Below are positions 1 to 64,000 of a stretch of DNA of 64,000 nucleotides, piece after piece. The notes under the pieces are model-generated. The model saw nothing but the letters and a program-made list of their open reading frames with translations. It did no database searches and was not told the origin of the DNA. A program made the position numbers and the translations under genes. The DNA is taken from positions 1 through 64,000 of the IMG/VR virus record IMGVR_UViG_3300007735_000799, one strand, 5' to 3'. The stretch comes from a virus. How positions within the stretch are numbered: the first letter of the stretch is position 1; each line of letters opens with the position of its first letter.

Positions 1-265
1 TAACGCCGTTTGTTACCCAAAGATTGTTTGCTGTAATTCCTGCATTCATGGTCTGAAGACCCGTGAATGTGTTGCTGCCTGTTACAGCAATTCCTGTTAC
101 TGCACCACTCAACCCGTTAATAGCAGACACATATCCAGCAATTCCAACCGATGCAGGAGTTACCACCGCATCCCAAGCGTAACCGTTCCATATCCAGGTA
201 TTTCCGGAAAAGGTATAGGTTGTTTCGTTGGCAGTTAATCCTGATGTTGGAAAGTTTAAGGGCAT
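1..265 (-). CDS. Tail-fibre-like virion protein, C-terminus cut by window edge
   Basis: The frame opens at an ATG at 263-265 and stays open to base 1, giving 88 visible residues; the rest lies to the left of the window. The visible part is rich in Gly, Thr, Asn and Ala, with a Trp-rich patch (WIWNGYAW) near residue 33 and a run resembling phage fibre and other surface proteins. There is no hydrophobic signal. It follows two fibre-type genes on the same strand and has a CTAAATAA late-type motif about 36 nt upstream, so a structural role in the tail is the likeliest reading. The family is not recognised. Confidence 0.6.
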   Translation of the reverse strand, partial: MPLNFPTSGLTANETTYTFSGNTWIWNGYAWDAVVTPASVGIAGYVSAINGLSGAVTGIAVTGSNTFTGLQTMNAGITANNLWVTNGV

Positions 266-300
266 TATCTAAACCTTATTGCGGTGAAATATTGATAGGA

Positions 301-308
301 TTATTTAG
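301..308 (-). promoter_or_regulatory. Late-promoter-like motif CTAAATAA
   Basis: On the minus strand this reads CTAAATAA, one base from the T4 late -10 box TATAAATA. It lies 36 nt upstream of the ATG at 265 and overlaps the stop codon of the preceding gene. It is one of a set of similar motifs in front of virion-type genes in this window. An 8-base motif can occur by chance. Confidence 0.4.
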
Positions 309-843
309 GTGACTGAGGCTTGAACCCATTGAGAATTTCCCGATGGGCCCAAATACCCTGTGTATAAAACGCCAGTGTCAGTATTGAACCACAAAGCACC
401 ATCAATTATAGGTGCTGGCGCAAGATTCGTAGCCAAATATGATTGCATTATAACCACAGCATCACCAGAAGCAAACCCGCTGGCTCCTGCGTCTCCGGTG
501 GACGCCAAAGCAACCCAAGACCCTACCGAGGTGGAGCCTGTTGTGGACGGCAAGAATCCGTACTGTAAACGAGTATCTCTTTCAATAAACAGATCGCCGT
601 ATTGAAACCAACTTTCGTTTCCTGCGGTTCCGTATACTCCCGCATTTATATCCGCAACAAAATCTGTGTAAGTGTTATACACATAAGTTTTAGATAGTGG
701 ATAATCTTGAACACCGCCTGTAATTCCACCAACAAACAGAGTTCGGTCAAAGGTATTGATTGCCAACTCACCGAAAGATAGAGCCGATGGAACATTGCCT
801 GCGGTTAATCCACGCTTGATTTTAATTTTAATTGGGTCTGCCA

Positions 844-844
<1 letters not shown>
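305..844 (-). CDS. Tail fibre / adhesin-like structural protein
   Basis: This 179-residue protein begins with a short basic strand (IKIKRG) followed by a segment around residues 18-42 of the type LSFGELAINTFDRTLFVGG. That pattern is common at the N-terminus of phage fibre and receptor-binding proteins, where 'GELA..T....LF.G' marks a small beta domain. The C-terminus carries WFNTDTGVLYTG, a motif also seen at the end of the collagen-like protein next door (WINTDTGTLYTY). The two may therefore share a terminal attachment or assembly domain. The start ATG overlaps the upstream stop codon as TAATG, which suggests translational coupling. No enzyme motif is visible. Confidence 0.65.
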
Positions 845-2704
<1,860 letters not shown>

Positions 2705-2718
<14 letters not shown>

Positions 2719-3415
2719 CGCCTGTATTTAGTGGCTGCGCTAAAGCCTTCCAAGCCACAGGAAACAGCGGTTCAATCAATTTAGAAATGGCTGCGGCGTA
2801 TTCCCGCACTTCCCATTGAGCGTGTGGGTCTGCACGGAGCGCGTACACGCGGGCGTAAGCGGCTAGGCTTCCTGTCCACCACCATTCAGTATAAGTGCCT
2901 TGTGGAAGAACAAACCGGGCTTGTTCAGGAGCAACACCCTCTTTCAACAGAAAATTGTAAGTGTCAACAGCATCCATAGACACACGATTGTATACCCTAT
3001 CAAAATCTGAAACCACAGGCTCGTCAATAAAATCATCGCTGCCTTGCTTGGCTCCACCGCTTGGTGCAGATCGCCAATCAGGAACATAGAAGTCAGGTTC
3101 ATCTTTAACATACCGACGACTTACTTCATTTTCCACAAAGCCTTGCTTGTGCTTGAAAAGTTGTGTGCGAATAGAGATAGGAGCCTTGATGTGCAAGGTA
3201 ATTTGTGGATGAGCAAACGGAGTCCAATGCTTATGCTTGGCAAGATAGCCAATCAACTTAGCATCTTTTTCCGTCATCTCGGTTGCCTTTTTATTGAATG
3301 AAACACGGGCGGCATTCACAACCATCAGATCGTTGCCCATGTGAGAAATCAAGGAAACAAATCCCTTGTCTAAAACCTGAATGGTGTTAGCATCATTCAC
3401 GCCTGCCATACTCAT
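2705..3415 (-). CDS. thyX: FAD-dependent thymidylate synthase ThyX
   Basis: This 236-residue protein matches the length and layout of ThyX, which makes dTMP from dUMP using FAD and methylene-tetrahydrofolate. Visible marks are HWTPFAHPQITLHIKAPI, the NExSRRY core at about 96-102, the QARFVLPQGTYTEWWWTGS block (binding dUMP and FAD) and LRADPHAQWEVREYA near the C-terminus. The signature is unusual: the family motif RHRxxSxNExSxR reads KHKQGFVENEVSRR here, with both Arg changed to Lys, Phe in place of Ser and one extra residue. The start has a good ribosome site (AGGAG). It supplies dTMP together with the dUTPase encoded at 40.3-40.9 kb. Confidence 0.88.
2724..2731 (-). promoter_or_regulatory. 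Late-promoter-like motif CTAAATAC
   Basis: CTAAATAC on the minus strand lies 5 nt before the ATG of the collagen-like fibre gene, inside the end of thyX. The surrounding string TAAATACAGGC is shared with the motif before the gene at 3956. If it is a true late -10 box, transcription would start at or near the ATG. Confidence 0.35.
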
Positions 3416-3434
3416 AATATACTCCTATTAAGAT

Positions 3435-3956
3435 TTAACCTTGTCGTTTAAAGAATTGAACTTGTCGCTCTCGCTTTACAATGCCTTCTTTAGTTTTAGA
3501 TCTACCAAGAACTTTGCTGCCATCCTTGGAGTACAGAACCCATTCGTCACCTTCTTTGCGAATGACTTCTTCTAATTCTGTTTTACCTTTATCGGGTCGT
3601 TTTACTTTTGCTTTTGCTGCTTTGCCTGAACCACCTGGTTTGGTTAGAGAACCTAAGTCCATTGCAGGTTCAGTTCCGCTGATTTCATTTACAGATTCAA
3701 CGGTTGTTAGAACTTTATCGTCGTGTCCAACAATATCAATCTTATCTACACCAGGCATGGCTGCAAGAATTTTCTTTGCGTCTTTTTGTGCATCAGTTAG
3801 ATCGGCACTTCCCATCTTGCCTGCTTTAACCTGCTTGCCGTTCTTGTAAGCAATCCACACAAATTCCACACCACGATCTTGATAGGTTCCGCCACCCTTC
3901 TTAACGATCTCAATATCGTTAGTTATGGCTTCTAGAAATTTGCGAAATGGCTTCAT
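3435..3956 (-). CDS. Uncharacterised protein with head-targeting-like N-terminus
   Basis: An ATG at 3954-3956 is preferred to an earlier in-frame ATG at 4016, because the earlier one lies inside the primase gene and this one gives the N-terminus MKPFRKFLEA. That peptide resembles the T4 internal-protein leader MKTYQEFIAEA, cut by the prohead protease after Glu. The 173-residue product is basic, with a Gly/Lys-rich linker around 115-130 (GGSGKAAKAKVKRPDKGK). The last 50 residues (EWVLYSKDGSKVLGRSKTKEG) form a short beta repeat often seen in phage hypotheticals. A TATAAATA box lies 5 nt upstream. It is probably a capsid-packaged protein; the function is unknown. Confidence 0.6.
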   Translation of the reverse strand: MKPFRKFLEAITNDIEIVKKGGGTYQDRGVEFVWIAYKNGKQVKAGKMGSADLTDAQKDAKKILAAMPGVDKIDIVGHDDKVLTTVESVNEISGTEPAMDLGSLTKPGGSGKAAKAKVKRPDKGKTELEEVIRKEGDEWVLYSKDGSKVLGRSKTKEGIVKRERQVQFFKRQG

Positions 3957-3961
3957 GCCTG

Positions 3962-3969
3962 TATTTATA
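3962..3969 (-). promoter_or_regulatory. T4-type late promoter box TATAAATA
   Basis: An exact TATAAATA on the minus strand, the T4 late consensus, lies 5 nt ahead of the ATG at 3956 and overlaps the 3' region before the primase stop. The spacing would give a leaderless or near-leaderless late message. Confidence 0.5.
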
Positions 3970-4992
3970 CTAGCATCGTTTCCATGTAAGTAGTTTGAGT
4001 TTTGCGGCTGCACCACTACAAGAATTTTTAAGAATAATTGCGTGTGGATCTAACCCGCCAAGAACCATGTCATTGATGTCTTTTTGATGCACCGATGAGG
4101 GCCAAATGCAAACAGTTCTTCCGTTACTAATAAGATCTTCCATAACCTTTACCAGTTCTTTATTTCGTGGTTCATTGTCTAGTGCAAAGATGGGCTTGGC
4201 TCCCAATTCATGGGGCAAAGAAGAACACCGACCCAATCCTGCCATGGCCACTCCGTTTGGAAGAAACAACGAGTCTAGAGGCCCCTCAACCACAATCACG
4301 GGTTGCTTGGGATCAACGCGCTCTAATCCGAACCATAGACGATCTTCAGTTTGCTCTTTACGAAGAGTAATGTACCGGATACTTTTAGGATTAAACGAAC
4401 GACAGTTCGCTCCAATAAGTTTGCCGTTCTGAATGATAGGAATAACTAGACGAGGCTCATCGCCTAACTCTTTGCTAGCATCAATAGTTTTTGCCCACTC
4501 GCCAAAGTTTTCTGCATAGTACAGAAGTTCAAATTTATCTTTGGGAACTTTACGAGACTCTAAAAACTGCCGCGCAGGATGAATCTCCGGAAGCGACGAT
4601 ACGGCGGGAAGCCCGATTCCATAGTCTCCCGTGGATGGTTCAGTAGATACTTCAGATCTTCCAAATCTTGGCTGTTCAAAGATGAAGGTAGGCTCGGCTT
4701 CGTTTCTTCCTGTGAGACCGCCTCGGTATTTTTCAAGAGCGTATTCATCGTGTAATCTCCTGTCAAACTGTTCAAGGAATTTGGAAAGGGTGGTTCCGAA
4801 GTCACAGTTGTGGCACTTTACAAAGAATCCGCCCTTCTTCTCGTAGAAGTAAAAGCGAGTTTTGGACTTGTTTCTCTTGGAATCGCCGCATATCGGACAC
4901 CTACAAACTGCTAGTTGGTTGGTTTTCTTCCAAGCAAAGCGGGCTAGCCGTGCCGCTATCATATTGATGTATTTCACATCTAAGTAACTCAT
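3970..4992 (-). CDS. 61: DNA primase, T4 gp61-like
   Basis: This 340-residue protein has the T4 primase layout. An N-terminal zinc finger has CPIC at 32-35 and CHNC at 60-63. A Toprim domain has VVEGPLDSLFLPNG near 234-247 (catalytic Glu236) and FALDNEPRN near 269-277 (metal-binding acidic residues). It makes the RNA primers for lagging-strand synthesis with gp41, encoded at 14.9-16.3 kb. The start ATG sits only 7 nt after a strong sigma70-type -10 box with no ribosome site, so the message may be leaderless. T4 gp61 is 342 residues, so the length fits. Confidence 0.92.
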   Translation of the reverse strand: MSYLDVKYINMIAARLARFAWKKTNQLAVCRCPICGDSKRNKSKTRFYFYEKKGGFFVKCHNCDFGTTLSKFLEQFDRRLHDEYALEKYRGGLTGRNEAEPTFIFEQPRFGRSEVSTEPSTGDYGIGLPAVSSLPEIHPARQFLESRKVPKDKFELLYYAENFGEWAKTIDASKELGDEPRLVIPIIQNGKLIGANCRSFNPKSIRYITLRKEQTEDRLWFGLERVDPKQPVIVVEGPLDSLFLPNGVAMAGLGRCSSLPHELGAKPIFALDNEPRNKELVKVMEDLISNGRTVCIWPSSVHQKDINDMVLGGLDPHAIILKNSCSGAAAKLKLLTWKRC

Positions 4993-4999
4993 GGTGCAA

Positions 5000-5027
5000 A
5001 GTATACCTAGTATTTAGGGAAAGTCAA
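5000..5027 (-). promoter_or_regulatory. Sigma70-like early promoter of primase gene
   Basis: The minus strand reads TTGACT (5027-5022), a 16-nt spacer and TATACT (5005-5000). The start codon at 4992 is where transcription should begin, implying a leaderless mRNA. The spacer also contains CTAAATAC. Confidence 0.7.
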
Positions 5028-5176
5028 GCAAAATAGCGAGTGTTCAGCCCAGGCACTTTTCAAACGCACTCACACCAATTTAACTTATATTCAACTTTCA
5101 ACTAAACTACCAAAAATCTTCGTGTTGTAAAAATTTATTTCACGAACCTGTCGTTTTGGCAAAATTACCGACTATA

Positions 5177-5200
5177 TAGACCCTTACTTCTTGGGGTCTA
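5177..5200 (-). terminator. Stem-loop over a stop codon, weak terminator candidate
   Basis: TAGACCC and GGGTCTA form a perfect 7-bp stem with a 10-nt loop that contains the stop codon of the gene ending at 5184. No T-run follows, so it may only shape mRNA ends. The rest of the 190-nt gap to the primase promoter (5028-5176) shows no gene or other signal. Confidence 0.3.
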
Positions 5201-5900
5201 TGATGTTCAGGGTTTGAATATCTTTTTGTATACGATCTTGCTGTCTGCGCTGTATCTTCTTACGCTTCTGCATAGATGTTGAACCCTTTGGCATAGGAGG
5301 CTCTTGACCAGGAGATACGCCTGCCATTTGTCCTCCACCCACATTATTTGCAGGGCCAGCAACGGCTGCTCCATCTTCTCCTAGTTTTTTTGCTTCGGTA
5401 TAGGTGAATACTTGTTTTCCTATTTTATAAACAGGAACTCCAAAAACTTCTCCAATTGGAGTCAGGTGTTTTATACGATACTTTTTATCGTATATTTGGT
5501 ATACACCAGCCTCTAATAGATTATTTTCAATATGAAGTATTGTTTTCAAGCAAGTCTTTTTAGACTTGAAATACTCCATCACTATAGATTCATATTTTTC
5601 AGGATTTAAACCGCTATACTCTGATTTTAAAGACCACAAAGTTTTAACAAGAGCAGAAGATCTGTTTGGAATTGCATCAAATTGTTCTACTATCTTTTTT
5701 ACTGTCCAAGACAAAGCAAAAAATTTATCAGGGTATGCTTGTTTTTCTGAAGACTCTTTTAGTTGTCTACGAGTTTTTAGTATTTTACCGCTCTCGTTTA
5801 CTATACCTAGTTTATAGGCAGACAGTTCTTTCCAAGGAGTATTGATAATTTTTGTAAACTGATACTCCATCAGTATATCTTCTAGTCTCAGGTCTTCCAT
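5184..5900 (-). CDS. Uncharacterised T4-like phage protein
   Basis: The 238-residue protein is not confidently recognised. The N-terminal half is helical and charged with a YKLGIVNESGKILK segment (29-42). The middle has IGEVFGVPVYKIGKQVF. The C-terminal third is low-complexity and Gly/Pro-rich (GPANNVGGGQMAGVSPGQEPPMPKG, about 185-209) and then strongly basic (QKRKKIQRRQQDR). Similar layouts occur in hypothetical proteins of T4-like aquatic phages. It is preceded by the gene ending at 5900 with a TAATG overlap, indicating co-translation. The flexible tail suggests a structural or DNA-associated role, but that is a guess. Confidence 0.55.
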   Translation of the reverse strand: MEDLRLEDILMEYQFTKIINTPWKELSAYKLGIVNESGKILKTRRQLKESSEKQAYPDKFFALSWTVKKIVEQFDAIPNRSSALVKTLWSLKSEYSGLNPEKYESIVMEYFKSKKTCLKTILHIENNLLEAGVYQIYDKKYRIKHLTPIGEVFGVPVYKIGKQVFTYTEAKKLGEDGAAVAGPANNVGGGQMAGVSPGQEPPMPKGSTSMQKRKKIQRRQQDRIQKDIQTLNIIDPKK

Positions 5901-6283
5901 TACAACTCCCTTAATTTTGCTACAACTTTGTCGTCTAGTGGTATTTCAACTATATCTATTCCTTCTATGTTTTTAGTGTCTGGAAGGTAGTGTAAGTACA
6001 CCAAAAAAGTTTTCAGTACAGACAATAAATCTTTATCCATCTTATAAAACAACATTCTAGTTGCGGCGTCTATGCCAAAAACATTATAGAATGTTATCAG
6101 GTGATTTAGTATTAAACGATCTCGCAGTTCTTCAGATCTTTGATATTTTCTAAACAATCGTTTCAGATATACTATACGAGTAATGTCCTCTTCAAATTCT
6201 TGCATGCTATGACATTGTGGGTTGTCATAATTTTTTACCGCAAACAGTTTGAAATTCTCTTCGTTTAATGTTTTAAATACCAT
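5900..6283 (-). CDS. Conserved T4-like phage protein of unknown function
   Basis: The ATG at 6281-6283 (MVFKTLNEENFKLF) is preferred to an upstream GTG at 6304, because it gives an N-terminus like those of related small phage proteins. The 127-residue product is helix-rich and carries a segment with YDNPQCHSMQEFEEDI, YLKRLFRKYQ and LRDRLILNHLITFYNVFG. I recall this pattern from cyanophage-type T4-like hypotheticals. No catalytic motif is seen. A TATAAATA box lies about 45 nt upstream and a terminator just before that, so this begins a new late transcription unit with the next gene. Confidence 0.6.
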   Translation of the reverse strand: MVFKTLNEENFKLFAVKNYDNPQCHSMQEFEEDITRIVYLKRLFRKYQRSEELRDRLILNHLITFYNVFGIDAATRMLFYKMDKDLLSVLKTFLVYLHYLPDTKNIEGIDIVEIPLDDKVVAKLREL

Positions 6284-6327
6284 TGTGTAATACAATACTT
6301 TCACTTTTAAGGACTCATTACAACAAG

Positions 6328-6335
6328 TATTTATA
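6328..6335 (-). promoter_or_regulatory. T4-type late promoter box TATAAATA
   Basis: An exact TATAAATA on the minus strand lies directly downstream of a terminator and 45 nt before the ATG at 6283. A terminator followed by a promoter is the expected boundary between two late units, which makes this one of the better-supported late boxes. Confidence 0.6.
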
Positions 6336-6366
6336 ATAAAAAAGGGAGCCTGTTTAGGCTCCCTTT
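6335..6366 (-). terminator. Rho-independent terminator
   Basis: On the minus strand AAAGGGAGCC and GGCTCCCTTT form a 10-bp stem with a 6-nt loop, followed by TTTTTTATT. It lies 35 nt after the stop codon of the gene at 6401-6949. Confidence 0.85.
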
Positions 6367-6400
6367 CGGGCGGTGAAATGCGGATTTAGGGAACGCGCCC

Positions 6401-6949
6401 TTAACCCTGCACGATGCGGGGTTTGACCGAGAAAGTACCGTCTTCGTTACTGCTAATTTCTACAACAAGTTTCAAAGGAGTTCCTGTCTTGTTTGAGATG
6501 TTATCTGCGTGATAAGGATCGTAGCCTGGATCGGTTGGATATCTTCCGTATGATCCGCCAAGATACTTTAGAGGAAACTCAAACATACCTTCACCAATCT
6601 CATTAACAGGGCCACGCTTGTTATCAATACTTGTTTTAGCGTCATGCTCTAAACCAGTTTTTGCTGGTGGAACACGATACTCAAAGAATAAACCAACTCG
6701 TTCCATTTTGCTCTTAATTTGACTAAGAACATTATAAGGATTAATGTAACTCTTTCTCATTGAAGCACCAAGGAAAGTGTTCAATCTAGCAAGAGCCTCA
6801 TCATTCAACGAAGCGATATTAATTTCAGGAGTATCTACAGCACCATCAGGATTGTGTGGGCCGACGGCAGGGTTAAGATGCCCTGGCCCAACAGCGGGAA
6901 ATGTTCCCCAATTTTCCTGTAGTTTGCTTCGTAATTCCTTGAAACGCAT
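6401..6949 (-). CDS. Uncharacterised virion-type protein
   Basis: The 182-residue protein starts MRFKELRSKLQEN, with an LQE site that could be cut by a prohead protease. Pro/Gly-rich sequence (GPGHLNPAVGPHNPDG) fills residues 20-38. The rest is a mixed fold with FFEYRVPPAKTGLEHDAKT and a C-terminal beta segment (LKLVVEISSNEDGTFSVKPRI). The start has a good ribosome site (TAGGAG), and a strong terminator follows the stop. It lies in a late operon with the two virion proteins upstream, so a structural or packaged role is likely. The family is not recognised. Confidence 0.55.
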   Translation of the reverse strand: MRFKELRSKLQENWGTFPAVGPGHLNPAVGPHNPDGAVDTPEINIASLNDEALARLNTFLGASMRKSYINPYNVLSQIKSKMERVGLFFEYRVPPAKTGLEHDAKTSIDNKRGPVNEIGEGMFEFPLKYLGGSYGRYPTDPGYDPYHADNISNKTGTPLKLVVEISSNEDGTFSVKPRIVQG

Positions 6950-6961
6950 GATAAACTCCTA

Positions 6962-7939
6962 TTAGCGAACAGTTACTTTGAACGCTGCTGAACCTGTTGC
7001 CGATGGGTTTGCAGCAGTTGTTCCGTCATTCACAAAAGCAGTCATTCCGTACACACCTGTGGTTAGACCAGCAGGAAGAATGATAACTCCAATATCTCCG
7101 TTGTATGCTGAGGTTGGACCGAAGAAAGCCTCATACACATGATTTGGAACGCCTGTTGGGCCTGAATTTACTAGAAGACTCAATCCTGTTGCAAGAACAA
7201 TAGATTTTAATTGAGCATGAGTTTGTGGCCCACCGCCTGTCAACTGACCTGTTAGAGAAAGTGTAAGAGATTGAATGAAGTTTACATCGTTACCCTTAAC
7301 CTTAATGTATCCAGTATGTCCTGCGGGGATAATTGAACCAGTCACACTCCAACCGTAAATTCCATTTCCGTCTGTTCCGCCTGTTAGATTTGCATTTCGT
7401 GAAACAAATCCGTAGCCGCCACCTGGATTATAACCAACATAACCCACACCACTTAAACCAGGCATAGAATCTGTAATACCACGACCACTTATTCCCCAGA
7501 ATAGAGAAGAAACACCAAATTCGTTTAGACCGTAATTTGCTGTGCAAGAGTGACTTAATCCTGTTCCGAATTGACCGCCAGCGGTTGCACCATCTCCTTG
7601 GAAAGGAGTGCTCATATAAGGATTGTCTTGTAAGTTTGCACCAGCGTGAGTGCCGCCAGTCCAACCACCTGTAATACTGATACGATCAGCGTATGCACTG
7701 GCTGTTGAACCTGCCGTTGTTCCAGGATCATTTGGTATAGCAATAAGAAGTTCCATGACTGGATAAGCACCAGTGACGCTCAAATCTCTTGGGCCCTCAA
7801 ACTGACCAGCGAGGTTAGCAATACCGTTCTGAGTTGGTGCTTCCCAACCTGAGTTTGTGCGAACAGTCCAACGCTTTTGAGCGGCGGTTAACCATACTGG
7901 TTTAGATTCTTCTCTATCGTTATTGTTCCAAAATCCCAT
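6962..7939 (-). CDS. Virion structural protein, Gly/Thr-rich
   Basis: The 325-residue protein begins MGFWNNNDREESKPVWLTAAQK, an N-terminus seen in structural proteins of T4-like aquatic phages (a short polar lead, then KPxWLT). The bulk is rich in Gly, Thr, Asn and Ala with many short beta strands, as in phage decoration or fibre proteins. The C-terminus ends in a small beta domain (GSAAFKVTVR). There is no signal peptide or enzyme motif. A clear AGGAG ribosome site lies before the ATG and a CTAAATAG motif about 25 nt upstream, consistent with late expression. Confidence 0.65.
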   Translation of the reverse strand: MGFWNNNDREESKPVWLTAAQKRWTVRTNSGWEAPTQNGIANLAGQFEGPRDLSVTGAYPVMELLIAIPNDPGTTAGSTASAYADRISITGGWTGGTHAGANLQDNPYMSTPFQGDGATAGGQFGTGLSHSCTANYGLNEFGVSSLFWGISGRGITDSMPGLSGVGYVGYNPGGGYGFVSRNANLTGGTDGNGIYGWSVTGSIIPAGHTGYIKVKGNDVNFIQSLTLSLTGQLTGGGPQTHAQLKSIVLATGLSLLVNSGPTGVPNHVYEAFFGPTSAYNGDIGVIILPAGLTTGVYGMTAFVNDGTTAANPSATGSAAFKVTVR

Positions 7940-7962
7940 TTTTGGTTTCTCCTTGTGCTACC

Positions 7963-7969
7963 TATTTAG
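7963..7969 (-). promoter_or_regulatory. Late-promoter-like motif CTAAATA
   Basis: CTAAATAG on the minus strand lies 24 nt before the ATG at 7939, with an AGGAG ribosome site between. The spacing fits a short late leader. Confidence 0.45.
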
Positions 7970-8499
7970 CGATTTTCGTTGATGATTTTACGAAGGGTTG
8001 ATACTTCTTCTTCGGAAAGTTGAGTTAAAAACTCACGAAGACCTGTTTCAATTTCTGTTGTTTCAGTTTCTTCTTTTTTCATGCCTGCGGTGTTAATACC
8101 AGCAGCCGCCTTTTTAGGAGTAGCCAACTTGCTACCCTCAGCACTTGATGAACCACCCTTTGGAGCAGTCTTGCTCTTTACTTCAGCGGGAGTAGCCAAT
8201 GCAGCCTTTTGAGTAGGCATCTTCACATCAGCCTCAGCAACAACCTCTTCAAAACGAGTAACCATTTCTGGTGTTAGTTGGCAACCGCACTTGGCTACAC
8301 CTTCCTTGAGATGCTTGCGTAGAATGTTACGCTTGGTTTCCGCGACCATAACACCTTCGGTTAAAGTTGCAAATTCTGCCTTAGCAGCCTTTGCCGCTTC
8401 TTTTAGAGACTCAGGAAGTTCAACCTTTATAGTTGTCTTGCCCATGAGAACATTTGAGATGTTATTGTAGAATTCTTTGCTGATTGGTGAGTTGTGCAT
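7966..8499 (-). CDS. Uncharacterised Ala/Lys/Glu-rich protein
   Basis: The ATG at 8499 is supported by a strong ribosome site (AAGGAG, 6 nt away). The 177-residue product has a short beta start (TTIKVELPESLK), a long helical middle with a CGCQ motif near residue 72, an Ala/Pro/Ser/Lys linker (105-140) and a Glu/Thr-rich amphipathic C-terminus (LTQLSEEEVSTLRKIINE). The linker and helices recall phage scaffold or core proteins, but nothing proves it. The gene lies between a virion protein and the lysozyme gene under a CTAAATAC motif. Confidence 0.55.
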   Translation of the reverse strand: MHNSPISKEFYNNISNVLMGKTTIKVELPESLKEAAKAAKAEFATLTEGVMVAETKRNILRKHLKEGVAKCGCQLTPEMVTRFEEVVAEADVKMPTQKAALATPAEVKSKTAPKGGSSSAEGSKLATPKKAAAGINTAGMKKEETETTEIETGLREFLTQLSEEEVSTLRKIINENR

Positions 8500-8538
8500 T
8501 GCTGCTCCTTGTATTTTTTACATTCTTACCGCTAGGTA

Positions 8539-8546
8539 GTATTTAG
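8539..8546 (-). promoter_or_regulatory. Late-promoter-like motif CTAAATAC
   Basis: CTAAATAC on the minus strand lies 40 nt before the ATG at 8499 and just after the lysozyme stop codon, in an otherwise empty gap. Confidence 0.45.
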
Positions 8547-8552
8547 TTAAAT

Positions 8553-9164
8553 TTATCTGTTGCGTTTCAGCCAAAGATCACCTTCGGCTGCTCTTCTTTT
8601 AATTAATCCTGGTAAAACTTCACCTTTGGACTTATTATATTTTGCTAGTGCTGCTGGAACTTCTTTCCAATGCTCCGAAGAACTTAAAGCCATAGTTATT
8701 GATTCAAACCCACTTTTACCATAAAAACCAGGCCCTACATTATAGGCAAATGAAATCAACGCACTCTGCTGATTGGAATTCATAAGATTCCAATTTGGTA
8801 TCATTTTTAATTTAGGAATCACTTTTGTATTTACATAGTGTTCCATATACTGATCTGCTTGTTGTTTTGATATTCTGTCGCCTTGTTTAACGGGTCTACC
8901 GTCTGGATGAGTAGTTGATCCTTTACCTATAGTCCAAACTTTTCCCGTTTTATCCCAGTATGCCTCAGTTTTAAATCCTTCATATTTTGAAATTAATAGT
9001 TTCCACGCTGTAGTATTTTGATAGGTTTGCTGTGTGGTTTGGGGGCGAGGAGGGGCAGTTGCTGCCATTGCTGGCGATCCTATCGCTATGCTTGCCGCTA
9101 ACGCTGTGGAAAGTAATCCAGCAGAAAGTTTAACTTCATTTACATGCTGTATAAAAGTTTTCAT
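8553..9164 (-). CDS. T4-type lysozyme (GH24) with N-terminal leader
   Basis: The start ATG at 9164 overlaps the upstream stop as ATGA. The 203-residue enzyme cleaves the murein glycan. The GH24 catalytic series is visible as KYEGFKTEAYWDKTGKVWTIG: Glu62, Asp71 and Thr78, matching T4 lysozyme Glu11, Asp20 and Thr26 within one residue. SFAYNVGPGFYG is the usual second block. Unlike T4 lysozyme it has a leader: MKTFIQHVNE resembles a capsid-targeting peptide, followed by an Ala-rich hydrophobic stretch (13-35, ending PAMAATA) that looks like a Sec signal peptide or signal anchor. It could be an exported endolysin or a virion-carried lysozyme. Confidence 0.88.
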   Translation of the reverse strand: MKTFIQHVNEVKLSAGLLSTALAASIAIGSPAMAATAPPRPQTTQQTYQNTTAWKLLISKYEGFKTEAYWDKTGKVWTIGKGSTTHPDGRPVKQGDRISKQQADQYMEHYVNTKVIPKLKMIPNWNLMNSNQQSALISFAYNVGPGFYGKSGFESITMALSSSEHWKEVPAALAKYNKSKGEVLPGLIKRRAAEGDLWLKRNR

Positions 9165-9421
9165 CCCTTCGCTTTCTTCCAAAGATCGGCATCCGCAGTA
9201 GTTCGGGTTTTACCGCCTGTCAAAAACGAGTTTACTCTAGCCAACGCCCATTGTTGAGGAGTCACACCTGGACGATGCCCACCCTTCCAAGCAGCCATGC
9301 CTCGGTCGTAAACTTTCTTTAAAATTGCATAAGATATACCAGATTTAGCGGCTTTATTCTTAACCGCTTTAATACTCTCAGTTATCTCTAGTTCAGTTTT
9401 TAAATCTTTAAAACTCTTCAT
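9161..9421 (-). CDS. Small DUF5824-like phage protein
   Basis: The 86-residue basic protein has the pattern LKKVYDRGMAAWKGGHRPG, TPQQWALARVNSF and TADADLW, a compact domain that I recall from aquatic phages and giant viruses as DUF5824-like. The N-terminus MKSFKDLKTELEITES ends in an ITE site of the prohead-protease type. It is read together with lysozyme (ATGA overlap) and lies 1 nt from the large fusion gene upstream. The conserved Trp, His and Arg positions suggest nucleic acid or protein binding; the real function is unknown. Confidence 0.65.
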   Translation of the reverse strand: MKSFKDLKTELEITESIKAVKNKAAKSGISYAILKKVYDRGMAAWKGGHRPGVTPQQWALARVNSFLTGGKTRTTADADLWKKAKG

Positions 9422-9422
9422 G

Positions 9423-12422
9423 TCATTTCTCCGGATTGTGTCCCCATATTTTCAGGGCTAGTAGTTTACGAGTCGGTTCGCCTTTATCATCACGAAGTGG
9501 CCCCTTGGCTCCCTTCATGCGACTGATAAACGAGATTTGTTTGTTTGCCCATTTCCAATCGCCTGCTTGCCAATCATCTTTCTTTTTGCCAAGCATTCGC
9601 ACGATAGCACGAGCAGAGTCGCGTCCCGAGGTGATTTTACCACCACCAGTTCCTGCCTTGCCTGCTTCTTTGCGAGACAACCCCGCTTCTTTACCGCCCT
9701 GCGAATCAATAAAGTTCTGAAGTTCTTTGGCTCCCATGTTTACAAGTTTAGACCATTCCTTGTAGATGCTATCCTTTTCTTCATCATCCATATCTTCAGC
9801 GATAGCATTTTGACCAGGAGTATCTTTGGCGTAAGTTTTACGAATCTTGTTTGTACCAATCTCTAAAACTTCTTTGAAAATTTTTCGTGACAAACTAGCA
9901 GCATCAGTATATTCATAAAGCATCCATTCAAACTCTTCATCTAAAGAAGATGTTGTGGTTTGAGTAGCATGACTAGCATACATCTGCTGCTTCTGCTCTT
10001 GAATGTATATGTCCCAAGCGGTTTGTTCTTCATGTGTGGAAACCTTGGACTGTAGTTCTCGTGCTCGTTCAATGCGATCACTGTATTTACGGATATCATC
10101 AAGTTCTACTACTTGATCTAAAATTTCTTGTATTTCAAAGGCTTCTGATTTTGTTCCAAACTTTTTGGCAAATGCTATGGAATATTTGGAGCGTCTAGTA
10201 GTTTTCTCAGGATCACCAGGCAATTTCTTCCAAGCCTTAGGATCAGAATCAGAACGAGCCTTTCTATCAGCAAATTGCTTTACTCTAGCCTTGGCGTCTG
10301 CTTTACTCAAACCAGAAACATATTTCTTGGGAAGTCCTGTTTCCTTATCTTTTGGACTTGCGCGTGCTGCATCTTCACTCACGATAAACTCCTCATTTTT
10401 AGATTCTGGTTTGGCGGCTGACATATCTTTTGGATCTACCTGCATTCCTGTTTGACGCAAGAAGCGAAGACCAATAAGAACTTTGTATTCCATATGACTT
10501 CGGTTAGCCAGAGAAAACTTTACATTCTTGTACTCACGACCACCAAACTCTACATCCATCAAAACTATCGGACGAATTTCTCGTTCTTCTGTTCCGCCGC
10601 GCTTAATCTTAATACGACTAACGATAGTCTTGTTTAAACTCTTACCGTTTATCTTAAACGAAACTGTGTGATTCTTTTCGTTAATCTTTATATCTGTAGC
10701 ATCAATAGAATTGTAACCGCTGTTGCCGGTATCAATCTTTGCGTTGTATTCTACACCATCAACAGTAATACTTTCACTAACAGCCACATTACTGAATAGT
10801 TTCCAGTTTGACTTGTTGCTTACATGCTCAATCAAAGCGTCCATCAAGCCTTGTCCTTCAACTTCTTCGGTTGGCTTGCCGTCTTTGTAAAGTGTATAAA
10901 CATTACCGCTTCCTGGCGAAGCGTTCATTTCAATAATGTAAGGTTTGCCGTCTACAACCACATGGTCAACACCAACATAATAACACTTACTTACCAAAGC
11001 AACCTTTTCCACAAGTTCAATCTCTTCTGGACTTAGTTTAAATGCTCCCCCTGAGGAACCCCTAGCAATATTAGTTCTGAAATCGCCTTTAGCCTTGTCA
11101 CGCTTTGCACAGGCGAATATCTTGCCGTTGAGCACGATTGAACGAACATCGTTCTTGAAACCTGGCAAAAACTCTTGGAGGATAACTTCTGCACCAAACT
11201 TCCATAGAGACTGAAGAACAGAACGCAAAGACTTTTCGCTTTCAATAATTGAAACGCCAATACCTTCTGCGCCTGTAACAGTCTTAACCACAACAGGATA
11301 CTTTCCGCCAATAGCCTTCATAGCATTTGCCACTGAATCTTCATTGGAAACAAATGCAGTTCGTGGGTGTGGCAGGTTATACTTCTGAAGGGCTAGAGCA
11401 GTCTGCAACTTGTTTGCACAAATCTCCATAGCACCCTTTTCGTTAACCATGAACACACCATTGTTCTGTAGAATTGTAGCGAGACCAATACCAAGTTCAG
11501 AATTCATTACACCGCCACGCACAAAACATAGGGTGTTCTGTGGTTTAATCACAATCTTCTTGGTGTCTTCGCCTTCAGTAATTTGAATGGTAACTTTATC
11601 GCCGCTGGCTTCCATTGAATTGATGAGAGCATACTTCATCTTGATTACATGAAATTCTATGCCCTTTTTCTTGCAGGACTTTTCCATCTTCTCAATTGAA
11701 GAGCCTTCTGTGCCACCTTCAGCAGAAGTCAAGCAAAGCAAAGTTACATCAGATGACTTTTCTTCCCATAGCCATTCTTCTTTTAATTGCATGCCCTTCT
11801 TGACTGCCATGAAAATCTTCTTGGCTTCAGCATCCTTCACATGCGCGGGTACGCCTGCGCGGAACGCATCAAAGTCTCCGTCAAATACTGCTTTACGCAT
11901 CTTGGATGCTGACATGCCTTGCACACCTTCTGCATCAGGATCACGAGCACCAGCACTAATAACCTTGAAGTCTGAGAACTTGTAGCCCTCGGTACTCTTG
12001 GGATCAAGATCAATGTATTGCTTAATCTTGTTGTATTCTGCCACATGATCTGCGCCTGTGACAATACGAACTTTAGTGTAGCCAGCATCACTCAACTTCT
12101 GTGCAATAGCATAAGGCCCCGCAACCGTCTTGCCATCCTTGTTTGGGAAAGGTTTTGGCATCAGTTGAAACTTCATCTTGGGAAAGAACTTCTTTAAAGT
12201 CTCAAGTTTAGTTTTTGCGTCTAGCGGATTCTTCTTTGGATCTTGCGAGTAGGAAGCGTAAATGCAAAACTCAGCACCAATCTTTTGGGCTTCTTCCATC
12301 ACCTTGTTTACAAGAACTTCGTGTCCTGTGGTTGGTGGATTGAAGCGTCCAACACCAATAACTATAGATTTCTCTTTCTTAGGTGCTTCGGTAATGATCT
12401 GTGTAATTTTTTTCACTTCCAT
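9423..12422 (-). CDS. NMNAT-like / ATP-grasp / retropepsin-like fusion protein
   Basis: This 999-residue protein joins several recognisable parts. Residues 1-13 (MEVKKITQIITEA) resemble a capsid-targeting leader with an ITE site. Residues 18-212 are a nucleotidyltransferase of the NadM/cytidylyltransferase type, with GRFNPPTTGHE at 25-35 and SASKMRK at 171-177. Residues 225-540 look like a RimK-type ATP-grasp ligase: VVKTVTGAEGIGV, LQEFLPG, the ARGSSGGAF loop and IIEMNASPG at 496-504. Residues 546-660 resemble the RimK-partner aspartic protease fold, with DTGNSG at 564-569 and LIGLRFL at 649-655. A basic region (688-757) and a C-terminal domain (885-999) are not recognised. It overlaps the 409-residue gene upstream by 10 nt, so the two are probably made together. 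Joint function is unknown. Confidence 0.8.
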   Translation of the reverse strand: MEVKKITQIITEAPKKEKSIVIGVGRFNPPTTGHEVLVNKVMEEAQKIGAEFCIYASYSQDPKKNPLDAKTKLETLKKFFPKMKFQLMPKPFPNKDGKTVAGPYAIAQKLSDAGYTKVRIVTGADHVAEYNKIKQYIDLDPKSTEGYKFSDFKVISAGARDPDAEGVQGMSASKMRKAVFDGDFDAFRAGVPAHVKDAEAKKIFMAVKKGMQLKEEWLWEEKSSDVTLLCLTSAEGGTEGSSIEKMEKSCKKKGIEFHVIKMKYALINSMEASGDKVTIQITEGEDTKKIVIKPQNTLCFVRGGVMNSELGIGLATILQNNGVFMVNEKGAMEICANKLQTALALQKYNLPHPRTAFVSNEDSVANAMKAIGGKYPVVVKTVTGAEGIGVSIIESEKSLRSVLQSLWKFGAEVILQEFLPGFKNDVRSIVLNGKIFACAKRDKAKGDFRTNIARGSSGGAFKLSPEEIELVEKVALVSKCYYVGVDHVVVDGKPYIIEMNASPGSGNVYTLYKDGKPTEEVEGQGLMDALIEHVSNKSNWKLFSNVAVSESITVDGVEYNAKIDTGNSGYNSIDATDIKINEKNHTVSFKINGKSLNKTIVSRIKIKRGGTEEREIRPIVLMDVEFGGREYKNVKFSLANRSHMEYKVLIGLRFLRQTGMQVDPKDMSAAKPESKNEEFIVSEDAARASPKDKETGLPKKYVSGLSKADAKARVKQFADRKARSDSDPKAWKKLPGDPEKTTRRSKYSIAFAKKFGTKSEAFEIQEILDQVVELDDIRKYSDRIERARELQSKVSTHEEQTAWDIYIQEQKQQMYASHATQTTTSSLDEEFEWMLYEYTDAASLSRKIFKEVLEIGTNKIRKTYAKDTPGQNAIAEDMDDEEKDSIYKEWSKLVNMGAKELQNFIDSQGGKEAGLSRKEAGKAGTGGGKITSGRDSARAIVRMLGKKKDDWQAGDWKWANKQISFISRMKGAKGPLRDDKGEPTRKLLALKIWGHNPEK

Positions 12423-13642
12423 TCCTTTGCTAGATTAAAGTTGTTCTTGGAGAACTCGTTGCGATCAACAAGTTTCACAATACTACATGTCTTACCACAA
12501 ACTGCTACGAAACCTTCAGGTGCGGTTGGACGATATCCGTCCTTGTCTGCAATAAAGGTTGAGACACTTTGGGTAAGAGAAAGTTTAGAGATAACCAAAC
12601 TCTTAGCCTTGGCTATGAGTGCGTGAAGTGCAAATAGTTTATCAATTTGAGAAGCGTAAGCCTGTAGATACTTGGTGATTCTCGCGCCTTTTTCCTGCTT
12701 CTCTTTCTTCTTAACTTCAGTTTTTAGTGCGTCTGCTTCAGTAGCAAGACGAGCCTGAATGAATGTTGCAAGACCGTTTGTGGTATTGTTTGAAAGTCCT
12801 GCTCGTACTGTGGCGTTGATATACTGCGACACATACTCGGATGCTTCACTCTTGTTGAATGAACCTAAAGCAGACTTCAAGTTCTTGGCTTCCGCCTCAA
12901 TCTGTTTTGTGAGAACAGCAATCTGTTTTTCTTCTGAGGTTTGAAGCAAAAGATTCTTTGGTAGAGTTGGAACCTTGGCATCCACAACCCATACTCCTGT
13001 GGATGTTCCCATTGCAGGAACACCAGGCGACCATGATCCGCGCTCTTTAGGATCGCCACTACCACTCCATTTAGTATGGAACACAATACCAAACTTAGCA
13101 GCGGCTACTTCTATTCCTGTGGGACTATCCGCAGGAACAGCGTATGTAATTGTGTTAGGACGGAAGGTGATGTAACTCTTGCCGTCAATAGTTTCTTTTT
13201 TCTTCTCGCCTTGTGTAAACAGCAAGTCGCCCCAAACCATGCCCTTGATGTTTAGTGGCTTTAGATACTTTAAAGCGTCTATTAGTTTAGCAACCACACC
13301 ACCTTCGTGGTTGGCTTTGATATCTGCTTCTGTATAGTTAACTTTTGAAGTCTTAGAAAAGAAAGACTTGGTAGCCACAAAGAACTTTTTAGTGTCAGGA
13401 TGAATGCCTGCAATAAGAGCAGGAGCCCCGTCCCATTTTGTGGATACATTCAAAGACGGAACAGCCTTTCCTGTTGAGGAAACGCCGCTAACAACATCTT
13501 TTAAAATTTTAATGGATGCTTGTAACCCATCCCAACCCTGCTCAAACATACCGTCTTCAAGGTGGCTAATGTGACCACCTTTGTTTTCTTTAACGGCTTC
13601 TGTTATGGATTCAGGAGTTGAAAATGAAGAAAAGTTTAGCAT
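12413..13642 (-). CDS. DUF6267-like protein with ligase-type KxDG motif
   Basis: The 409-residue protein resembles hypotheticals of T4-like aquatic phages that I recall as DUF6267. STKWDGAPALIAG (67-79) looks like motif I of covalent nucleotidyltransferases (K-x-D-G, where the Lys takes AMP). FFVATKSFF (87-95), GMVWGDLLF (134-142) and FGIVFHTKW (184-192) lie where ligase motifs III, IIIa and IV might fall. The match is partial, so activity is inference. The N-terminus MLNFSSFSTPESITEA has an ITE-A site. The C-terminal half is helical. A CATAAATATG motif lies just before the ATG. It is followed directly by the NMNAT/ATP-grasp fusion gene. Confidence 0.65.
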   Translation of the reverse strand: MLNFSSFSTPESITEAVKENKGGHISHLEDGMFEQGWDGLQASIKILKDVVSGVSSTGKAVPSLNVSTKWDGAPALIAGIHPDTKKFFVATKSFFSKTSKVNYTEADIKANHEGGVVAKLIDALKYLKPLNIKGMVWGDLLFTQGEKKKETIDGKSYITFRPNTITYAVPADSPTGIEVAAAKFGIVFHTKWSGSGDPKERGSWSPGVPAMGTSTGVWVVDAKVPTLPKNLLLQTSEEKQIAVLTKQIEAEAKNLKSALGSFNKSEASEYVSQYINATVRAGLSNNTTNGLATFIQARLATEADALKTEVKKKEKQEKGARITKYLQAYASQIDKLFALHALIAKAKSLVISKLSLTQSVSTFIADKDGYRPTAPEGFVAVCGKTCSIVKLVDRNEFSKNNFNLAKEWK

Positions 13643-13646
13643 ATAA

Positions 13647-13656
13647 CATATTTATG
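13647..13656 (-). promoter_or_regulatory. Late-promoter-like motif CATAAATATG
   Basis: ATAAATA on the minus strand lies about 6 nt before the ATG at 13642, one base off the T4 late box. It would drive the 409-residue gene and the fusion gene after it. Confidence 0.45.
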
Positions 13657-13663
13657 CTAATCT

Positions 13664-14173
13664 TCACTCCTCCTCCACCCATCTTGACCAAGTTTTCGGG
13701 CCCATATGGTCAATGATAGTCATTACAATCATCTTCCTGTTGGGAACAATAGGAGGCTTGGCTAGAGGCATCTTGGCTTCCTGTGGGGTTCGGTTAGCCT
13801 TCCTGTAGTTGCATCTACGGCAGGAAGCCACCACATTCTTCCACTCAAACTTACCACCACGGCTAGCAGGCAACACATGGTCAATGGTTCCGTTGGCGGC
13901 ATTCAAGGTGCAACCACAATACTGACATTCAAACTTGTCACGACGAAACACTCCTTTACGAGTTGCTCCCTTGACCCTATACGGCAGGTTCACATACTCC
14001 ACCAACACAATTGCGGTGGGTAGTTCATAGTGCCCTCGGGGTGTGGGAATACGATAGAAGTCATCGTGACCATAAGGCTTGGCGGCTTTTCCTGAACACA
14101 GGAGATTAACCGCCCGCTTCCAATCAATCACATTTAAGACTTCCTCGCTAGCGTTTAGGAGGAGAACCTTCAA
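13664..14173 (-). CDS. HNH endonuclease
   Basis: The 169-residue protein carries a full HNH nuclease core: FECQYCG (zinc Cys pair), GTIDHVLPASRGG (the catalytic His in DHV), EWKNVVASCRRCN (Asn and second Cys pair) and YRKANRTPQEA. Homologues are common as free-standing nucleases in bacteria and phages. The start is a TTG at 14171-14173, three codons after the upstream stop, with GAAGG as ribosome site; no suitable ATG precedes the conserved MKVLLLNASEEVLNVIDW start. It could be a homing or a genome-maintenance nuclease. Confidence 0.85.
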   Translation of the reverse strand: MKVLLLNASEEVLNVIDWKRAVNLLCSGKAAKPYGHDDFYRIPTPRGHYELPTAIVLVEYVNLPYRVKGATRKGVFRRDKFECQYCGCTLNAANGTIDHVLPASRGGKFEWKNVVASCRRCNYRKANRTPQEAKMPLAKPPIVPNRKMIVMTIIDHMGPKTWSRWVEEE

Positions 14174-14176
14174 GGT

Positions 14177-14533
14177 TTAGCCCTTCAGAAGTTGAGGGTT
14201 GGTGTCCTGTTCCATCTCTTGATTGAACAGATTGATTTCTTCCTGCTCATCCTTAATGATGGCATACACTTCGCCCTTGAAGCAAATAGCCAGTGCATCA
14301 TCATTCTCTGTCATAAGAGTAATGTATCCACCAACAACTACACGATCACCCTTTTGAATTGGGAAAGGATCGGGCTGACGAGCAAAAGAAAAGTTTCTTC
14401 CATCGCCGCCAACAGGCTGAGGAGCAAATGGTTGCTGTCCTGCGGAATAAACAATTCCTTCAAAAGCCTCACCTGGCTTAATCTTAGTGCGATCAACTTT
14501 TACGATAACATAATCAGTGTTTGGAATAAGCAT
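14177..14533 (-). CDS. Small beta-barrel protein, possibly GroES/gp31-like
   Basis: The 118-residue protein starts LIPNTDYVIVKVDRTKIKPGEAF and continues with EGIVYSAG, IQKGDRVVVGGYITLM and FKGEVYAIIKDE. That order (a strand with I/V-K, then GIV, then KGDRVVVG, then a closing V-YAI strand) recalls the co-chaperonin fold of GroES and T4 gp31. A mobile-loop-like insert rich in Pro and Gly lies at 33-50. The acidic C-terminal tail (95-118) is extra. A good AGGAG ribosome site precedes the ATG. The fold call is tentative; a second candidate of this kind is at 37225-37497. Confidence 0.45.
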   Translation of the reverse strand: MLIPNTDYVIVKVDRTKIKPGEAFEGIVYSAGQQPFAPQPVGGDGRNFSFARQPDPFPIQKGDRVVVGGYITLMTENDDALAICFKGEVYAIIKDEQEEINLFNQEMEQDTNPQLLKG

Positions 14534-14558
14534 TGTATTTTCTCCTTTAAGTATCTAG

Positions 14559-14632
14559 TAGGAGTGCCAGGATTCGAACCTGTTCCAACCGGGTATAAAC
14601 CGATCTGGGCCAACCAAAGACCCCCCACTCCC
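14559..14632 (-). tRNA. Unusual tRNA, tentative Ile (anticodon UAU)
   Basis: GGGAGTG and CACTCCT form the acceptor stem, with a standard TTCGAAT T-loop and a GGG/CCC D-stem. The best anticodon arm is ATCGG-TTTATAC-CCGGT, giving UAU. Oddities are G instead of U at position 8, two linking bases before the anticodon arm, a mismatched T-stem pair and a G-U first acceptor pair. It may be a degenerate or divergent tRNA. Confidence 0.5.
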
Positions 14633-14633
14633 A

Positions 14634-14891
14634 TTATTCTTTCTCAGTATTCTCCATCACAAGAACCACGCGAGACTTCTTGTTTGCAACATGACCCGAT
14701 TCTGTCTTGATGAGATAGTTACTCTTTTGCCGATCATCATCGTGACCAAGACGATAGTTAATTTCTGTCAGAACATTTCCATTAACAACAGGAGTAATAT
14801 TGTCAACAAGCATGGCAACAATAGTCTCCGACAAGGCTGCTGCGGTAGCCTCGTTTGTGTTCAGGGGAATATCAATGTGAAGTCGGAACAT
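14634..14891 (-). CDS. Small uncharacterised early protein
   Basis: The 85-residue protein reads as one beta-alpha-beta unit (FRLHIDIPLNTNEATAAALS, then IVAMLVDNITP, then NYRLGHDDDRQKSNYLI) with a Lys/Glu-rich C-terminus; no family is recognised. A near-perfect sigma70 promoter lies 6 nt before the ATG, so the message would be leaderless and expressed early. It ends 2 nt from the tRNA-like gene and lies downstream of gp41 helicase, but with its own promoter. Confidence 0.6.
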   Translation of the reverse strand: MFRLHIDIPLNTNEATAAALSETIVAMLVDNITPVVNGNVLTEINYRLGHDDDRQKSNYLIKTESGHVANKKSRVVLVMENTEKE

Positions 14892-14897
14892 GTGTCT

Positions 14898-14925
14898 ATT
14901 ATATCTCTTATTACTGATGTGTCAA
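14898..14925 (-). promoter_or_regulatory. Sigma70-like promoter, consensus -35 and -10
   Basis: TTGACA (14925-14920), 16 nt, TATAAT (14903-14898) on the minus strand. Both hexamers match the bacterial consensus. The ATG at 14891 is at the expected start point. Confidence 0.8.
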
Positions 14926-16340
14926 GACCAATCAGCAAAATCTCTCTTTTTAAATTTGTCGGTCATGCGTTCACGAAAACTTTTAAATTCTCCTGTTTCT
15001 TCATCTTCATCGGTCTTTTCAGGCATGTTAATAATTCCGCGTTGAGCAGATTCATCCAAGTCAAAAAGTTTCATTTTGCTGCGATCAATACCAACCACGA
15101 ATCGGCGATTTGCCGCAGGATCAGCATAACGATTCTTAAGTTGCTTAATCATAATTTGACCAAGCCCCTGAAGTTCTTCGGTTGAAACCAAGGCAAACAT
15201 GAAATCGGCGGTTTGTGGTAGACCGAACGATTCGCTGGTATCAGTTAGTTCAACATCCGTGCTAGAGAATCCTGAACGATTGGTTTGTGTTGCAGTAAAG
15301 ATAGGCACACCGGTTTCAACCGCAAGACCGCGCAACTCTTCAGCAATTGCCTTGATAAAGGTGTACGAATTCACCGTGGCACTCTGCTTCATGCGAGCCG
15401 ACGCACAGATATTCAGGTAATCAATAAAGATAATCTCAGGTGTAAAATTACGCTTGAGACGAAGTTCATCTAATAGATGCTTGAAGTGCATGGCACTTGC
15501 TGTCGCGGTAGGATACTCTTTGATAATGAGTTTACCTGTAGTTTGTTCCATGATACGATTCAATTTTCGGTCGTAGATATCCTTGGGCAAAGCCTTCAGA
15601 TCGTCTAGAGCGGTATCCATTAGATTAGCATCAATACGCTCTGCAATTCGCTCTTCTGCCATTTCGCAAGTAATGTACAAAACATTCTTGCCTTGCATCA
15701 GACAGTTAGCCGCATGATGACACAAGAATAGAGACTTACCGACACCAGTGCCTGCGAGACATACATTCAAGGTCTTGTAAGGCGTACCGTTGTTTGTAAT
15801 CTTGTTAAGCAGATCAATATCAAACGGAATACGCTTCTCTACGGTATGATAGAAGTGATATCGCTTGTCTGCATCTTCAATGAAATCGTGACCGATATGA
15901 GTATCAAAACTAACTGCAAGAGCAGTAGAAAGGATACTTGGAATAGCAGTCTTCGTTTTGTCTTTGGACTTTCCATCAATAATTTGAATGGATTCCATGA
16001 TGCCATTATAGAGTGCCTTTTCTTTGCAGAACTCTTCGGTATTGTCTAGCAACCATTGAGTTTCCAACTTATCGTGAGTCTTGAATGACTTGATGATATC
16101 CCGAATAGCCTTGAATTCAGTTTCGCTTAAGTTGTCTCGCTTGCTCAAATCAATAAGAAGACTCTCAACTGTGGGCTGCTTGTTGTACTTGGTATAAAAA
16201 GTACTGATACAATCGTAGATGACTCGCTCATCCCGCTCTGTAAAGTATTCAGGCTTTAAAAACGGAAGAACCTTGCGCCCGTACTCTTCATCGTGGAGTA
16301 GAGTTCGCAGAATGAGAATTTCTGTTCTATCGTTAGTCAT
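14922..16340 (-). CDS. 41: Replicative DNA helicase, T4 gp41-like
   Basis: The 472-residue protein is a DnaB-type ring helicase, close to T4 gp41 (475 residues). The N-terminal part has LHDEEYGRKVLPFLKPEYF. The Walker A is GTGVGKS at 197-203, Walker B is PEIIFIDYLNI, and the arginine-rich end has LKNRYADPAANRRFVVGIDR. It unwinds the fork and works with the gp61 primase encoded at 4 kb. The ATG sits 7 nt after a sigma70 -10 box with AGGA in between, so the message may be leaderless. The C-terminus is acidic, then basic. Confidence 0.95.
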   Translation of the reverse strand: MTNDRTEILILRTLLHDEEYGRKVLPFLKPEYFTERDERVIYDCISTFYTKYNKQPTVESLLIDLSKRDNLSETEFKAIRDIIKSFKTHDKLETQWLLDNTEEFCKEKALYNGIMESIQIIDGKSKDKTKTAIPSILSTALAVSFDTHIGHDFIEDADKRYHFYHTVEKRIPFDIDLLNKITNNGTPYKTLNVCLAGTGVGKSLFLCHHAANCLMQGKNVLYITCEMAEERIAERIDANLMDTALDDLKALPKDIYDRKLNRIMEQTTGKLIIKEYPTATASAMHFKHLLDELRLKRNFTPEIIFIDYLNICASARMKQSATVNSYTFIKAIAEELRGLAVETGVPIFTATQTNRSGFSSTDVELTDTSESFGLPQTADFMFALVSTEELQGLGQIMIKQLKNRYADPAANRRFVVGIDRSKMKLFDLDESAQRGIINMPEKTDEDEETGEFKSFRERMTDKFKKRDFADWS

Positions 16341-16347
16341 TAGTCCT

Positions 16348-16375
16348 AATATACAGCCAAACGGCTGAAAGTCAA
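16348..16375 (-). promoter_or_regulatory. Sigma70-like early promoter of helicase gene
   Basis: TTGACT (16375-16370), 16 nt, TATATT (16353-16348) on the minus strand. The spacer contains the inverted repeat CAGCCGTTTGGCTG. The ATG is at 16340, about where transcription should start. Confidence 0.7.
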
Positions 16376-16839
16376 GAGAACTTCTTTACACAATCCAAAA
16401 TAAAATCAGAGCAAACGGCTCCAAAACCAGTATTATTGTAAGACTCTACCGATTCTTTAGAAAGTAGAGGAATGATGCACTTAGAATTCATACGATTTGT
16501 TAAATCGTGTGACCAAATCCAACCATTACTTACAAGTGTGAACCTATCGGATTCGTGGCAAAAATACCGAACAGGTTGCATTAAAGGTCTTTGAAAAATC
16601 CATTGGAGAGCGGCGTATTCCTTGACATGAACCCAAAGGCGTTCACGGCGTTGCCAAAGCCACTCCTCGGTCACAGGATACTGAGCGTAATCGTGACCTA
16701 GATGAGGCTGTTCATTCTTCATACGCAAATCTATCTCTACATCATAACCTGCATCAATGGCTTCTTGAATGTAATCCAATGCGTTTTCACGCTCAGGAAT
16801 AATACCGTCAATGTTTCCTCGGTGAGAAATGTAAATCAC
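16372..16839 (-). CDS. Glycerophosphodiester phosphodiesterase-like protein
   Basis: The 155-residue protein starts with ISHRGNIDG, then PERENALDYIQEAIDAGYDVEIDLR and LGHD. This is the GDPD signature: HRG, an ExEN pair, the metal-binding ExD and a second His. GDPD enzymes split glycerophosphodiesters in a TIM barrel of about 250 residues. This one is short, so it may be a minimal or altered form. It opens the sugar island and overlaps the HAD phosphatase gene upstream by 3 nt. A role in removing phosphodiester groups from a surface glycan or lipid is a guess. Confidence 0.65.
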   Translation of the reverse strand: MIYISHRGNIDGIIPERENALDYIQEAIDAGYDVEIDLRMKNEQPHLGHDYAQYPVTEEWLWQRRERLWVHVKEYAALQWIFQRPLMQPVRYFCHESDRFTLVSNGWIWSHDLTNRMNSKCIIPLLSKESVESYNNTGFGAVCSDFILDCVKKFS

Positions 16840-17138
16840 GGTAGTTCCTCAATTCTAACGCTTTTGTCTTCAATAAACAAATCGTAATACGGTTTGTCGC
16901 AACGCAGATCGTGATATCTTGCTCCCCAATCCTCTAACTGCTGCTTGGTTAGATCATACCAATCTATTCCACTTCGGCTTCCACGAGCAGTCCAATAGAT
17001 GATAGTATTTCCCTGATCGTAGAGAGCGTTCACCTTCTGAATGTTCTCAATGATAGGCTTTGCTTTCTTATACTCTCGGGGATGATCTGGAGTAATGCAA
17101 ATAGTTTCATCAATATCCACAAATATAATTTTAGTCAT
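16836..17138 (-). CDS. HAD-family phosphatase
   Basis: The ATG at 17136-17138 is chosen (MTKIIFVDIDETI), overlapping the upstream gene by 8 nt. The 100-residue protein has the HAD nucleophile motif DIDET (residues 8-12), the second motif TARGSRSG and the acidic motif DLFIEDKS. The small size without a cap domain matches phosphatases in sugar-nucleotide operons that act on sugar phosphates. It lies directly after a nucleotidyltransferase gene and probably serves the same pathway. The substrate is unknown. Confidence 0.75.
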   Translation of the reverse strand: MTKIIFVDIDETICITPDHPREYKKAKPIIENIQKVNALYDQGNTIIYWTARGSRSGIDWYDLTKQQLEDWGARYHDLRCDKPYYDLFIEDKSVRIEELP

Positions 17139-17958
17139 TATGATAAGCATCCCAATAAAAATAACAACTCATCAAATCATCTATGCTCTTTACTTGCTTT
17201 CCCTTTACAATGGTTGCCCACGCTTCAAAGTTCTCTACTTCTTCAGGAGTTCCAAATACAGTAACAAAAGGAGTATCGTAGTATCCAACCTTCAAAGCAT
17301 CTTGAATTAAAAGATTATACACCAAGGTTACATAGAACTCGCCATTGTATTGAATTCCCTTCTCCATAGCAAGATCAAAATACTTCTTGATATACGAACC
17401 CTTCTTGAAGTAATACACTCCTGTGGAGGCGTGTTCATTCATAGGATTATCTGTATAGCAAGCCTTCTCTTTAATTTCTGAAAAGAATGGCGTGTTTGGA
17501 ATATCTTTAACAAAAGCCATCTTAGTTTGTGCTAAAGTGTGTGGGTGGAATCCGCTGTGTGTAAGAACACATCCGTCCATATCATAACGATGCACATGAT
17601 CTTCAAAATGATAACGATCCCAAAGATATGGATTGTCACAATACGAAACAATAACTTCTTCGTCGTCCTTAATGTGTTCGTAAACTGCCTTCACAGTCCA
17701 AACAGGGCCCAACTTGTGTTGAGGCATAGAAACGATAGTTGCATTGGGCTTTAGCGAAAGCAACACATCTCGCATATCAGTTGTAGCAAGATGCGTATCA
17801 TTGCATATGAATACAAATTCGTCATCCTCATCATCAAACATCTCTAGAATGTATTCAATGATGCGCTTTCCATTCACACGAATAAGAGGTTTGGGGTCAG
17901 GATATCCCTTCTCAACAAACCGATTTCCGGTTCCTGCCATCGGCACAATAATCTTCAT
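17131..17958 (-). CDS. Sugar-phosphate nucleotidylyltransferase
   Basis: The 275-residue protein starts IIVPMAGTGNRFVEKGYPDPKP, the NTP-binding signature GxGxRF...PKP of NTP-transferases that make NDP-sugars from sugar-1-phosphates. VSYCDNPYLWD near residue 104 supplies the metal-binding Asp, and ASTGVYYFKKG is the sugar-binding block. Which sugar or nucleotide it uses cannot be read. It overlaps the kinase/aldolase gene upstream as ATGA and the HAD gene downstream. It would provide the activated sugar for the glycosyltransferases of this island. Confidence 0.8.
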   Translation of the reverse strand: MKIIVPMAGTGNRFVEKGYPDPKPLIRVNGKRIIEYILEMFDDEDDEFVFICNDTHLATTDMRDVLLSLKPNATIVSMPQHKLGPVWTVKAVYEHIKDDEEVIVSYCDNPYLWDRYHFEDHVHRYDMDGCVLTHSGFHPHTLAQTKMAFVKDIPNTPFFSEIKEKACYTDNPMNEHASTGVYYFKKGSYIKKYFDLAMEKGIQYNGEFYVTLVYNLLIQDALKVGYYDTPFVTVFGTPEEVENFEAWATIVKGKQVKSIDDLMSCYFYWDAYHND

Positions 17959-19367
17959 ACTAAAGCCTTTCTAAATTGTTCAGACGACAGGTTGTTTAAT
18001 TTCTGCACTTCTTCGGAACTCAAAAAGTTTGGTGTCAGGCAAGCACCAGTCATCAGATGTAGTATGTAGTTGTTTGTTGATGACATTTCGTTTGGAAAAA
18101 CGGCAGCATCTGGAAAAAGAGGAAGATTTATTTTTGAATCTTCAAAATCCAATAAACTATCCACATGATTTACCAACCATCTTTTGCAACGATTGTTTAT
18201 TTTCTCAGTAATCTCCATAGCATCTTCATGGGTTTCTGCACCAACAATCAATCCATGATTCTGAAGGAACAAAACATTATTACCTGTTTGTTTTGGAATT
18301 ATCCTGTTGACTAATTCATATCCTGGTGTTGTGTATTCCACAAACTCATATGGGATATCCTTAAACAAAGTTTTTAATAATCCTTCTCCTTCAATACTAC
18401 ACAATAGAGCATTTAGATGCACAGGGTGCGTGTGTATCACAACTTTGTTTGGTAGTGAAATATGGAATCCTGTTTCCATAGATGGGCGGGATTCACCAAT
18501 CTTCTTGGAACTATTGATGTAAGTATTGTAATGAATCTCATCTGTGAATGCGGTGATTGCTTGGGAATTTATATCACAAACACAAAACCCGTGATACAAA
18601 TTGATATCTCCCATCTTTGCACCAGAAGATTTTATAATCATACCACCATCAGATTTAACAGATACATTACCTCCCCTCCCCTGAACGAGAGAAGGATCTA
18701 ATCCTAGCCATTTACAGATTTGCAGGAACTGACTAGCAGACTCATAAAAATCTTTCACCAATTTCATAAACGCTTCTCCCTTTCCTGTTACAGAAAAGTA
18801 CAGCAAAGAAATTGCGTAATGTTGATCTTTGGTAAATTTTATAATTACATCAGCATTATGTTTTTGTGGAGTTATGAAATTGTTTTCATCTCCTTGTCGT
18901 CTTTGCAAAGCATCCAAAACTTCGGATTGGCTATATCCTCGTTTCTTTGTATCGCGTTTAAATTTCCATTCAATCTTCAAGTCTTCGTCTGTATCCACAT
19001 AGATGCTCAAATCAGACATCTCTAATGTTGGCTTATGATAAAGAGCATGCAACCCTTCGTAAATAATATTTGATTTTGGTTCTATGGTTACAGCAGAATC
19101 AAATTTTCCCGTGTCGTGATTATAAAAATTTCTTTGAATTGATCTGCCTTGCTTTAATTCAGAAAGATGTGTGTAACCCAATTCTAAATCGTTAGCATCA
19201 GGATTTAAATGCGTAATAGTCTTCCATATGGGATTTCCCCTTTCCCATTTGTGAAGATCATCTCCGCTAAGGCAAAGACAATCCTTTGTTCCAAGAACAC
19301 TTTGAATTATTCTGGATATTGTGGTTTTACCCACACCAGAACTACCTGAAATGCAAATTAGATTCAT
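17955..19367 (-). CDS. P-loop kinase / class II aldolase fusion
   Basis: The ATG at 19367 (MNLICISGSSGVGKTT) is chosen; it overlaps the upstream stop as ATGA. Residues 1-185 resemble uridine kinase or phosphoribulokinase, with Walker A GSSGVGKT (8-15) and YEGLHALYH near 103-111. Residues 200-470 resemble class II aldolases (fuculose-phosphate aldolase family), with GRGGNVSVK (230-238), the zinc-binding HTHP (312-315) and NHGLIVGAETH near 370-380. The fusion suggests a sugar phosphorylated by one half and cleaved, epimerised or dehydrated by the other. The combination was not recognised from known phages. Confidence 0.75.
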   Translation of the reverse strand: MNLICISGSSGVGKTTISRIIQSVLGTKDCLCLSGDDLHKWERGNPIWKTITHLNPDANDLELGYTHLSELKQGRSIQRNFYNHDTGKFDSAVTIEPKSNIIYEGLHALYHKPTLEMSDLSIYVDTDEDLKIEWKFKRDTKKRGYSQSEVLDALQRRQGDENNFITPQKHNADVIIKFTKDQHYAISLLYFSVTGKGEAFMKLVKDFYESASQFLQICKWLGLDPSLVQGRGGNVSVKSDGGMIIKSSGAKMGDINLYHGFCVCDINSQAITAFTDEIHYNTYINSSKKIGESRPSMETGFHISLPNKVVIHTHPVHLNALLCSIEGEGLLKTLFKDIPYEFVEYTTPGYELVNRIIPKQTGNNVLFLQNHGLIVGAETHEDAMEITEKINNRCKRWLVNHVDSLLDFEDSKINLPLFPDAAVFPNEMSSTNNYILHLMTGACLTPNFLSSEEVQKLNNLSSEQFRKALV

Positions 19368-20233
19368 ACCATTCTCGCGGTCTCTAGAATCCTCATCATT
19401 GCTTTGAATTGTAGAGCATAAGGTCTCATACAATGTATATCAATATATCCACCATTAGAAAGTTTATCTTTATCGTAAATGTAATCTACACCATTCCATC
19501 CACGACAATCATTAGAGCAGCGAACACTATCTCTATCAATATATCTTTGCTTGGAATCTAAAAGATAATCACGACCATGAAATACTATTTGAGATGCTTT
19601 TGCCGCTTTCCATATTTGCTGACTTGTATATGTTTCCTCTGCACACCAATAGTAATCGTGTATATCACCCATACCTTGAATATTTTCATTTAAGACTTTT
19701 ACTCTTATGCCATAAAGATTTGATTCTGCAATGTATCTAACGGTTTCTCGGAATGATCCCTTAAGAAACAAATTTAAGAATGTACTTCCTTTAGAAACAT
19801 GATAATAGCCAGGCAAATCCCCACCCTTTGTCAGATTGTCCGCTTTACTTCCTGTTTCTAGAAAATCATCGTATGCTCTAAGATGTAAATAATCAGAATC
19901 AGGAATATTCTCTATCTCTTTTGTAAAATATTCTGTTTGAAGTGGTAGTGTATCCACATCTCCTATGAGATAGGTCTTTGAGGAATCCAATTCCTTAACC
20001 AAATCACACGCTAAAAATTTAGCGCAAGTAATCTGAAGAACTGGTGGTAAATCGGAAAAGGGTTGAATTTCATAAACCTTACCGTATGTCTCATCAATAG
20101 ATGAACTTTTCTTATCTCCAAAGAAAAGGCATATCGGTTCAATACCAAATCTAGTCTTCCAAATTTTGGCTTGTATATTCCAAAACGGAACAAATGGAGC
20201 AGAGCAACTAAACAATATAGAATCTATTTTCAT
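19364..20233 (-). CDS. Putative glycosyltransferase, tandem copy 2
   Basis: The 289-residue protein is a paralogue of the next gene. They share the start (MKIDSILFSCSAPFVPFWNIQ versus MKIDKIVFSCSEPFSPWWNIQ, partial), the central GDVDTLPLQTEYF and the C-terminal GYIDIHCMRPY....MMRILE. GDVD has the form of the metal-binding DxD of GT-A glycosyltransferases, followed by DLPGYYHVSKG. It overlaps both neighbours by 4 nt. It most likely transfers a sugar in the same glycan as its twin, but the substrate is unknown. Confidence 0.6.
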   Translation of the reverse strand: MKIDSILFSCSAPFVPFWNIQAKIWKTRFGIEPICLFFGDKKSSSIDETYGKVYEIQPFSDLPPVLQITCAKFLACDLVKELDSSKTYLIGDVDTLPLQTEYFTKEIENIPDSDYLHLRAYDDFLETGSKADNLTKGGDLPGYYHVSKGSTFLNLFLKGSFRETVRYIAESNLYGIRVKVLNENIQGMGDIHDYYWCAEETYTSQQIWKAAKASQIVFHGRDYLLDSKQRYIDRDSVRCSNDCRGWNGVDYIYDKDKLSNGGYIDIHCMRPYALQFKAMMRILETARMV

Positions 20234-21138
20234 ATCATACCTGCAATCTGCAAAATGTTCATCATAGCCTTTTCCTGCTCATGGTATGGTCTGTGACAAT
20301 GTAAGTCCATGTAACCTTTATTCTTTAAACGGGTTTCGTCATAAAGATAATTAGATCCTGTCCATTGAGGAATCCATTTGCCGTTTGAATCTGTGAGTCT
20401 ACCGACTCTATCAATCTTCTGATTCCAAATATGATATTCTTTGCCGTAAAATTCTTTAATAATGCCTTTCTTCAAGCCATACCAAATGTTTTCCGATGTA
20501 TAACTTTCCTCGGCAACCCAAAACCCTCCGTGAATTTCTTTGTTTAGAGTCTTTTGAGATTCTTCTGTATAGAAACCATATCTCTTTGATTCCATAACAT
20601 ATCGCAAAACATCTTCAAACGATTTCTTATTGAAGAATAGAGATTCAAAATATTTACCTTTAGCCACATGATAGTGACCAGGAAGATCATATCCACCGTT
20701 AACAGCACCGCCCAATTTCAAGAATGCGTCAGAAGCCATGCCAGGAAATCCATCAGGTCTCATTCCTGCACGCATCTGAGCGGTTAGTGTATAGTTTAGA
20801 TGCACATAAGCATCATCGGGGATATTTGGAAGATCACTCAAGAAGTATTCTGTCTGTAGTGGAATCTGATCCATATCTCCAATAATCCAAGTTTTATCAG
20901 GTTCAGTTATAGGATGGTAGAACTTGCCGAATTGTAATTGAATGATATCAGGCAGATCAGGATCAAACTTCTTTTCAACAATCTCCCCATATTCTTCAGA
21001 CATATTGCACTTACTTTTGTCGCCGTACAACAAACAAACAGGGTCTACACCAAACTTGGTCTTCCAAATCTTTGACTGTATGTTCCACCAAGGGCTAAAT
21101 GGTTCCGAGCAACTAAAAACAATCTTATCAATTTTCAT
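20230..21138 (-). CDS. Putative glycosyltransferase, tandem copy 1
   Basis: This 302-residue protein is the longer copy of the tandem pair. GDMDQIPLQTEYF is at the position of the DxD motif, then GYDLPGHYHVAKG and WVAEESYTSENIW (WCAEETYTSQQIW in the twin), then GYMDLHCHRPY. An insert around residues 120-150 is missing from the twin, which suggests divergence of acceptor specificity after duplication. It follows the PLP dehydratase gene by 2 nt. Classification as GT-A is inferred from the DxD and overall layout only. Confidence 0.6.
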   Translation of the reverse strand: MKIDKIVFSCSEPFSPWWNIQSKIWKTKFGVDPVCLLYGDKSKCNMSEEYGEIVEKKFDPDLPDIIQLQFGKFYHPITEPDKTWIIGDMDQIPLQTEYFLSDLPNIPDDAYVHLNYTLTAQMRAGMRPDGFPGMASDAFLKLGGAVNGGYDLPGHYHVAKGKYFESLFFNKKSFEDVLRYVMESKRYGFYTEESQKTLNKEIHGGFWVAEESYTSENIWYGLKKGIIKEFYGKEYHIWNQKIDRVGRLTDSNGKWIPQWTGSNYLYDETRLKNKGYMDLHCHRPYHEQEKAMMNILQIAGMI

Positions 21139-21140
21139 GG

Positions 21141-22310
21141 TTAATCCTTGCTTGCAGTAAAGGTATTTACAATATCGGATACAAACTTTATTTGATCGTC
21201 TGTCATATCAGGGTTGTTTGGTACATACATCCCATAATCGTGTATCTCGTCAGCAAACGGATGCTTCTTGGAACCGTATCTCTCATAGAAGAATGGCTGT
21301 CGGGAAATACTACCTGCGATTAGTGGACGACACTCCACAGAATTTTCGGCTAGTTTCTTAACAATCTCGGCAACTCTTGGATGAATGATGGGATAAGCAA
21401 AGTTTGAAACATACTCAAACTGATCCAAGGAAATCTTCCAATGTGGATTCACAATATACTTGTCGTATAGTTTAAGATTGTTCCATCTCTTATCACAGAA
21501 TGTATCAAGTTTCTTAAGTTGCTGTATGCCGATATACGCTTGAAGATCGGTTGAACGAAGATTGAATCCTGGATAGTAGAAGGTATAGAAGTTACGGAAG
21601 TCATCAATACCATACTTCAGTTGAAGATTGATACGAGATACTTCATCCAAATCTCTAGACCATCCGTGAGAACGAATGCTCTTTAGAATATTATACAGTT
21701 CGTAGTCATCAGTTGAAATTAATCCGCCTTCTATGGTAGAGAAGTGATGACCGTAGTAGGTACTAAAGGATGCAGCAAGACTAAGAGTTCCTGTTTTCTT
21801 GCCATCCACAGTTGTTCCAACACTCTCACACGAATCCTCAAGAAGTATTACTCCATACTTATCGCAGATTTCTTGAATACGCTTCATGTCATTTGGGAAT
21901 CCTAAAGCGTGAACCACCATTAAAGCGGCAGGATTTTCTCTCTTGCAAATCTGCTCAAACTCTTCAACATCAATTCCCAAATTGGATCTGTCTGTTCCAC
22001 AAAGAATCGGCTCTAAACCCAACTGAATTGCAGGAGAAACAGTTGTTACCCAAGACAAACATGGGAATACAATCTTCTTGTTCTTTAGGCGATTGCTCAC
22101 AACCAAAGCATAGAATATTGCCAAGTTTGCAGATGATCCTGAGTTTACAAATACCGAATACTTGCAGCCCAACCAATTGCTCCACTCCTGTTCAAACTCA
22201 ACCGTTCTGGTGGCTTTAGTTAAACGAGGATTGGTGTTGAGCCATGAGATCAAAGATGATATGTCTTTTTGATCTATAGTATCTTGAACTAGATTTATTG
22301 GTTTTTTCAT
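21141..22310 (-). CDS. ColD-like PLP-dependent sugar 3-dehydratase
   Basis: The 389-residue protein has the DegT/DnrJ aminotransferase fold (FVNSGSSANLAIFYAL, ALGFPNDM, LEDSCESVGT). Where aminotransferases keep the PLP lysine, it reads FSTYYGHHFSTIEGG, with His instead of Lys. That replacement marks ColD, the GDP-4-keto-6-deoxymannose 3-dehydratase, and its length (388) agrees. IRSHGWSRDL also matches ColD-type enzymes. It would remove the 3-hydroxyl of a 4-keto-6-deoxy sugar. A gmd gene (51280-52269) making the ColD substrate is in the same window. TAATG overlap with the SDR gene upstream. Confidence 0.82.
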   Translation of the reverse strand: MKKPINLVQDTIDQKDISSLISWLNTNPRLTKATRTVEFEQEWSNWLGCKYSVFVNSGSSANLAIFYALVVSNRLKNKKIVFPCLSWVTTVSPAIQLGLEPILCGTDRSNLGIDVEEFEQICKRENPAALMVVHALGFPNDMKRIQEICDKYGVILLEDSCESVGTTVDGKKTGTLSLAASFSTYYGHHFSTIEGGLISTDDYELYNILKSIRSHGWSRDLDEVSRINLQLKYGIDDFRNFYTFYYPGFNLRSTDLQAYIGIQQLKKLDTFCDKRWNNLKLYDKYIVNPHWKISLDQFEYVSNFAYPIIHPRVAEIVKKLAENSVECRPLIAGSISRQPFFYERYGSKKHPFADEIHDYGMYVPNNPDMTDDQIKFVSDIVNTFTASKD

Positions 22311-23116
22311 TATGTTACCGCCGGGGTTGTCAGTTCTTTTAAGGTAAGATCAATTAAACGATCAACATCGTAGTTTTCGTACCTCACGGCAGAGTAGAAA
22401 ATGTTTTTACGATAAATTGATTCTCTGTTATTGTCTTCTGTAACCATATCATTGTAACTCAATCCTGAATACATGTAAAGTAATTCTATGAAATCTTTCA
22501 CATAAACTACTCTACCAGATCCAACAATTTCATCCACTCCTGCGGTGGCGTTTATGCTAGCGTCAACCACCATTTGAGGATGCAATAGTTCTCGGTAATA
22601 GTGAACATCTCCTATAGTGACAGGCTGCTTGGTTACGATAGATTTAAAAATCTTACCAAACAGGTATTGATCGCCTCGGTGGATGCTGTTGAAATTAAAC
22701 GGATACAGAACAGAAACTTTAGGATACTTTTTCTTGTCTCTGAGGATTTGTGTTATATGCCACTTGGAATCTGTATAGTTGTTCTTGTGGAAAGAAACTG
22801 GATCTGTAACATTTACAGGGCCTGAGGTGTTGTTCCACAGTTCTGCTGTAGAGTAATACACAATCTTGTCGGTTACTTCTTGTAGTCTTTCTATAATACC
22901 GAGAGTCTTATCTACATTCGTATTCCAAAACAGATTACGAGTGTTTTCGTCTAGAGCATTTGCCAAATAAGTTCTTTGCTCGGCAAAGCAAATGTATACT
23001 GCGTCCCACCTAGTTTTGGTTAGAGCATCTAAATCCAACTCTCTTGCTGAAACCTTGGCGTAGTTATCAGGAAAATAGCGAGACAGTTGGGATGTACTTC
23101 CTAATACCAAATTCAT
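22310..23116 (-). CDS. NAD(P)-dependent sugar epimerase/dehydratase (SDR)
   Basis: The 268-residue protein starts NLVLGSTSQLSRYF, a degenerate Rossmann nucleotide loop. It continues with VYICFAEQRTYLANAL, VYYSTAELW (active-site Ser/Thr) and YTDSKWHIT (Tyr-x3-Lys pair). STIHRGDQYLFG-type text (NSIHRGDQYLFG) follows the usual SDR substrate loop. It is an extended SDR of the epimerase/reductase group acting on NDP-sugars. Placed directly before the ColD-like gene, it may reduce or epimerise the 4-keto-3-deoxy product. Substrate unknown. Confidence 0.72.
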   Translation of the reverse strand: MNLVLGSTSQLSRYFPDNYAKVSARELDLDALTKTRWDAVYICFAEQRTYLANALDENTRNLFWNTNVDKTLGIIERLQEVTDKIVYYSTAELWNNTSGPVNVTDPVSFHKNNYTDSKWHITQILRDKKKYPKVSVLYPFNFNSIHRGDQYLFGKIFKSIVTKQPVTIGDVHYYRELLHPQMVVDASINATAGVDEIVGSGRVVYVKDFIELLYMYSGLSYNDMVTEDNNRESIYRKNIFYSAVRYENYDVDRLIDLTLKELTTPAVT

Positions 23117-23119
23117 GGG

Positions 23120-24013
23120 TTATCCGTTAACTGCAAGACCGTGAACTCTTTGCTCTAAAGCCTTAACCATTCCGCCCTTAAATGGTTCAGGTTCACGAGC
23201 AACACAATCCATATCAACAAGTTCTATGTTCTTTACATCTCCACCATGCTGATAGCAGAAGTCTCGTAAGCACCAAACTTTCTCGGGATTCATAAACATC
23301 TTGATGCCCAACCAACGAATGCAATGATCTCCCCAACGCTTATAGAAGATGTTGCCTGTCTGTTCAATATGATTGAAATAGTTCTGATAGTTGTTGTCGC
23401 GGAAGAAGTCCATGTCTACAATTTCAAAATTAGTATTATAGACTTCCATGTTCCATTCAAAATTAGAATTCAGAACTTTAGACTTGTTTGCTTCAATAAA
23501 CTTCTTTGTGCTGTCCCACAGTCCTTCACACGCCCAAGGAGCATCATATTCTTCTCGCTCCATGAAAGCGTATTGGTATCCATTAACTCGCATAACCTCA
23601 AACGGATCACGGGTAATTTTGGACATGATAAACGAATCGGAATCCAATCGCATATACCACTTATACTTTGCCAAAGCAGGATGGTTGAAGATTTGACCAC
23701 CATAAAAACGACACATATGGCGATAGCCTATTCTGAACTGGGTAAGTGGAAGAGTATAGTGATCGGGATCTTCAGAGATGCCTTCGGGTAGAGTGAATTC
23801 TAACTTCTCAAACTTAATGTTTGGTAGAAAACCGAATGAAATGCTAAACTCTGTTAGTAGATTTGTAATATCTGCTTTACTCAAATCATCGTAGAAGACA
23901 ACTACAGGATAGTTTGCATCTTTGTTGAAATTAGAGTACAGATAGTTGATGCTGTGCTTAAAAAACCACAGATCATTCTTTCTAGTCATGTATACAATTG
24001 CAGCGTTTTCCAT
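23120..24013 (-). CDS. GT15-like mannosyltransferase, copy 2
   Basis: The 297-residue protein matches fungal alpha-1,2-mannosyltransferases of family GT15 (KRE2/KTR). It has GYRHMCRFYGGQIFNHP, MRLDSDS and DPFEVMRVNGYQYAF, then TNFEIVDMDFFRD (catalytic Glu region) and GNIFYKRWGDHCIRWLG. The yeast proteins carry the same order (YRHMCRF, NFEIA, ERWGDAPVH). It lacks their membrane anchor and starts at the catalytic domain, so it is cytoplasmic. It is a tandem duplicate of the next gene. GT15 outside fungi is rare in my knowledge. Donor is probably GDP-mannose or a derivative. Confidence 0.82.
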   Translation of the reverse strand: MENAAIVYMTRKNDLWFFKHSINYLYSNFNKDANYPVVVFYDDLSKADITNLLTEFSISFGFLPNIKFEKLEFTLPEGISEDPDHYTLPLTQFRIGYRHMCRFYGGQIFNHPALAKYKWYMRLDSDSFIMSKITRDPFEVMRVNGYQYAFMEREEYDAPWACEGLWDSTKKFIEANKSKVLNSNFEWNMEVYNTNFEIVDMDFFRDNNYQNYFNHIEQTGNIFYKRWGDHCIRWLGIKMFMNPEKVWCLRDFCYQHGGDVKNIELVDMDCVAREPEPFKGGMVKALEQRVHGLAVNG

Positions 24014-24028
24014 AATATAAATCCTTTT

Positions 24029-24988
24029 TTATTCTCCCCAATTGCAACCATCAAGACCAGTCTTGATGTATCGGTTCATAGCATAAACTAGTCTTCCTCT
24101 TCTTGATTGAGGAACATTATCATCGCCGTCAACCATTTGTAAAATGTGTATTGGAACTTCCTTGTTTGGTATGGCATTAAGATTCTTTATCCACATGTTG
24201 TGCTGATAGGTTATATCCTTTACTGCCCAAACCTTACTTGGATCCATCAACATTCTTACGCCCAACCAATGTATTGGTGCATCGCCCCAACGCTTATAAT
24301 AGAAATTGCCTGTTTTATCTAAATGCTGGAAATAAGCCATGTACTCCTTGCTTCTAAAGAAAGAGAACTTAGCAATCTCAAAATTTGTGTAGAACATATT
24401 GTGATTCCACTTACCATCAACCAAACGACTCTTAAAATAATCAGTCATTGGGATGTTATTCTCTTTCATAAACTTTTCTGTTTCCTCCCAAAGTCCTTCA
24501 ACAACTCTAGGAATATCTCCTTCTTCATCGCACATGTAGGCGTATTCGTATCCATTTGTTCGCATTCTTTCAAAAGGATCGTAATTGATTGGTGAGAACA
24601 AATATGAATCGGAATCCAATCTCCAATAGTAATCATACTTTGAAAGTCTAGGATCCATGTAGATTCCACCAGAGTGGAAACGACACATGTGGCGATATCC
24701 CATCCAAGCCTCAGTTAGAGGTACGGTGTACATAGATGGGTCTGATGAAATACCCTCAGGCATTTCAAATGTTAGAAGTTCAAATTTAATGTTTGGGAAA
24801 TAGCCCAACTGACGGTGGAGTGCTACCATCAGATTTGCAATAGAGGGCTTATCAATATCATCGTGAAATACAACGATTGGATATTCCTGTGCCTTCTTAA
24901 AATTCATGCACAATAGAGAAATACTTCTAAAGAGAAGAGGGATATCCCTCATACGAGACATGTAAATTATCGCTGCATTTTCTGCCAT
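24029..24988 (-). CDS. GT15-like mannosyltransferase, copy 1
   Basis: The 319-residue protein is the second GT15-type enzyme, closer to yeast KRE2 than its twin. It has YRHMCRFHSGGIY, YYWRLDSDSYLF, DPFERMRTNGYEYAYM, TNFEIAKFSFFRSKEY and YYKRWGDAPIHWLG. The last is nearly identical to the yeast ERWGDAPVHS motif. The two copies differ mainly around residues 165-190, where the acceptor should bind. Both start with MxENAAIxYMxR, so a duplication from one acquired gene is likely. No signal or membrane segment is visible. Confidence 0.85.
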   Translation of the reverse strand: MAENAAIIYMSRMRDIPLLFRSISLLCMNFKKAQEYPIVVFHDDIDKPSIANLMVALHRQLGYFPNIKFELLTFEMPEGISSDPSMYTVPLTEAWMGYRHMCRFHSGGIYMDPRLSKYDYYWRLDSDSYLFSPINYDPFERMRTNGYEYAYMCDEEGDIPRVVEGLWEETEKFMKENNIPMTDYFKSRLVDGKWNHNMFYTNFEIAKFSFFRSKEYMAYFQHLDKTGNFYYKRWGDAPIHWLGVRMLMDPSKVWAVKDITYQHNMWIKNLNAIPNKEVPIHILQMVDGDDNVPQSRRGRLVYAMNRYIKTGLDGCNWGE

Positions 24989-24989
24989 C

Positions 24990-25775
24990 TTAATTCCTCA
25001 TCATAAAAAGTTTTTGATATGTCAACTGTATACCCGCTTCAATACCAAAAGTATCTATCTCTGACAAATTACTTTCGCCGCAATAAAACTCTAGATTTGA
25101 AGTGTTTTGTACTGTAATAGGAACAGTATACTCACCTAAAGAATTTATTATATTTGCTATATTTTTTAAAGTGTATTTGTTTTCATACGAGCAATTAACT
25201 TCTTTGTTTGGATTGGGGGATGTAATGTAGTGCTTTACAAGAGCGACCAAATCTTTCATGTAAAAGAAGTCCATTATTCTATTTGTATGAATTACAATAG
25301 GTTCCTTATTCATATACCGAGTAATGTTTGCTTTTATAAATCTAGTGTCAATTTCGTTTTCATCAAACACCCCAAAAATTCTTATATTGTAAAAGTTGTC
25401 TGTATTTCTTATAGACTCTGCAATTTCTCTTTTACTTTGACTATAGAAAGTTTGATGAAAGAATTCAGCACCAGAACCAAAATGTATAAGCCTGCCAAAC
25501 TTATCTTTGTTTGACAGTAAGTTTTCATACATTTTTAAATTTTGATCTCGTACAGAAGGATCCTCTGTCTTGAGTCTACTGCCTCCTGCTGCCGCACAAT
25601 GTATTACTGAGTCAAAGACTTTTCCTTTAAACCAAGTATTCAAAGAATCCGTATCACACAAATCAAAATCTGTTCTAGAGATTGTGGTTACAATAAAATT
25701 GTCATCCAAGTCCCGTTTCAGACTTTTTGCAATATATCCATTACTTCCTGTAATCAGAATACTTGGGGTTTTCAT
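24990..25775 (-). CDS. NAD(P)-dependent sugar epimerase/reductase (SDR)
   Basis: The 261-residue protein starts ILITGSNGYIAKSL, the GxxGxxA Rossmann loop of extended SDRs. It continues with VIHCAAAGG, LIHFGSGAEFF (active-site Ser) and YSQSKREIAE (Tyr-x3-Lys). It is short for the group and lacks some C-terminal substrate loops. It overlaps the transketolase-half gene upstream by 4 nt. The likely job is reduction or epimerisation of a 4-keto NDP-sugar after the two-carbon transfer suggested by that neighbour. Confidence 0.75.
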   Translation of the reverse strand: MKTPSILITGSNGYIAKSLKRDLDDNFIVTTISRTDFDLCDTDSLNTWFKGKVFDSVIHCAAAGGSRLKTEDPSVRDQNLKMYENLLSNKDKFGRLIHFGSGAEFFHQTFYSQSKREIAESIRNTDNFYNIRIFGVFDENEIDTRFIKANITRYMNKEPIVIHTNRIMDFFYMKDLVALVKHYITSPNPNKEVNCSYENKYTLKNIANIINSLGEYTVPITVQNTSNLEFYCGESNLSEIDTFGIEAGIQLTYQKLFMMRN

Positions 25776-26248
25776 TTTCTCAGATTTAAATAAGTTGGAC
25801 TAGGATTCGCAATCATATCGTCAAGCATCTTTTTCATTGATTCTTCGTTTGTTGGGTGAAGAACTGATAAGTTTTCTAGTGTAGTCATTATTTTCTTATC
25901 ATCATCTGCCCAATGCGAAAACCCCAAATATCCATAATCCCGATCTCTACCACCACCAATAATATTCACAGGAATATTTTCGTGACTCAAATAATTACGA
26001 ATCATCTCAAATGGTCTGTAAATAGCAAAAGGAGTTATGGAGTAAACAAAAGGAATTTTGCCTTCCATAGCCAATCCTATAGCCATTCCCATCATAGCCA
26101 TCTCAGAAGATCCAACATTATAAAAGCGATCAGGATACTCATCTCTAATCGTATCCCATAGCCCATAACCCAAATCACCAGTTATGAGGTAAATATCTTT
26201 ATTGTGCTTCATGTGTGCGTGAAGCAAAGCGGCAAATTGCTTTCTCAT
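25772..26248 (-). CDS. Transketolase-like C-terminal half (Pyr domain)
   Basis: The 158-residue protein is the pyrimidine-binding domain of a transketolase/DXPS-type ThDP enzyme. Its marks are LITGDLGYGLWD, FYNVGSSEMAMMGMAIGLAMEGKIPFVY (the Glu in GSSE activates the cofactor), the RPFEMIRN helix and GGGRDRDYGYLG. It lacks the third (C-terminal) transketolase domain. It pairs with the ThDP-binding half encoded upstream with a 4-nt overlap, so the two subunits form one enzyme. Two-subunit forms are used in branched-sugar pathways to add a two-carbon unit to a keto sugar. Confidence 0.82.
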   Translation of the reverse strand: MRKQFAALLHAHMKHNKDIYLITGDLGYGLWDTIRDEYPDRFYNVGSSEMAMMGMAIGLAMEGKIPFVYSITPFAIYRPFEMIRNYLSHENIPVNIIGGGRDRDYGYLGFSHWADDDKKIMTTLENLSVLHPTNEESMKKMLDDMIANPSPTYLNLRK

Positions 26249-26865
26249 CCTAAAATCTCCATAGCCTGCTTGTAATCATAATCTCTCATAACATGATAGT
26301 GGGCATTCAAGCCTTTCAAAAATGGAAACTGTTCCACGGTGGTGTAGTGTATTTTTACATCAGGCAAAAATGCCTTCAGTCTGTTCACCAAATACTCCTT
26401 ATCCACTTCCATGTAAGCAGCATACCCATTCACATTAACATGAACTTCTATGTTCTTTATGTTTTGCTCGTGTATTGTTTTCAACGCTTCCCAAACACTA
26501 CCTTCTGCACATTCTCCATCACTAACAAGAACATAAACTTTTCTATTAGGATTTGCAACTGCTCTACCGAGAGCAACAGTAATTCCTAAACCTAAACTAC
26601 CTGTAGAGCAATAAATCTTATTCTCTTCATCTCTGTGTGGATGCCCGCCATGCTTTAAGAACATCTCTTCAGCATTAATGCCATGATACTTTTCCAAACA
26701 AGCATACAAAGCAAGAGCAGCATGTCCAGATGAAAGAATGAATATGTCGTCTTTACCCATCTGAGAATAAATTTCATCTATCACATCAACAGATGAAAAG
26801 TAACTACCCAAGTGTCCTAGTTTATTCTTATAGGCTATATCTAATATAATTTTTTTAAGATTCAT
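26245..26865 (-). CDS. Transketolase-like N-terminal half (ThDP domain)
   Basis: The 206-residue protein is the pyrophosphate-binding subunit. It has GHLGSYFSSVDVID, FILSSGHAALALYACLE, GGHPHRDEENKIYCSTGSLGLG and VLVSDGECAEGSVWEA, then NVNGYAAYME. SDGE to NVNG gives the Mg/ThDP motif (GDGE...N), with Ser in place of the first Gly. The N-terminal helices of full transketolases are trimmed. It starts the pair with the Pyr-domain gene downstream. It is not a broken transketolase: both halves end and start cleanly with an ATGA overlap. Confidence 0.85.
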   Translation of the reverse strand: MNLKKIILDIAYKNKLGHLGSYFSSVDVIDEIYSQMGKDDIFILSSGHAALALYACLEKYHGINAEEMFLKHGGHPHRDEENKIYCSTGSLGLGITVALGRAVANPNRKVYVLVSDGECAEGSVWEALKTIHEQNIKNIEVHVNVNGYAAYMEVDKEYLVNRLKAFLPDVKIHYTTVEQFPFLKGLNAHYHVMRDYDYKQAMEILG

Positions 26866-26874
26866 AATTTATCC

Positions 26875-27924
26875 TCAAGGAACAACATACAGAACTGTAT
26901 CGGCAATAGTTCTAGAATGATGTCGCAAGTAATACTTTGAAGTATTCTTTGTGTAAATTTTACTGATCCACAATGGTATCTTCCATATATCACTGGCTAA
27001 ATGATATACAGATATGGCTAACCTTGGACGATATTTCCTTAGTAATTCCTCTGCACCCTTTAGAGCATCAAACTCATATCCTTCAATATCCATCTTTATA
27101 AGGTTGGCTGAAAAATTCGGTATGCAATCATCTATCTTAACGCATTGTATCAAGGAGTTTCCGTTAGGATCTGCAAAAGAACCCATATCTCCTTGATTTT
27201 GGAATCTTATTGTTTCACTTCTTTCTCCTACTCCGCAGGGCCAAGAAATGATACCATCTCTACTTCTACCAACTTCAGATAGTTTTTTGTAGTTTACCAT
27301 ATCAGGTTCAAAAGCATGAACTTCTTCTATATTATACCCTAAAGACACGGCTTGTAAAATGGTATCACCTGTAAATGCTCCACAATCAATCATACGCACA
27401 GGTTCTTCTACAGGAGGTATATTTGTTGGGAAGTATGGGATTGGATTTATAGAAGGAAAAGTATCTTTTCCTGTTTTAACAAATTCTATAAATGCATTAA
27501 AAACCTGTACACTTTCTGAATCTGAAAACAGATCACGAACCATCTGAAATTCTGCATCATAATTTTCCCACTCTTTTGCAGATATGGGTGCTGGACATCT
27601 TTTAGTGTTATTATAGTATTCTTCACACCAATCACCAAAACTGATAACTTTCCCCCATCCATCATTAAGCAATCTTTGTGTTATGGCTGCGGTATCAAAC
27701 ACGGGATTTAAAATAGCCATAACGACAACACTATCTTGTTTAACTTCTTTGGTTATATTTTCTGATTTTGGTGATAGTATAGGGATACCGCTCAATCCCT
27801 TTGTGCCGGAACAATTATCATCAAGTATTCCAGTTATAGAAGCACCTTCTCGTAGTATACCACCAATAAGCCAAGATGCTGCACCACCGCCTCCAAACAA
27901 CCAAGTGTGTGTATATGAATTCAT
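26875..27924 (-). CDS. FkbM-type methyltransferase with Rossmann N-domain
   Basis: The 349-residue protein has two parts. Residues 1-100 form a Rossmann-like domain (LFGGGGAASWLIGG, ITGILDD) of the kind found before sugar-modifying enzymes. Residues 170-330 resemble FkbM SAM methyltransferases: MIDCGAFTGDTILQA (SAM loop), EVHAFEPD, then LIKMDIEGYEFDALKG and YRPRLAISVYH. FkbM enzymes methylate hydroxyls on sugars or polyketides. In this island it would O-methylate a glycan residue. The acceptor is unknown. Confidence 0.78.
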   Translation of the reverse strand: MNSYTHTWLFGGGGAASWLIGGILREGASITGILDDNCSGTKGLSGIPILSPKSENITKEVKQDSVVVMAILNPVFDTAAITQRLLNDGWGKVISFGDWCEEYYNNTKRCPAPISAKEWENYDAEFQMVRDLFSDSESVQVFNAFIEFVKTGKDTFPSINPIPYFPTNIPPVEEPVRMIDCGAFTGDTILQAVSLGYNIEEVHAFEPDMVNYKKLSEVGRSRDGIISWPCGVGERSETIRFQNQGDMGSFADPNGNSLIQCVKIDDCIPNFSANLIKMDIEGYEFDALKGAEELLRKYRPRLAISVYHLASDIWKIPLWISKIYTKNTSKYYLRHHSRTIADTVLYVVP

Positions 27925-27930
27925 GTTTTT

Positions 27931-28881
27931 TTACCAAATAAAATTATCTTTATAGTACTTCACTATATTTGTAAGTTCTTCATCAAAGTTTTTGATGGGT
28001 TCCCAACCCAAACTACGAAGTTTTGAATCATCTAAAGCATATCTCACATCTTGTCCGGGTCTGCTATAAGAGAAGTCTATGTAATTAGAAATTTCCTTTT
28101 CACCAACACCACTAACCTTTAAGATTTTATTGATGGTTTCCAAATTTGATTGCTCAAACCCACCACAAATATTGTATATCTCATTGGTTGTTTCAGACTC
28201 AATAATTGTAATTATTGCTCGTGCGGTATCTTCGGCGTGTAACCAATTTCTTACTGGAGTGCCGTTATTGTGTAGGGGTATCTTTCTACCCAAGTGCAAA
28301 TACTTACAAGTTTTTGGTATCAGTTTCTCAACATATTGACCAATACCATAGTTGTTAGTGGGTCTAACAATGACATATGGAATTTTATAAGTTCTAGCCC
28401 AAGCAAGAACTAACATGTCAGCCGCAGCCTTGGTTGCAGAATATGGATTAGATGGCTTCAGTATATCGTGCTCGGTATGTGCGCCTTCTGTAATGTCCCC
28501 ATAAACCTCATCCGTGCTAAAGTGTATTAGTGTTGGTATCGTAATATTTTCTTGTCTGTAATTCTTTATCAATTCCAAGATGTTGTGAACACCATTTACA
28601 TTAGATTTAACAAAATCATCGCTGTTTGCTATGGAATTTCCCACATGAGTTTCGGCAGCAGTGTTAATAATGTAATCACAATCGTATAAAAACTTCAAAT
28701 CATTGATGTCGGATTCAACAAAAGAAAAGTTCTTATGCTTGTTAAATTCATCCAACAAGTTGCTGTTGGCAGCGTATGTTTTCTTGTCTATTCCTTTAAC
28801 ATGCCATCCCTTTTCTAGGCATAAACGAGTAACATAGGAACCAATAAATCCTAAACATCCTGTAACATAAACTACTTTCAT
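27931..28881 (-). CDS. NDP-hexose 4,6-dehydratase, RmlB-like
   Basis: The 316-residue protein is an extended SDR with VYVTGCLGFIGSYVTR, INTAAETHVGNSI, HFSTDEVYGD (Thr-Asp-Glu of 4,6-dehydratases) and YSATKAAADMLV (Tyr-x3-Lys). It also has VIVRPTNNYGIGQ and RNWLHAEDTA, as in dTDP-glucose 4,6-dehydratase. It makes the 4-keto-6-deoxy intermediate on which the RfbH-like dehydratase, split transketolase and SDRs could act. The nucleotide (dTDP, CDP or UDP) is not readable. A 69-nt gap follows upstream, the only gap in this part of the island. Confidence 0.85.
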   Translation of the reverse strand: MKVVYVTGCLGFIGSYVTRLCLEKGWHVKGIDKKTYAANSNLLDEFNKHKNFSFVESDINDLKFLYDCDYIINTAAETHVGNSIANSDDFVKSNVNGVHNILELIKNYRQENITIPTLIHFSTDEVYGDITEGAHTEHDILKPSNPYSATKAAADMLVLAWARTYKIPYVIVRPTNNYGIGQYVEKLIPKTCKYLHLGRKIPLHNNGTPVRNWLHAEDTARAIITIIESETTNEIYNICGGFEQSNLETINKILKVSGVGEKEISNYIDFSYSRPGQDVRYALDDSKLRSLGWEPIKNFDEELTNIVKYYKDNFIW

Positions 28882-28950
28882 TTAACTCCCCAAATCTACT
28901 GTTTCTAACAGTTTTATTTTATCTTGAAACATTTGATAATTCCCTGCTCA

Positions 28951-30297
28951 TCAAACATTCTCGGTAGCCATTATTGGCAAATGAACTCGTCTCTTAGTTA
29001 AGAAATCATTTAGTGTAGTTTCGATATAGTTTAGGTGCTCGTCCGTTATAACAGGACTTGTTCCCAAGAAGAAAGTATCTGTTGTTACCTTTCTAGCATT
29101 AGGGTAGTCTTTGATAACTTTCTCAGAATCCATAAGTCCTTCATATGCTGGCTGCAACATAATATTGCCAGCAAAATAAGGTCTAGTTTGAATCTTGTTT
29201 TCTTCAAAATAATCTACAATATCGTTTCTCTTGAACGGGCAACCATCCTTAAGAGTTACAGCAAAAGCAAACCAAGAAGGATCTGATTTTGGTGTCGCTT
29301 TGGGAATGATGAAATGCTGCTCATATTTGCCAAATATTTCACACAGTCTCTTATGATTGTGCTTCCTTATTTCAATAATTTTTGGAAGTCTTTTCATTTG
29401 AACCAAACCCATAGCAGCCTGTTGATCGGTTGGCTTTAAATTATATCCAATTTCATCATACACATACTTGTGATCGAATATTTCATTTGGTAAAGCAGGA
29501 AGCCAATTTGAGAATCTCTTTTTGCAACTACCGTTCTTTAAGAAATTTGCTTTTTGCCCAACACAATAGCACCCTCTTCCCCATTCTCTGAAACTTCTTG
29601 CAACAATCTCTTGTTCTTTTGTTCTACAAGAAACAAAACCACCTTCTCCCATAGTTATGTGGTGTGCAGGATAGAAAGAGCAAGAAGCCATCTCTCCAAA
29701 ACTTCCTAAAGGCTTTCCGTCGTATGTTGATCGAAGAGCATCGCAACAATCCTCAAGAAGAATCAAACCATACTTCTCAACAATTTGCATCAATCTATCC
29801 ATGTTTGGAGGATTGCCCAACACATGAGCAAAGGTAATTATTTTGCATCCTTCCTTTGCCTTTTCTTCAACCTGATCCAAGTTCAAGTTTAAAGTGTCTA
29901 GATCAATATCAACAAACACAGGTTCAAATCCTACCTGAAAGATGGGATTGATGGTTGTTGGAAATCCTGCAATTGGAGTTATTACCTTTGTTCCTTTGGG
30001 GAAGTTATACAAACGCTTTGATGTCATACACGACATCATTATTAGATTTGAACTGCTACCGCTATTGGTTAGAATGCCGTATTCCTTGCCCATCAGATTT
30101 GGGAACTGATGTTCAAACCTAATACCATTTGTTCCAAGAACGAGCCAACCTTCAAGAAGAGTCTTTACCGATTCGGTGTACTCTTCTGTTCCGAAATATG
30201 GGCCAGCGTATTGAACCCAATCAACACCAGCCTTCCACTTCTTGGAGACTTGCTTTTCCTTTATAAACTCTTCAACTGCTTTAAGTATGTGTTCCAT
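28951..30297 (-). CDS. RfbH/E1-like PLP and iron-sulfur 3-dehydratase
   Basis: The ATG at 30297 is chosen; the longer frame overlaps the upstream gene. The 448-residue protein is a DegT-fold enzyme with SFYPAHHITMGEGG, where the usual PLP Lys is His, and the Cys cluster GRGCYCVGQK...NGSCKKRF. That cluster is the [2Fe-2S] site of CDP-4-keto-6-deoxyglucose 3-dehydrase (E1/RfbH). ILTNSGSSSNLIMM and LEDCCDALRST complete the match. It would make a 3,6-dideoxy sugar with an electron donor (E3) that is not seen here and may come from the host. Confidence 0.88.
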   Translation of the reverse strand: MEHILKAVEEFIKEKQVSKKWKAGVDWVQYAGPYFGTEEYTESVKTLLEGWLVLGTNGIRFEHQFPNLMGKEYGILTNSGSSSNLIMMSCMTSKRLYNFPKGTKVITPIAGFPTTINPIFQVGFEPVFVDIDLDTLNLNLDQVEEKAKEGCKIITFAHVLGNPPNMDRLMQIVEKYGLILLEDCCDALRSTYDGKPLGSFGEMASCSFYPAHHITMGEGGFVSCRTKEQEIVARSFREWGRGCYCVGQKANFLKNGSCKKRFSNWLPALPNEIFDHKYVYDEIGYNLKPTDQQAAMGLVQMKRLPKIIEIRKHNHKRLCEIFGKYEQHFIIPKATPKSDPSWFAFAVTLKDGCPFKRNDIVDYFEENKIQTRPYFAGNIMLQPAYEGLMDSEKVIKDYPNARKVTTDTFFLGTSPVITDEHLNYIETTLNDFLTKRRVHLPIMATENV

Positions 30298-30317
30298 GAT
30301 ATACCATTTCTGTATAC

Positions 30318-31892
30318 TTAGTGTATACCAAATCCCCAATCATTCAAGTTAGGAATGCTATATTTTTTCACATTTTCTTTGATATATCTGTATGCGTTTG
30401 TATTTTCAACATTTTTATCTCGTTCTGCATAAATGTTTTCAGGTACTCGCAATTCAAATGGAAATGGCACACAAGTCCAATTAAAATTATTTACAGAACG
30501 ATCATACTCTACAGGATCTATAATATCAACCTTGTGAAGTAACTTATTGACATAATCCCAAACCTTATAGTGATATTGCTTAATAGCAATTGCTCTTCTA
30601 TCTGCCAACCAACTCAAATGGGATACAAACAAATGAGGAACATCAATAGAACCGTATCTATCTGGTGTAGGCACATGCTCTCCATGAGTTTGCTTGTTCT
30701 TATAAACAGCCCTCTTGCTGTAAGATCCTATTCTATCAACAGGATGCATTTCCCATTTACCGTCAACTCTTATTTCATTCTTTTTGGTGTATTGAATCCA
30801 TTTACAATAGAATAAGGTGTCTTTATTATTTTCAAGAAGTTCGTTTAACTGCTCTTTGGTTACATTGCCATCAAGATACTCATCAGCATCCAAACAAATA
30901 ATCTTACCTGTATATTTGAATGCTTCATCAAACATTCTTTGTCTAGTAGTTGATTCAAAGAAATCAATCTCTCCAGGATTAGTATGTGTTCTTAAAACTG
31001 CGAGGATGTTATACTTTGATGCGTTCTCAATCAAAAATTCGTAACTACCATCAGTTGATTGGTCATCCATGAAAACAAATCCATCAGCATACTTCTTCCA
31101 AATTGGCAACATATGCTTCAACAAATGTAGTTCATTCTTTATCATACTAATTTGAACTATAGATGGATTTGATCCCTGCGACGAATTACTTTGAAAATTA
31201 TTTGCTTTTCTTTTCAAGTAAATATCTCTATCGTGAGAACTACCAACATGCATATTATGCTGCATCAGAGCATCCTGATTTTCTGCCCATCTATGAATTA
31301 TTGGGCGACTATTGATATGCCTCAATACTCCTAGAGATTCAAACACTTCTGTTTGCTCGTTGTCGCACCATTCCGACTTATAATCAGGATGATAGATGTA
31401 ACCAAACTTATCATATAGTTTTCTACCAATAACGGGAAGAGTTATGAGAGTTTTAAATCCATCAACTCCCTTTTGCTCCAAACGAGGATCATTATTGTAA
31501 TTCAATGATCCATCCATATTTGGAAACTCTCTAACCATATCTTGTACTATAATCTCATCCCAACCTGATTCAACAGGTTCCATATCATCTGCGGTGGAAA
31601 CGATTATATCCCAATCAGTTGATGGAACATCTCTATTGATAGCAGCAATTTTTCCTCCGCGCTCTCCATAATGATATTCAACCAAGGTATTTTCGGTCTT
31701 GGGAAGATTCTCTAGAAAATGCTTGATTCTAGAATTGTTTAGCAACAGATCATCAGAATCCATGCTAATCACATAAGTGATTTTATTCTTTCCTGATGCT
31801 TTATCCATGTAGGCACGAAGATTATTCATAAACTTACCTGGACGCTGACGAGTTGGGTACTTTAGAATAAGATGCTTCTTATCGCTTTGCAT
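30318..31892 (-). CDS. Two-domain glycosyltransferase
   Basis: The ATG at 31892 is preferred (14-nt overlap with the upstream gene). The 524-residue protein has two GT-A parts. The N-terminal part (about 1-230) has YPTRQRPGKF, SMDSDDLLL and STADDMEPVESGWD and is a paralogue of the gene at 32477-33166. The C-terminal part (250-510) is GT2-like, with MIKNELHLLKHMLPIW, VFMDDQSTDGSYEFL, CLDADEYLDG and a late HPVDRIGSYSKRA block. The double unit may add two sugars in turn or combine a binding and a catalytic domain. Substrate unknown. Confidence 0.72.
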   Translation of the reverse strand: MQSDKKHLILKYPTRQRPGKFMNNLRAYMDKASGKNKITYVISMDSDDLLLNNSRIKHFLENLPKTENTLVEYHYGERGGKIAAINRDVPSTDWDIIVSTADDMEPVESGWDEIIVQDMVREFPNMDGSLNYNNDPRLEQKGVDGFKTLITLPVIGRKLYDKFGYIYHPDYKSEWCDNEQTEVFESLGVLRHINSRPIIHRWAENQDALMQHNMHVGSSHDRDIYLKRKANNFQSNSSQGSNPSIVQISMIKNELHLLKHMLPIWKKYADGFVFMDDQSTDGSYEFLIENASKYNILAVLRTHTNPGEIDFFESTTRQRMFDEAFKYTGKIICLDADEYLDGNVTKEQLNELLENNKDTLFYCKWIQYTKKNEIRVDGKWEMHPVDRIGSYSKRAVYKNKQTHGEHVPTPDRYGSIDVPHLFVSHLSWLADRRAIAIKQYHYKVWDYVNKLLHKVDIIDPVEYDRSVNNFNWTCVPFPFELRVPENIYAERDKNVENTNAYRYIKENVKKYSIPNLNDWGFGIH

Positions 31893-32493
31893 ATTGTATA
31901 CTTTCCGATGTTCTGTCATCATATTGATAGTAGTGAAGTACTTTATCTAGGTGAGTTTCACTTGTTACAAACGGATACATTCGCATACACCAATCAATAT
32001 CTTCTCCGTATGAAACAGCACGGAATGGAATGTTCTTGGCGATCTTGGTTGCCCACACGCACATGTGATACGGAGGACGCTTAATATCGCCTAGACTACC
32101 ATCAGGATTTTGCTTAAGTCCTTCGTGAGGATTACCCATACGGAAATCAACCTTGAACTCCTTGCCGTTTACCGAGCAATGCTGTTCAAAAGTAATAACA
32201 TCCGCAGGCTTGGTTCTCAAGGTTTCAATCAGGGTTGAGATGTAATCTTCGGATACAGCATCATCGTCATCCAAAAAGGCAATCCACTTGCCTCTAGCCG
32301 ATTGAATCAAAGCCTGACGCTTTTCACCGATGCTCATGCTCTTGTTGTCTACAAGAGTTAGAACCTCAACACAAGTCTCGTTTCCAATCTGCTCCAACAA
32401 ACGATTGTAGGTTGGAATCAAGCACTTCTCAAGACGAGAAGGAATTGAAAGAATCAGAACGCTGAGTAAGATTTCATTAGGAGGCGTTGGCAT
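31879..32493 (-). CDS. GT2 family glycosyltransferase
   Basis: The start is placed at the ATG at 32491-32493 (MPTPPNEILLSVLIL); the open frame reaches further but overlaps the next gene heavily. The 204-residue product has a GT2 layout: LSVLILSIPSRLEKCL, LVDNKSMSIGEKRQALIQSARGKW, FLDDDDAVS (the DxD motif) and SYGEDIDWCMRMYP (catalytic base region). It is shorter than most GT2 enzymes. No ribosome site is clear. It is coupled to both neighbours by short overlaps. Confidence 0.72.
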   Translation of the reverse strand: MPTPPNEILLSVLILSIPSRLEKCLIPTYNRLLEQIGNETCVEVLTLVDNKSMSIGEKRQALIQSARGKWIAFLDDDDAVSEDYISTLIETLRTKPADVITFEQHCSVNGKEFKVDFRMGNPHEGLKQNPDGSLGDIKRPPYHMCVWATKIAKNIPFRAVSYGEDIDWCMRMYPFVTSETHLDKVLHYYQYDDRTSESIQYAKR

Positions 32494-33166
32494 GTTGTGG
32501 CAAACCGAAGTTTGCTGCCTTTCTTTGTTGGTATAACGCACCGTCACGGGCGTAGAGTTCGCGGTTCTCGTTACGCATGTATAGAGCATCCACACCGATC
32601 TCTATCCAGAAGTGACGAATAATAACCTTGTCAATGTAAGTTGCTTTGCCTAGAATCCTGCTCACATCGGTAAACTCGTTGTCGGGGAATACGCTGATGT
32701 ATTCAGGATTGTAGATATAACCAAAACGGTCAAAATACTTCTTGCCGAAAATGCAAAGAGTATTCAAACGCTCGCCTTGCTTGCCATCGTTGTAATGAAG
32801 AACACCATCACCATCAGGGTAATAAGTCTGCATATCCTGCATGATGATATCGTCGTATCCCTGCATCTGAGGAATCATATCATCGGATGCAAGTAGCATT
32901 ACATCGTAATCGCCTGCGTGTTCCAAATCAGCATTGATGGCTTGTATCTTGGTTTTAGAGTTGCCCCAAAATGCTTTAACTGAATCACCTTGCTTGGCAA
33001 TCCAGTTACGCATACCGGCGTTATTCATGGTGGCATCGTCAAGATCAAACGAGCATAAGAACTGAACATCGTGCTTGCCTGATGCCATATTCTTGTAGAG
33101 ATTAAACACCTCCATGAACTTGGCAGGACGAGATCTGCTTGGTAACTTAATCAGTAATTTCGCCAT
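32477..33166 (-). CDS. Putative GT-A glycosyltransferase
   Basis: The 229-residue protein starts KLLIKLPSRSRPAKFMEVF, has CSFDLDDATMNN (a candidate DxD) and LASDDMIPQMQGYDD, then FGKKYFDRFGYIYNPEYIS and PDNEFTDVS. These blocks match the N-terminal half of the gene at 30318-31892, so the two arose by duplication. Small GT-A proteins of this form occur in phage glycan loci. It overlaps the gene at 33147 by 20 nt. It ends the sugar island; UvsX is two genes further upstream. Confidence 0.62.
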   Translation of the reverse strand: MAKLLIKLPSRSRPAKFMEVFNLYKNMASGKHDVQFLCSFDLDDATMNNAGMRNWIAKQGDSVKAFWGNSKTKIQAINADLEHAGDYDVMLLASDDMIPQMQGYDDIIMQDMQTYYPDGDGVLHYNDGKQGERLNTLCIFGKKYFDRFGYIYNPEYISVFPDNEFTDVSRILGKATYIDKVIIRHFWIEIGVDALYMRNENRELYARDGALYQQRKAANFGLPQHANAS

Positions 33167-33446
33167 GTAGTTCCGCCTCTTCGTTGAATTCTTCTATGGT
33201 ACAGCGATTAACAAGAACAGGAGTTCCTTCTCCAAGATAACCACCTAAAGTATTTACTTCAAGCCACTCATAGGCATCAATCACATCCATGCCCTGCTTA
33301 ACTAGAATATCTAAACACTTCTCGTAATCGTAGACAGCCACAGGAACAATCTGTCCAAACTTGCGAAGACTTCCAAGAAAGGCTTCTTGAAATTCAGGAT
33401 AGACGATTATATCATCCTTCCGCTTCAATGGTTTCCGTGGATTCAT
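33147..33446 (-). CDS. Uncharacterised conserved phage protein
   Basis: The 99-residue product is read from ATG 33446 (MNPRKPLKRKDD), inside the end of uvsX (35-nt overlap); an earlier ATG would overlap more. It contains VYPEFQEAFLGSLRKFG, VPVAVYDYEKCLDILVKQGM, DAYEWLEVNTLGGYLGEGTP and a C-terminal acidic end. I recall similar small proteins beside uvsX or in T4-like aquatic phages, without known function. The start codon is uncertain: a TTG near 33428 is also possible. Confidence 0.5.
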   Translation of the reverse strand: MNPRKPLKRKDDIIVYPEFQEAFLGSLRKFGQIVPVAVYDYEKCLDILVKQGMDVIDAYEWLEVNTLGGYLGEGTPVLVNRCTIEEFNEEAELHGEITD

Positions 33447-34482
33447 TGGTTGCCTCACTTTCCGTCGTATCAGAACCATACTTGAATTCACGAGCGGCAG
33501 CAGTCTCCAAAGACTTCATCACTTCTTCGGTGAAATACTTGGTTGGATTCTTAACAATCTGACTTTCAAAAGCAGTAGTGCCGTTAGGCAGTTCAATCTT
33601 GGTGGAAACCTTCTTGAACACATTCTGCTTCAAAGCCAAATCCACAAGACCGTAGTACCGGTCAAGTCCCTTGTCAAAGGTGAGAAGAACATCCACCATC
33701 TTGTTTTCACGGGTTAGACGACCCTTGTAGAGTTTGCAATGAATGATGTTGCCTACGATCTCATCATCAACCTTGTGCTTCTTCTTGGAAAGATACACAA
33801 TGGTTGAAGCGGCATACTTGAGACCTGAACCACCACCCATTTCCTTGGTTGGCACATACGCACCCACCACATCGTAGGTATGATTAGTCATAACCATTGG
33901 AATGTTGTAAAGACCCAACTTCATGGTGAGAACTCTGAAGGTTCCCTTGACAACTTGAGCGCGGGTCATGTCTCGCACTTCCTTGCCTTCAAGGGTATCG
34001 TTGGTTTCCTTGGAGGTACTCAACATGCCTAGTGAGTCAAGAACAACAAAGAAAGGCTTACGCTTCTTCTCGTCCAACTTGCCGTAGTTGTCAATGATTT
34101 GCAGCAACTGATGGCGGAAACTCTCAACGGTAGCAACAGGGAATACTGCTACACGATTGGGATCAAGACCGCGTGACTTAATCATGTCACTTGTAACAGC
34201 CTGCTCGGAATCAAAGTAAAGAATTGCACCTTCGGGATTGTCAGCCAAGAACTGTGCTGCGATACCCAAGGCAAAGTAAGTCTTGCCTGTGGCAGACTCG
34301 CCTGCGATACCTAGAATCTTATTGTTGGCGATACCGCCGTTCAGAGAACCTGAAAGCAGAGCATTCAGAGAGTAAGAACCGGTGTTAACAAAACCAGTAA
34401 CATCACCCTCAACTCCGTCCTCTGCAAGTGAGGCGAACTCATTACCCGATGCACGAATCATACCCTTTAAAAAGTCACTCAT
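33412..34482 (-). CDS. uvsX: RecA-like recombinase UvsX
   Basis: The 356-residue protein is T4-type RecA, which pairs homologous strands during recombination-dependent replication. It has Walker A GESATGKT (61-68), FDSEQAVTSDMIKSRGLDP, VVLDSLGMLS (Walker B) and MTNHTYDVVGAYVPTKEMGGG (loop L2 region). The C-terminus is acidic and Thr-rich. T4 UvsX has 391 residues. A consensus sigma70 promoter and a GGAG ribosome site precede the ATG, so it has early, independent expression in addition to any read-through from polymerase. Confidence 0.95.
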   Translation of the reverse strand: MSDFLKGMIRASGNEFASLAEDGVEGDVTGFVNTGSYSLNALLSGSLNGGIANNKILGIAGESATGKTYFALGIAAQFLADNPEGAILYFDSEQAVTSDMIKSRGLDPNRVAVFPVATVESFRHQLLQIIDNYGKLDEKKRKPFFVVLDSLGMLSTSKETNDTLEGKEVRDMTRAQVVKGTFRVLTMKLGLYNIPMVMTNHTYDVVGAYVPTKEMGGGSGLKYAASTIVYLSKKKHKVDDEIVGNIIHCKLYKGRLTRENKMVDVLLTFDKGLDRYYGLVDLALKQNVFKKVSTKIELPNGTTAFESQIVKNPTKYFTEEVMKSLETAAAREFKYGSDTTESEATNESTETIEAEG

Positions 34483-34502
34483 TGTGTAATCTCCATTGTA
34501 TT

Positions 34503-34531
34503 ATTATATCACTTTTTTCGCTGCCAGTCAA
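34503..34531 (-). promoter_or_regulatory. Sigma70-like early promoter of uvsX
   Basis: TTGACT (34531-34526), 17 nt, TATAAT (34508-34503) on the minus strand, 20 nt before the uvsX ATG, within the last codons of the small upstream gene. Confidence 0.8.
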
Positions 34532-34676
34532 GTCTTTTAAGAGTTTCTCTGACTCTTTTTCGCTTCTGTTTTAATTCCTCTTCACGCTGTCGCTTATCCT
34601 TATGGCGTTCAACAGATATGTGAATCACCAAACCTATAGCGAAGCATAAAGAAGTTATTAAAATTATTCCATTCAT
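34509..34676 (-). CDS. Small single-membrane-span protein
   Basis: This 55-residue gene starts at ATG 34674-34676, overlapping the polymerase stop as ATGA, and stops at 34509. Residues 3-20 (GIILITSLCFAIGLVIHI) form one hydrophobic span. The rest is Lys/Arg/Glu-rich (HKDKRQREEELKQKRKRV...), a likely cytoplasmic helix. The clean overlap and position between gp43 and uvsX support a real gene. The function is unknown; it may tether a partner to the membrane. Confidence 0.7.
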   Translation of the reverse strand: MNGIILITSLCFAIGLVIHISVERHKDKRQREEELKQKRKRVRETLKRLDWQRKK

Positions 34677-37228
34677 GTCCATGTAAACAATCCTTCAAGA
34701 CTACTAACTTCACGCATATGCCAACCAATCACATTTAAAATTGCATTGAGTGGTTCCTCAAATGATTTCTCAAATTGAGTATCATAATCTATGTATTTTG
34801 CTTCAAGCCCAAACTCCTTGGGAATTCCTACAGTAAAAGAAATTACTTTGTCACGAACAGGATTTGGAACACGCAGATACACATATTTAATTTTTTCACC
34901 GTCACCAATCTTTGGATATCGTTTTGAAAGATTTTTCTCACGCAACCAATGATTGTAAAGCAATGCGCCCTTAACATGTAATGGAGTAGACTTGCGATAG
35001 ATTGTTGTGTCGTCCCGATACTCCTTCAATCCGTTGCAGCCTCGCGGGAACGCAATCTCTTCCACCTTACGAGTAAAGAAATCTGTCTTAAAGGCTGCAA
35101 CATAATCTCGGAGTTCAGATTCAGTACCTTCCATGATAATTCCGATGGATTTCTTGAGAGCATCACGAACAATTTCAGGGGTACTACTCTTTGCAGTTTC
35201 AAGACCCATGATTTTAGTTTCAGGCTTACTCAACAGCACATCGTCTTCGCCCATCCAAATACTCAACATGTATCGCTTCTTGGCTGTCCAAATGCCCTTG
35301 CTAGAAATACCTTCTCGCTTCATACGCATCTTTTGAGAGTAAGCGTTCTGTTGCTCTGCAAGAGCAGCGTATTGCTTATCAATGAACGGCTGCAACACTT
35401 CGTTGCAGAACTTGTTCAAGAACTTTGTAATCTTTTGTGGATCGGTTTCTTTTGGAATCACTTGCTTCACAAGGGAACCCAATCTCAAATACACCGAATC
35501 AGTATCCGATGCAATCACATAATCTACCCCGGTTGTCTTTAGGGTTTTGTTCAAGAATTGATTCAATCCATTCTCAATCCAACGAATAGATACCTGCCCT
35601 GAAATCGTAATAGCCTCGGCAATCTCTTGATCGTAGTAACGGAAGTATTGATTGCCGCAAGCACCGAAAGCAGAGTTCAATTGAATCTTACGAACAAGTT
35701 GAAAGTTATGGAACTTGGTGATGTCAAGTTTCAGTTGGGCTTCCTGCTCAGGAGTTGGATTTACCAGTTTCTTTAAAGTGGCTTTGGCTTCCAACATTTT
35801 CTTCTTGAAGGCTTTGCGCTCTTCATACATGGTTTCCATGAGTTGCGGCAGGAAGCCCTGCGTATCCTTACGGAATGCCACACAATTACCCGCTACGCTT
35901 AGATTCTTGGCTCGCATGTTATCAAGATAATCTCTCGCGCCTGCGCCCGTGTCCGTGGGTGCGCTCGCGCCCGCGCCCGCGAGGAAATCATTTACAGAGA
36001 ACTTATTGCGAGTTCCCACATTAGTTTTGGTTTCAGGAGACAGATTGTATTGCATGATAAGATGCGGATACAGCGAGTCCAAGTCAAAACTCACCACCCA
36101 ATCGTGCGCTCCAACAATAGGATCTTTAACATACGCACCTTCAAACTTTGTTTCTTTATCCTCGGCTTCTACCTTCATGGGGATAGCAATTCGCTTCTTG
36201 GTGAGATGATGGTAGATGATGGCATCCCATGTGCGAACCTGCGAGAACACATCGTTCAAATTAACCTTGGCGGAATACGCAAGGGCTAGAGCAAGTTCCA
36301 TCAGTTTCAATTTGTTCTCAAGCATTCCCACAAGCAGGGTATCGTGGTGGTTATACTCCATGAACTTTTGAAAATCATTCTTGTAGAAGTCGGCTAGAGT
36401 TCCATCGTATTGCTTCTTGCGCTCGCCCAACTCAACCCAAACGATATGATCTAGTTTGTAGGTTTCACGGGTCACATAGGTGAACTTACGATACAGATCA
36501 AAGTAGTCTAGGGTGGCAATACCTAACAGATCATAAACCTCATTCTTCTTGTTCATCACTTCCACTTCACGAGAACGAATCTCTCGCCACGGAGAAAGAC
36601 GCATGGCTTCCTTCTCGTCAAACAGACGAGTGATGCGATTCACGATATACGGAATATCAAAGAAGTTGACATTCCATCCTGTCACGATGTCTATATCCAT
36701 TGCTTCCCATGCTGCAAGGAAGTCTCGCAACATATGCTTTTCGTCATCGTATTGAAAGCACTTGGCATCAGGAATATTAAACTCACCCAATCCAAACACC
36801 AACACCTTGTTGCCCACCTTTAAGGTAATAGCGTTTATGCGTTCGGTTGCAGTCTTGATAGACGGAAAGCCTCCCTCGCATTCCGTCTCAATATCAATAT
36901 ACGCCACCTTTAATTTGCTTGGATCGTATTCCACTTCGTTCGGGAACGCCTCACCGATATACTGATACAACCATTCGGTGTTTCCAAATAGTTCAAAGCC
37001 AACCACTCCCTTGTACTCATTGATGAACTCTTTAGCATCACGAATGGAACCAGGCTTGAATGGTTCAACATACTTGCCTTCAAGAGTCTTCCATTCGGTC
37101 TTCTTTCCCTTGGCAGGAACAAACAGAGTGGGCATAAACGGAACCTTTTCGGCTATTCGCTTTCCGTTCTCGTATCCACGATACAGAATGTTAGAACCTC
37201 TAACAGCAACATGTGTGTAGAATTTCAC
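34673..37228 (-). CDS. 43: Family B DNA polymerase, T4 gp43-like
   Basis: The 851-residue replicative polymerase carries the 3'-5' exonuclease near the N-terminus (YIDIETECEGG, motif Exo I; TGWNVNFFDIPY, Exo II). The palm follows: FDLDSLYPHLIMQYNLSPE (motif A), KIQLNSAFGACGNQYF (motif B) and ASDTDSVYLRLG (motif C, catalytic Asp pair). The C-terminal FEEPLNAILNVIGWHMREVSSLEGLF includes a plausible clamp-binding end. T4 gp43 has 898 residues. The gene overlaps its neighbours as ATGA at both ends. An Ala/Gly/Asp-rich insert (ASAPTDTGAGARDY) lies near 430. Confidence 0.96.
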   Translation of the reverse strand: MKFYTHVAVRGSNILYRGYENGKRIAEKVPFMPTLFVPAKGKKTEWKTLEGKYVEPFKPGSIRDAKEFINEYKGVVGFELFGNTEWLYQYIGEAFPNEVEYDPSKLKVAYIDIETECEGGFPSIKTATERINAITLKVGNKVLVFGLGEFNIPDAKCFQYDDEKHMLRDFLAAWEAMDIDIVTGWNVNFFDIPYIVNRITRLFDEKEAMRLSPWREIRSREVEVMNKKNEVYDLLGIATLDYFDLYRKFTYVTRETYKLDHIVWVELGERKKQYDGTLADFYKNDFQKFMEYNHHDTLLVGMLENKLKLMELALALAYSAKVNLNDVFSQVRTWDAIIYHHLTKKRIAIPMKVEAEDKETKFEGAYVKDPIVGAHDWVVSFDLDSLYPHLIMQYNLSPETKTNVGTRNKFSVNDFLAGAGASAPTDTGAGARDYLDNMRAKNLSVAGNCVAFRKDTQGFLPQLMETMYEERKAFKKKMLEAKATLKKLVNPTPEQEAQLKLDITKFHNFQLVRKIQLNSAFGACGNQYFRYYDQEIAEAITISGQVSIRWIENGLNQFLNKTLKTTGVDYVIASDTDSVYLRLGSLVKQVIPKETDPQKITKFLNKFCNEVLQPFIDKQYAALAEQQNAYSQKMRMKREGISSKGIWTAKKRYMLSIWMGEDDVLLSKPETKIMGLETAKSSTPEIVRDALKKSIGIIMEGTESELRDYVAAFKTDFFTRKVEEIAFPRGCNGLKEYRDDTTIYRKSTPLHVKGALLYNHWLREKNLSKRYPKIGDGEKIKYVYLRVPNPVRDKVISFTVGIPKEFGLEAKYIDYDTQFEKSFEEPLNAILNVIGWHMREVSSLEGLFTWT

Positions 37229-37497
37229 TTGCCCTCTCGGTCAACCATAGCCACCCAATCCTGATGGATAAGATTGTTTCTGCCGTATCCTTGACCACGA
37301 ATCTTGGAGATATCCCACAGTACCTTGTCGCCAATCTTGACATCCTCGGTGAGTTTATCACCAACAGAAATTACCGTGCTCCAAACAAGTTGAGAGTTAA
37401 TCTTCTCGGTGTAGATAATACCTTCGGTAGTTTTCTTCTCGCCACCACCAACAGTTTGCACTTCAATCCACTTGCCAATCGGTCTCAGTTTAGTCAT
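37225..37497 (-). CDS. GroES/gp31-like co-chaperonin candidate
   Basis: The 90-residue protein has the length and rhythm of GroES: LRPIGKWIEVQTV, a polar Gly/Lys stretch (19-28) that could be the mobile loop, GIIYTEKINSQLVWSTVISVG, then VKIGDKVLWDISK and LIHQDWVAMVDREGK. T4 needs its own GroES replacement, gp31, to fold its capsid protein with host GroEL. Location in the replication operon before polymerase is unusual. Fold assignment is by pattern only. Confidence 0.55.
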   Translation of the reverse strand: MTKLRPIGKWIEVQTVGGGEKKTTEGIIYTEKINSQLVWSTVISVGDKLTEDVKIGDKVLWDISKIRGQGYGRNNLIHQDWVAMVDREGK

Positions 37498-38441
37498 GCT
37501 AAAAATCCTTGTAATGAGTTTGCTACTTCTTCACGAATTCGGTCTTCTGCAATCTTAACATACTCAGGGTTCAGTTCAGTTCCCACATAGTTTCTGCCGT
37601 TGCTCAAAGCCACCACAGCGGTTGTGCCGCTGCCAGTAAACGGATCAAGCACCGTGCCGCCAACAGGAGAACCTGCAAGCACACACGGAGTAATCAGTTC
37701 TTTAGGATACACCGCAAAGTGTGCGCCTTTGTATCCCTTGGTGTTAACCGTCCACACAGATCGCTTGTTCTTCTTGCCGTCGCCACCCCATACTCGCTCA
37801 GGTTCAAGAGCAGGATCTCTTGCTCCCTTGTCTTCAGGCTGAGTTCGGTTCTTGTTGCCTGGTGCGTGAGGAGAACTAACCGCTGCTTCCTTGATTGCTT
37901 CATGGTCATAGAAGTAGTGAGACTTCTTGGAAAACATAAAGATGTATTCGTGAGCACGAGTGCAACGGTCGGTTACGCTTTCAGGCATAGGATTCGGCTT
38001 GTGCCAAATTAGGTCTTGACGCAACCACCATCCGTCTGCTTGCAGAGCAAATGCTACACGCCACGGAATACCAATCAGATCTTTAGTCTTGAGACCCTTT
38101 TGATCTTTTCTGTTACCTGGCACAAAGTCTGACGGCATGCCTCGTTGACCACCGATAGTTTGTGGTGGAGGAGCACAGTTCTTTGCTGCCATGTAAGAAT
38201 CACCAAGATTCAACCATAGCGTTCCATCGTCACGCAAAACTCTACGAACTTCGCGGAACACTTCCACCATCTTCTGCACATACTCGTCTACAGTTTCTTC
38301 TTGACCAATTTCCGCATCGCCACCTTCATAGGAACGCAAACCAAAATACGGCGGGGAAGTTACACAGGTATGCACAGACCCTTCAGGCAGAGTCTTCATA
38401 CCTTCAATGCAATCACCTGTTATGATTTGATGTGTGTTCAC
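37494..38441 (-). CDS. DNA methyltransferase, N4-cytosine/N6-adenine type
   Basis: The 315-residue protein has HQIITGDCIEGMKTL, then TSPPYFGLRSY (catalytic motif IV; SPPY fits N4-cytosine or N6-adenine enzymes), VFREVRRVLRDDGTLWLNLGDSY and LDPFTGSGTTAVVAL (SAM motif I at the end). Motif order IV...I is the beta-class. It lacks a clear restriction partner, so it is a solitary modifier that probably protects the phage genome or marks it. It is joined by ATGA to the SpeD-like gene and lies near the Mom- and Nmad1-like genes. Confidence 0.9.
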   Translation of the reverse strand: MNTHQIITGDCIEGMKTLPEGSVHTCVTSPPYFGLRSYEGGDAEIGQEETVDEYVQKMVEVFREVRRVLRDDGTLWLNLGDSYMAAKNCAPPPQTIGGQRGMPSDFVPGNRKDQKGLKTKDLIGIPWRVAFALQADGWWLRQDLIWHKPNPMPESVTDRCTRAHEYIFMFSKKSHYFYDHEAIKEAAVSSPHAPGNKNRTQPEDKGARDPALEPERVWGGDGKKNKRSVWTVNTKGYKGAHFAVYPKELITPCVLAGSPVGGTVLDPFTGSGTTAVVALSNGRNYVGTELNPEYVKIAEDRIREEVANSLQGFLA

Positions 38442-38839
38442 ACAATATCTCCATACTTGGTTCCGCGCACAAAGAACTGTTCTTCATGCCACTCAAACCC
38501 AAAGCACTCTCTAGCATACTCTATAATAATACCCTTGTCAAACTTATTGCAAGAGTAAACATCAAGTGTAATGAACCGCTTTGGCTCCATTGAGTGAATC
38601 TGAATTCCGCTCTCAATGAGTGGAACCCAACCGCTTACTCCTGCCTTGTCAGGGTACAGTTCCGTGCCGTTGTTTGTTGGAGCATGTATCACGAACGGTT
38701 GGCTCATGCGGGTCATGCCGATCTTGTCTACAACCCGCTCAAGAAAGCGGTAGTGGAGTTCCAAGTCATCGGCTGCACCGATGCGGCAGTTATACATGTC
38801 CAAATAGTAAGAGTATCCGAATGGTTTAATCTCGCTCAT
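38438..38839 (-). CDS. speD: S-adenosylmethionine decarboxylase, SpeD-like
   Basis: The 133-residue protein has the size of bacterial class 1B AdoMet decarboxylase, a pyruvoyl enzyme that makes the aminopropyl donor for spermidine. IESGIQIH has the self-cleavage Glu-Ser (Ser77), His82 follows at +5 and Cys97 (TLDVYSC) at +20. This is the same spacing as Ser63, His68 and Cys83 in the Thermotoga enzyme. Ser-Gly replaces the usual Ser-His. speD is known in cyanophages. Next to methyltransferase and Mom-like genes, its product could also serve base modification. Confidence 0.82.
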   Translation of the reverse strand: MSEIKPFGYSYYLDMYNCRIGAADDLELHYRFLERVVDKIGMTRMSQPFVIHAPTNNGTELYPDKAGVSGWVPLIESGIQIHSMEPKRFITLDVYSCNKFDKGIIIEYARECFGFEWHEEQFFVRGTKYGDIV

Positions 38840-39774
38840 TATTTACCTCGTTGCTTTGGATACGGCTTTGGAGGATTTCTATCCTCAAACTCTCGCCGCA
38901 GTTTCTTGGTTTCTGCTTTAGTTCTGCCCAATACAAACGCATACTTGTGCTTGCTTGGCATTTGAATTTTAGTAGCCTGTTGCTGCTTTAGTTTAGACTG
39001 CTCACGCAACTGCTTCTCAACTTCCGCAGGCATGTTTTCCCACAACACCTTTTGGTCGTTGTTCCAATCCCGCTCCCACTTGATTCCCAACTCTTTGGCG
39101 TACTTCTTGTACGCACTACGCACACGAAAGAAACGGTCGCTTACAACTCTGCCTGTGTACGGATTGATGTATCGTGTTGTGGTTCCTGAATCTTGTCCCA
39201 AGTAATAGAAGTTACAAGCCTGATAGATGGTTCCCAACTCTTTAGCGGTTGGATCAGAGTACGCGGTAAACAAGCGGTACTGTGTGTTTTTCACCATCCA
39301 ACCAATAGACCACATAAGAAATGAACTTGCAAGATTCTTTGGACTCCACGACACGCAAGCCCCGCGACTAACCAAGCGTTCAATCTCTTTGGTGTTTTCG
39401 CCAAGAAGTTTAGAGAAAGCATTCGGCAGATTCATAAGAATTACCCCTGCCATGATATCTCGTCCAATCAATCCTTGTTCAGGATCGTGATAGTACGCAC
39501 CAAACCAATGTGTGGTGTACTGCGACAGATTACCTAGCCATTCGTGTCGCTTGATAAACTCGGTGGCTTCTCGCTTCTCGGCTTCGCTTGTAAGCGGCTT
39601 GAAAATGAAATCAGAAACTCGCAGTTCTCCTGCGCGTTCTTTAGACATAAGTGCTTCTTCCAAATCTTTTTCGTAATTGTTTAGCCGTATATCATACTGC
39701 CAACAATGTTCCTTATCGTAAGACTTGGAGCGTTCAACAATGTCTATATGTTCACTTTTGCTTTTAGAGTTCAC
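38839..39774 (-). CDS. Mom-like DNA base modification protein (GNAT fold)
   Basis: The 311-residue protein resembles phage Mu Mom and its relatives, acyltransferase-fold enzymes that alter adenine N6. The characteristic blocks are FIKRHEWLGNLSQYTTHWFGAYY, GVILMNLPNAF, ERLVSRGACVSWSPKNLASSFLMWSIGWM and FTAYSDPTAKELGTIYQACNFYYLG. The last corresponds to the Mom-family 'SYADP..G..GTIYQA..W.Y.G'. A Lys/Arg-rich C-terminus (about 230-311) could bind DNA. Neighbours are a DNA methyltransferase and an Nmad1-like gene. The exact base product is unknown. Confidence 0.75.
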   Translation of the reverse strand: MNSKSKSEHIDIVERSKSYDKEHCWQYDIRLNNYEKDLEEALMSKERAGELRVSDFIFKPLTSEAEKREATEFIKRHEWLGNLSQYTTHWFGAYYHDPEQGLIGRDIMAGVILMNLPNAFSKLLGENTKEIERLVSRGACVSWSPKNLASSFLMWSIGWMVKNTQYRLFTAYSDPTAKELGTIYQACNFYYLGQDSGTTTRYINPYTGRVVSDRFFRVRSAYKKYAKELGIKWERDWNNDQKVLWENMPAEVEKQLREQSKLKQQQATKIQMPSKHKYAFVLGRTKAETKKLRREFEDRNPPKPYPKQRGK

Positions 39775-39858
39775 ACTTCACCTTAATAATTACCAACAAC
39801 ATTGCTGTTATTTACAACAGCACTACAGGATTCTACTTGGAGAATGGCATCAAGAAAC

Positions 39859-40344
39859 TTACGAGTTTCTTGTGGTATCTTTCCACGGAGAAGAGATGTA
39901 GTAAGTCTTGAGTGGTCTTGTTGGCTCTTCGTTTTTCTTGATTGGAGATTTACAGCATCCATTACCGTTGGTGCTAACAACATCAGAAGGATTGACACCA
40001 GGAACAAATAGAGGACCAGACTGCGTAGATGCTTTCTTGTCATGCAGATAAGCATACATCAAAACTGAGTAGTTGACAATATCAATTATGGTATCTTCGA
40101 AAGATTCATTTTCTACAGCCAATTTTCCAGATTCAACAAAAGATGAAAGACGACTCATCTTATCAGTCATGCGAACCAAGAATCCTTGCTCGGTGGTGCA
40201 AATGCCCATCGCTTCTACTCTTGTGAAATTTGCAAAAGGCTCTAACCCATCGTTGCCTGCGTAATCGGCATTCTTCTTACGCATCAGATTGCGACCCTTT
40301 TCACAAATCATTTCATGCATTTTTAATAAATCTTCGCGTGTCAT
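39859..40344 (-). CDS. Nucleotide-modification-associated protein, Nmad1-like
   Basis: The ATG at 40342-40344 is chosen: the dUTPase stop is 1 nt upstream and a GGAG lies 11 nt before it. The 161-residue product has LMRKKNADYAGNDGLEPFANFTRVE, EQGFLVRMTDKMSRL and ENESFEDTIIDIVNYSVLMYAYL. These match the all-helical Nmad1/DUF1599 domain, related to MazG-type nucleotide enzymes and seen near base-hypermodification genes. The last 50 residues are low-complexity with no match. A role in nucleotide processing for modified bases is inferred. About 85 nt with nothing visible separate it from the Mom-like gene. Confidence 0.75.
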   Translation of the reverse strand: MTREDLLKMHEMICEKGRNLMRKKNADYAGNDGLEPFANFTRVEAMGICTTEQGFLVRMTDKMSRLSSFVESGKLAVENESFEDTIIDIVNYSVLMYAYLHDKKASTQSGPLFVPGVNPSDVVSTNGNGCCKSPIKKNEEPTRPLKTYYISSPWKDTTRNS

Positions 40345-40345
40345 T

Positions 40346-40882
40346 TTAAGAAACTCCAGTAGAGCCGAATCCACCTGCTCGGCTAGTCTTGGGCTGAACT
40401 CGCTCATCGGTGGGTTGGAGCGAGTATTTCAAAACAGGAATCATTTCCCCTTGACAAATTCGGTCGCCGTGGGTAATACGAACAGGAAGGTTAGACAAAT
40501 TTGTAACTGCAACCATTAATTGATCCGTATAATCCGAATCAATAACGCCTTCCGAATTGGCTAGAACTATTCCTCCCTTTACAGCCAATCCGCTGCGAGC
40601 GTGAAGGCGCACAGAATATCCCTCGGGAATGTCTAAAACAATTCCAGTAGGAATAAGAACACGAACTCCATCAGGAGGAATTATTAAAAATGGTGGGGCA
40701 TCTGAACGCTCAAATGCGGCTAGCAATCTATGATGAGAATTGTTCTTATCGTAAGCGTCTATAATTCTTGTTTTGTTGCCAAAATAGGCTTTAACATCAA
40801 AGCAAGCAGATTGCTCGGTTGCAAACGATAGGTCAAAAGAATCCAACCATAACTTGTTGTATTTTAGAGTCAAATTGTTCAT
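40346..40882 (-). CDS. dut: dUTPase
   Basis: The 178-residue protein carries all five dUTPase motifs: CFDVKAY (1), HARSGLAVKGGIV (2), EGVIDSDYTDQLMVAVTN (3), HGDRICQGEMIPV (4) and RAGGFGSTG (5). It hydrolyses dUTP to dUMP, which feeds ThyX and keeps uracil out of DNA. An insert around residues 34-60 (FGNKTRIIDAYDKNNSHH) is longer than in most trimeric dUTPases. A GATAAATAC motif lies upstream. Confidence 0.95.
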   Translation of the reverse strand: MNNLTLKYNKLWLDSFDLSFATEQSACFDVKAYFGNKTRIIDAYDKNNSHHRLLAAFERSDAPPFLIIPPDGVRVLIPTGIVLDIPEGYSVRLHARSGLAVKGGIVLANSEGVIDSDYTDQLMVAVTNLSNLPVRITHGDRICQGEMIPVLKYSLQPTDERVQPKTSRAGGFGSTGVS

Positions 40883-40900
40883 AATATAAAAAGTACAAAA

Positions 40901-40908
40901 GTATTTAT
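40901..40908 (-). promoter_or_regulatory. Late-promoter-like motif ATAAATAC
   Basis: GATAAATAC on the minus strand, 19 nt before the dut ATG. As dut is not a typical late gene, this may be chance. Confidence 0.25.
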
Positions 40909-40911
40909 CCG

Positions 40912-41346
40912 TTACCCTTCGGAATCAGGATCATAAGTTTCATAATTTGTTCGTTTTCTTCCGATATTGTATTTTGGAATTAGTTCCCAAGACTTCTTCT
41001 CACCAAACGGCAATATTTTTAAATATGAGATTGGGACTATAGGATCTTTGCTCTTTGACGGATCACACAATTTTAGTAGACCCCATTCTGCTAGAAGATT
41101 GCATATAGTGTTTCTTCTAGCCTTATCCGCATCGGGAAAGTCTGTGGGCAATCCGTCCAACATGAATAGTTCTTTAAAATGAACGACATAATACTTACCC
41201 TTCTTATGCAGAATGTGGCAAGATTGGTACAGTTTTTTCTCGGTTTTTGAGGATATTCCAATCCTCGTTAAAGTTTCTTTTATTTTAAGAAAGTTTTCTG
41301 GATTGGGTAGTTCAACTTCAATAAAAGAATCAATCAAAATACTCAT
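40912..41346 (-). CDS. regA: RegA translational repressor
   Basis: The 144-residue protein aligns by eye with T4 RegA (122 residues): EVELPNPENFLKIKETLTRIGI, KLYQSCHILHKKGKYYVVHFKELFMLDG, ARRNTICNLLAEWGLL and SWELIPKYNIG. RegA binds ribosome sites of early mRNAs to stop translation. The gene follows gp62 as in T4 (45-44-62-regA order). The C-terminus is slightly longer and acidic. CTAAATAC and AAGGAG lie upstream, and its own and nearby ribosome sites may be targets. Confidence 0.93.
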   Translation of the reverse strand: MSILIDSFIEVELPNPENFLKIKETLTRIGISSKTEKKLYQSCHILHKKGKYYVVHFKELFMLDGLPTDFPDADKARRNTICNLLAEWGLLKLCDPSKSKDPIVPISYLKILPFGEKKSWELIPKYNIGRKRTNYETYDPDSEG

Positions 41347-41369
41347 AACAATACTCCTTATTTACCAAA

Positions 41370-41377
41370 GTATTTAG
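41370..41377 (-). promoter_or_regulatory. Late-promoter-like motif CTAAATAC
   Basis: CTAAATAC lies 24 nt before the regA ATG, in the gap after gp62. It could allow late regA expression or be chance. Confidence 0.3.
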
Positions 41378-41383
41378 ATTTTT

Positions 41384-41767
41384 TTATTTATTGCTACCGC
41401 CAATATAAGTCATTTTTTTCAAATGAGTTATATCTTCTTCAGTCAATAGGGTTAGATACTCTTTAGCCCTAACTCTACTAACTTTATAATAATTCATAAC
41501 CATCTCTTCCGATTCGTTTTCCTCAATCTTGTGCCACTTAGAAAATCTGTGTTTCTTTTTGACGCAATTATAAAGATAATCGTATTGCATCTTTTTTGAT
41601 AGATGGTGAGACTGATTCATGGTGTTTGCACACAGCACCGTGTCTGCAAAATTAGAAAAAGAACGATTAACAATAAACGGATTATATTGCTTTTCCGTAT
41701 CTTCGTTACCGTCTATCAGATTACCAGTTTTATCGTTTATACTCTTTACAAAATCAAAAGGATTCAC
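41384..41767 (-). CDS. 62: Clamp-loader small subunit, gp62-like
   Basis: The 127-residue protein starts MNPFDFVKSINDKTGNLI and has YNPFIVNRSFSNFADTVLCAN, then HHLSKKMQYDYLYNCVKKKHRFSKWHK. This resembles the short gp62 of cyanophage-type T4-like phages. With gp44 it loads the gp45 clamp. It lies between gp44 and regA as in T4, but with an extra gene (41764-42471) in between. It overlaps that gene by 4 nt. Confidence 0.82.
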   Translation of the reverse strand: MNPFDFVKSINDKTGNLIDGNEDTEKQYNPFIVNRSFSNFADTVLCANTMNQSHHLSKKMQYDYLYNCVKKKHRFSKWHKIEENESEEMVMNYYKVSRVRAKEYLTLLTEEDITHLKKMTYIGGSNK

Positions 41768-42471
41768 TTTATACTCTCTATCATGCCTATCATATTATCT
41801 TCACAGTTTAATTTTATAATCAATCTTATTGGAATGTAAATCCAATCATTTTTCTTAATATCGTAGTATGAACGAAGTAAAAAAGAATCATATGCATTTA
41901 TTCCATGATAACGATCTATTAAAGGAGCCTCAACATGATCTTTGGTTACGGATGGAATTTTGTGTTTAATTTTTGCAGAAATCTTTTTACCATTCAAATC
42001 TTCGTACACAATATCAATATGGCTTGGTGATATTTTATTCAATGCTTTATCAATAAAATCACCCAAAACAACATCTGCTGCTCCGCTTAAATCAAAAATG
42101 TTTTGTACACCACTTTTAGTTTTTCCCCCGACAGCAACCTTTGAAGCAAAATAACTCTTTCTATCCTTAAGAAAGGCTTCTCTTAGTCCATTACACTCTT
42201 CAAGATATTCTTCATAATTGTATTTTTCGGTTATTGTTTCTGTTGAAGACGCTACCTTTTCTATGTCGTCATCAGAAAGTTTTGAAGAAAGATTTATAAG
42301 TTTTTGAAATGGATTGCTAGTATCGTTTTGATTCAGTTCTTGTATGATATTAAAACTAGAGTTTCCTACAGCGGTTTTATATTCCTCAATGAAATCAGAA
42401 ATTTTATATTTCTTATTCATTTCGTGGAGTGCTATACTCAAATCGTTTAAACTTTTGATCTTGTGATTCAT
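41764..42471 (-). CDS. Uncharacterised protein inserted between gp44 and gp62
   Basis: The 235-residue product starts at ATG 42471 (MNHKIKSLNDLSIAL), just after the gp44 stop. It is Lys/Asn/Ile-rich and mostly helical in the first half. The middle (SGVQNIFDLSGAADVVLGDFIDKAL) and a beta part (IDIVYEDLNGKKISAKIKHK, IYIPIRLIIKLN) have no recognised motif. T4 has no gene at this place, so it is either an acquired gene or a fast-evolving partner of the clamp loader. It is more A/T-biased than gp44 by eye. Confidence 0.6.
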   Translation of the reverse strand: MNHKIKSLNDLSIALHEMNKKYKISDFIEEYKTAVGNSSFNIIQELNQNDTSNPFQKLINLSSKLSDDDIEKVASSTETITEKYNYEEYLEECNGLREAFLKDRKSYFASKVAVGGKTKSGVQNIFDLSGAADVVLGDFIDKALNKISPSHIDIVYEDLNGKKISAKIKHKIPSVTKDHVEAPLIDRYHGINAYDSFLLRSYYDIKKNDWIYIPIRLIIKLNCEDNMIGMIESIK

Positions 42472-42475
42472 ATCA

Positions 42476-43408
42476 TTATTTATCAAAAGAGCAATCCGAG
42501 GCAAGCATCAAACAGCAAGCAACAAGGTTTAATTCTTGGTCAGCAACAAATGCCGCCTTGTATTGATACTCACTCAAGATGAGAATCGCTTGTGGGATAG
42601 AGCCAGGATTAACCTTGTCTTGCAGCCCATCATAGATTCTCCTAAATACAGAAGCGGGTTCTGCATCCGAATGTTCAGCAACCCACTTACGAATGTCAGC
42701 AAATGACTTCGCTTTCATCGCCTTTACAAGTTGGTCAATATCGACATCCTTGCCTGTGGCAAGAATGCTAGAATTAATCGCTCCTGTTACAGAGTGACGC
42801 TGTATGGTGTTGATGATTCTACGGAAATCAGGGAAGTAGCGAATGATGAGTTCAGCAACTGCTTTATCTTCATACTGAATCCCCTCAGCATCCATGATGT
42901 GCTTGGCTCGTTCAAGAAACTCGCCAGCCAACTTAGGCTTTTCCTTCACAGGAATCTTAAAGTCCACCACGGTGCAACGAGAGTGCAGCGGCTCAATAAT
43001 TCTAGCCTTGTAGTTGCAGGTCATAATAAATCTGCAATTACCTGCAAACTCTTCAATTGCACCACGCAGAGCAGGCTGAGTGGACTGTGGATTCAGATAG
43101 TCAGCCTCGTCAAGAATGATGACTTTCTTGCCGCCACTAAGTGAAACCGTTGAAGCAAAGTTCCGAACCTTGGTGCGTAGTGTATCAATACCGCCTTCTT
43201 CGCTAGCATTGATAAACATATAGTCCGCACCAAGTTCAGAACACATCGCTCGTGCAACCGTGGTTTTACCACAGCCTGCACCACCTGACAAAATCATGTT
43301 AGGGATTTCGCCAGTTTGAACGATGCCCTCAAAGGTAGACTTAATCGCCTTGGGCAAAACACAATCCGCAATCTTTTGCGGACGATACTTTTCAACCAAC
43401 GGCAACAT
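42476..43408 (-). CDS. 44: Clamp-loader ATPase, gp44-like
   Basis: The ATG at 43406-43408 is chosen (MLPLVEKYRPQKIADC), overlapping the clamp gene by 17 nt. The 310-residue AAA+ protein has Walker A GGAGCGKT (42-49), Walker B IILDEADYL and the sensor/arginine-finger text RFIMTCNYKARIIEPLHSRC. T4 gp44 has 319 residues. It opens the gp45 ring with ATP and forms a 4:1 complex with gp62. Confidence 0.95.
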   Translation of the reverse strand: MLPLVEKYRPQKIADCVLPKAIKSTFEGIVQTGEIPNMILSGGAGCGKTTVARAMCSELGADYMFINASEEGGIDTLRTKVRNFASTVSLSGGKKVIILDEADYLNPQSTQPALRGAIEEFAGNCRFIMTCNYKARIIEPLHSRCTVVDFKIPVKEKPKLAGEFLERAKHIMDAEGIQYEDKAVAELIIRYFPDFRRIINTIQRHSVTGAINSSILATGKDVDIDQLVKAMKAKSFADIRKWVAEHSDAEPASVFRRIYDGLQDKVNPGSIPQAILILSEYQYKAAFVADQELNLVACCLMLASDCSFDK

Positions 43409-44117
43409 TGGACTTCTTCTTACTCTTTGTGAACTTGCTATCAGTCTCAAGAGAAATCCAATAAGTCATAGTACCATTCTTGTTTCTAAACTCCGATACC
43501 TTCTTATCAGAAACCTTGACTGTGTATGTTCCAGGAACCATTTTGAGATTTTCTGCCTTAAACATAAACTCAAATGAATCTGCACCATCATATTCACCAA
43601 CATCAATTGAATAGGTGTGTCCTGTGCTATCCTTACGATCAAACACATTCATTGTTAGGCGATTATTGTTATTGCGAAGAGCAAGATCAGGAGCAGCAAG
43701 CACAGCCGCAGCCTTCTGCAACTCTGTAAAATCCTTGGCATCAAGAGTAAAATCAACAACAGATTCTGGCATGGTGAAACTCTTTCCTCCACGAATGATT
43801 TCAAGAATCTGTCCGTCTAGCATTTCTGAGTTTGAATAATAATACCGAACCTTTGCTCGGCTACCATCAGAACTAATAATAACATAATTGTCTTCAAACT
43901 GAAAATGCGGATCCTTGAACATGCTCACCGTTGCCAGGAACTTGCTCAAATCCCATATACAAAACTCAATTGGAAAATCTTCGGCAACTTCAGCCTCAAC
44001 CATAATATTCTTGGTTGGGCTAATAGTCTTGATTGTGCTCCCCGACAGAACAATCAGGTTGCTGTTAATGGTACTGAAGTTCTTCAGAACTGTCAAAGTG
44101 TCTTGTGAAATCTTCAT
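43392..44117 (-). CDS. 45: Sliding clamp, gp45-like
   Basis: The 241-residue protein resembles T4 gp45 (228 residues): LTVLKNFSTINSNLIVLSGS, EDFPIEFCIWDLSKFLATVSMF, then FEFMFKAENLKMVPGTYTV. It forms the trimeric ring that holds the polymerase on DNA, and in T4 it also activates late transcription with gp33 and gp55. The C-terminal KKKSNVAVG tail is basic. A sigma70-type promoter and a GAAGGAG ribosome site lie upstream, making it the first gene of the replication operon. Confidence 0.93.
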   Translation of the reverse strand: MKISQDTLTVLKNFSTINSNLIVLSGSTIKTISPTKNIMVEAEVAEDFPIEFCIWDLSKFLATVSMFKDPHFQFEDNYVIISSDGSRAKVRYYYSNSEMLDGQILEIIRGGKSFTMPESVVDFTLDAKDFTELQKAAAVLAAPDLALRNNNNRLTMNVFDRKDSTGHTYSIDVGEYDGADSFEFMFKAENLKMVPGTYTVKVSDKKVSEFRNKNGTMTYWISLETDSKFTKSKKKSNVAVG

Positions 44118-44143
44118 AATATATCTCCTTCAAAGATTGTGGT

Positions 44144-44171
44144 ATCATACCACGAAACATAGTAAAGTCAA
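44144..44171 (-). promoter_or_regulatory. Sigma70-like promoter with palindrome, sliding-clamp gene
   Basis: TTGACT (44171-44166), 16 nt, TATGAT (44149-44144) on the minus strand. The -10 box lies inside the palindrome GTGGTATgATACCAC, which could be an operator or an mRNA 5' hairpin. The ATG is 27 nt on. Confidence 0.7.
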
Positions 44172-45034
44172 GCACTAGGAGGAAGTAATTCGGAATGATT
44201 GTGTCTCACAAGAGTCTCTAGTAAAAATGCTGTTGGTACACAATAGATTTGCATGTTTCTGCAATTTAAAATTACCACCACACCAATACACTCTCCTGTA
44301 TCTGCACGATACATTCCACCGCCTGAGGAGCCGGGTGCACCATCAGCATCTGTCTGATAGAAGAATGGCAGATGACTTGACAGCGAACTCCGACTCCTGT
44401 TGTTGTTTCCGATTATGCCCCGAGTAATAGTCATGGTATCCATTGAAGGATTTCCCATCAGATAAACAGGTGTTCCAAGTTTCGGGGTGTTGTAATTGAA
44501 TATACATCCTTTCACTAATGGTGTCAAGGGTTTTGTATTTTCAACTTCTAGAATTGCTAAATCGTATTCAGGGTCAACGAATGCCAATTTGCACTTTTCA
44601 GTTGTAATGGGAGACTCTAATTCTCCATCAAAGAGTGTAACCGCAATCTCTTTTGTTCCCCAAGTTTTATCCACAGGTTTTGTAGGTTCAATTGGGCATA
44701 AAGAGTCTTGAGCATTAGGAATAAAATCTATCTCTACAAAGTTGCGTGGTGTAAACCACGGCTTATGCTCTTTGATTGTGTTTTCGTCTTCAACCACATG
44801 TGCTGCTGTTAGCACATACAACTTACCGTTCTTGCGATATGCAATGCCAGAACCAAGAGGTGTGCCGTCGTAGTGTACGACAGCATTTGCACCAACGACC
44901 CCTTCAACCACCTGTTGGTTGTAACCGTTGCAATCGCAATTTGCTGATGACTGACAGGAAACTGTTCCTGCGGTAAGCACGCCTGCGAGCGTGAGTAGCA
45001 CGCCCGCCATGACCAAATTACTCGGTCTACGCAT
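44168..45034 (-). CDS. Exported trypsin-like serine protease
   Basis: The ATG at 45034 (MRRPSNLVMAG) starts a 288-residue protein. Residues 1-27 have two or three basic residues, a hydrophobic core (LVMAGVLLTLAGVL) and TVSC, possibly a weak lipobox, so it is exported and may be lipid-anchored. The trypsin fold is clear: VLTAAHVV (His79), YDLAILEV (Asp158) and DGAPGSSGGGMY (Ser237). Several Cys suggest disulfides in the periplasm. Such exported proteases are rare in T4-like phages. It could process surface proteins of the host or block superinfection. TATAAATA lies upstream. Confidence 0.82.
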   Translation of the reverse strand: MRRPSNLVMAGVLLTLAGVLTAGTVSCQSSANCDCNGYNQQVVEGVVGANAVVHYDGTPLGSGIAYRKNGKLYVLTAAHVVEDENTIKEHKPWFTPRNFVEIDFIPNAQDSLCPIEPTKPVDKTWGTKEIAVTLFDGELESPITTEKCKLAFVDPEYDLAILEVENTKPLTPLVKGCIFNYNTPKLGTPVYLMGNPSMDTMTITRGIIGNNNRSRSSLSSHLPFFYQTDADGAPGSSGGGMYRADTGECIGVVVILNCRNMQIYCVPTAFLLETLVRHNHSELLPPSA

Positions 45035-45046
45035 ACGCGGCTCCAA

Positions 45047-45100
45047 TCTGTCCTTGTAGGACGGACAGTTTTACCCAAATCTATCCTTCTGAGAAGGACA
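45047..45100 (-). other. Two similar stem-loops before the protease gene
   Basis: CTGTCC/GGACAG around 45050-45070 and TCCTT/AAGGA around 45084-45098 form two short hairpins with related sequence (TCCTTxTxxxAxGGACAG). They lie in the leader of the protease mRNA. They could stabilise or attenuate it; no T-run marks them as terminators. Confidence 0.35.
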
Positions 45101-45104
45101 GATA

Positions 45105-45112
45105 TATTTATA
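45105..45112 (-). promoter_or_regulatory. T4-type late promoter box TATAAATA
   Basis: An exact TATAAATA on the minus strand lies 70 nt before the ATG of the exported protease and directly after the preceding gene. The start point would give a leader that includes both hairpins. Confidence 0.6.
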
Positions 45113-45115
45113 AAA

Positions 45116-45685
45116 TCAATGCTTTTGATTTTTTAAATCGTAGTAGTAACTGTCATCATCGCAGTCAATAACCCAACGGTCGCTGCTTCCCTCGCATCGG
45201 AAAATCTTGTCATCAACCTTGTAGTCAGGCTTCTCGGGGAACGGCTTGGTTACAAACGACATGTGCTTCCAATAGATTCTATTGTTTGGCTGTAGAGCAA
45301 AACACCCGTTATCCAAACGAATCATATGCAAGCACTTGTATTGCGTTGGCTCATCGCTGTATGCGTTGTTATACCAATCAAAAGTCATCATGTAATCCCC
45401 CCAATAGCCTTTACCGTCTTTCAAGATAACCTTGCAACGAGATCCACGAAGAGTTTCGTATGTGGTTACAGTTGAATTGACGGAGAAGCAATCCCACAAC
45501 TGAAGATGGTCTAGTGGGATCTCGGGCGCGTCTTCACGGTGGCAAAGCATGTGAACAGGAACGCGACTGCGAACCAATCCGTTATCGGTTAACACATGAA
45601 ACAGAATTGCTCGCTCAGGATTGGATTGAGCACCAAACACCATAACTTTATCAAACTCGCCTTTGTGAGTTTTATGCTGGTACAT
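45116..45685 (-). CDS. Uncharacterised conserved phage protein
   Basis: The 189-residue product is read from ATG 45685 (MYQHKTHKGEFDKVMVFG). Longer starts run into the tRNA-Thr gene, so they are less likely; an ATG at 45736 remains possible. Visible features are VPVHMLCHREDAPEIPLDHLQLWDCFSV and GYWGDYMMTFDWYNN, then a Trp/Tyr-rich C-terminus (RWVIDCDDDSYYYDL). The mixed beta sheet with many aromatic residues suggests a small-molecule or protein-binding f old of unknown type. No family is recognised. Confidence 0.55.
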   Translation of the reverse strand: MYQHKTHKGEFDKVMVFGAQSNPERAILFHVLTDNGLVRSRVPVHMLCHREDAPEIPLDHLQLWDCFSVNSTVTTYETLRGSRCKVILKDGKGYWGDYMMTFDWYNNAYSDEPTQYKCLHMIRLDNGCFALQPNNRIYWKHMSFVTKPFPEKPDYKVDDKIFRCEGSSDRWVIDCDDDSYYYDLKNQKH

Positions 45686-45739
45686 ATGCTCGCGGCGAAG
45701 CAAGCAAAAAAAGTTTGGTATGTTTAGGTTTAGCATTAA

Positions 45740-45811
45740 AGCCATCTGTGGGATTCGAACCCACGACCTCCAGATTACAAATCAGGTGCACTACCACTGT
45801 GCTAAGATGGC
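45740..45811 (-). tRNA. tRNA-Thr (anticodon UGU)
   Basis: Standard cloverleaf with acceptor GCCATCT/AGATGGC, T-loop TTCGAAT and anticodon loop TTTGTAA. One T-T mismatch sits in the anticodon stem. It reads ACA and first wobble codons. Confidence 0.93.
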
Positions 45812-45816
45812 GAAAG

Positions 45817-45889
45817 TAGTCCCTATAGGATTCGAACCTACAACTTCTTCCGTGTAAAGGAAGCACTCTAGCCGTTGAGTTAAGGGACT
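45817..45889 (-). tRNA. tRNA-Val (anticodon UAC)
   Basis: Acceptor AGTCCCT/AGGGACT, anticodon arm CTTCC-TTTACAC-GGAAG, T-loop TTCGAAT. A complete type I tRNA; the gene follows tRNA-Leu(UAG) by 5 nt. Confidence 0.95.
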
Positions 45890-45894
45890 ATTAG

Positions 45895-45976
45895 TGTCGG
45901 TGGAGGGAGTCGAACCCACACGCCTTGCGGCAAAAGAACCTAAATCTTTCGTGTATGCCAATTTCACCACACCGAC
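45895..45976 (-). tRNA. tRNA-Leu (anticodon UAG)
   Basis: Type II tRNA with a long variable arm. Acceptor GTCGGTG/CACCGAC, anticodon arm AAAGA-TTTAGGT-TCTTT. It reads CUA. Confidence 0.93.
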
Positions 45977-45982
45977 TATTTG

Positions 45983-46516
45983 TTACTTCTTGACCTTGGT
46001 TTTCTTTGCCTTCTTTGCTAAAGACTTCTTAACCTTGGCAACCATTTCCTTTAGTTCCGGCGGAGACATGGCATTAGTTTCCAAGAGAGCGGCTACACGA
46101 GCATCTTCCTCTTTCTCTGCCTGTGTCTCTAGGGTCTTTTCTTCGCCATCAAGTTCCTTGCAGTATTCCACAAGTGCGGCTTGACACGCTGCTTCGCTAA
46201 CAAAAGGCCCATGAAACTTTGCCCATGTTTCATCCCAAAAAATCCAACCGCCGTGCTTGGGAGAATACTCTACAGGATCGTGGCGACCAATAGCAATAAA
46301 GTTTTTCTCGGCTGCTTTAGGCTTGCCCCATTCGCACATCACCTTCTCGTTGTTCTTTATCCACATCTCAACATCAAAGTCAAACGGATAGTGCTTCAGC
46401 AAATCACGAGCAGTCTTGCGAATTGCGTCCTTGCCCATCTTGGTGTTGCTCATAAGTTCCTTCAGAAACTCTGAAGTCTTCACAACAGCCCGATAAGATT
46501 CATATGGTAGCGTCAT
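45983..46516 (-). CDS. Uncharacterised protein with BPSL0761-like N-terminus
   Basis: The ATG at 46514-46516 is chosen, with AGGAG 12 nt upstream; the longer frame covers another gene. The 177-residue product starts MTLPYESYRAVVKTSEFLKEL and continues KTARDLLKHYPF, a pattern of the small BPSL0761-like domain (AVxxTxEFLxxL...LRHYP). The rest has GRHDPVEYSPKHGGWIFWDE and a very Lys-rich helix at the C-terminus. The function is unknown; the basic tail may bind nucleic acid. Confidence 0.6.
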   Translation of the reverse strand: MTLPYESYRAVVKTSEFLKELMSNTKMGKDAIRKTARDLLKHYPFDFDVEMWIKNNEKVMCEWGKPKAAEKNFIAIGRHDPVEYSPKHGGWIFWDETWAKFHGPFVSEAACQAALVEYCKELDGEEKTLETQAEKEEDARVAALLETNAMSPPELKEMVAKVKKSLAKKAKKTKVKK

Positions 46517-46697
46517 TGTATAGTTTCTCCTTCCTACGAGACTGTCGCTCGTAGGCTTTGAATAGTCCTTCACTAAATCCTGCATGCTTGCCGTGACCGT
46601 ATCCTTGAGAATACGCCCAAGTATATAACTTTATTTGTGAAGCGGCGAGAGCAGAAATTCCCGAAATGATGAAAAAGATTGTTGCTATGGTTTCCAT
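46500..46697 (-). CDS. Small membrane protein
   Basis: The ATG at 46697 (METIATIFFIISGISALAAS) starts a 65-residue protein; longer frames run through two tRNA genes. Residues 4-22 form one hydrophobic span. The rest is polar with SQGYGHGKHAGFSEGLFKAYERQ, similar to the short Gly/Tyr repeats (YxxGYxxG) found in small phage proteins, and then basic. It overlaps the next gene by 17 nt. Function unknown. Confidence 0.6.
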   Translation of the reverse strand: METIATIFFIISGISALAASQIKLYTWAYSQGYGHGKHAGFSEGLFKAYERQSRRKEKLYNDATI

Positions 46698-46733
46698 ATC
46701 AGTAATTAGTTTAAAACACAATCTGAACAAAAG

Positions 46734-46819
46734 TGCGAGAGGTGGGATTCGAACCCACACGCCTTTAGAGGGCAGCGGATTTTGAATCCGCCGTGTATGC
46801 CAATTCCAGCCACTCTCGC
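46734..46819 (-). tRNA. tRNA-Leu (anticodon CAA)
   Basis: Type II tRNA. Acceptor GCGAGAG/CTCTCGC, anticodon arm GCGGA-TTCAAAA-TCCGC, T-loop TTCGAAT. Reads UUG. Confidence 0.93.
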
Positions 46820-46825
46820 AAACAG

Positions 46826-46898
46826 TAGGATCGGTGGGATTCGAACCCACACTTTACGGATTTTAAATCCGTTGACTCTGCCGTTGGTCTACGATCCC
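46826..46898 (-). tRNA. Type I tRNA with anticodon UAA (Leu by code)
   Basis: Acceptor GGGATCG/CGATCCT, anticodon arm ACGGA-TTTAAAA-TCCGT, T-arm GTGGG-TTCGAAT-CCCAC. The variable region has only 5 nt, whereas bacterial tRNA-Leu is type II. It may be a leucine tRNA of odd shape or a tRNA charged with another amino acid that reads UUA. Confidence 0.8.
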
Positions 46899-46899
46899 A

Positions 46900-47805
46900 T
46901 TACTTTCGGACATTCGGATATTTTGTTAAAAAGTCCTCAATAGTTTTCTTTAGACCAGTCTTCAAGTCAGTAAATTTAAAATCAGGGAAGTAAGTAGTGA
47001 ACAAGGTATTGTTTGTTGGCTTTCTTATTATACCTTCAGGCTTGGTTTTGTCAAACACTAATTCGCCAGAAAAGCCAAGTTCAGAAATTATAATTTCAAC
47101 CGCTTCACGAATGCTCCACTCTTTACCTGGAGAAACAATCATCATATCAGGAGTTGAGCGTTCATCAACATGAATCATTTGTAAAATTCTACCAAGGTCT
47201 TGGGAAAATACAAATTCACGAAGAGCCTTGCCTTCACCCCAAACGGTAAAAGGTTGATTATTAATCTTTGAAAGATAGCAACGATGAATAAGACTTGGAA
47301 GAACATGACCGTTTTCCATATCGTAATTATCATTTACTCCGTAAAGATTGCAGGGAATAATACACTTTGCATTAACCATGTATTGTTCTCGCAAACTTCT
47401 TGCTCCCACTTCTAAAATTCGCTTTGCGTAAGCGTATCCGTAATTTGTGGGATGTGGTTCGCCGTTGTGAATCTGATCTTCGGTTAGTGGATAATGAGCA
47501 AACTCAGGAAAGATACAAGTAGACAACAAAAAGGTTGCTCGGTTAACTTCTCTACAAGCCTTGATGATGTTTGCATTGATAGTTAGATTCTCAACAAGAA
47601 AATCGTTGATGAACTGCTTGTTGGATTTAACTCCACCAACTTTTCCTGCACAATGAACAACATCTGTAATCTTGTGGTCACGAATGTAACTAATCAGTTG
47701 TTCATAGTTGGTTAGATTAACTTCTTTGCGAGTCGGCTTAAGACCAAAAGGAACTGAGGTTCCTACAAGTCCTGCTCCACCTGTGATTAGATAACGCTTT
47801 TCCAT
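46900..47805 (-). CDS. GDP-L-fucose synthase / colitose reductase-like SDR
   Basis: The 301-residue protein starts YLITGGAGLVGTSV, has VVHCAGKVGGVKSN, LLSTCIFPE (active Ser and the conserved Cys), then HPTNYGYAYAKRI (Tyr-x3-Lys) and IPCNLYGVNDNYDMENGHVLPSL. This matches the epimerase-reductase WcaG/Fcl, which turns the product of GDP-mannose dehydratase into GDP-L-fucose. The ColC enzyme of colitose synthesis has the same form. A gmd gene is 4 kb away. tRNA genes lie on both sides. Confidence 0.83.
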   Translation of the reverse strand: MEKRYLITGGAGLVGTSVPFGLKPTRKEVNLTNYEQLISYIRDHKITDVVHCAGKVGGVKSNKQFINDFLVENLTINANIIKACREVNRATFLLSTCIFPEFAHYPLTEDQIHNGEPHPTNYGYAYAKRILEVGARSLREQYMVNAKCIIPCNLYGVNDNYDMENGHVLPSLIHRCYLSKINNQPFTVWGEGKALREFVFSQDLGRILQMIHVDERSTPDMMIVSPGKEWSIREAVEIIISELGFSGELVFDKTKPEGIIRKPTNNTLFTTYFPDFKFTDLKTGLKKTIEDFLTKYPNVRK

Positions 47806-47812
47806 ATTTAAA

Positions 47813-47884
47813 CTGGCTCGGCTGGATTCGAACCAGCAACCTATCCGTTAACAGCGGATCGCACTACCGTTGTGCTACGAGCCA
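47813..47884 (-). tRNA. tRNA-Asn (anticodon GUU)
   Basis: Acceptor TGGCTCG/CGAGCCA with discriminator G, anticodon arm ATCCG-CTGTTAA-CGGAT, T-loop TTCGAAT. Complete type I tRNA. Confidence 0.95.
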
Positions 47885-47889
47885 CCTTT

Positions 47890-48054
47890 TTAGATTTGCT
47901 TTTCCCGCTTAATCCAAAGCGGAAGAATGCCACGATCTTCTAGTTTACGAAGAGTTTCCTTCTTCGCATTCAGCAGAAGTTCCTGACGACGAATCCTACG
48001 AGATTCATAACGACGCTTACGGCGTCTGCGAAGTTCTCTCATCTTGTCTATCAT
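47890..48054 (-). CDS. Small very basic protein
   Basis: This 54-residue gene starts at ATG 48052-48054 inside the end of the next gene (38-nt overlap) and stops at 47890. The product is Arg-rich (MRELRRRRKRRYESRRIRR at 5-23) and then helical with LLLNAKKETLRKLEDRGILPLW. It may bind DNA or RNA. It ends 6 nt before tRNA-Asn. No family is recognised. Reality is supported by steady coding-like sequence and position, but no clear ribosome site is seen. Confidence 0.5.
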   Translation of the reverse strand: MIDKMRELRRRRKRRYESRRIRRQELLLNAKKETLRKLEDRGILPLWIKREKQI

Positions 48055-48652
48055 TGTTTAAACCTTTCTTCTTCATAAGATGCTTCACCCAAATTTCAGT
48101 CACAGTCATTGGATGATGAAATTCCTCAAACTTGAAACCGCTAATTGGTTCCTTGTTCTTGGTCTTGAGTGCAGTATAGATGCCGTTCAATCGGTTAGGC
48201 TTGAATTCACCAACAGGTTCTTCCTTGCCGAGACCAGGCCATGCTTCTGCTTTGGTTCCAATTACTAAACCTTGTGGTGATGCGGGCGACTTGAAGAATA
48301 TGGCATCCTGCTCATACTTCGCACCCATCTTCTTGGCAAAGCCCTTGATGGCTCCGCTCTTTGTAGCACTATCATCATCACCTATAATCATAAACGACTC
48401 TTCGGTAACACGACGCTTCTTGCCGTCACCAAGATCTTCTTCGTAAGTGCCAATCACTTTCTCAAAACCAAAACCTGCCGCACGAATATCGTTTTCCAAC
48501 TTCTTGTTGAGTCCACGATTCACCGACAGCGAATTGCTACCACGGAATGCGGTAAGCAAAGCAAACGGTCGCTTCTCAACATGTGAGAACACGCGAGACA
48601 GCGAGATTTCTGTAATCAATTCTTTGCGATAGGTTTCAATTTCTTCAGACAT
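48017..48652 (-). CDS. Uncharacterised protein, DUF3293-like pattern
   Basis: The 211-residue protein has FSHVEKRPFALLTAFRGSNSLSVNRGLNKKLENDIRAAG, partly like the DUF3293 layout (a Thr-Ala-x-R/N start, a run of N-x-x-N helices, then GxGxxxVxGxY). ESFMIIGDDDSATKSGAIKGFAKKMGAKYEQDAIFF follows, as in that group. The N-terminus has ELITEIS near residue 12. The C-terminal ILTSQTP-like end is low in structure. Function unknown. The gene overlaps its neighbour upstream by 8 nt. Confidence 0.55.
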   Translation of the reverse strand: MSEEIETYRKELITEISLSRVFSHVEKRPFALLTAFRGSNSLSVNRGLNKKLENDIRAAGFGFEKVIGTYEEDLGDGKKRRVTEESFMIIGDDDSATKSGAIKGFAKKMGAKYEQDAIFFKSPASPQGLVIGTKAEAWPGLGKEEPVGEFKPNRLNGIYTALKTKNKEPISGFKFEEFHHPMTVTEIWVKHLMKKKGLNNDRQDERTSQTP

Positions 48653-48830
48653 TTGTGGCTCCCCTGATTTCTTCTGTGGACTGCTTTAACTCCAAGTAAA
48701 CTTTTCGTATCTCTTCAAACGCTTGCCCTGCCGTAAACTTTCCGTTCAGTTCCCATTCAACAATACGAGCAGCGCGTCTAGCAAATTCTCCAATGTTCGC
48801 ATGTGCTGCGAAGTCTTCAATATCCATCAT
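48645..48830 (-). CDS. Small uncharacterised helical protein
   Basis: The ATG at 48830 follows GGAGAAAG, a good ribosome site; the longer frame to 48959 lies upstream of it and is less likely. The 61-residue protein is alpha-helical (IEDFAAHANIGEFARRAARIVEW, FTAGQAFEEIRKVYLELKQS). A sigma70-type promoter lies 62 nt upstream inside the preceding gene's end. Function unknown. Confidence 0.6.
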   Translation of the reverse strand: MMDIEDFAAHANIGEFARRAARIVEWELNGKFTAGQAFEEIRKVYLELKQSTEEIRGATNV

Positions 48831-48891
48831 CTTTCTCCGAATGCGACCCGTCAAACAACACGACGGCTCTGGTAAGTAAGGTATAGTGTTT

Positions 48892-48920
48892 AGTATACCG
48901 TCACTTTCCCTTCGGTGCAA
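48892..48920 (-). promoter_or_regulatory. Sigma70-like promoter
   Basis: TTGCAC (48920-48915), 17 nt, TATACT (48897-48892) on the minus strand, ahead of the small gene at 48645-48830. The -35 box is one base from the window's usual TTGACt. Confidence 0.5.
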
Positions 48921-49035
48921 TTTTTTTATTTGCTTTCTTCTTTTTCTTAAAAATTGCATCCCAATTCTTTGACCATAGATCGTAATCTACCTTACGGTAT
49001 CTATCTCCCTTACCTGCTGCGTGCTTGCCGCTCAT
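48901..49035 (-). CDS. Small basic conserved phage protein
   Basis: This 44-residue gene starts at ATG 49033-49035, overlapping the purA stop as ATGA with GGAGG 4 nt upstream, and stops at 48901. The product starts MSGKHAAGKGDRYRKVDY and then DLWSKNWDAIF, a pattern I recall from small proteins of T4-like aquatic phages, followed by a Lys-rich tail. The function is unknown. Confidence 0.7.
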   Translation of the reverse strand: MSGKHAAGKGDRYRKVDYDLWSKNWDAIFKKKKKANKKIAPKGK

Positions 49036-50033
49036 AACGCCTCCTGGTGGGCTGAGAAGGTTATGCTGTGGATGTTTGACCCATCATCTTGGGCTTCTCC
49101 CATAGCATCAATTATAAAAACCTTCATCTCTCCCAAATCTTTAAAATTGTGTAGAGTTCCCTTGTGATAAACTTTAAAAAATCCCACCTTTTCCAAAACA
49201 TCGCACTTGTTGATAATAAGTTCTGTGCAACCAGACAGAGTTATAGATTGAATCAGTTTATCAAGATTCAACCAATTTACCAAACGCTTTCTGCCGGTTG
49301 TGGTTCCGAACTCACCGCCTGCTTGCAGTACAGCATCAAGTTCCTTGTCATCCCACAGCGATGATGGAAACAGGGGATCGGTTCCACTCTTGGTATCGTA
49401 AATCTTAGCCACACCAATCAGTCTACTAATCTTATGTGGTGAGAAGCCAAGAGAACAAGCACCGTAAGGCATGGTTGTGCTGCTTGTGACATACGGATAA
49501 TCTCCGTGGTCAATATCTAACCAAACGCTCTGTGCTCCTTCGCACAAAATCTTTCCGCGCAACTCATCCTTCAGCAACCATTGCGAATCAAAAACATCCT
49601 TGGCTTGTTTGCCACGACGCAACATCTTGTCGGAATAGCATGGAGCAATGCCTTGCTTGGTTGTGCCAAGATAACCAAGATGCTTGGTATCGTATTCAAT
49701 ATGCTCAGGTGTAATAATATGAGCGTTCGGATGAATCTTAATGAGCGAAGTGTTAAAGCCTTCGCTGCGAAGATACCGAATCTCTTCAAAGAACTTATCA
49801 GGATTGATTACACAACCTGGCCCAATCACACATTGCTTGTCAGCAAAGATGCCAGACGGAACAAGATGAGTCTTGTATCGCTTGCCGTTTCGGTAAACAG
49901 TATGCCCCGCGTTTGGGCCACCGTTCCAACGACACACGCAATCATACTTTTCGGCAAGAGCATTGGCAATCTTGCCTTTGCCTTCGTCGCCCCAAGCAAG
50001 ACCGTAAATCACATCCGCATAATCAATCATCAT
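49032..50033 (-). CDS. purA: Adenylosuccinate synthetase-like protein (PurA)
   Basis: The ATG at 50033, with GGAG 5 nt upstream, gives 333 residues; the frame continues into tRNA-Pro and is not used. The P-loop GLAWGDEGKGKIANAL and WNGGPNAGHTVY (catalytic Asp and His) are intact, and GTTKQGIAPCYSDK, LCEGAQSVWLDIDHGDYPYVTSS and GEFGTTTGRKRLVNWL follow. It forms adenylosuccinate from IMP and Asp, the first step to AMP. The length is nearer to archaeal PurA and phage PurZ than to E. coli PurA (432). Keeping the Asp argues for IMP rather than the PurZ substrate. guaC lies directly upstream. Confidence 0.85.
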   Translation of the reverse strand: MMIDYADVIYGLAWGDEGKGKIANALAEKYDCVCRWNGGPNAGHTVYRNGKRYKTHLVPSGIFADKQCVIGPGCVINPDKFFEEIRYLRSEGFNTSLIKIHPNAHIITPEHIEYDTKHLGYLGTTKQGIAPCYSDKMLRRGKQAKDVFDSQWLLKDELRGKILCEGAQSVWLDIDHGDYPYVTSSTTMPYGACSLGFSPHKISRLIGVAKIYDTKSGTDPLFPSSLWDDKELDAVLQAGGEFGTTTGRKRLVNWLNLDKLIQSITLSGCTELIINKCDVLEKVGFFKVYHKGTLHNFKDLGEMKVFIIDAMGEAQDDGSNIHSITFSAHQEAL

Positions 50034-50043
50034 AAATCTCCAG

Positions 50044-50117
50044 TCGGAGAAACAGGATTTGAACCTGCAACCTCTTGCACCCAAAGCAAGCGCACTACCA
50101 AGTTGTGCTACTCTCCG
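50044..50117 (-). tRNA. tRNA-Pro (anticodon UGG)
   Basis: Acceptor CGGAGAG/TTCTCCG (one G-U pair), anticodon arm CTTGC-TTTGGGT-GCAAG, T-loop TTCAAAT. Reads CCA. Confidence 0.95.
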
Positions 50118-50121
50118 AGAA

Positions 50122-50193
50122 AGCGGGTAGAGGGATTCGAACCCTCGGCAATTGGTTTGGAAAACCAACACTCTACCACTGAGTTATACCCGC
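50122..50193 (-). tRNA. tRNA-Gly (anticodon UCC)
   Basis: Acceptor GCGGGTA/TACCCGC, anticodon arm TTGGT-TTTCCAA-ACCAA, T-loop TTCGAAT. A TATAAT box lies about 10 nt upstream (50206-50211), but no clear -35 box. Confidence 0.95.
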
Positions 50194-50214
50194 GAAAAGT
50201 CCGAGCCATTATAG

Positions 50215-51273
50215 TTAGGTGAAAATATTATTGAGTTGACGGTTAACTCGGACAAATGTTGTACATTTTGGCAAGTCCTTCAGACGAGCAGCACCAACAT
50301 AAGTGCAAGCCGAACGAACTCCACCAAGAATCTGTTGAATCACTCCTGAAACAGGCCCAACAGGCTTGACAAGTACTCGCTTGCCTTCTGCTGCACGATA
50401 GGTTGCCACGCCGCCTGAATGCTTTTCCATTGCTGTAGCGGAACTCATGCCGTAGAACTCCTTGCCGTCCTCGGTTTCTTCGCCTGCGGCTTCATCGGTT
50501 CCTGCAAACATACCACCAATCATTACAAAGTCTGCGCCCGCGCCGAACGCCTTGGCTACATCACCGGGGCAGGTGCATCCGCCGTCAGACAGCACATAGC
50601 CGCCTAGCCCGTGTGCAGCATCAGCACACTCCATGATGCATGACAACTGCGGGTAGCCCACACCAGCAACCTTGCGTGTCGTGCAGACTGATCCTGGCCC
50701 AATTCCAATCTTGACAATGTTTGCACCTGCAATAATCAGGGCTTCAGTCATTTCTCGCGTCACCACATTGCCTGCAATTAGAATGTGATCGGGAAACAAC
50801 CCACGAATGGTACGAACATAATTCACAAACTTTTCCGTGTACCCGTTAGCCACATCAATACAGATAAACTTGATGGACTTGTGGCGGTTGAGAATTCGTT
50901 CAGCCTTTTGAATCTCTTGCATACTAGAATTAGCATCGCCCATGCCCAAGGTGTACACCACATTAGGCGACCAATTAACATGAGAGGTTAACCAGTCGGT
51001 CATAAAGGTATCCCATTCGGCTTCGGTGTAATACTTATGAACACCGCATAGAGCATTGAATTCTGCTAGACTCTTAGCCATCTCAAATGTGCCAACTGTA
51101 TCCATGTTGGCAGCAACAACAGGAACGCCTGTCCACTCTTGTTCCATGTTGTCTGGAAGTTTAAATTTAAATGTTCGTTCAACATCAACCTTGCTACGAC
51201 TATCCAAATTGCTTCGCTTTGGACGAATAAGAACATCTGCAAAATCAAGTTTCACATCATCTTCAATTTTCAT
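50215..51273 (-). CDS. guaC: GMP reductase
   Basis: The 352-residue protein matches GuaC (347 in E. coli): [69 protein letters not shown] (catalytic Cys in GSVC) and [42 protein letters not shown] is the GuaC rather than the IMPDH form of the flap. It converts GMP to IMP using NADPH. With PurA it would shift guanine nucleotides to adenine nucleotides. It stops 22 nt from tRNA-Gly. Confidence 0.93.
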
Positions 51274-51279
51274 GGGTTT

Positions 51280-52269
51280 TCACTTTATGAAAGGTGCGTA
51301 ATCCGAATCAAACATCATGCGAGCAAGAGTAGGCATATCACACTTTGGTTCCCAACTCAATACTCGCTTTGCTTTGGCGGGATTGCCCAACAGATACGGA
51401 ACTTCGTTTGGTCGGAACAGTCTTGGATCAATCTCCACATACTTATTGTAGTCTCCAAGTCCTGCGTAGTCAAATACAACTTCCAAGAATTCACGAACAG
51501 TATGAGTTCGGTTGGTGGCAATCACATAATCATCAGGGATGCTTTGCTGAAGCATCAACCACATGGCTTCCACATAATCTCCAGCAAATCCCCAGTCTCG
51601 CTTAGAGTCAAGATTTCCAAGGAACAGTTTGTTTTGCAAACCTGCCTTGATCTTGGCTGCTGCCATAGTGATCTTTCTAGTCACAAAAGTTTCTCCACGA
51701 CGAGGACTTTCGTGATTGAACAGAATACCTGATGAAGCGTGAAGTTCGTATGCGTTACGATACACTCGGGTCATGTGATGAGCGTGAAGTTTAGCAACAG
51801 CATACGGAGATACCGGCATCATTCGGCTAGTTTCAGTATAACCATGCTTATCGTAATCATCACTATCACCGTACATCTCGGACGAAGACGCCTGATAGTA
51901 ACGAGTAGCAGGACTCACAGTTCGTATCGCTTCAAGAATCTTAAGACTGCCTTGAGCAATACCATCTGAAGTATACTCAGGCACATCAAACGAAACTGCA
52001 ACATGTGACTGAGCAGCGATATTGTAAAACTCGTTCGGCTGATACTTGTCCAACAGATGCACAATCGCCGCTCCGTCTGAGAGGTCATAGTAGTGCATCT
52101 TGAATTGTGAGTTTGAGATTGGATTGTCGTAGATGTGATCTACTCGTCCAGTATTGATAGACGAAGTTCTACGCTTCAAGCCTACCACATAGTAACCTTT
52201 GGAAATTAAAAGGTCAGCAAGGTAAGAACCGTCCTGACCGTTAACACCAGTTATCATCGCTGTCTTCAT
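51280..52269 (-). CDS. gmd: GDP-mannose 4,6-dehydratase
   Basis: The 329-residue protein starts MITGVNGQDGSYLADLLISKGY, the Gmd signature, with LKRRTSSINTGRVDHI (NADP loop), ASSSEMYGD (Thr/Ser and Glu of the active site), SPYAVAKLHAH (Tyr-x3-Lys), the GILFNHESPRRGETFVTRKI block and WGFAGDYVEAMW. It makes GDP-4-keto-6-deoxymannose, the precursor of GDP-fucose and GDP-colitose. It is a little shorter than E. coli Gmd (373). A CTAAATAA motif lies 38 nt upstream, just after a tRNA-like RNA. Confidence 0.95.
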   Translation of the reverse strand: MKTAMITGVNGQDGSYLADLLISKGYYVVGLKRRTSSINTGRVDHIYDNPISNSQFKMHYYDLSDGAAIVHLLDKYQPNEFYNIAAQSHVAVSFDVPEYTSDGIAQGSLKILEAIRTVSPATRYYQASSSEMYGDSDDYDKHGYTETSRMMPVSPYAVAKLHAHHMTRVYRNAYELHASSGILFNHESPRRGETFVTRKITMAAAKIKAGLQNKLFLGNLDSKRDWGFAGDYVEAMWLMLQQSIPDDYVIATNRTHTVREFLEVVFDYAGLGDYNKYVEIDPRLFRPNEVPYLLGNPAKAKRVLSWEPKCDMPTLARMMFDSDYAPFIK

Positions 52270-52306
52270 AGTTTCCTCATGGTTAAAAGATCATTTAGTG
52301 ACGAGT

Positions 52307-52314
52307 TTATTTAG
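52307..52314 (-). promoter_or_regulatory. Late-promoter-like motif CTAAATAA
   Basis: CTAAATAA on the minus strand immediately follows the tRNA-like RNA and lies 38 nt before the gmd ATG. The same text (GTCTAAATAAACTC) recurs at 54707-54714. Confidence 0.45.
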
Positions 52315-52419
52315 ACGGGGATGCGGGAATCGAACCCGCCGCTAGTGAATTATCTATAATCATTTCATCAGCGATTCTACCGATGGCTGTTACTCCTTCA
52401 ACCAAAGAACTCTCCCCGT
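52315..52419 (-). ncRNA. tRNA-like RNA of 105 nt, identity unresolved
   Basis: ACGGGGA and TCCCCGT close the molecule, and a perfect T-arm (GCGGG-TTCGATT-CCCGC) with the normal position lies 1 nt from the acceptor strand. The 5' part has a possible D-arm (TTC-TTTGGTT-GAA). Between it and the T-arm lie about 65 nt with several alternative stems and no normal 7-nt anticodon loop with U33. It may be a degenerate type II tRNA, an intron-bearing tRNA or the acceptor part of a tmRNA-like molecule. Confidence 0.6.
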
Positions 52420-52554
52420 AAAGAAAGGCGGTAGACCTGTGGCTTTGCTAGTCGCGCCTAACAAAGCCTGTAACTACGCCTCCAGACTGAACCACATATG
52501 TGCGGGCAGTTCGTGGTTTTTGGTGAGATTAACGGTCGCCACCAAGGTTTTAAG
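52420..52554 (-). ncRNA. Structured RNA segment between tRNA genes
   Basis: No ORF is seen in this 135-nt gap, but it can fold: GGCGTAG with CTACCGCC (52427-52480) encloses a perfect 7-bp stem GGCTTTG/CAAAGCC (52441-52468), and AACCAC/GTGGTT (52490-52518) forms a third. It lies between tRNA-Glu and the tRNA-like RNA and is co-transcribed with them. It could be a small RNA or a precursor element. Confidence 0.4.
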
Positions 52555-52626
52555 TGACCCCAACGGGACTCGAACCCGTGTCAGAAGAGTGAAAGTCTTC
52601 GATCCTTGCCGCTAGACGATGGGGCC
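52555..52626 (-). tRNA. tRNA-Glu (anticodon UUC)
   Basis: Acceptor GGCCCCA/TGGGGTC (one G-U pair), anticodon arm GAAGA-CTTTCAC-TCTTC, T-loop TTCGAGT. First RNA after a strong promoter. Confidence 0.95.
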
Positions 52627-52645
52627 AAGTAACTTCAACTAGAGT

Positions 52646-52673
52646 ATTATATCGTGCAAACCATCCCTGTCAA
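52646..52673 (-). promoter_or_regulatory. Sigma70-like promoter of tRNA-Glu unit
   Basis: TTGACA (52673-52668), 16 nt, TATAAT (52651-52646) on the minus strand, 20 nt before tRNA-Glu. Both hexamers are consensus. Confidence 0.8.
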
Positions 52674-52677
52674 GGGA

Positions 52678-53040
52678 TTAAGACAAACGAAGCAGATATT
52701 TTGTCTGATTCAGAGCAGCAAGCATCTCGTCACGAATATTCAAAAGATCGGTGTCAGCCGTCTGATCCAACTTTGTTGGTAGTTCGTGAGTCAAGTAGTA
52801 GATGGCAGCGTTAATCACACCCAAGGAGTTTGAATCCTTGTAGTTGTTAACATTGAAACTAAAACTTGGGTTGCCTAAAGTGTTGCCGTATTTGCCTGTG
52901 TGAACTTCCACAAACTGGTCAACCAATCCATCAAGATCTTCATAAGCCTTTCCTAAAGCCTTATGCTCGGCATAAGACCTGGTTTGCCAGTGAAGAACTC
53001 GTAATTGAGATTGAAGTTGTAGAAAGAATGTTACGCACAT
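52678..53040 (-). CDS. DUF5856-like helical protein
   Basis: The 120-residue protein has LQSQLRVLHWQTRSYAEHKALGKAYEDLDGLVDQFVEVHTGKYG, a pattern I recall as DUF5856 of T4-like aquatic phages. The HWQT....H..L...Y..LD...D...E order looks like a Dps/ferritin-type four-helix bundle. Loops with YLTHELPTKLDQT and LNIRDEMLAALNQTKYLLRL complete the helices. Function unknown; metal or DNA protection is only a guess. It ends before the tRNA-Glu promoter. Confidence 0.68.
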   Translation of the reverse strand: MCVTFFLQLQSQLRVLHWQTRSYAEHKALGKAYEDLDGLVDQFVEVHTGKYGNTLGNPSFSFNVNNYKDSNSLGVINAAIYYLTHELPTKLDQTADTDLLNIRDEMLAALNQTKYLLRLS

Positions 53041-53064
53041 GGTCTAGTATATAGCATTCCGAAG

Positions 53065-53149
53065 CGGGCAGAGAAGGATTCGAACCCTCGGAGGCATTCA
53101 CCTCGGCGGTTTAGTAAACCGCTGCATTAGACCACTCTGCCATCTGCCC
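53065..53149 (-). tRNA. tRNA-Ser with anticodon ACU
   Basis: Type II tRNA with discriminator G, acceptor GGGCAGA/TCTGCCC and a long variable arm, all serine features. The anticodon arm GCGGT-TTACTAA-ACCGC gives ACU, where bacterial AGY serine tRNAs have GCU. A34 is unusual and would read AGU, or AGU and AGC if changed to inosine. Confidence 0.88.
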
Positions 53150-53154
53150 AAAAG

Positions 53155-53227
53155 TGACGAAGATTGGAATTGAACCAATGACTTATTCCGTATGAAAGAA
53201 TTGTTCTACCATCTGAACTACTTCGTC
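53155..53227 (-). tRNA. tRNA-Met type (anticodon CAU)
   Basis: Acceptor GACGAAG/CTTCGTC with discriminator A, anticodon arm ATTCT-TTCATAC-GGAAT, T-loop TTCAATT. It pairs at position 1, so it is not an initiator. It may be elongator Met or Ile2 (lysidine-modified); the sequence alone does not decide. Confidence 0.92.
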
Positions 53228-53256
53228 AAAGCGTAGTGTGGGAATTACCCAAAAAG

Positions 53257-53337
53257 TGCGTCGTGTAGGACTCGAACCTACGAAGTCAAAGACAACAGAT
53301 TTACAGTCTGTCCCAGTTGCCGCTTTGGTAACGACGC
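53257..53337 (-). tRNA. tRNA-Tyr (anticodon GUA)
   Basis: Type II tRNA with acceptor GCGTCGT/ACGACGC, anticodon loop CTGTAAA and T-loop TTCGAGT. Confidence 0.93.
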
Positions 53338-53341
53338 TTAA

Positions 53342-53429
53342 CGGGCAGGGAGGGATTCGAACCCCCGGTAGGCTATTCACCTACTGATGCTTTCAAGGCA
53401 ACCGCGATAGACCACTCTGCCACCTGCCC
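53342..53429 (-). tRNA. tRNA-Ser (anticodon UGA)
   Basis: Type II tRNA with acceptor GGGCAGG/CCTGCCC, discriminator G and anticodon loop CTTGAAA. One T-T mismatch in the anticodon stem. Its ends and D-arm closely resemble the Ser(ACU) tRNA, suggesting duplication. Confidence 0.92.
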
Positions 53430-53440
53430 AAATTTTAAAA

Positions 53441-53656
53441 TTACTTAGTGTCTTCCGTCAAAAAAATCTTGCTTTCATTCATGCCTTGTGCAGCATTGAA
53501 AACAATCTTCTTTTCTGCTTCTGCATATCCTTGACGATACTCTGACCAATACGGTTGAGATTGGGCTTGAGTTACAGATTTGTCTGCTCGCCCTGCCATA
53601 CGATCCGAGTATCCGTCTTTGAATCCTTGTCCAGGAATATAATTGATTGTATTCAT
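53441..53656 (-). CDS. Small uncharacterised protein
   Basis: The ATG at 53656 follows a GGAG ribosome site; longer frames run through tRNA-Ala. The 71-residue product has NYIPGQGFKDGYSDRMAG and WSEYRQGYAEAEKK, a short GxxxGYxxR and YRQGYxxA repeat seen in many small phage and bacterial proteins of unknown role. No membrane segment. It lies inside the tRNA cluster. Confidence 0.6.
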   Translation of the reverse strand: MNTINYIPGQGFKDGYSDRMAGRADKSVTQAQSQPYWSEYRQGYAEAEKKIVFNAAQGMNESKIFLTEDTK

Positions 53657-53672
53657 TGTGATCTCCGTAAAA

Positions 53673-53745
53673 TGGATCGAAGAGGACTCGAACCTCCAAC
53701 CCATGCCTTGCAAAGGCATTGTTCTCCCAATTGAACTATCGACCC
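53673..53745 (-). tRNA. tRNA-Ala (anticodon UGC)
   Basis: Acceptor GGGTCGA/TCGATCC (one G-U pair), anticodon arm ATGCC-TTTGCAA-GGCAT, T-loop TTCGAGT. Confidence 0.95.
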
Positions 53746-53945
53746 GTAAAATCTATCCCGTCAATCTTTGTGAAAGAGGCTGCGTAATCATTGGCTCGCT
53801 TCCAAAGATCGCCGTCAATCTCTTTCACATACTCAGCAAACTTCAATCCAAACAACATGATAGCCTGATGATATCGCTTAACCGTTTCAGGATCACGAAT
53901 CTCATTGCCGTCATCGTCTGTAGGATAGAAGTTGTACTTTTCCAT
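53736..53945 (-). CDS. Small uncharacterised protein
   Basis: The ATG at 53945 follows GGAG. The 69-residue product is acidic at the start (YNFYPTDDDGNEIRD) and helical later (VKRYHQAIMLFGLKFAEYVKE, DLWKRANDYAASF). The stop lies inside tRNA-Ala (10-nt overlap with the tRNA gene), which is unusual. Function unknown. Confidence 0.55.
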   Translation of the reverse strand: MEKYNFYPTDDDGNEIRDPETVKRYHQAIMLFGLKFAEYVKEIDGDLWKRANDYAASFTKIDGIDFTGR

Positions 53946-53959
53946 ATTTGTCTCCAAAA

Positions 53960-54030
53960 TTGCCCGACCTAGATTCGAACTAGGACAAAGAGAACCAAAG
54001 TCTCTCGTGCTACCGTTACACTATCGGGCA
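53960..54030 (-). tRNA. tRNA-Gln (anticodon UUG)
   Basis: Acceptor TGCCCGA/TCGGGCA, anticodon arm AGAGA-CTTTGGT-TCTCT, T-loop TTCGAAT. Type I, complete. Confidence 0.95.
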
Positions 54031-54058
54031 GGTGCATTCCTGCACTAGACGCTCGCTA

Positions 54059-54271
54059 TTAGCAAGCGGCGTTGTTACCGCCGAACAGTCCCATCACCAC
54101 ATTGGCGACAACGACCACGGCATTCTTCAGCCATACTGCACCGTTCCAAGCGAACGGAAGCAGAGCGAGGGTAATCAACATGCTACGATTGATGTAAACC
54201 TTTGAGAGAAGGCAAGACAACTTATCACAGCCACCAGTAACAGGGCATGAGCCCGATTCAAACTTAGCCAT
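54059..54271 (-). CDS. Small Cys-rich membrane protein
   Basis: The 70-residue protein follows an AGGAG ribosome site. The N-terminal third has three spaced Cys (CPVTGGCDKLSC) that could bind metal or form a thioether or disulfide. Residues 30-64 are hydrophobic with two possible spans (SMLITLALLPFAW and VVVVANVVMGLFGG). The ending is NNAAC. Location and size recall small phage membrane toxins or holin helpers, but that is a guess. Confidence 0.55.
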   Translation of the reverse strand: MAKFESGSCPVTGGCDKLSCLLSKVYINRSMLITLALLPFAWNGAVWLKNAVVVVANVVMGLFGGNNAAC

Positions 54272-54319
54272 TTTTTTCTCCTTATGTAAAAGTTAATTGG
54301 GGATGGCGATCCCCTGCAA

Positions 54320-54676
54320 TCAGTTACGCTTCTTGCTCTTACGAGAAACCTTGGTCTTACCCTTGGTTCCTGTGTAATTCTCAAGATCGTAATCCTGACT
54401 TTCATAGACCTTATCAGTAAGGTCTTCAATCATGGTTGAAAGCATGTCAATGTTATCGTTGAATTCTCTTCGCACATCGTTAATCTGCGAATGCATTTCA
54501 AAACGAAGACTGGAAATTTCCGAATCAATCTTTTTGTTCATCTCTTCGTAAACACCACTAATGGTCTTCTGATTCTCATCGTCACGCTTCTTGGAAGAAG
54601 TAACAAGACTTCCAATGAAACTAAATGCGTTAGCGGCGAGAGAAACACCAAGCAATCCATAAAGGTAAGTATCCAT
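54320..54676 (-). CDS. Membrane-anchored coiled-coil protein
   Basis: The ATG at 54676 has a good ribosome site (AAAGGAG). The 118-residue product has an N-terminal span (YLYGLLGVSLAANAFSFIGSLV), then a long charged helix with heptad-like spacing (EEMNKKIDSEISSLRFEMHSQINDVRREF, about 44-72) and a basic end. Such a layout fits an i-spanin or another inner-membrane coiled-coil protein. No o-spanin partner overlaps it. It has both a sigma70-type promoter and a CTAAATAA motif upstream. Confidence 0.6.
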   Translation of the reverse strand: MDTYLYGLLGVSLAANAFSFIGSLVTSSKKRDDENQKTISGVYEEMNKKIDSEISSLRFEMHSQINDVRREFNDNIDMLSTMIEDLTDKVYESQDYDLENYTGTKGKTKVSRKSKKRN

Positions 54677-54706
54677 ACTGTATTCTCCTTTCAAGAGAAG
54701 GTGAGT

Positions 54707-54714
54707 TTATTTAG
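54707..54714 (-). promoter_or_regulatory. Late-promoter-like motif CTAAATAA
   Basis: CTAAATAA on the minus strand, 30 nt before the ATG at 54676, in the same context as at 52307-52314 (GTCTAAATAAACTC). Confidence 0.45.
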
Positions 54715-54725
54715 ACCCGCTATCC

Positions 54726-54753
54726 ATTATAGCAGACCAAAACTTTTAATCAA
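54726..54753 (-). promoter_or_regulatory. Sigma70-like promoter
   Basis: TTGATT (54753-54748), 16 nt, TATAAT (54731-54726) on the minus strand, before the coiled-coil membrane gene. It lies in the 3' end of the HNH gene upstream. Confidence 0.65.
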
Positions 54754-55086
54754 GTCTGTATTTGAGTGTTCTATTTGATGACAGTTAGCACACAACAATT
54801 CGCATTTTGAAAGTTCGTTATATCTTTCTTTTGTCAACAAACCGTTTCCATTTAATTCGTGGGATTTTTGTGATGGGTCTTTGTGATGAAAATGAAATAC
54901 ACCCGGATGACCTTTAAACCCACATCTTTGACATTTACCACCCAACAATTCAACAAACTCAATTTTTGTCTTCCATCTTCTTTTAGAAACTGCACAAGAA
55001 CCACATATAGTTCTTCTGCTTTTTTTCTTTGATTGTTTAGATGGATGAGATTTAAATTCCTTGTTACAGTGTTTGCATTTGTTCAT
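54727..55086 (-). CDS. HNH endonuclease near the tRNA intron
   Basis: The 119-residue protein has two zinc ribbons (CKHCNKEF and ICGSC at the start) and an HNH core: CQRCGFKG, VFHFHHKDPSQK (catalytic HH), CELLCANCHQIEH. It ends SFGLL. It lies only about 40 nt downstream of the tRNA-Lys gene that carries a group I intron. A free-standing HNH next to an intron could help that intron or itself to spread. No similarity to a restriction enzyme is seen. Confidence 0.85.
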   Translation of the reverse strand: MNKCKHCNKEFKSHPSKQSKKKSRRTICGSCAVSKRRWKTKIEFVELLGGKCQRCGFKGHPGVFHFHHKDPSQKSHELNGNGLLTKERYNELSKCELLCANCHQIEHSNTDLIKSFGLL

Positions 55087-55108
55087 AGATTAGCACACTC
55101 CTCTAATC

Positions 55109-55115
55109 TATTTAG
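55109..55115 (-). promoter_or_regulatory. Late-promoter-like motif CTAAATA
   Basis: ACTAAATAG on the minus strand lies between tRNA-Lys and the HNH gene, 22 nt before its ATG. The match is short. Confidence 0.3.
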
Positions 55116-55125
55116 TATCCTAAAG

Positions 55126-55383
55126 TGCTCCGGGTGGGACTCGAACCCACAACCTACCGATTAACTTACCACTTCGGCTTACGCCGCCCTTGCGGTTTGT
55201 GGTCTGGACTTTGCCTTCATCCGTTCTGGATGCCCGCCGTCAAGTCTCTACACCTTCCCTTTCGGGCTTGGCTCGGCGTTGGGTCTTTCAACCGTCCACC
55301 GAATTTGACGAGTTTCATGTTTTGTATTCCTACAAAACTGCTCCTATTGAAGTCGGCTACTCTACCAATTGAGTTACCAGAGC
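55126..55383 (-). tRNA. tRNA-Lys (anticodon UUU) interrupted by a group I intron
   Basis: The exons are 55350-55383 (34 nt: acceptor GCTCTGG, D-arm and GCCGA-CTT) and 55126-55164 (39 nt: TTAA-TCGGT, variable loop, T-arm with TTCGAGT and CCGGAGC plus A). Joined they make a standard 73-nt tRNA with anticodon loop CTTTTAA, anticodon UUU. The break falls after U34, inside the anticodon. Confidence 0.9.
55165..55349 (-). ncRNA. Small group I intron in tRNA-Lys
   Basis: The 185-nt intron has the catalytic core of small tRNA introns (cyanobacterial tRNA-Leu and Azoarcus tRNA-Ile type). CAAATTCGGTGGACGG, AACGCCGAGCCAAGC, AAGGTGTAGAGACTTGACGG and GAAGGCAAAGTCCAGACC are in the same order as in Azoarcus. 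P1 pairs exon CTT and intron C with GGAG, giving the U-G at the 5' splice site; the intron ends in G. No ORF inside, so no internal homing nuclease. It probably splices itself. Confidence 0.9.
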
Positions 55384-55398
55384 ATATTAACTTGTAAG

Positions 55399-55473
55399 CG
55401 TTCCTGATAGGATTTGAACCTATGACCTGATGCTTAGAAGGCATCTGCACTATCCGGGCTGTGCTACAGGAAC
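55399..55473 (-). tRNA. tRNA-Arg (anticodon UCU)
   Basis: Acceptor GTTCCTG/CAGGAAC with discriminator G, anticodon arm GATGC-CTTCTAA-GCATC, T-loop TTCAAAT. Reads AGA. Confidence 0.95.
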
Positions 55474-55481
55474 TTAGTTTT

Positions 55482-55754
55482 TTAAGATTCCTGTTTTATA
55501 CTTTTAACAGAATCCAATGTGAAACTGCGCCAAGCACTCTTATCCAAATCCCAAACGGAAATGGTGGTATCGCTCTTCTTTCTAGGAGTCTTCGCTGTTG
55601 TGGATTCAACAACAGGAAGAACAGGAAGATGCTCGGTCTTCAAGGTGCAGCGCATCACTCGTTCAGAACCATCACGCTTGGTGAAGGTAACAACACAAAT
55701 GTTGTTGTGCAAAATTGCGCTGTATTCGTTTCGCTTATCTTCGGTGGTAATCAT
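55482..55754 (-). CDS. WYL_2/DUF2693-like small beta protein
   Basis: The 90-residue protein has VVTFTKRDGSERVMRCTLKTEHLP, a Lys/Ser/Thr linker and ISVWDLDKSAWRSFTLDSVKSI. This is the Sm-like SH3-barrel pattern of phage DUF2693/WYL_2 proteins (one strand with R-V-M-x-C-T-L, then V-W-D and W-R-S-F). It may bind nucleic acid or a regulator. It overlaps the 33-residue gene upstream as ATGA. Confidence 0.7.
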   Translation of the reverse strand: MITTEDKRNEYSAILHNNICVVTFTKRDGSERVMRCTLKTEHLPVLPVVESTTAKTPRKKSDTTISVWDLDKSAWRSFTLDSVKSIKQES

Positions 55755-55852
55755 CGTCGCGTTTCCTTGTCGTCAGTATACTTCATATAAGCCGACCATG
55801 CAAGAGTAATTGCTACAAAAACCAAAAGAAAAAATGTAACTGCGGAATCCAT
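55751..55852 (-). CDS. Tiny single-span membrane protein
   Basis: The 33-residue gene runs from ATG 55850-55852 (overlapping the upstream stop as TAATG) to stop 55751 (overlapping the next ATG as ATGA). Residues 4-22 (VTFFLLVFVAITLAWSAYM) form one membrane span. The end is charged. Only the tight overlaps at both ends support it as a gene. Confidence 0.6.
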   Translation of the reverse strand: MDSAVTFFLLVFVAITLAWSAYMKYTDDKETRR

Positions 55853-56061
55853 TATTGATCCAACTTGTTATCGCTCAACCCACGAAACAATCCACTAAAG
55901 AATGCGTGTGTAAAGAAAAACGCTAGTGGAATCCATAGTGGAGAAAGAGTCCATCGCCAAGACCAATCCAATTGATCCATAACCTTCAGCACCACCAAAG
56001 TAATGGTGGAAGCGGCGGCGGCTGTTGCAACACTATTAAATGTATTGTTGGTTTGTTCCAT
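55852..56061 (-). CDS. Small membrane protein
   Basis: The ATG at 56061 (MEQTNNTFNSVATAAAA) starts a 69-residue protein with one or two spans (AAAASTITLVVLKVM and LSPLWIPLAFFFTHAFFSGLF). It starts 8 nt after a sigma70-type -10 box, so it may be made from a leaderless early message. Function unknown; small early membrane proteins may act in host takeover. Confidence 0.6.
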   Translation of the reverse strand: MEQTNNTFNSVATAAAASTITLVVLKVMDQLDWSWRWTLSPLWIPLAFFFTHAFFSGLFRGLSDNKLDQ

Positions 56062-56068
56062 GTGGTAT

Positions 56069-56097
56069 ATCTTACCACACAAATCAGGTTAAGTCAA
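56069..56097 (-). promoter_or_regulatory. Sigma70-like promoter
   Basis: TTGACT (56097-56092), 17 nt, TAAGAT (56074-56069) on the minus strand. The ATG at 56061 is near the expected start. An inverted repeat GTGGTA/TACCAC overlaps the -10 box, as at the clamp gene. Confidence 0.6.
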
Positions 56098-56508
56098 GGC
56101 TCTTCTGATTGCATTTCCTCTAGCAAGCAAAGGTAATTTTAAATCAGTAGAACCCTTCATTTTTGAAATTGATTTATAAACTTTACGAAGTGCTTTCAAT
56201 GAATTTTTACTTTCGTGAATCTCTACCGCTTGCTTATCACCGTCTGTGGCTAAAGCAACCCATCCACCGCTTCTACGCTTTTTTAAAGTTCCGTAGAAAC
56301 GACGCATGGCTCCTGTGGGTTCACGAAGTGCCCAATCGTAAGATTCTTTACCTACGCGATAATCTCGGTGTTTTTTAACCATAACAGTAATGCAAGGTTT
56401 TTCGTGACGCATATCTGTGGGACGAATAACAATTGTGCCTGATGGTTCCACAGGTTTGTCTTCATCTGCTCCAGTTAATCTGTCCCACAAATCTCTAAAA
56501 CTTGCCAT
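56089..56508 (-). CDS. Uncharacterised basic protein
   Basis: The 139-residue protein starts SFRDLWDRLTGADEDK and has GTIVIRPTDMRHEKPCITVMVKKHRDYRVG, then REPTGAMRRFYGTLKKRRSGGW and a helical, basic end. It has two beta hairpins with RRF/KKR, suggesting DNA or RNA contact. No family is recognised. It ends inside the promoter region of the small membrane gene. Confidence 0.55.
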   Translation of the reverse strand: MASFRDLWDRLTGADEDKPVEPSGTIVIRPTDMRHEKPCITVMVKKHRDYRVGKESYDWALREPTGAMRRFYGTLKKRRSGGWVALATDGDKQAVEIHESKNSLKALRKVYKSISKMKGSTDLKLPLLARGNAIRRALT

Positions 56509-56513
56509 TTGAT

Positions 56514-56708
56514 TTATTTACCGTAGTTTGGTTTTTTACGAGAATAAGGAGAAACTTCTATTGCTACAGAAACTTTTTCATCGTTTATTGGAGAAGCAGC
56601 AACAACTTTAAGAAGAGGCAATCCTGGTCTGTCTATAACAGTTCCAAAAAGTAAAAAATTATTGTATATTTCATTTGGAATAGAAACATTGACTACTTTT
56701 TTAGGCAT
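56514..56708 (-). CDS. Small uncharacterised protein
   Basis: The 64-residue protein reads PKKVVNVSIPNEIYNNFLLFG then LPLLKVVAASPINDEKVSVAIEVSPYSRKKP. The initial NVSIPNEIYNNFLLF looks like a short ribbon-helix start but lacks the second helix. A ribosome site AAAGGAG lies before the ATG. Function unknown. Confidence 0.5.
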   Translation of the reverse strand: MPKKVVNVSIPNEIYNNFLLFGTVIDRPGLPLLKVVAASPINDEKVSVAIEVSPYSRKKPNYGK

Positions 56709-56735
56709 AGAATATCTCCTTTAAGTATATTGCTA

Positions 56736-57542
56736 TCATAGTGTTTCCACTAATTGCTTAAGTTTCATGTAAACTCTAGATTGAACCATGACACTATTCT
56801 TAGCATTTTGTATATGAACATATCCTTTTTTGATGGCATCGTTGTCTAGTTTTATGTTACTAATTCTATCAGAATCATCACCATCCAAATATGTTGTTAC
56901 AGTAATTCCATATTTTTTTGCTAAAAACCATAAGTAATATTGCTCGGATATTGTGGCTGGCATCCATGTTTTTTCTTTATACATCACTTCAAATACATCT
57001 TTATTTTTTGCGTCTAAACTGAAATCCAAAGCACTCTTTGCATATTTTTTTATAAACTCATAATTTGTTCCACCAAAAATTCCCATGTTGTATGCTTTAT
57101 GTGTCTTATCTGGCAATTCAAATTCATATTTCTCACCTATGTTAGCATAAAATTTTTCAAGTTTATAATTATTGTATGCGTAAACTTCTGTACTCTGAAC
57201 CACAATATCATTTTGTATAAACTCTTCAGGAATAGGTTTCATTAAAAGAACATCGTAATCTATATGTAAAAATGGTTCTTCTTTTTCTGCCAATAGTTTA
57301 TAAGCATACAGTTTACCTAATGCCCAGTTACGATTTTCAACTCCATCAAAAACATCCAAATCTGTTGTTATGTTTGTGAATGGAGCATCTCGGAATAGAT
57401 CTTTACTTTTACTATCCGTAATAAGTGTTATTTCTTTATAGTGTTTCACGGCATAACTTGCGGATAGTTTATGCAACCCCAAAACATATTCGTTGGGTGT
57501 TTTTTGATATCCACCAGACCAATAAGACATATAAACCTTCAT
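56736..57542 (-). CDS. GT-A glycosyltransferase, DUF6734/GT32-like
   Basis: The 268-residue protein starts KVYMSYWSGGYQKTP and has LHKLSASYAVKHYKEITLITD, then FLHIDYDVLLMKPI (DxD motif with metal-binding Asp) and NMGIFGGTNYEFIKKYAKSA, then MPATISEQYYLWFLA. The order fits bacterial GT32/DUF6734 transferases found in capsule loci. It stands far from the main sugar island. Its A/T-rich codons (many AAA, TTT, ATA) differ from its neighbours by eye, suggesting later acquisition. Confidence 0.7.
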   Translation of the reverse strand: MKVYMSYWSGGYQKTPNEYVLGLHKLSASYAVKHYKEITLITDSKSKDLFRDAPFTNITTDLDVFDGVENRNWALGKLYAYKLLAEKEEPFLHIDYDVLLMKPIPEEFIQNDIVVQSTEVYAYNNYKLEKFYANIGEKYEFELPDKTHKAYNMGIFGGTNYEFIKKYAKSALDFSLDAKNKDVFEVMYKEKTWMPATISEQYYLWFLAKKYGITVTTYLDGDDSDRISNIKLDNDAIKKGYVHIQNAKNSVMVQSRVYMKLKQLVETL

Positions 57543-57562
57543 AATTATAACTCCTATTTGTT

Positions 57563-57877
57563 TTATCGTTTGGCTGTTTGCCAGTCTGGAACTTGCGGGA
57601 GTGATTGGTCAGCAACTGCTTCTTTAGCATTTGCTCCTGCGGCTTTTAGCCACTTTGCAACTGTTTCTCTGCGTCGTTCCGCATGTAAAGCATTCTCAAC
57701 TTCCCAAGCAAATTTCTTGTGACGAATTTTCTTTTTGTCTATATCGTCTGTGCCTTCAAAATCTTCCACATCAAAATCAGCGGGAATCACATCAGCAAAA
57801 AATCCAAGACCATAATTGAAAATGGCTGTACTATTGCCTGCGCCTTCTTCCTTGATGTAATTCTTAAAAGACTTCAT
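57563..57877 (-). CDS. Uncharacterised protein with head-targeting-like N-terminus
   Basis: The 104-residue protein starts MKSFKNYIKEEGAGNS, matching the T4 internal-protein leader type (MKTYQEFIAE...). The rest has FNYGLGFFADVIPADFDVEDFEGTDDIDKKKIRHKKFAWEVENALHAERRRE and a helical end. No motif is recognised. It is coupled to the lipoprotein gene upstream (stop at 57877 shared with start, TAATG). If cleaved after Glu it would be packaged. Confidence 0.55.
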   Translation of the reverse strand: MKSFKNYIKEEGAGNSTAIFNYGLGFFADVIPADFDVEDFEGTDDIDKKKIRHKKFAWEVENALHAERRRETVAKWLKAAGANAKEAVADQSLPQVPDWQTAKR

Positions 57878-58149
57878 TACTCAGATTTAGGAGTTTTAAT
57901 TTCTTCTGTTTCTTCTTCTTTGCAAGGTGTCTTAAAATATTGATTATAAGCCCACACCACAACCAAGAACACAACAGGCAGATACCATAGAATCCATCCC
58001 CAATTAGTTGTTAGATGGGCGTTGTTTGTAATTTCCCATTGAAGTTTCTTCATCACCACATTGTCTTTCGTGGTATCAGGAACAATAACTGGTGCTGTGC
58101 TGCAAGCCGTTAAAACGAGTGAAGCGATTAGTCCGATTAGGTATTTCAT
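57877..58149 (-). CDS. Small lipoprotein with transmembrane segment
   Basis: The ATG at 58149 has AAAGGAG before it. The 90-residue product starts MKYLIGLIASLVLTACST, a clear lipoprotein signal (lipobox LTAC, cleavage before Cys16). A second hydrophobic span lies at 50-70 (WILWYLPVVFLVVVWAY). An N-terminal lipid and a later membrane segment is the layout of unimolecular spanins, but the linker is only about 30 residues. It lies next to a holin-like gene. A role in lysis is possible, not shown. Confidence 0.62.
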   Translation of the reverse strand: MKYLIGLIASLVLTACSTAPVIVPDTTKDNVVMKKLQWEITNNAHLTTNWGWILWYLPVVFLVVVWAYNQYFKTPCKEEETEEIKTPKSE

Positions 58150-58159
58150 GTTTACTCCT

Positions 58160-58588
58160 TTACGACTTGTTTGCTGCTGCTGCTGAACCAAAGTAGAATC
58201 CTACAATGCTCAACAAGATTTGACGATTCTCTGATGTGAACAAGAACCCGTTGATTTCCACGAAGTACTTTCTCAGAACATCAGGCCCCAAGAAATTGGT
58301 TTGAGTTGCATCCACTTCAACGAATGTAGGAACACCAAAGAAGGGCAACACAAACGGAGCCAAGAAAGTTGCAAACAAGGTTGACAGAACTATAATCTGA
58401 CGCACTCCCTTACCCATATCTAACGGAACACGCTCAACTGCTTTTTGTTGATTATCGGTGGTCTGCTTGTTTGCAGCCATCATCTGCTGAAACATTTCTT
58501 TTTGATCTTGAGACTTCTGTGCTATAAAGCGAAACAGAAAGCCTACCGCTGAACCACCAAGCATTGACAATAGTTCTATCATAGGCAT
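58160..58588 (-). CDS. Holin-like three-span membrane protein
   Basis: The 142-residue protein has an N-terminal span with charges at its end (ELLSMLGGSAVGFLFRFIAQK), a polar coiled stretch with QKEMFQQMMAANKQTTDNQQ, a second span (IIVLSTLFATFLAPFVLPFFG, 65-85) and a C-terminal span (ILLSIVGFYFGSAAA). The layout fits 3-TM phage holins (GTA-type). T4-like phages use a different holin (gpt). The gene lies 10 nt before the lipoprotein. It could also be another membrane protein. Confidence 0.5.
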   Translation of the reverse strand: MPMIELLSMLGGSAVGFLFRFIAQKSQDQKEMFQQMMAANKQTTDNQQKAVERVPLDMGKGVRQIIVLSTLFATFLAPFVLPFFGVPTFVEVDATQTNFLGPDVLRKYFVEINGFLFTSENRQILLSIVGFYFGSAAAANKS

Positions 58589-58631
58589 ACCAGCCCCTTT
58601 CTAAAAATACTAAAGTATTTAGGCGGCAAAT

Positions 58632-58658
58632 GAAAAGGGGAGGAGTCTCCTCCTCCCC
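58632..58658 (-). terminator. Rho-independent terminator after porin-like gene
   Basis: GGGGAGGAG and CTCCTCCCC form a perfect 9-bp stem with a GAGA loop on the minus strand, followed by TTTT. It lies 24 nt after the stop codon at 58682. Confidence 0.9.
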
Positions 58659-58681
58659 TCTCAAAGAATCTATTTTATAAA

Positions 58682-59452
58682 TCAGAACTTGATGCCGATA
58701 CCAGCAGTCACATTCCACGAGTTCTCGTTGGCAGCATTCATTTCCTGCCATACAGGAACGCCGAAGCCTGCGTTTAGGTCAACATTGTTGGAGACCTTCC
58801 ACTCAGCCTTTGGGCCAAGGAAAGCCACATTGCTGCCCTCGGTGTACCACTGGTTCAAGTCTACGCCGACCTGTAGACTGCTCCACTTGTAGGCAACAAA
58901 CGACTCAGCATTGAGACCGTAGTTGTTGAAGTTACCAAACACAGGAGTGTAAGCGTATGAGCCAACCCACAGAACATCAAAGGTCTGTGTGTAAGCAACC
59001 GAACCCCAAGTCATATCGTAATTAAAACCAACATGTGGGTTCACATTGTCGGTGTTGTAACCAGCAGAACCGGTTGGCATCCATGCGCCACCTTCAACAG
59101 CGAAGTTGGTGTTTGCACCAAGGAACTTTGCGTCCTTGACCAAACCGTATTCAACGCCGATGTCAATAGCACCGTAGCCTGTTACATCTTGCGAGTAAAC
59201 AGGAACAGTAATGTGCCATCCAAGCAAGTCATACAACTTGCCGCTGATGGTGGAATCCAACTCAGTTACAGTACTAACATTCGTCTTTCCCCAAAAGGTC
59301 AAGGTTTCATCAACCGAGATACTGTTGAAGAGAGAAGCCGATGCCTGCGGAGCAGGAGCGGTAGTAGTTGCAGCAGCCTGTTGAGCAACTGCATTGCTGT
59401 TTGCCAAAACTACTACGGCTACAGCAGCGAGGTATCTAAAGAATCGTGTCAT
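58682..59452 (-). CDS. Outer-membrane beta-barrel (porin-like) protein
   Basis: The ATG at 59452 has AGGAG before it. The 256-residue protein has a signal peptide (MTRFFRYLAAVAVVVLANSN, cleavage near AVA-QQ, residue 23), an Ala/Pro-rich linker and then many short alternating strands. It ends NVTAGIGIKF: a C-terminal Phe after alternating residues is the BAM recognition end of outer-membrane barrels. About ten strands are readable. A phage-encoded porin is rare. It might replace or mask a host receptor or alter permeability. A strong terminator follows, so it is well expressed. Confidence 0.82.
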   Translation of the reverse strand: MTRFFRYLAAVAVVVLANSNAVAQQAAATTTAPAPQASASLFNSISVDETLTFWGKTNVSTVTELDSTISGKLYDLLGWHITVPVYSQDVTGYGAIDIGVEYGLVKDAKFLGANTNFAVEGGAWMPTGSAGYNTDNVNPHVGFNYDMTWGSVAYTQTFDVLWVGSYAYTPVFGNFNNYGLNAESFVAYKWSSLQVGVDLNQWYTEGSNVAFLGPKAEWKVSNNVDLNAGFGVPVWQEMNAANENSWNVTAGIGIKF

Positions 59453-59476
59453 TACATTTCTCCTTATATAAGTTAA

Positions 59477-59496
59477 ACCCCTCAACTCCGAGGGGT
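59477..59496 (-). terminator. Stem-loop upstream of porin-like gene
   Basis: ACCCCTC and GAGGGGT form a 7-bp stem with a 6-nt loop on the minus strand, followed by TTAAC. It may end transcription of the upstream gene or be a 5' hairpin of the porin mRNA; a TATACT box lies just upstream (59500-59505). Confidence 0.45.
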
Positions 59497-59544
59497 CTAG
59501 TATATTGGCCTGAAATGTGTTTAGGATACCATTTATAAAATGGT

Positions 59545-59694
59545 TTAGATTTTAACTTTTTCAGCACGAAGCGTCATGTTGATGTGTGCTGGATAAGTTT
59601 TAGGCAATCCTGAACGAGAAACGCCACTTGGACGATTTCTAGTTTTGTATCCGCCTTTTTTAAAAGCCTTACTCGTGTCCTTGTTCTTTGCCAT
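59545..59694 (-). CDS. Small basic protein
   Basis: This 49-residue gene runs from ATG 59692-59694, inside the end of the next gene, to stop 59545. The product starts MAKNKDTSKAFKKGGYKTRNRP and ends MTLRAEKVKI. It is strongly basic (pI high by eye) and may bind nucleic acid. The 26-nt overlap with its neighbour and steady codon pattern support it, but no homologue is recognised. Confidence 0.5.
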   Translation of the reverse strand: MAKNKDTSKAFKKGGYKTRNRPSGVSRSGLPKTYPAHINMTLRAEKVKI

Positions 59695-59857
59695 CTGTTT
59701 TGCCTTTCACTTTCACTTCTTTCTTTACATCTTCAAGTTCTTCTTGCGCCTTTAACTCTTCTTTAGTTTCTGATGGTAGAGAAATTTCATTAACTGGTTT
59801 TATCTTACCAATCTCTACTCTTTCTCTAAAATTTGGCCCAAGAAAAAAATTACCCAT
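59669..59857 (-). CDS. Small charged protein
   Basis: The 62-residue protein starts MGNFFLGPNFRERVEIGKIKPVNEI and then has a Glu/Lys-rich tail (ETKEELKAQEELEDVKKEV). It is not recognised. The ATG overlaps the upstream stop by 1 nt (TAATG). Charged tails of this type occur in small phage scaffolds or chaperones. Confidence 0.5.
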   Translation of the reverse strand: MGNFFLGPNFRERVEIGKIKPVNEISLPSETKEELKAQEELEDVKKEVKVKGKTDGKEQGHE

Positions 59858-60753
59858 TAAGCGTATCCCTTCATCACCAAGTTGTGTGCTTGTGTGAAGC
59901 CTTTAACGATTTCGTTCCAATCACGAAGATTGATGAATGCTCTGTGTACAGTTTCTTCATCGCCAGAATCTCCACCTGAGCAGACATTTGCTTTCTTGCA
60001 AAGTGCATCAGGAATGAAACTCAGATCGCCGTAGACCGACCAAGTTTGACGGTATCCACCAAAAGTCTTCTTGATACCACCCTCAGAGTAAATCACCATG
60101 ATGGTTCCAATTCCAGGAATGATCTTTTCAATTGCGGGAATACCAGGACCTGTTGGATCGTCTAGCGTTGTTGCCTTCCATCCTTGTGGTGGACGGTTAT
60201 AAAAATCTGGAATCTTTGGTGCAGTTTTCTTACCACCGAATCCAAAAATCTTCTCTTGTAGAGAACGCTTTGCTTCTTCAAATATCTTACGCTGATAGTG
60301 TGGTGCACTGCCGCTAAGTTCAGCAGACTCCACCTTGGAGAAGTTATACTTCTGAGCCAAACCAGGAATAATCTCTGAGGCTAGGCGAGAAATCAAATCT
60401 CTTTCCTTCTGTGTGCATTCAGTATTGAGAATTTTTAGAACCTTTTCAGGACTGTTTGCATTGCTATTGATCTTTGCAGCCAATCGTGGAAGAACCACAG
60501 AAGAGAAACTTGTAAGAAGTAGTTGCTCTGCTGGAGTAGCCTTGGTCTTGAACCATCCAAAGAATTCATTTACAGGAATAACTATGTGTGGTGTCTTGTC
60601 TGAAAGTACGCGAAGCATCTCGTCAAGAGTAACTTCACGATCTTCGTTCACAGACTGATTTTCAACTTTTGGAGCGGCGATTTCGTTGGAAACAACCGAC
60701 TTGGGTTGAAACTTGGCGGCTTCTTCCTGTAATTTCTTATTGTAATGGTACAT
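59857..60753 (-). CDS. Uncharacterised virion-type protein
   Basis: The 298-residue protein has a polar N-terminus (1-45), a helical middle (EQLLLTSFSSVVLPRLAAKINSN) and a C-terminal half with GWKATTLDDPTGPGIPAIEKIIPGIGTIMVIYSEG, ending in a helix. Two Cys (ALCKKANVCSGGD) lie near 255-262. No family is recognised. A CATAAATAA motif is upstream, and the plus-strand virion-type genes start on the other side, so the gene is probably late and structural. Confidence 0.55.
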   Translation of the reverse strand: MYHYNKKLQEEAAKFQPKSVVSNEIAAPKVENQSVNEDREVTLDEMLRVLSDKTPHIVIPVNEFFGWFKTKATPAEQLLLTSFSSVVLPRLAAKINSNANSPEKVLKILNTECTQKERDLISRLASEIIPGLAQKYNFSKVESAELSGSAPHYQRKIFEEAKRSLQEKIFGFGGKKTAPKIPDFYNRPPQGWKATTLDDPTGPGIPAIEKIIPGIGTIMVIYSEGGIKKTFGGYRQTWSVYGDLSFIPDALCKKANVCSGGDSGDEETVHRAFINLRDWNEIVKGFTQAHNLVMKGYA

Positions 60754-60780
60754 TGTCTCTCCCTGAAAATAGGTTCTAGT

Positions 60781-60788
60781 TTATTTAT
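60781..60788 (-). promoter_or_regulatory. Late-promoter-like motif ATAAATAA
   Basis: CATAAATAA on the minus strand, 28 nt before the ATG at 60753. It is the leftward half of a divergent pair with the plus-strand box at 60816-60823. Confidence 0.5.
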
Positions 60789-60815
60789 GTTGCAAAATAC
60801 GGCGGTTAAAATTAC

Positions 60816-60823
60816 ATAAATAC
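60816..60823 (+). promoter_or_regulatory. Late-promoter-like motif ATAAATAC on plus strand
   Basis: ATAAATAC on the plus strand, 28 nt before the ATG at 60851 of the only plus-strand operon. Its presence on this strand, where the only plus genes are, supports the motif being functional. Confidence 0.55.
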
Positions 60824-60850
60824 TCAAAAATGCCTCTAAAGGAGCGTACC

Positions 60851-61462
60851 ATGAACTCGGATTTTAACTTTCGTACCCCACTAAAAGCAAAGAACAATAT
60901 CCTATCGGAAGCGTTCAAGCGTATCGGCAAGATTGCCGCAGATAACTTTAGCCCACTCAAGGGTAAGGGTTCTGAAAACTTGGTGGAGGCGGTTACTCTA
61001 GACCCAACAGAACGAGAGATTTTTCTGTATACCGTGAACCATCATGGCATCTATCGCAGTCGCATCACCCCAATTATTGACAACTATAAAAAGAAGATCA
61101 GCGGTGGTAAGTTTGATCGTAACCTTGCAACCAAAGGATTCACCTACGCTGTTGAAGACGGCATCAAGGAATACAACAAAGAGAACGGAACCACAATCAA
61201 AATGAATCCTGCCTCGCGCATGCGCGTGGCTGAAAAGATGCTTGAGTATTACGGCGAAGAGATTGGCATGTCTGCTCGTAATGTATCGGTACACAAAGAA
61301 GAAGTGGCAGACGAAATTAAACTATCAGAAGTGTCGCCACCAGCAGGTGCTGCTCGCAGATTCTCCAAGAAGCCAGAAGTTAAAGCCTCTTTCAAGAAGC
61401 GTTACGGAGATCGTTGGAAGGAAGTAATGTACGCCACCGCTTGGAAAATGCACAATAAATGA
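60851..61462 (+). CDS. Uncharacterised protein with internal head-protease-type site
   Basis: The ATG at 60851 follows AAAGGAG; an earlier ATG at 60830 lies in the leader. The 203-residue protein has NNILSEAFKRIGKI near residues 15-28, an L-S-E-A site like those cut by T4 gp21. The middle has REIFLYTVNHHGIYRSRITPIIDNY and GKFDRNLATKGFTYAVEDGIKEY, and the end has ASFKKRYGDRWKEVMYATAWKM. The latter is a short helix recurring in phage and bacterial hypotheticals. It overlaps the next gene as ATGA. Confidence 0.6.
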   Translation: MNSDFNFRTPLKAKNNILSEAFKRIGKIAADNFSPLKGKGSENLVEAVTLDPTEREIFLYTVNHHGIYRSRITPIIDNYKKKISGGKFDRNLATKGFTYAVEDGIKEYNKENGTTIKMNPASRMRVAEKMLEYYGEEIGMSARNVSVHKEEVADEIKLSEVSPPAGAARRFSKKPEVKASFKKRYGDRWKEVMYATAWKMHNK

Positions 61463-62031
61463 AATCGTTTCGCTCATTCCTAACCGAAGCACCTGATTGC
61501 GCCGAACAATCCAAATTTATTTGGAAGGGTGCGGTTAAATCTGTTGCTGTATGCAATTTCAAGGATGGGGTTGTATGGAAGGGAGCAACACAATCGGTTC
61601 CTCTTTTTAACATCAAGGGTGGTGTAATGTGGGAGGGTGTGCTGCAAGCCAAGGCTATCGGCAACTTCAAAGAAGGAATTCTTTGGGAAGGCATGGTTCA
61701 AGAAAAAGCCTTGTGCAACATTCGTGAAAATACCGTATGGCAAGGTATGCTTCAAGCCAAGGCAATTTGTAATTTTGGAACTGCTGATGTTCCTGATGCC
61801 AAACCGGTATGCAATCAAGAAACCGTATTCGTATGGCGAGAGATGGTTAAGAGTGAAGCCATTCTTAACTTTAATATGAAAATGAGTAATCACACTAAAC
61901 TTGCGATTGCATACACCTTTGTTATGAAGAATTCTTCTCCTAAAGTAAATAAAAAAACAGCCTCGGGGGATAAGCCCAAGGCTGTTAAAATCACACCAAA
62001 ACCAAATAAGGTTCAGGCGTCCAAAGCGTAA
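61459..62031 (+). CDS. Repeat protein with head-targeting-like N-terminus
   Basis: The 190-residue protein starts MKSFRSFLTEAPDC, matching a gp21-type leader with cleavage after LTE. From about residue 20 to 108 it has five units of 18 residues, of the form 'hWxGxxQxKAxCNFKxGh' (FIWKGAVKSVAVCNFKDGV, VWKGATQSVPLFNIKGG, MWEGVLQAKAIGNFKEG, LWEGMVQEKALCNIREN, VWQGMLQAKAICNF). Such regular Trp/Gly/Asn spacing suggests a beta-solenoid or MORN-like stack. The C-terminus is Lys/Pro-rich. The terminator of the opposing gene lies in its last codons. Function unknown. Confidence 0.75.
   Translation: MKSFRSFLTEAPDCAEQSKFIWKGAVKSVAVCNFKDGVVWKGATQSVPLFNIKGGVMWEGVLQAKAIGNFKEGILWEGMVQEKALCNIRENTVWQGMLQAKAICNFGTADVPDAKPVCNQETVFVWREMVKSEAILNFNMKMSNHTKLAIAYTFVMKNSSPKVNKKTASGDKPKAVKITPKPNKVQASKA
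61465..61800 (+). repeat. Coding repeats, five units of 54 nt
   Basis: The five 18-residue units of the protein above are roughly 54-nt repeats in DNA between about 61517 and 61785. The protein repeat is much clearer than the DNA repeat, so it is old and kept by selection for the protein. Confidence 0.6.
61950..61986 (-). terminator. Minus-strand terminator inside a plus-strand gene
   Basis: On the minus strand AACAGCCT and AGGCTGTT form an 8-bp stem (loop of 15 with a possible GGG/CCC pair), followed by TTTTTTT. It lies about 30 nt after the stop of the minus-strand gene at 62013, inside the end of the repeat-protein gene (plus strand). Confidence 0.85.
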
Positions 62032-62831
62032 TTTTGCGCTTGCGATTTAGGGTTGTTGATGAAGTCTTCCATAGCCTTCATTATTTCCTCATACTGCTCG
62101 TACTGAACTTGATCCCGACCGTTCTTGTCTACGCATTTGGTAGCAACACGCGGTGAACGGAAATCGGGTTGACAATCCGCTAACACACCAGGATGATTGG
62201 CAATGTATTCCCGAGCCGTAGCAACACGATCAAGGTTGGTGGCAAGTACTGCTTCCACATCTAGTTTGCTCGTCAATCGTTCCCACACCTCATTGGATTC
62301 TACCATCGTGGTAAGTGTGCCGTTGCTGCGAACACACATGTTGGGAAGTGTGGTATTTCCCCAAGCGTACAATTTCTCCCACAGAAGTTTAGCAAGCGGC
62401 TGACGCATCAGAAGAAAATCTGAACCGCAAGCATCCAAACGAGTAGACAATCGGGGAAACACTTTATGCTTGCGATTCCAACAATTTGCATCTGTAATGC
62501 AAGTTTTCCAAGAATCTCTAACACACTCAAGTTCTGAGGAATGCAGGAAGATTGGATCTCTATCTTCCACGCGATCTAAAAAAAGAAAATGTTGAATATC
62601 CGTGATGCTGTACGGACACCACGCTCGCAGGAGATTCTTACCGATGCCGCGAGGAGACTCACCCACCCACTCGCGCATGAGAAAAGCAATTCTTGTATCC
62701 TCTTTGGTATCCAACTCCCAAAAGTGAGCCTCCACCACATTGTGGTAGTTTACACCGTACATGCCGATGCTGTGCTTGCCCAACACAGGAACGCCACACA
62801 GATTCTGAATTTCCAACAGATCGTCAGTCAT
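62013..62831 (-). CDS. Uncharacterised protein
   Basis: The 272-residue protein has a central region with RLSTRLDACGSDFLLMRQPLAKLLWEKLYAW and a C-terminal helix with QYEQYEEIMKAMEDFI. Seven or more Cys are scattered but do not form a clear zinc site. It is mixed alpha/beta with no motif recognised. It converges on the plus-strand repeat gene (stop codons overlap by 19 nt) and ends at a terminator. Upstream it overlaps the next gene by 8 nt. Function unknown. Confidence 0.5.
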   Translation of the reverse strand: MTDDLLEIQNLCGVPVLGKHSIGMYGVNYHNVVEAHFWELDTKEDTRIAFLMREWVGESPRGIGKNLLRAWCPYSITDIQHFLFLDRVEDRDPIFLHSSELECVRDSWKTCITDANCWNRKHKVFPRLSTRLDACGSDFLLMRQPLAKLLWEKLYAWGNTTLPNMCVRSNGTLTTMVESNEVWERLTSKLDVEAVLATNLDRVATAREYIANHPGVLADCQPDFRSPRVATKCVDKNGRDQVQYEQYEEIMKAMEDFINNPKSQAQNYALDA

Positions 62832-63060
62832 TTGTTTCCTCTTCTAAGATAAGAATTGCTCCGCGAGCCATGACATAATCCCAATACCCACGAGCGGTTT
62901 CAAGGTTTGTGGTGTAGACCTTTGGAGAGGCTGTCTCTCCTTTAACCCAATGCTTGAAAATCACAAATGTTGGATCAACACTATCGGCTTCAAACTGATA
63001 GATGTCGCATCTGTGTGCAGTTTGGTTCACGAGTTGCCACTTTCTTCGTGTGCGAATCAT
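62824..63060 (-). CDS. Small uncharacterised protein
   Basis: The 78-residue protein has VNQTAHRCDIYQFEADSVDPTFVIFKHWVKGE, then YTTNLETARGYWDYVMARGAIL. This order (a beta hairpin, then a helix with 'ARxYWDxVxxxG') looks like a small phage domain related in style to the protein at 63582-63914 (EEGRKLWQHYV). It overlaps its neighbours as ATGA at both ends. Confidence 0.5.
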   Translation of the reverse strand: MIRTRRKWQLVNQTAHRCDIYQFEADSVDPTFVIFKHWVKGETASPKVYTTNLETARGYWDYVMARGAILILEEETND

Positions 63061-63311
63061 TGCAGTTCACTCAGCCACTTGTGCCGAGCAATCAATCCAA
63101 ATTCTTTTCTGATAGGCTTGCCTTCACGAAACGCTTGCATCATGTCCATCAGGAACATGGTCATATGCTCGTCGCCTGCAATCAGAGTCTCGTCAAACAG
63201 AGTCTCAAACATTTCAATCAGGGCGTTGAGAGTAACAGGATACTTCTCTTCGCCGTGACGGTAAATCCACACCGGCTTCTGCTTGGTGTTTTTACGAACA
63301 GGCTTCTTCAC
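63057..63311 (-). CDS. Small uncharacterised helical protein
   Basis: The 84-residue protein is basic at the start (KKPVRKNTKQKPVWIYR) and then helical (LNALIEMFETLFDETLIAG, MTMFLMDMMQAFREG). No motif. It is part of a row of small overlapping genes (62824 to 63935) and probably co-translated. Confidence 0.5.
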   Translation of the reverse strand: MKKPVRKNTKQKPVWIYRHGEEKYPVTLNALIEMFETLFDETLIAGDEHMTMFLMDMMQAFREGKPIRKEFGLIARHKWLSELQ

Positions 63312-63568
63312 GCTCCACCCGTTTCCATCATCATTTTGCCGGTTTTGTAAAGTTCCGAAAGACGAAGAACAGGATGAGCCATTGCATCCCGAAACAGATT
63401 CAAGGTTCCGTGCAAGCCGTCAACCGTATCGCTCAACACGCTTGCAAAGTGCGGAGACACCAGAACGAGAGCGTCATCCTCATACGCTGCTTCGTGAATT
63501 GCGAAGAACTCGTTTCCTTCTTCATCAGTATCGTGGTGAACCACGCGATGATTCCATGTGAATGCCAT
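63308..63568 (-). CDS. Small uncharacterised protein
   Basis: The 86-residue protein starts AFTWNHRVVHHDTDEEGNEFFAIHEAAYEDD, then LVSPHFASVLSDTVDGL and a helix ending in MMMETGGA. The first part has the form 'W..RV....DE..NE.F.IHEVYYD', a short domain seen in bacterial and phage hypotheticals. Overlaps as ATGA with the next gene. Function unknown. Confidence 0.55.
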   Translation of the reverse strand: MAFTWNHRVVHHDTDEEGNEFFAIHEAAYEDDALVLVSPHFASVLSDTVDGLHGTLNLFRDAMAHPVLRLSELYKTGKMMMETGGA

Positions 63569-63581
63569 TTTCTGTTTTCCT

Positions 63582-63914
63582 TTACTTGATGGGGTATGTG
63601 AACGGAACGGTCTGACCAGGCGTGAAAGACTGGTCGTTGCGAATCTCGGTCATCTCGGAACGATACTCACCACACTGCTTGGTGACATAGTGTTGCCACA
63701 GTTTGCGACCCTCTTCTAAACTACCTTTCCAATTGCTGAGAATCTTGCCAGGCTTGCCGTTGGCATCGTTGTGACGCACCAACACGCGGCACGGAACAAC
63801 TAATTTGTTGAATTGAGTTTTCTTGTGAATCACGAACTGCACCCACTCATGCTTGGCAACGCCGTTGTAGTTGTCTTGGATAAGCAACCAATAATGAATA
63901 ACTTCCCATCCCAT
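63582..63914 (-). CDS. Small uncharacterised protein
   Basis: The ATG at 63914 (MGWEVIHYWLLIQDN) overlaps the upstream stop as TAATG. The 110-residue product has HEWVQFVIHKKTQFNKLVVPCRVLVRH, then NWKGSLEEGRKLWQHYV and a Pro-rich end (TPGQTVPFTYPIK). The WKGSLEEGRKLW helix parallels the small protein at 62824. No function can be stated. Confidence 0.5.
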   Translation of the reverse strand: MGWEVIHYWLLIQDNYNGVAKHEWVQFVIHKKTQFNKLVVPCRVLVRHNDANGKPGKILSNWKGSLEEGRKLWQHYVTKQCGEYRSEMTEIRNDQSFTPGQTVPFTYPIK

Positions 63915-64000
63915 TAGACGGTCTCCTCCAACCATTCTGCGGCAGCGATAAGCCCCGCAGCAAGTTCACGAATCTTGGCAGGGTCATTCATTTCCACGCC
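63914..64000 (-). CDS. C-terminal end of a protein cut by the window edge
   Basis: The frame from base 64000 to the stop at 63914 gives VEMNDPAKIRELAAGLIAAA and a few more helical residues (EWLEETV). Either the gene starts at the ATG at 63991-63993 inside the window or it starts to the right. The TAATG overlap with the next gene fits the local gene packing. Confidence 0.4.
   Translation of the reverse strand, partial: GVEMNDPAKIRELAAGLIAAAEWLEETV

What the first reader, a model, noticed from the sequence alone, without database searches (positions are those of the whole stretch)
9423..13642. NMNAT/ATP-grasp/retropepsin fusion next to a ligase-motif protein: candidate undescribed system
A single 999-residue protein joins a nucleotidyltransferase, a RimK-type ATP-grasp ligase and an aspartic-protease-like domain. 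It is followed in the operon by a 409-residue protein with a KxDG motif. All of these bind nucleotides or amino-acid tails. The layout suggests NAD-related or peptide-tail chemistry (for example glutamate-tail ligation and removal). Both start with head-targeting-type leaders, so they could be injected into the host with the DNA. I know of no described system with this set.
Basis: partly seen in the sequence, partly recalled or inferred. Interest (0 to 1): 0.85.

Follow-up and report, generated by a model that had tools for sequence, protein, structure and literature searches.

The report
Phage glutamate-tail writer–eraser fusion enzyme
A T4-like virus of bacteria encodes one long protein that joins a nucleotide-transferring enzyme, an enzyme that adds glutamate tails and a protease that trims them, and both it and its partner protein start with the short tag that T4 uses to load proteins into the virus head, so they are probably delivered into the host with the viral DNA.

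Summary
ORF F (9423-12422, minus, 999 aa) is, in order, an HxGH-type nucleotidyltransferase (NTase), a RimK-type ATP-grasp ligase, a RimB/RloA-type retropepsin and an accessory C-terminus. ORF D (12413-13642, minus, 409 aa, DUF6267) overlaps it and has invariant KxDG, EGxV and K ligase-type motifs. In 30 non-redundant NTase-RimK-retropepsin fusions from unisolated phages, the residues expected for catalysis are invariant or nearly so, including the two arginines that the retropepsin RloA needs to cleave polyglutamate. This supports glutamate-tail ligation and trimming. NAD chemistry is not supported specifically. D and the NTase are an old syntenic pair, known in cyanophages as T4-GC_71/190. 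RimK-retropepsin occurs separately in phages Mosig and YerA41, so the fusion joins two separable modules. Both families carry T4-like capsid-targeting leaders (D 80/88, NTase 34/46, against 7-12% in controls). A cyanophage NTase homologue with such a leader was found in virions, and the YerA41 relative is recorded as a particle protein. I found no annotated phage with the full fusion and no paper on a phage RimK/RimB pair. Substrate, direction and target remain unknown. New variant of a known kind.

The parts
9423..12422 (-). ORF F, 999 aa: NTase + RimK ATP-grasp + retropepsin + C-terminal accessory region
   Evidence: AF2 model pLDDT 73; Foldseek to RimK
12387..12422 (-). Leader of F, MEVKKITQIITE|A: T4 capsid-targeting-like, predicted prohead-protease cut after E12 (inferred)
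   Evidence: pLDDT below 50 at residues 1-15; leader motif in 34/46 non-redundant NTase ORFs against 12% in control stretches; L/I-x-E rule from PMC9026906
11778..12377 (-). HxGH-superfamily nucleotidyltransferase domain (residues 16-215), GRFNPPTTGH ... MSASKMR
   Evidence: S-CREM2 gp154 homologue E=8e-47
10803..11747 (-). RimK-type ATP-grasp ligase domain (residues 226-540); K338, K380, D486, E498, N500 invariant
   Evidence: Foldseek 5zct E=4e-18, TM 0.75-0.80 to RimK structures
10425..10784 (-). RimB/RloA-type retropepsin domain (residues 547-666); D564 of DTG, R617 and R641 invariant
   Evidence: RloA D48/R114/R137 (PMC12239564)
9426..10397 (-). C-terminal accessory region (residues 676-999): DUF5824-like piece, linker, DUF3140/DUF6321-like end
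   Evidence: some homologues, such as L017, lack or replace it
12413..13642 (-). ORF D, 409 aa, DUF6267, ligase-type nucleotidyltransferase motifs
   Evidence: AF2 pLDDT 81
13598..13642 (-). Leader of D, MLNFSSFSTPESITE|A
   Evidence: leader motif in 80/88 non-redundant D proteins against 7% in control stretches
13427..13438 (-). KWDG, motif I of D (K69-G72)
   Evidence: at least 99% conserved at K, D and G in 87 non-redundant homologues
12506..12517 (-). EGFV, motif IV of D (E376-V379); K390 nearby as motif V
   Evidence: local alignment to T4 Rnl1 EGYVAVMKDGSHFKI (not significant)
9161..9421 (-). Small DUF5824 ORF directly downstream, leader MKSFKDLKTELEITE|S
   Evidence: E=3.5e-19; an ORF with a similar leader follows F in relative G001
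8553..9182 (-). Phage lysozyme ORF with CTS-like leader MKTFIQHVNE
   Evidence: (E=7e-27)

Best explanation
F is a glutamate-tail editing enzyme that T4-like phages load into their heads. Its leader, like that of D, directs it to the prohead core; the prohead protease cuts after I-T-E; and F enters the host with the DNA (inferred from the leaders and from virion data on homologues). In the cytoplasm the RimK-type domain uses ATP to add glutamates to the C-terminus of a protein, and the fused retropepsin trims or limits those tails, as RimK and RimB do to ribosomal protein S6 in bacteria (inferred from conserved residues). The target is unknown; S6 or another translation protein is the first candidate. 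The NTase and D act together on a nucleotide or RNA-end substrate that I cannot name, and the fusion of the NTase to RimK-RimB in this clade suggests that the two activities serve the same early host-takeover step. Shown here: architecture, purifying selection, conserved catalytic residues, recurrence, leader enrichment. Not shown: enzymatic activity, target, or presence of this protein in its own virion.
For: RimK and retropepsin assignments by family models, PDB sequence search and, for RimK, fold. Catalytic and polyglutamate-coordinating residues invariant in 30 non-redundant fusions, mapped to RloA D48/R114/R137. RimB removes polyglutamate from RpsF and stimulates RimK. 520 IMG/VR stretches encode a relative of the RimK-retropepsin part; D directly precedes the NTase ORF in most loci where both were found. 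dN/dS 0.03-0.10 in every domain of F. Leaders: D 80/88, NTase 34/46 against 7-12%; the RimK proteins of Melnitz and Mosig also start with such leaders. gp21 and gp23 in relatives, with ...YLKE|AAPTN in gp23. S-CREM2 gp154, with leader MKNFSSFLTEA, is an NTase homologue detected in virions with 3 unique peptides. The YerA41 RimK-retropepsin protein is annotated structural in a phage whose particle proteins were found by LC-MS/MS.
Against: No activity or target is known. The S-CREM2 authors say their non-structural hits could be contaminants, and ribonucleotide reductase is also noted in YerA41 particles. This virus record lacks gp21 and gp23, being a fragment. The leader of F itself has I rather than an aromatic residue and fails the strict pattern. 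RimK relatives ligate glutamate to other things too (F420, methanopterin). TATAAATA is no commoner than chance, so late expression was not shown.
Confidence: 0.58

Rival explanations
1. NAD supply or counter-defence: the NTase is an NMN adenylyltransferase that restores NAD+ early in infection, and the other domains are ancillary.
For: GxxxPxTxxH and SxxxxR motifs (G25, P29, T31, H34, R176 invariant); cyanophage papers call homologues NMNAT.
Against: Profile closest to UPF0348 (E=4e-4), then RibF and PPAT, with a nicotinamide-nucleotide adenylyltransferase only at E=0.41; no NAPRTase/Nampt in 7 related records, although most are fragments; Pfam score below cut-off; does not explain the invariant RimK and retropepsin residues.
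Confidence: 0.15
2. RNA or tRNA repair: D is a divergent RNA-ligase-type enzyme and, with the NTase, mends or modifies RNA cut by host defences; the RimK-RimB part is a separate add-on.
For: KxDG, EGxV and K invariant; local match to motifs IV-V of T4 Rnl1; sub-threshold fold hits to Trl1 and phage RNA ligases; NTase profile resembles UPF0348, which from memory is the tRNA-modifying TmcAL family.
Against: No significant fold match in the PDB; hhalign against 35 T4 proteins does not put the ligases first.
Confidence: 0.2
3. The enzymes are made after infection and act there; the leaders are incidental and virion detection of homologues is carry-over.
For: Authors' own caveat; D and F sit near the replicative helicase gene, as in other phages, not in the capsid block.
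Against: Leader motif retained in 80/88 divergent D proteins and present on unrelated neighbours; the D leader changes fast (dN/dS 0.36-0.51 in three comparisons, 0.08 in a fourth) yet keeps the motif.
Confidence: 0.2
4. The tail editing acts on a phage protein or a polyglutamylated cofactor rather than on a host protein.
For: RimK-family enzymes also tail cofactors (NCBIfam hits MptN, CofF); a gp22-like scaffold in one relative has a run of seven glutamates.
Against: Conserved R617 and R641 match the RloA residues that coordinate polyglutamate peptides; no phage target was identified.
Confidence: 0.2

Closest known systems
RimK/RimB (RimABK) of Pseudomonas and the bacterial RimBK hybrid (Little et al. 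2025, PMC11957791)
   Same: ATP-grasp alpha-L-glutamate ligase paired with a retropepsin that trims polyglutamate; fusion of the two already known in bacteria
   Different: Here RimK comes first and retropepsin follows (RimBK has RimB at the N-terminus); extra NTase, C-terminal region and capsid-targeting leader; encoded by phages
RloA/RloC of Pseudomonas aeruginosa (PMC12239564)
   Same: Retropepsin with DTG and two polyglutamate-coordinating arginines, beside an ATP-grasp gene
   Different: RloA is secreted through a signal peptide and has a transglutaminase-like partner; neither was seen here
RimK-retropepsin proteins of Pelagibacter phage Mosig and Yersinia phage YerA41
   Same: Two-domain protein, same order, 27% identity over about 440 residues
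   Different: No NTase fused; annotated only as glutathione synthetase-like or structural protein
T4-GC_71 (DUF6267) and T4-GC_190 (cytidyltransferase) of cyanophages
   Same: Same adjacent gene pair, near helicase gp41; an NTase homologue seen in virions
   Different: No RimK or retropepsin attached in the annotated phages
T4 Alt and internal proteins IPI-III
   Same: N-terminal targeting peptide, L/I-x-E cleavage, ejected with DNA
   Different: Unrelated enzyme domains

Membership tests
RimK alpha-L-glutamate ligase family | TIGR00768/PF08443 match above the curated cut-off | tested here: met
   144.6 against 143.4 bits; 100.5 against 21 bits
RimK alpha-L-glutamate ligase family | RimK fold with ATP- and metal-binding residues | tested here: met
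   Foldseek 5zct E=4e-18; K338, K380, D486, E498, N500 invariant; residue roles assigned from known ATP-grasp enzymes
RimK alpha-L-glutamate ligase family | ATP-dependent addition of glutamate | not testable with these tools
   needs enzyme assay
RimB/RloA retropepsins (PF05618) | Family match above cut-off and catalytic DTG | tested here: met
   46.1 against 27 bits; D564 30/30
RimB/RloA retropepsins (PF05618) | Arginines that coordinate polyglutamate (RloA R114, R137) | tested here: met
   R617 and R641 aligned through 9g58, invariant
RimB/RloA retropepsins (PF05618) | Active as a dimer on polyglutamate | not testable with these tools
   needs enzyme assay and structure
NMN adenylyltransferase | GxxxPx(H/T)xxH and SxxxxR motifs | tested here: met
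   motif definition from memory; shared by the wider HxGH superfamily
NMN adenylyltransferase | Closer to NMNAT than to other HxGH enzymes | tested here: not met
   UPF0348, RibF and PPAT rank above NMNAT; not filed as an NMNAT
KxDG ligase/capping superfamily | Motif I KxDG, motif IV EGxV, motif V K invariant | tested here: met
KxDG ligase/capping superfamily | Ligase-type NTase fold | tested here: inconclusive
   no PDB match at E<0.1; weak ligase hits only
T4-type capsid-targeted proteins | N-terminal leader ending L/I-x-E | tested here: met
   consensus
T4-type capsid-targeted proteins | gp21-type prohead protease in the same phage | tested here: inconclusive
   found in relatives G001 and G003 that carry F; absent from this partial record
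T4-type capsid-targeted proteins | Present and cut in virions | not testable with these tools
   homologue S-CREM2 gp154 detected in virions

The most novel reading that the evidence does not exclude
A whole group of unisolated T4-like phages injects a preformed glutamate-tail writer and eraser, joined to a nucleotidyltransferase and paired with a ligase-type enzyme, to reprogramme a host protein (perhaps the ribosome) before any phage gene is expressed: a post-translational takeover chemistry not previously described for viruses.
Probability: 0.33. Interest if true: 0.87.

Novelty: new variant of a known kind. Interest (0 to 1): 0.64.

Why it matters
T4 Alt, an ADP-ribosyltransferase, is the textbook case of a modifying enzyme delivered from the phage head. 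A polyglutamylation writer-eraser in the same role would be a second chemistry, in phages common enough to give more than 500 hits in viral metagenomes. It would also help explain why a 'cytidyltransferase' keeps turning up in cyanophage virions, and would turn two old orphan gene families (T4-GC_71 and T4-GC_190) into testable ejected enzymes.

Tried and rejected
Foldseek of D against the PDB gave nothing significant. hhalign of D against 35 T4 proteins did not rank the ligases first. A profile of D against PDB sequences gave only chance hits. TATAAATA late-promoter scan equal to chance. A loose leader pattern over all ORFs separated weakly (36 against a null of 15); a strict pattern did better in this genome (14 against 2.2, maximum 7 of 1000 shuffles) and less well in relative G001 (7 against 1.7, maximum 6). 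No full three-domain fusion in the annotated phages. D absent from plasmids. In genome contigs the two hits with RimK followed by retropepsin (L234, L235) look like phage contigs placed in bins, and one Saccharibacteria ORF (L247) has the RimBK order. The literature search found no phage RimK/RimB pair, within an open-access library only. Rejected: chance or assembly artefact (recurrence in many contigs, dN/dS).
Full report
WHAT IS THERE. D (12413-13642, 409 aa) comes first and its end overlaps the start of F (9423-12422, 999 aa) by 10 bases. The replicative helicase gene (14922-16340) lies upstream, with an HNH endonuclease ORF (13664-14173), a tRNA gene and small ORFs between. Downstream are a small DUF5824 ORF (9161-9421) and a lysozyme (8553-9182). 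The window is part of a 119,266-base virus record. Its DNA polymerase is about 50% identical to those of marine T4-like cyanophages.

DOMAINS OF F. Residues 3-224 match the PHROG cytidyltransferase families (E=4e-54). Residues 337-506 match RimK (Pfam E=1e-28; TIGR00768 just above its cut-off), and the best PDB relatives are RimK enzymes. Residues 556-666 match PF05618, the family misnamed 'Zn_protease' that holds the retropepsins RimB and RloA. The C-terminus has DUF3140 and weaker DUF5824/DUF6321-like pieces. A 999-residue AF2 model (pLDDT 73) matches RimK structures at E=4e-18 with TM 0.75-0.80 to the target. ATP-grasp enzymes filled the 50 rows shown, so the retropepsin fold was not seen separately; that assignment rests on sequence.

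HOW GENERAL. The full fusion was first found in IMG/VR loci (26 loci hold a relative, some of them cut by a contig end), and 520 candidate stretches encode a relative of the RimK-retropepsin part. From the fetched loci I aligned 65 distinct fusions, 30 of them below 90% identity to each other. Invariant in all 30 are G25, P29, T31, H34 and R176 of the NTase; K338, K380, D486, E498 and N500 of the ATP-grasp; and D564 of the retropepsin DTG. R617 and R641 are near-invariant by the same measure (97% or more). Aligned through PDB 9g58, with the 20-residue offset fixed by the catalytic aspartate, these two are RloA R114 and R137, whose mutation impairs polyglutamate cleavage (PMC12239564). dN/dS is 0.03-0.10 in each domain of F. 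So all three catalytic domains are kept under selection. The annotated phages contain no such fusion.

D. It is DUF6267. In 87 non-redundant homologues K69, D71, G72, E376, G377, V379, K390 and R394 are at least 99% conserved. K-x-D-G, E-G-x-V and K are the signatures of motifs I, IV and V of the ligase/capping superfamily (established knowledge). The best local match of the D profile to T4 RNA ligase 1 falls on Rnl1 EGYVAVMKDGSHFKI, but it is not significant, and the ligases do not rank first among 35 T4 proteins. The AF2 model is good (pLDDT 81) yet has no significant PDB match. Ligases appear only below threshold. I call D a probable, unproved, divergent ligase-type nucleotidyltransferase.

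TWO MODULES, NOT ONE OBLIGATE SYSTEM. In most IMG/VR loci where both were found, D is followed directly or closely by an ORF that starts with the NTase domain; the stand-alone NTase ORFs vary widely in length, up to 1796 aa. Some D loci show no NTase within reach. In cyanophages D and NTase are T4-GC_71 and T4-GC_190, and fused D-NTase proteins are known to PHROGs and BFVD. Conversely, RimK-retropepsin proteins without NTase occur in Pelagibacter phage Mosig and Yersinia phage YerA41, and RimK without retropepsin in Methylophilales phage Melnitz. The window protein joins the two modules. Two loci in bacterial bins have RimK followed by retropepsin (L234, L235; the latter sits beside T4-like replication genes), whereas a Saccharibacteria ORF has the opposite order, as in the RimBK hybrid of Desulfotalea (PMC11957791).

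LEADERS. T4 puts proteins into its head with an N-terminal capsid targeting sequence that gp21 cuts after L/I-x-E (PMC9026906). F begins MEVKKITQIITE|A, and D begins MLNFSSFSTPESITE|A. Among non-redundant homologues, F/Y/L/W followed by [ILVM]xE occurs in 80 of 88 D leaders and 34 of 46 NTase leaders, against 7% and 12% for stretches drawn at random from the same proteins. Examples are MKFTEYLTEGKEG and VKNFAQHITEA. The RimK proteins of Melnitz (LTQKFSQFITEE) and Mosig (MQVQPFKNYLEEA) share the pattern. Relatives carrying F have gp21 and gp23, and the gp23 of G001 shows ...YLKE|AAPTN at a plausible cut. The strict MK-type leader is enriched genome-wide in the window's virus (14 ORFs against 2.2 in shuffles, maximum 7 of 1000) and less clearly in relative G001 (7 against 1.7, maximum 6).

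VIRION DATA FROM OTHERS. In Synechococcus phage S-CREM2, gp154 is an NTase homologue (E=8e-47), starts MKNFSSFLTEA, and was detected in virions with three unique peptides (PMC10665884); the authors warn of possible carry-over. The YerA41 RimK-retropepsin protein is annotated as a structural protein in a phage whose 63 particle-associated proteins were found by LC-MS/MS. I could not see the supplementary list itself.

MECHANISM. RimB removes polyglutamate from RpsF and stimulates RimK (PMC11957791). With conserved catalytic and polyglutamate-coordinating residues, the plainest reading is that the phage protein adds and trims glutamate tails on a protein after delivery from the head. Ribosomal protein S6 is a candidate by analogy only (roughly 0.2). 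The NTase substrate is open: its profile ranks UPF0348 first, then RibF, PPAT and NMNAT, and no NAPRTase was found in seven related records, several of them fragments, so NAD supply is not favoured. Confidence by step: architecture 0.97; packaging in the head 0.75; polyglutamate chemistry 0.7; host target rather than phage target or cofactor 0.6.

NOVELTY. RimK, RimB and their bacterial hybrid are known, as are T4-type ejected enzymes and the D-NTase gene pair. The NTase-RimK-retropepsin fusion with a capsid-targeting leader was not found in any annotated phage, nor a phage RimK/RimB pair in the open-access papers searched. I rate it a new variant of a known kind.

Noticed in passing
virus record G000 66155-73753 and 96168-98102 (minus), beyond the window: Runs of ORFs with T4-like capsid-targeting leaders (MKDYWQLRETLSEA, MKSFKTHLTEA and similar); the five I scanned have no Pfam match. 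Candidate unknown ejected head proteins.
   Followed up: partly
L028 (IMGVR_UViG_3300045125_000034): F and D are each split into several ORFs by frameshifts although the pieces still align well; probably a sequencing-error-rich contig.
   Followed up: no
L052:7897-10893: A second NTase paralogue fused to about 800 residues of unknown sequence follows the D-NTase pair in some phages.
   Followed up: partly
L214, gp22-like scaffold ORF 210-1307 (minus): A run of seven glutamates (AEEEEEEEVK) in the head scaffold of a relative that carries F.
   Followed up: no
window 8553-9182 (minus): Lysozyme with a CTS-like leader followed by a hydrophobic signal-like stretch (MKTFIQHVNEVKLSAGLLSTALAASIAIGSPAMAA).
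   Followed up: no
window 45740-55473: 16 of the 17 tRNA genes lie in this stretch.
   Followed up: no
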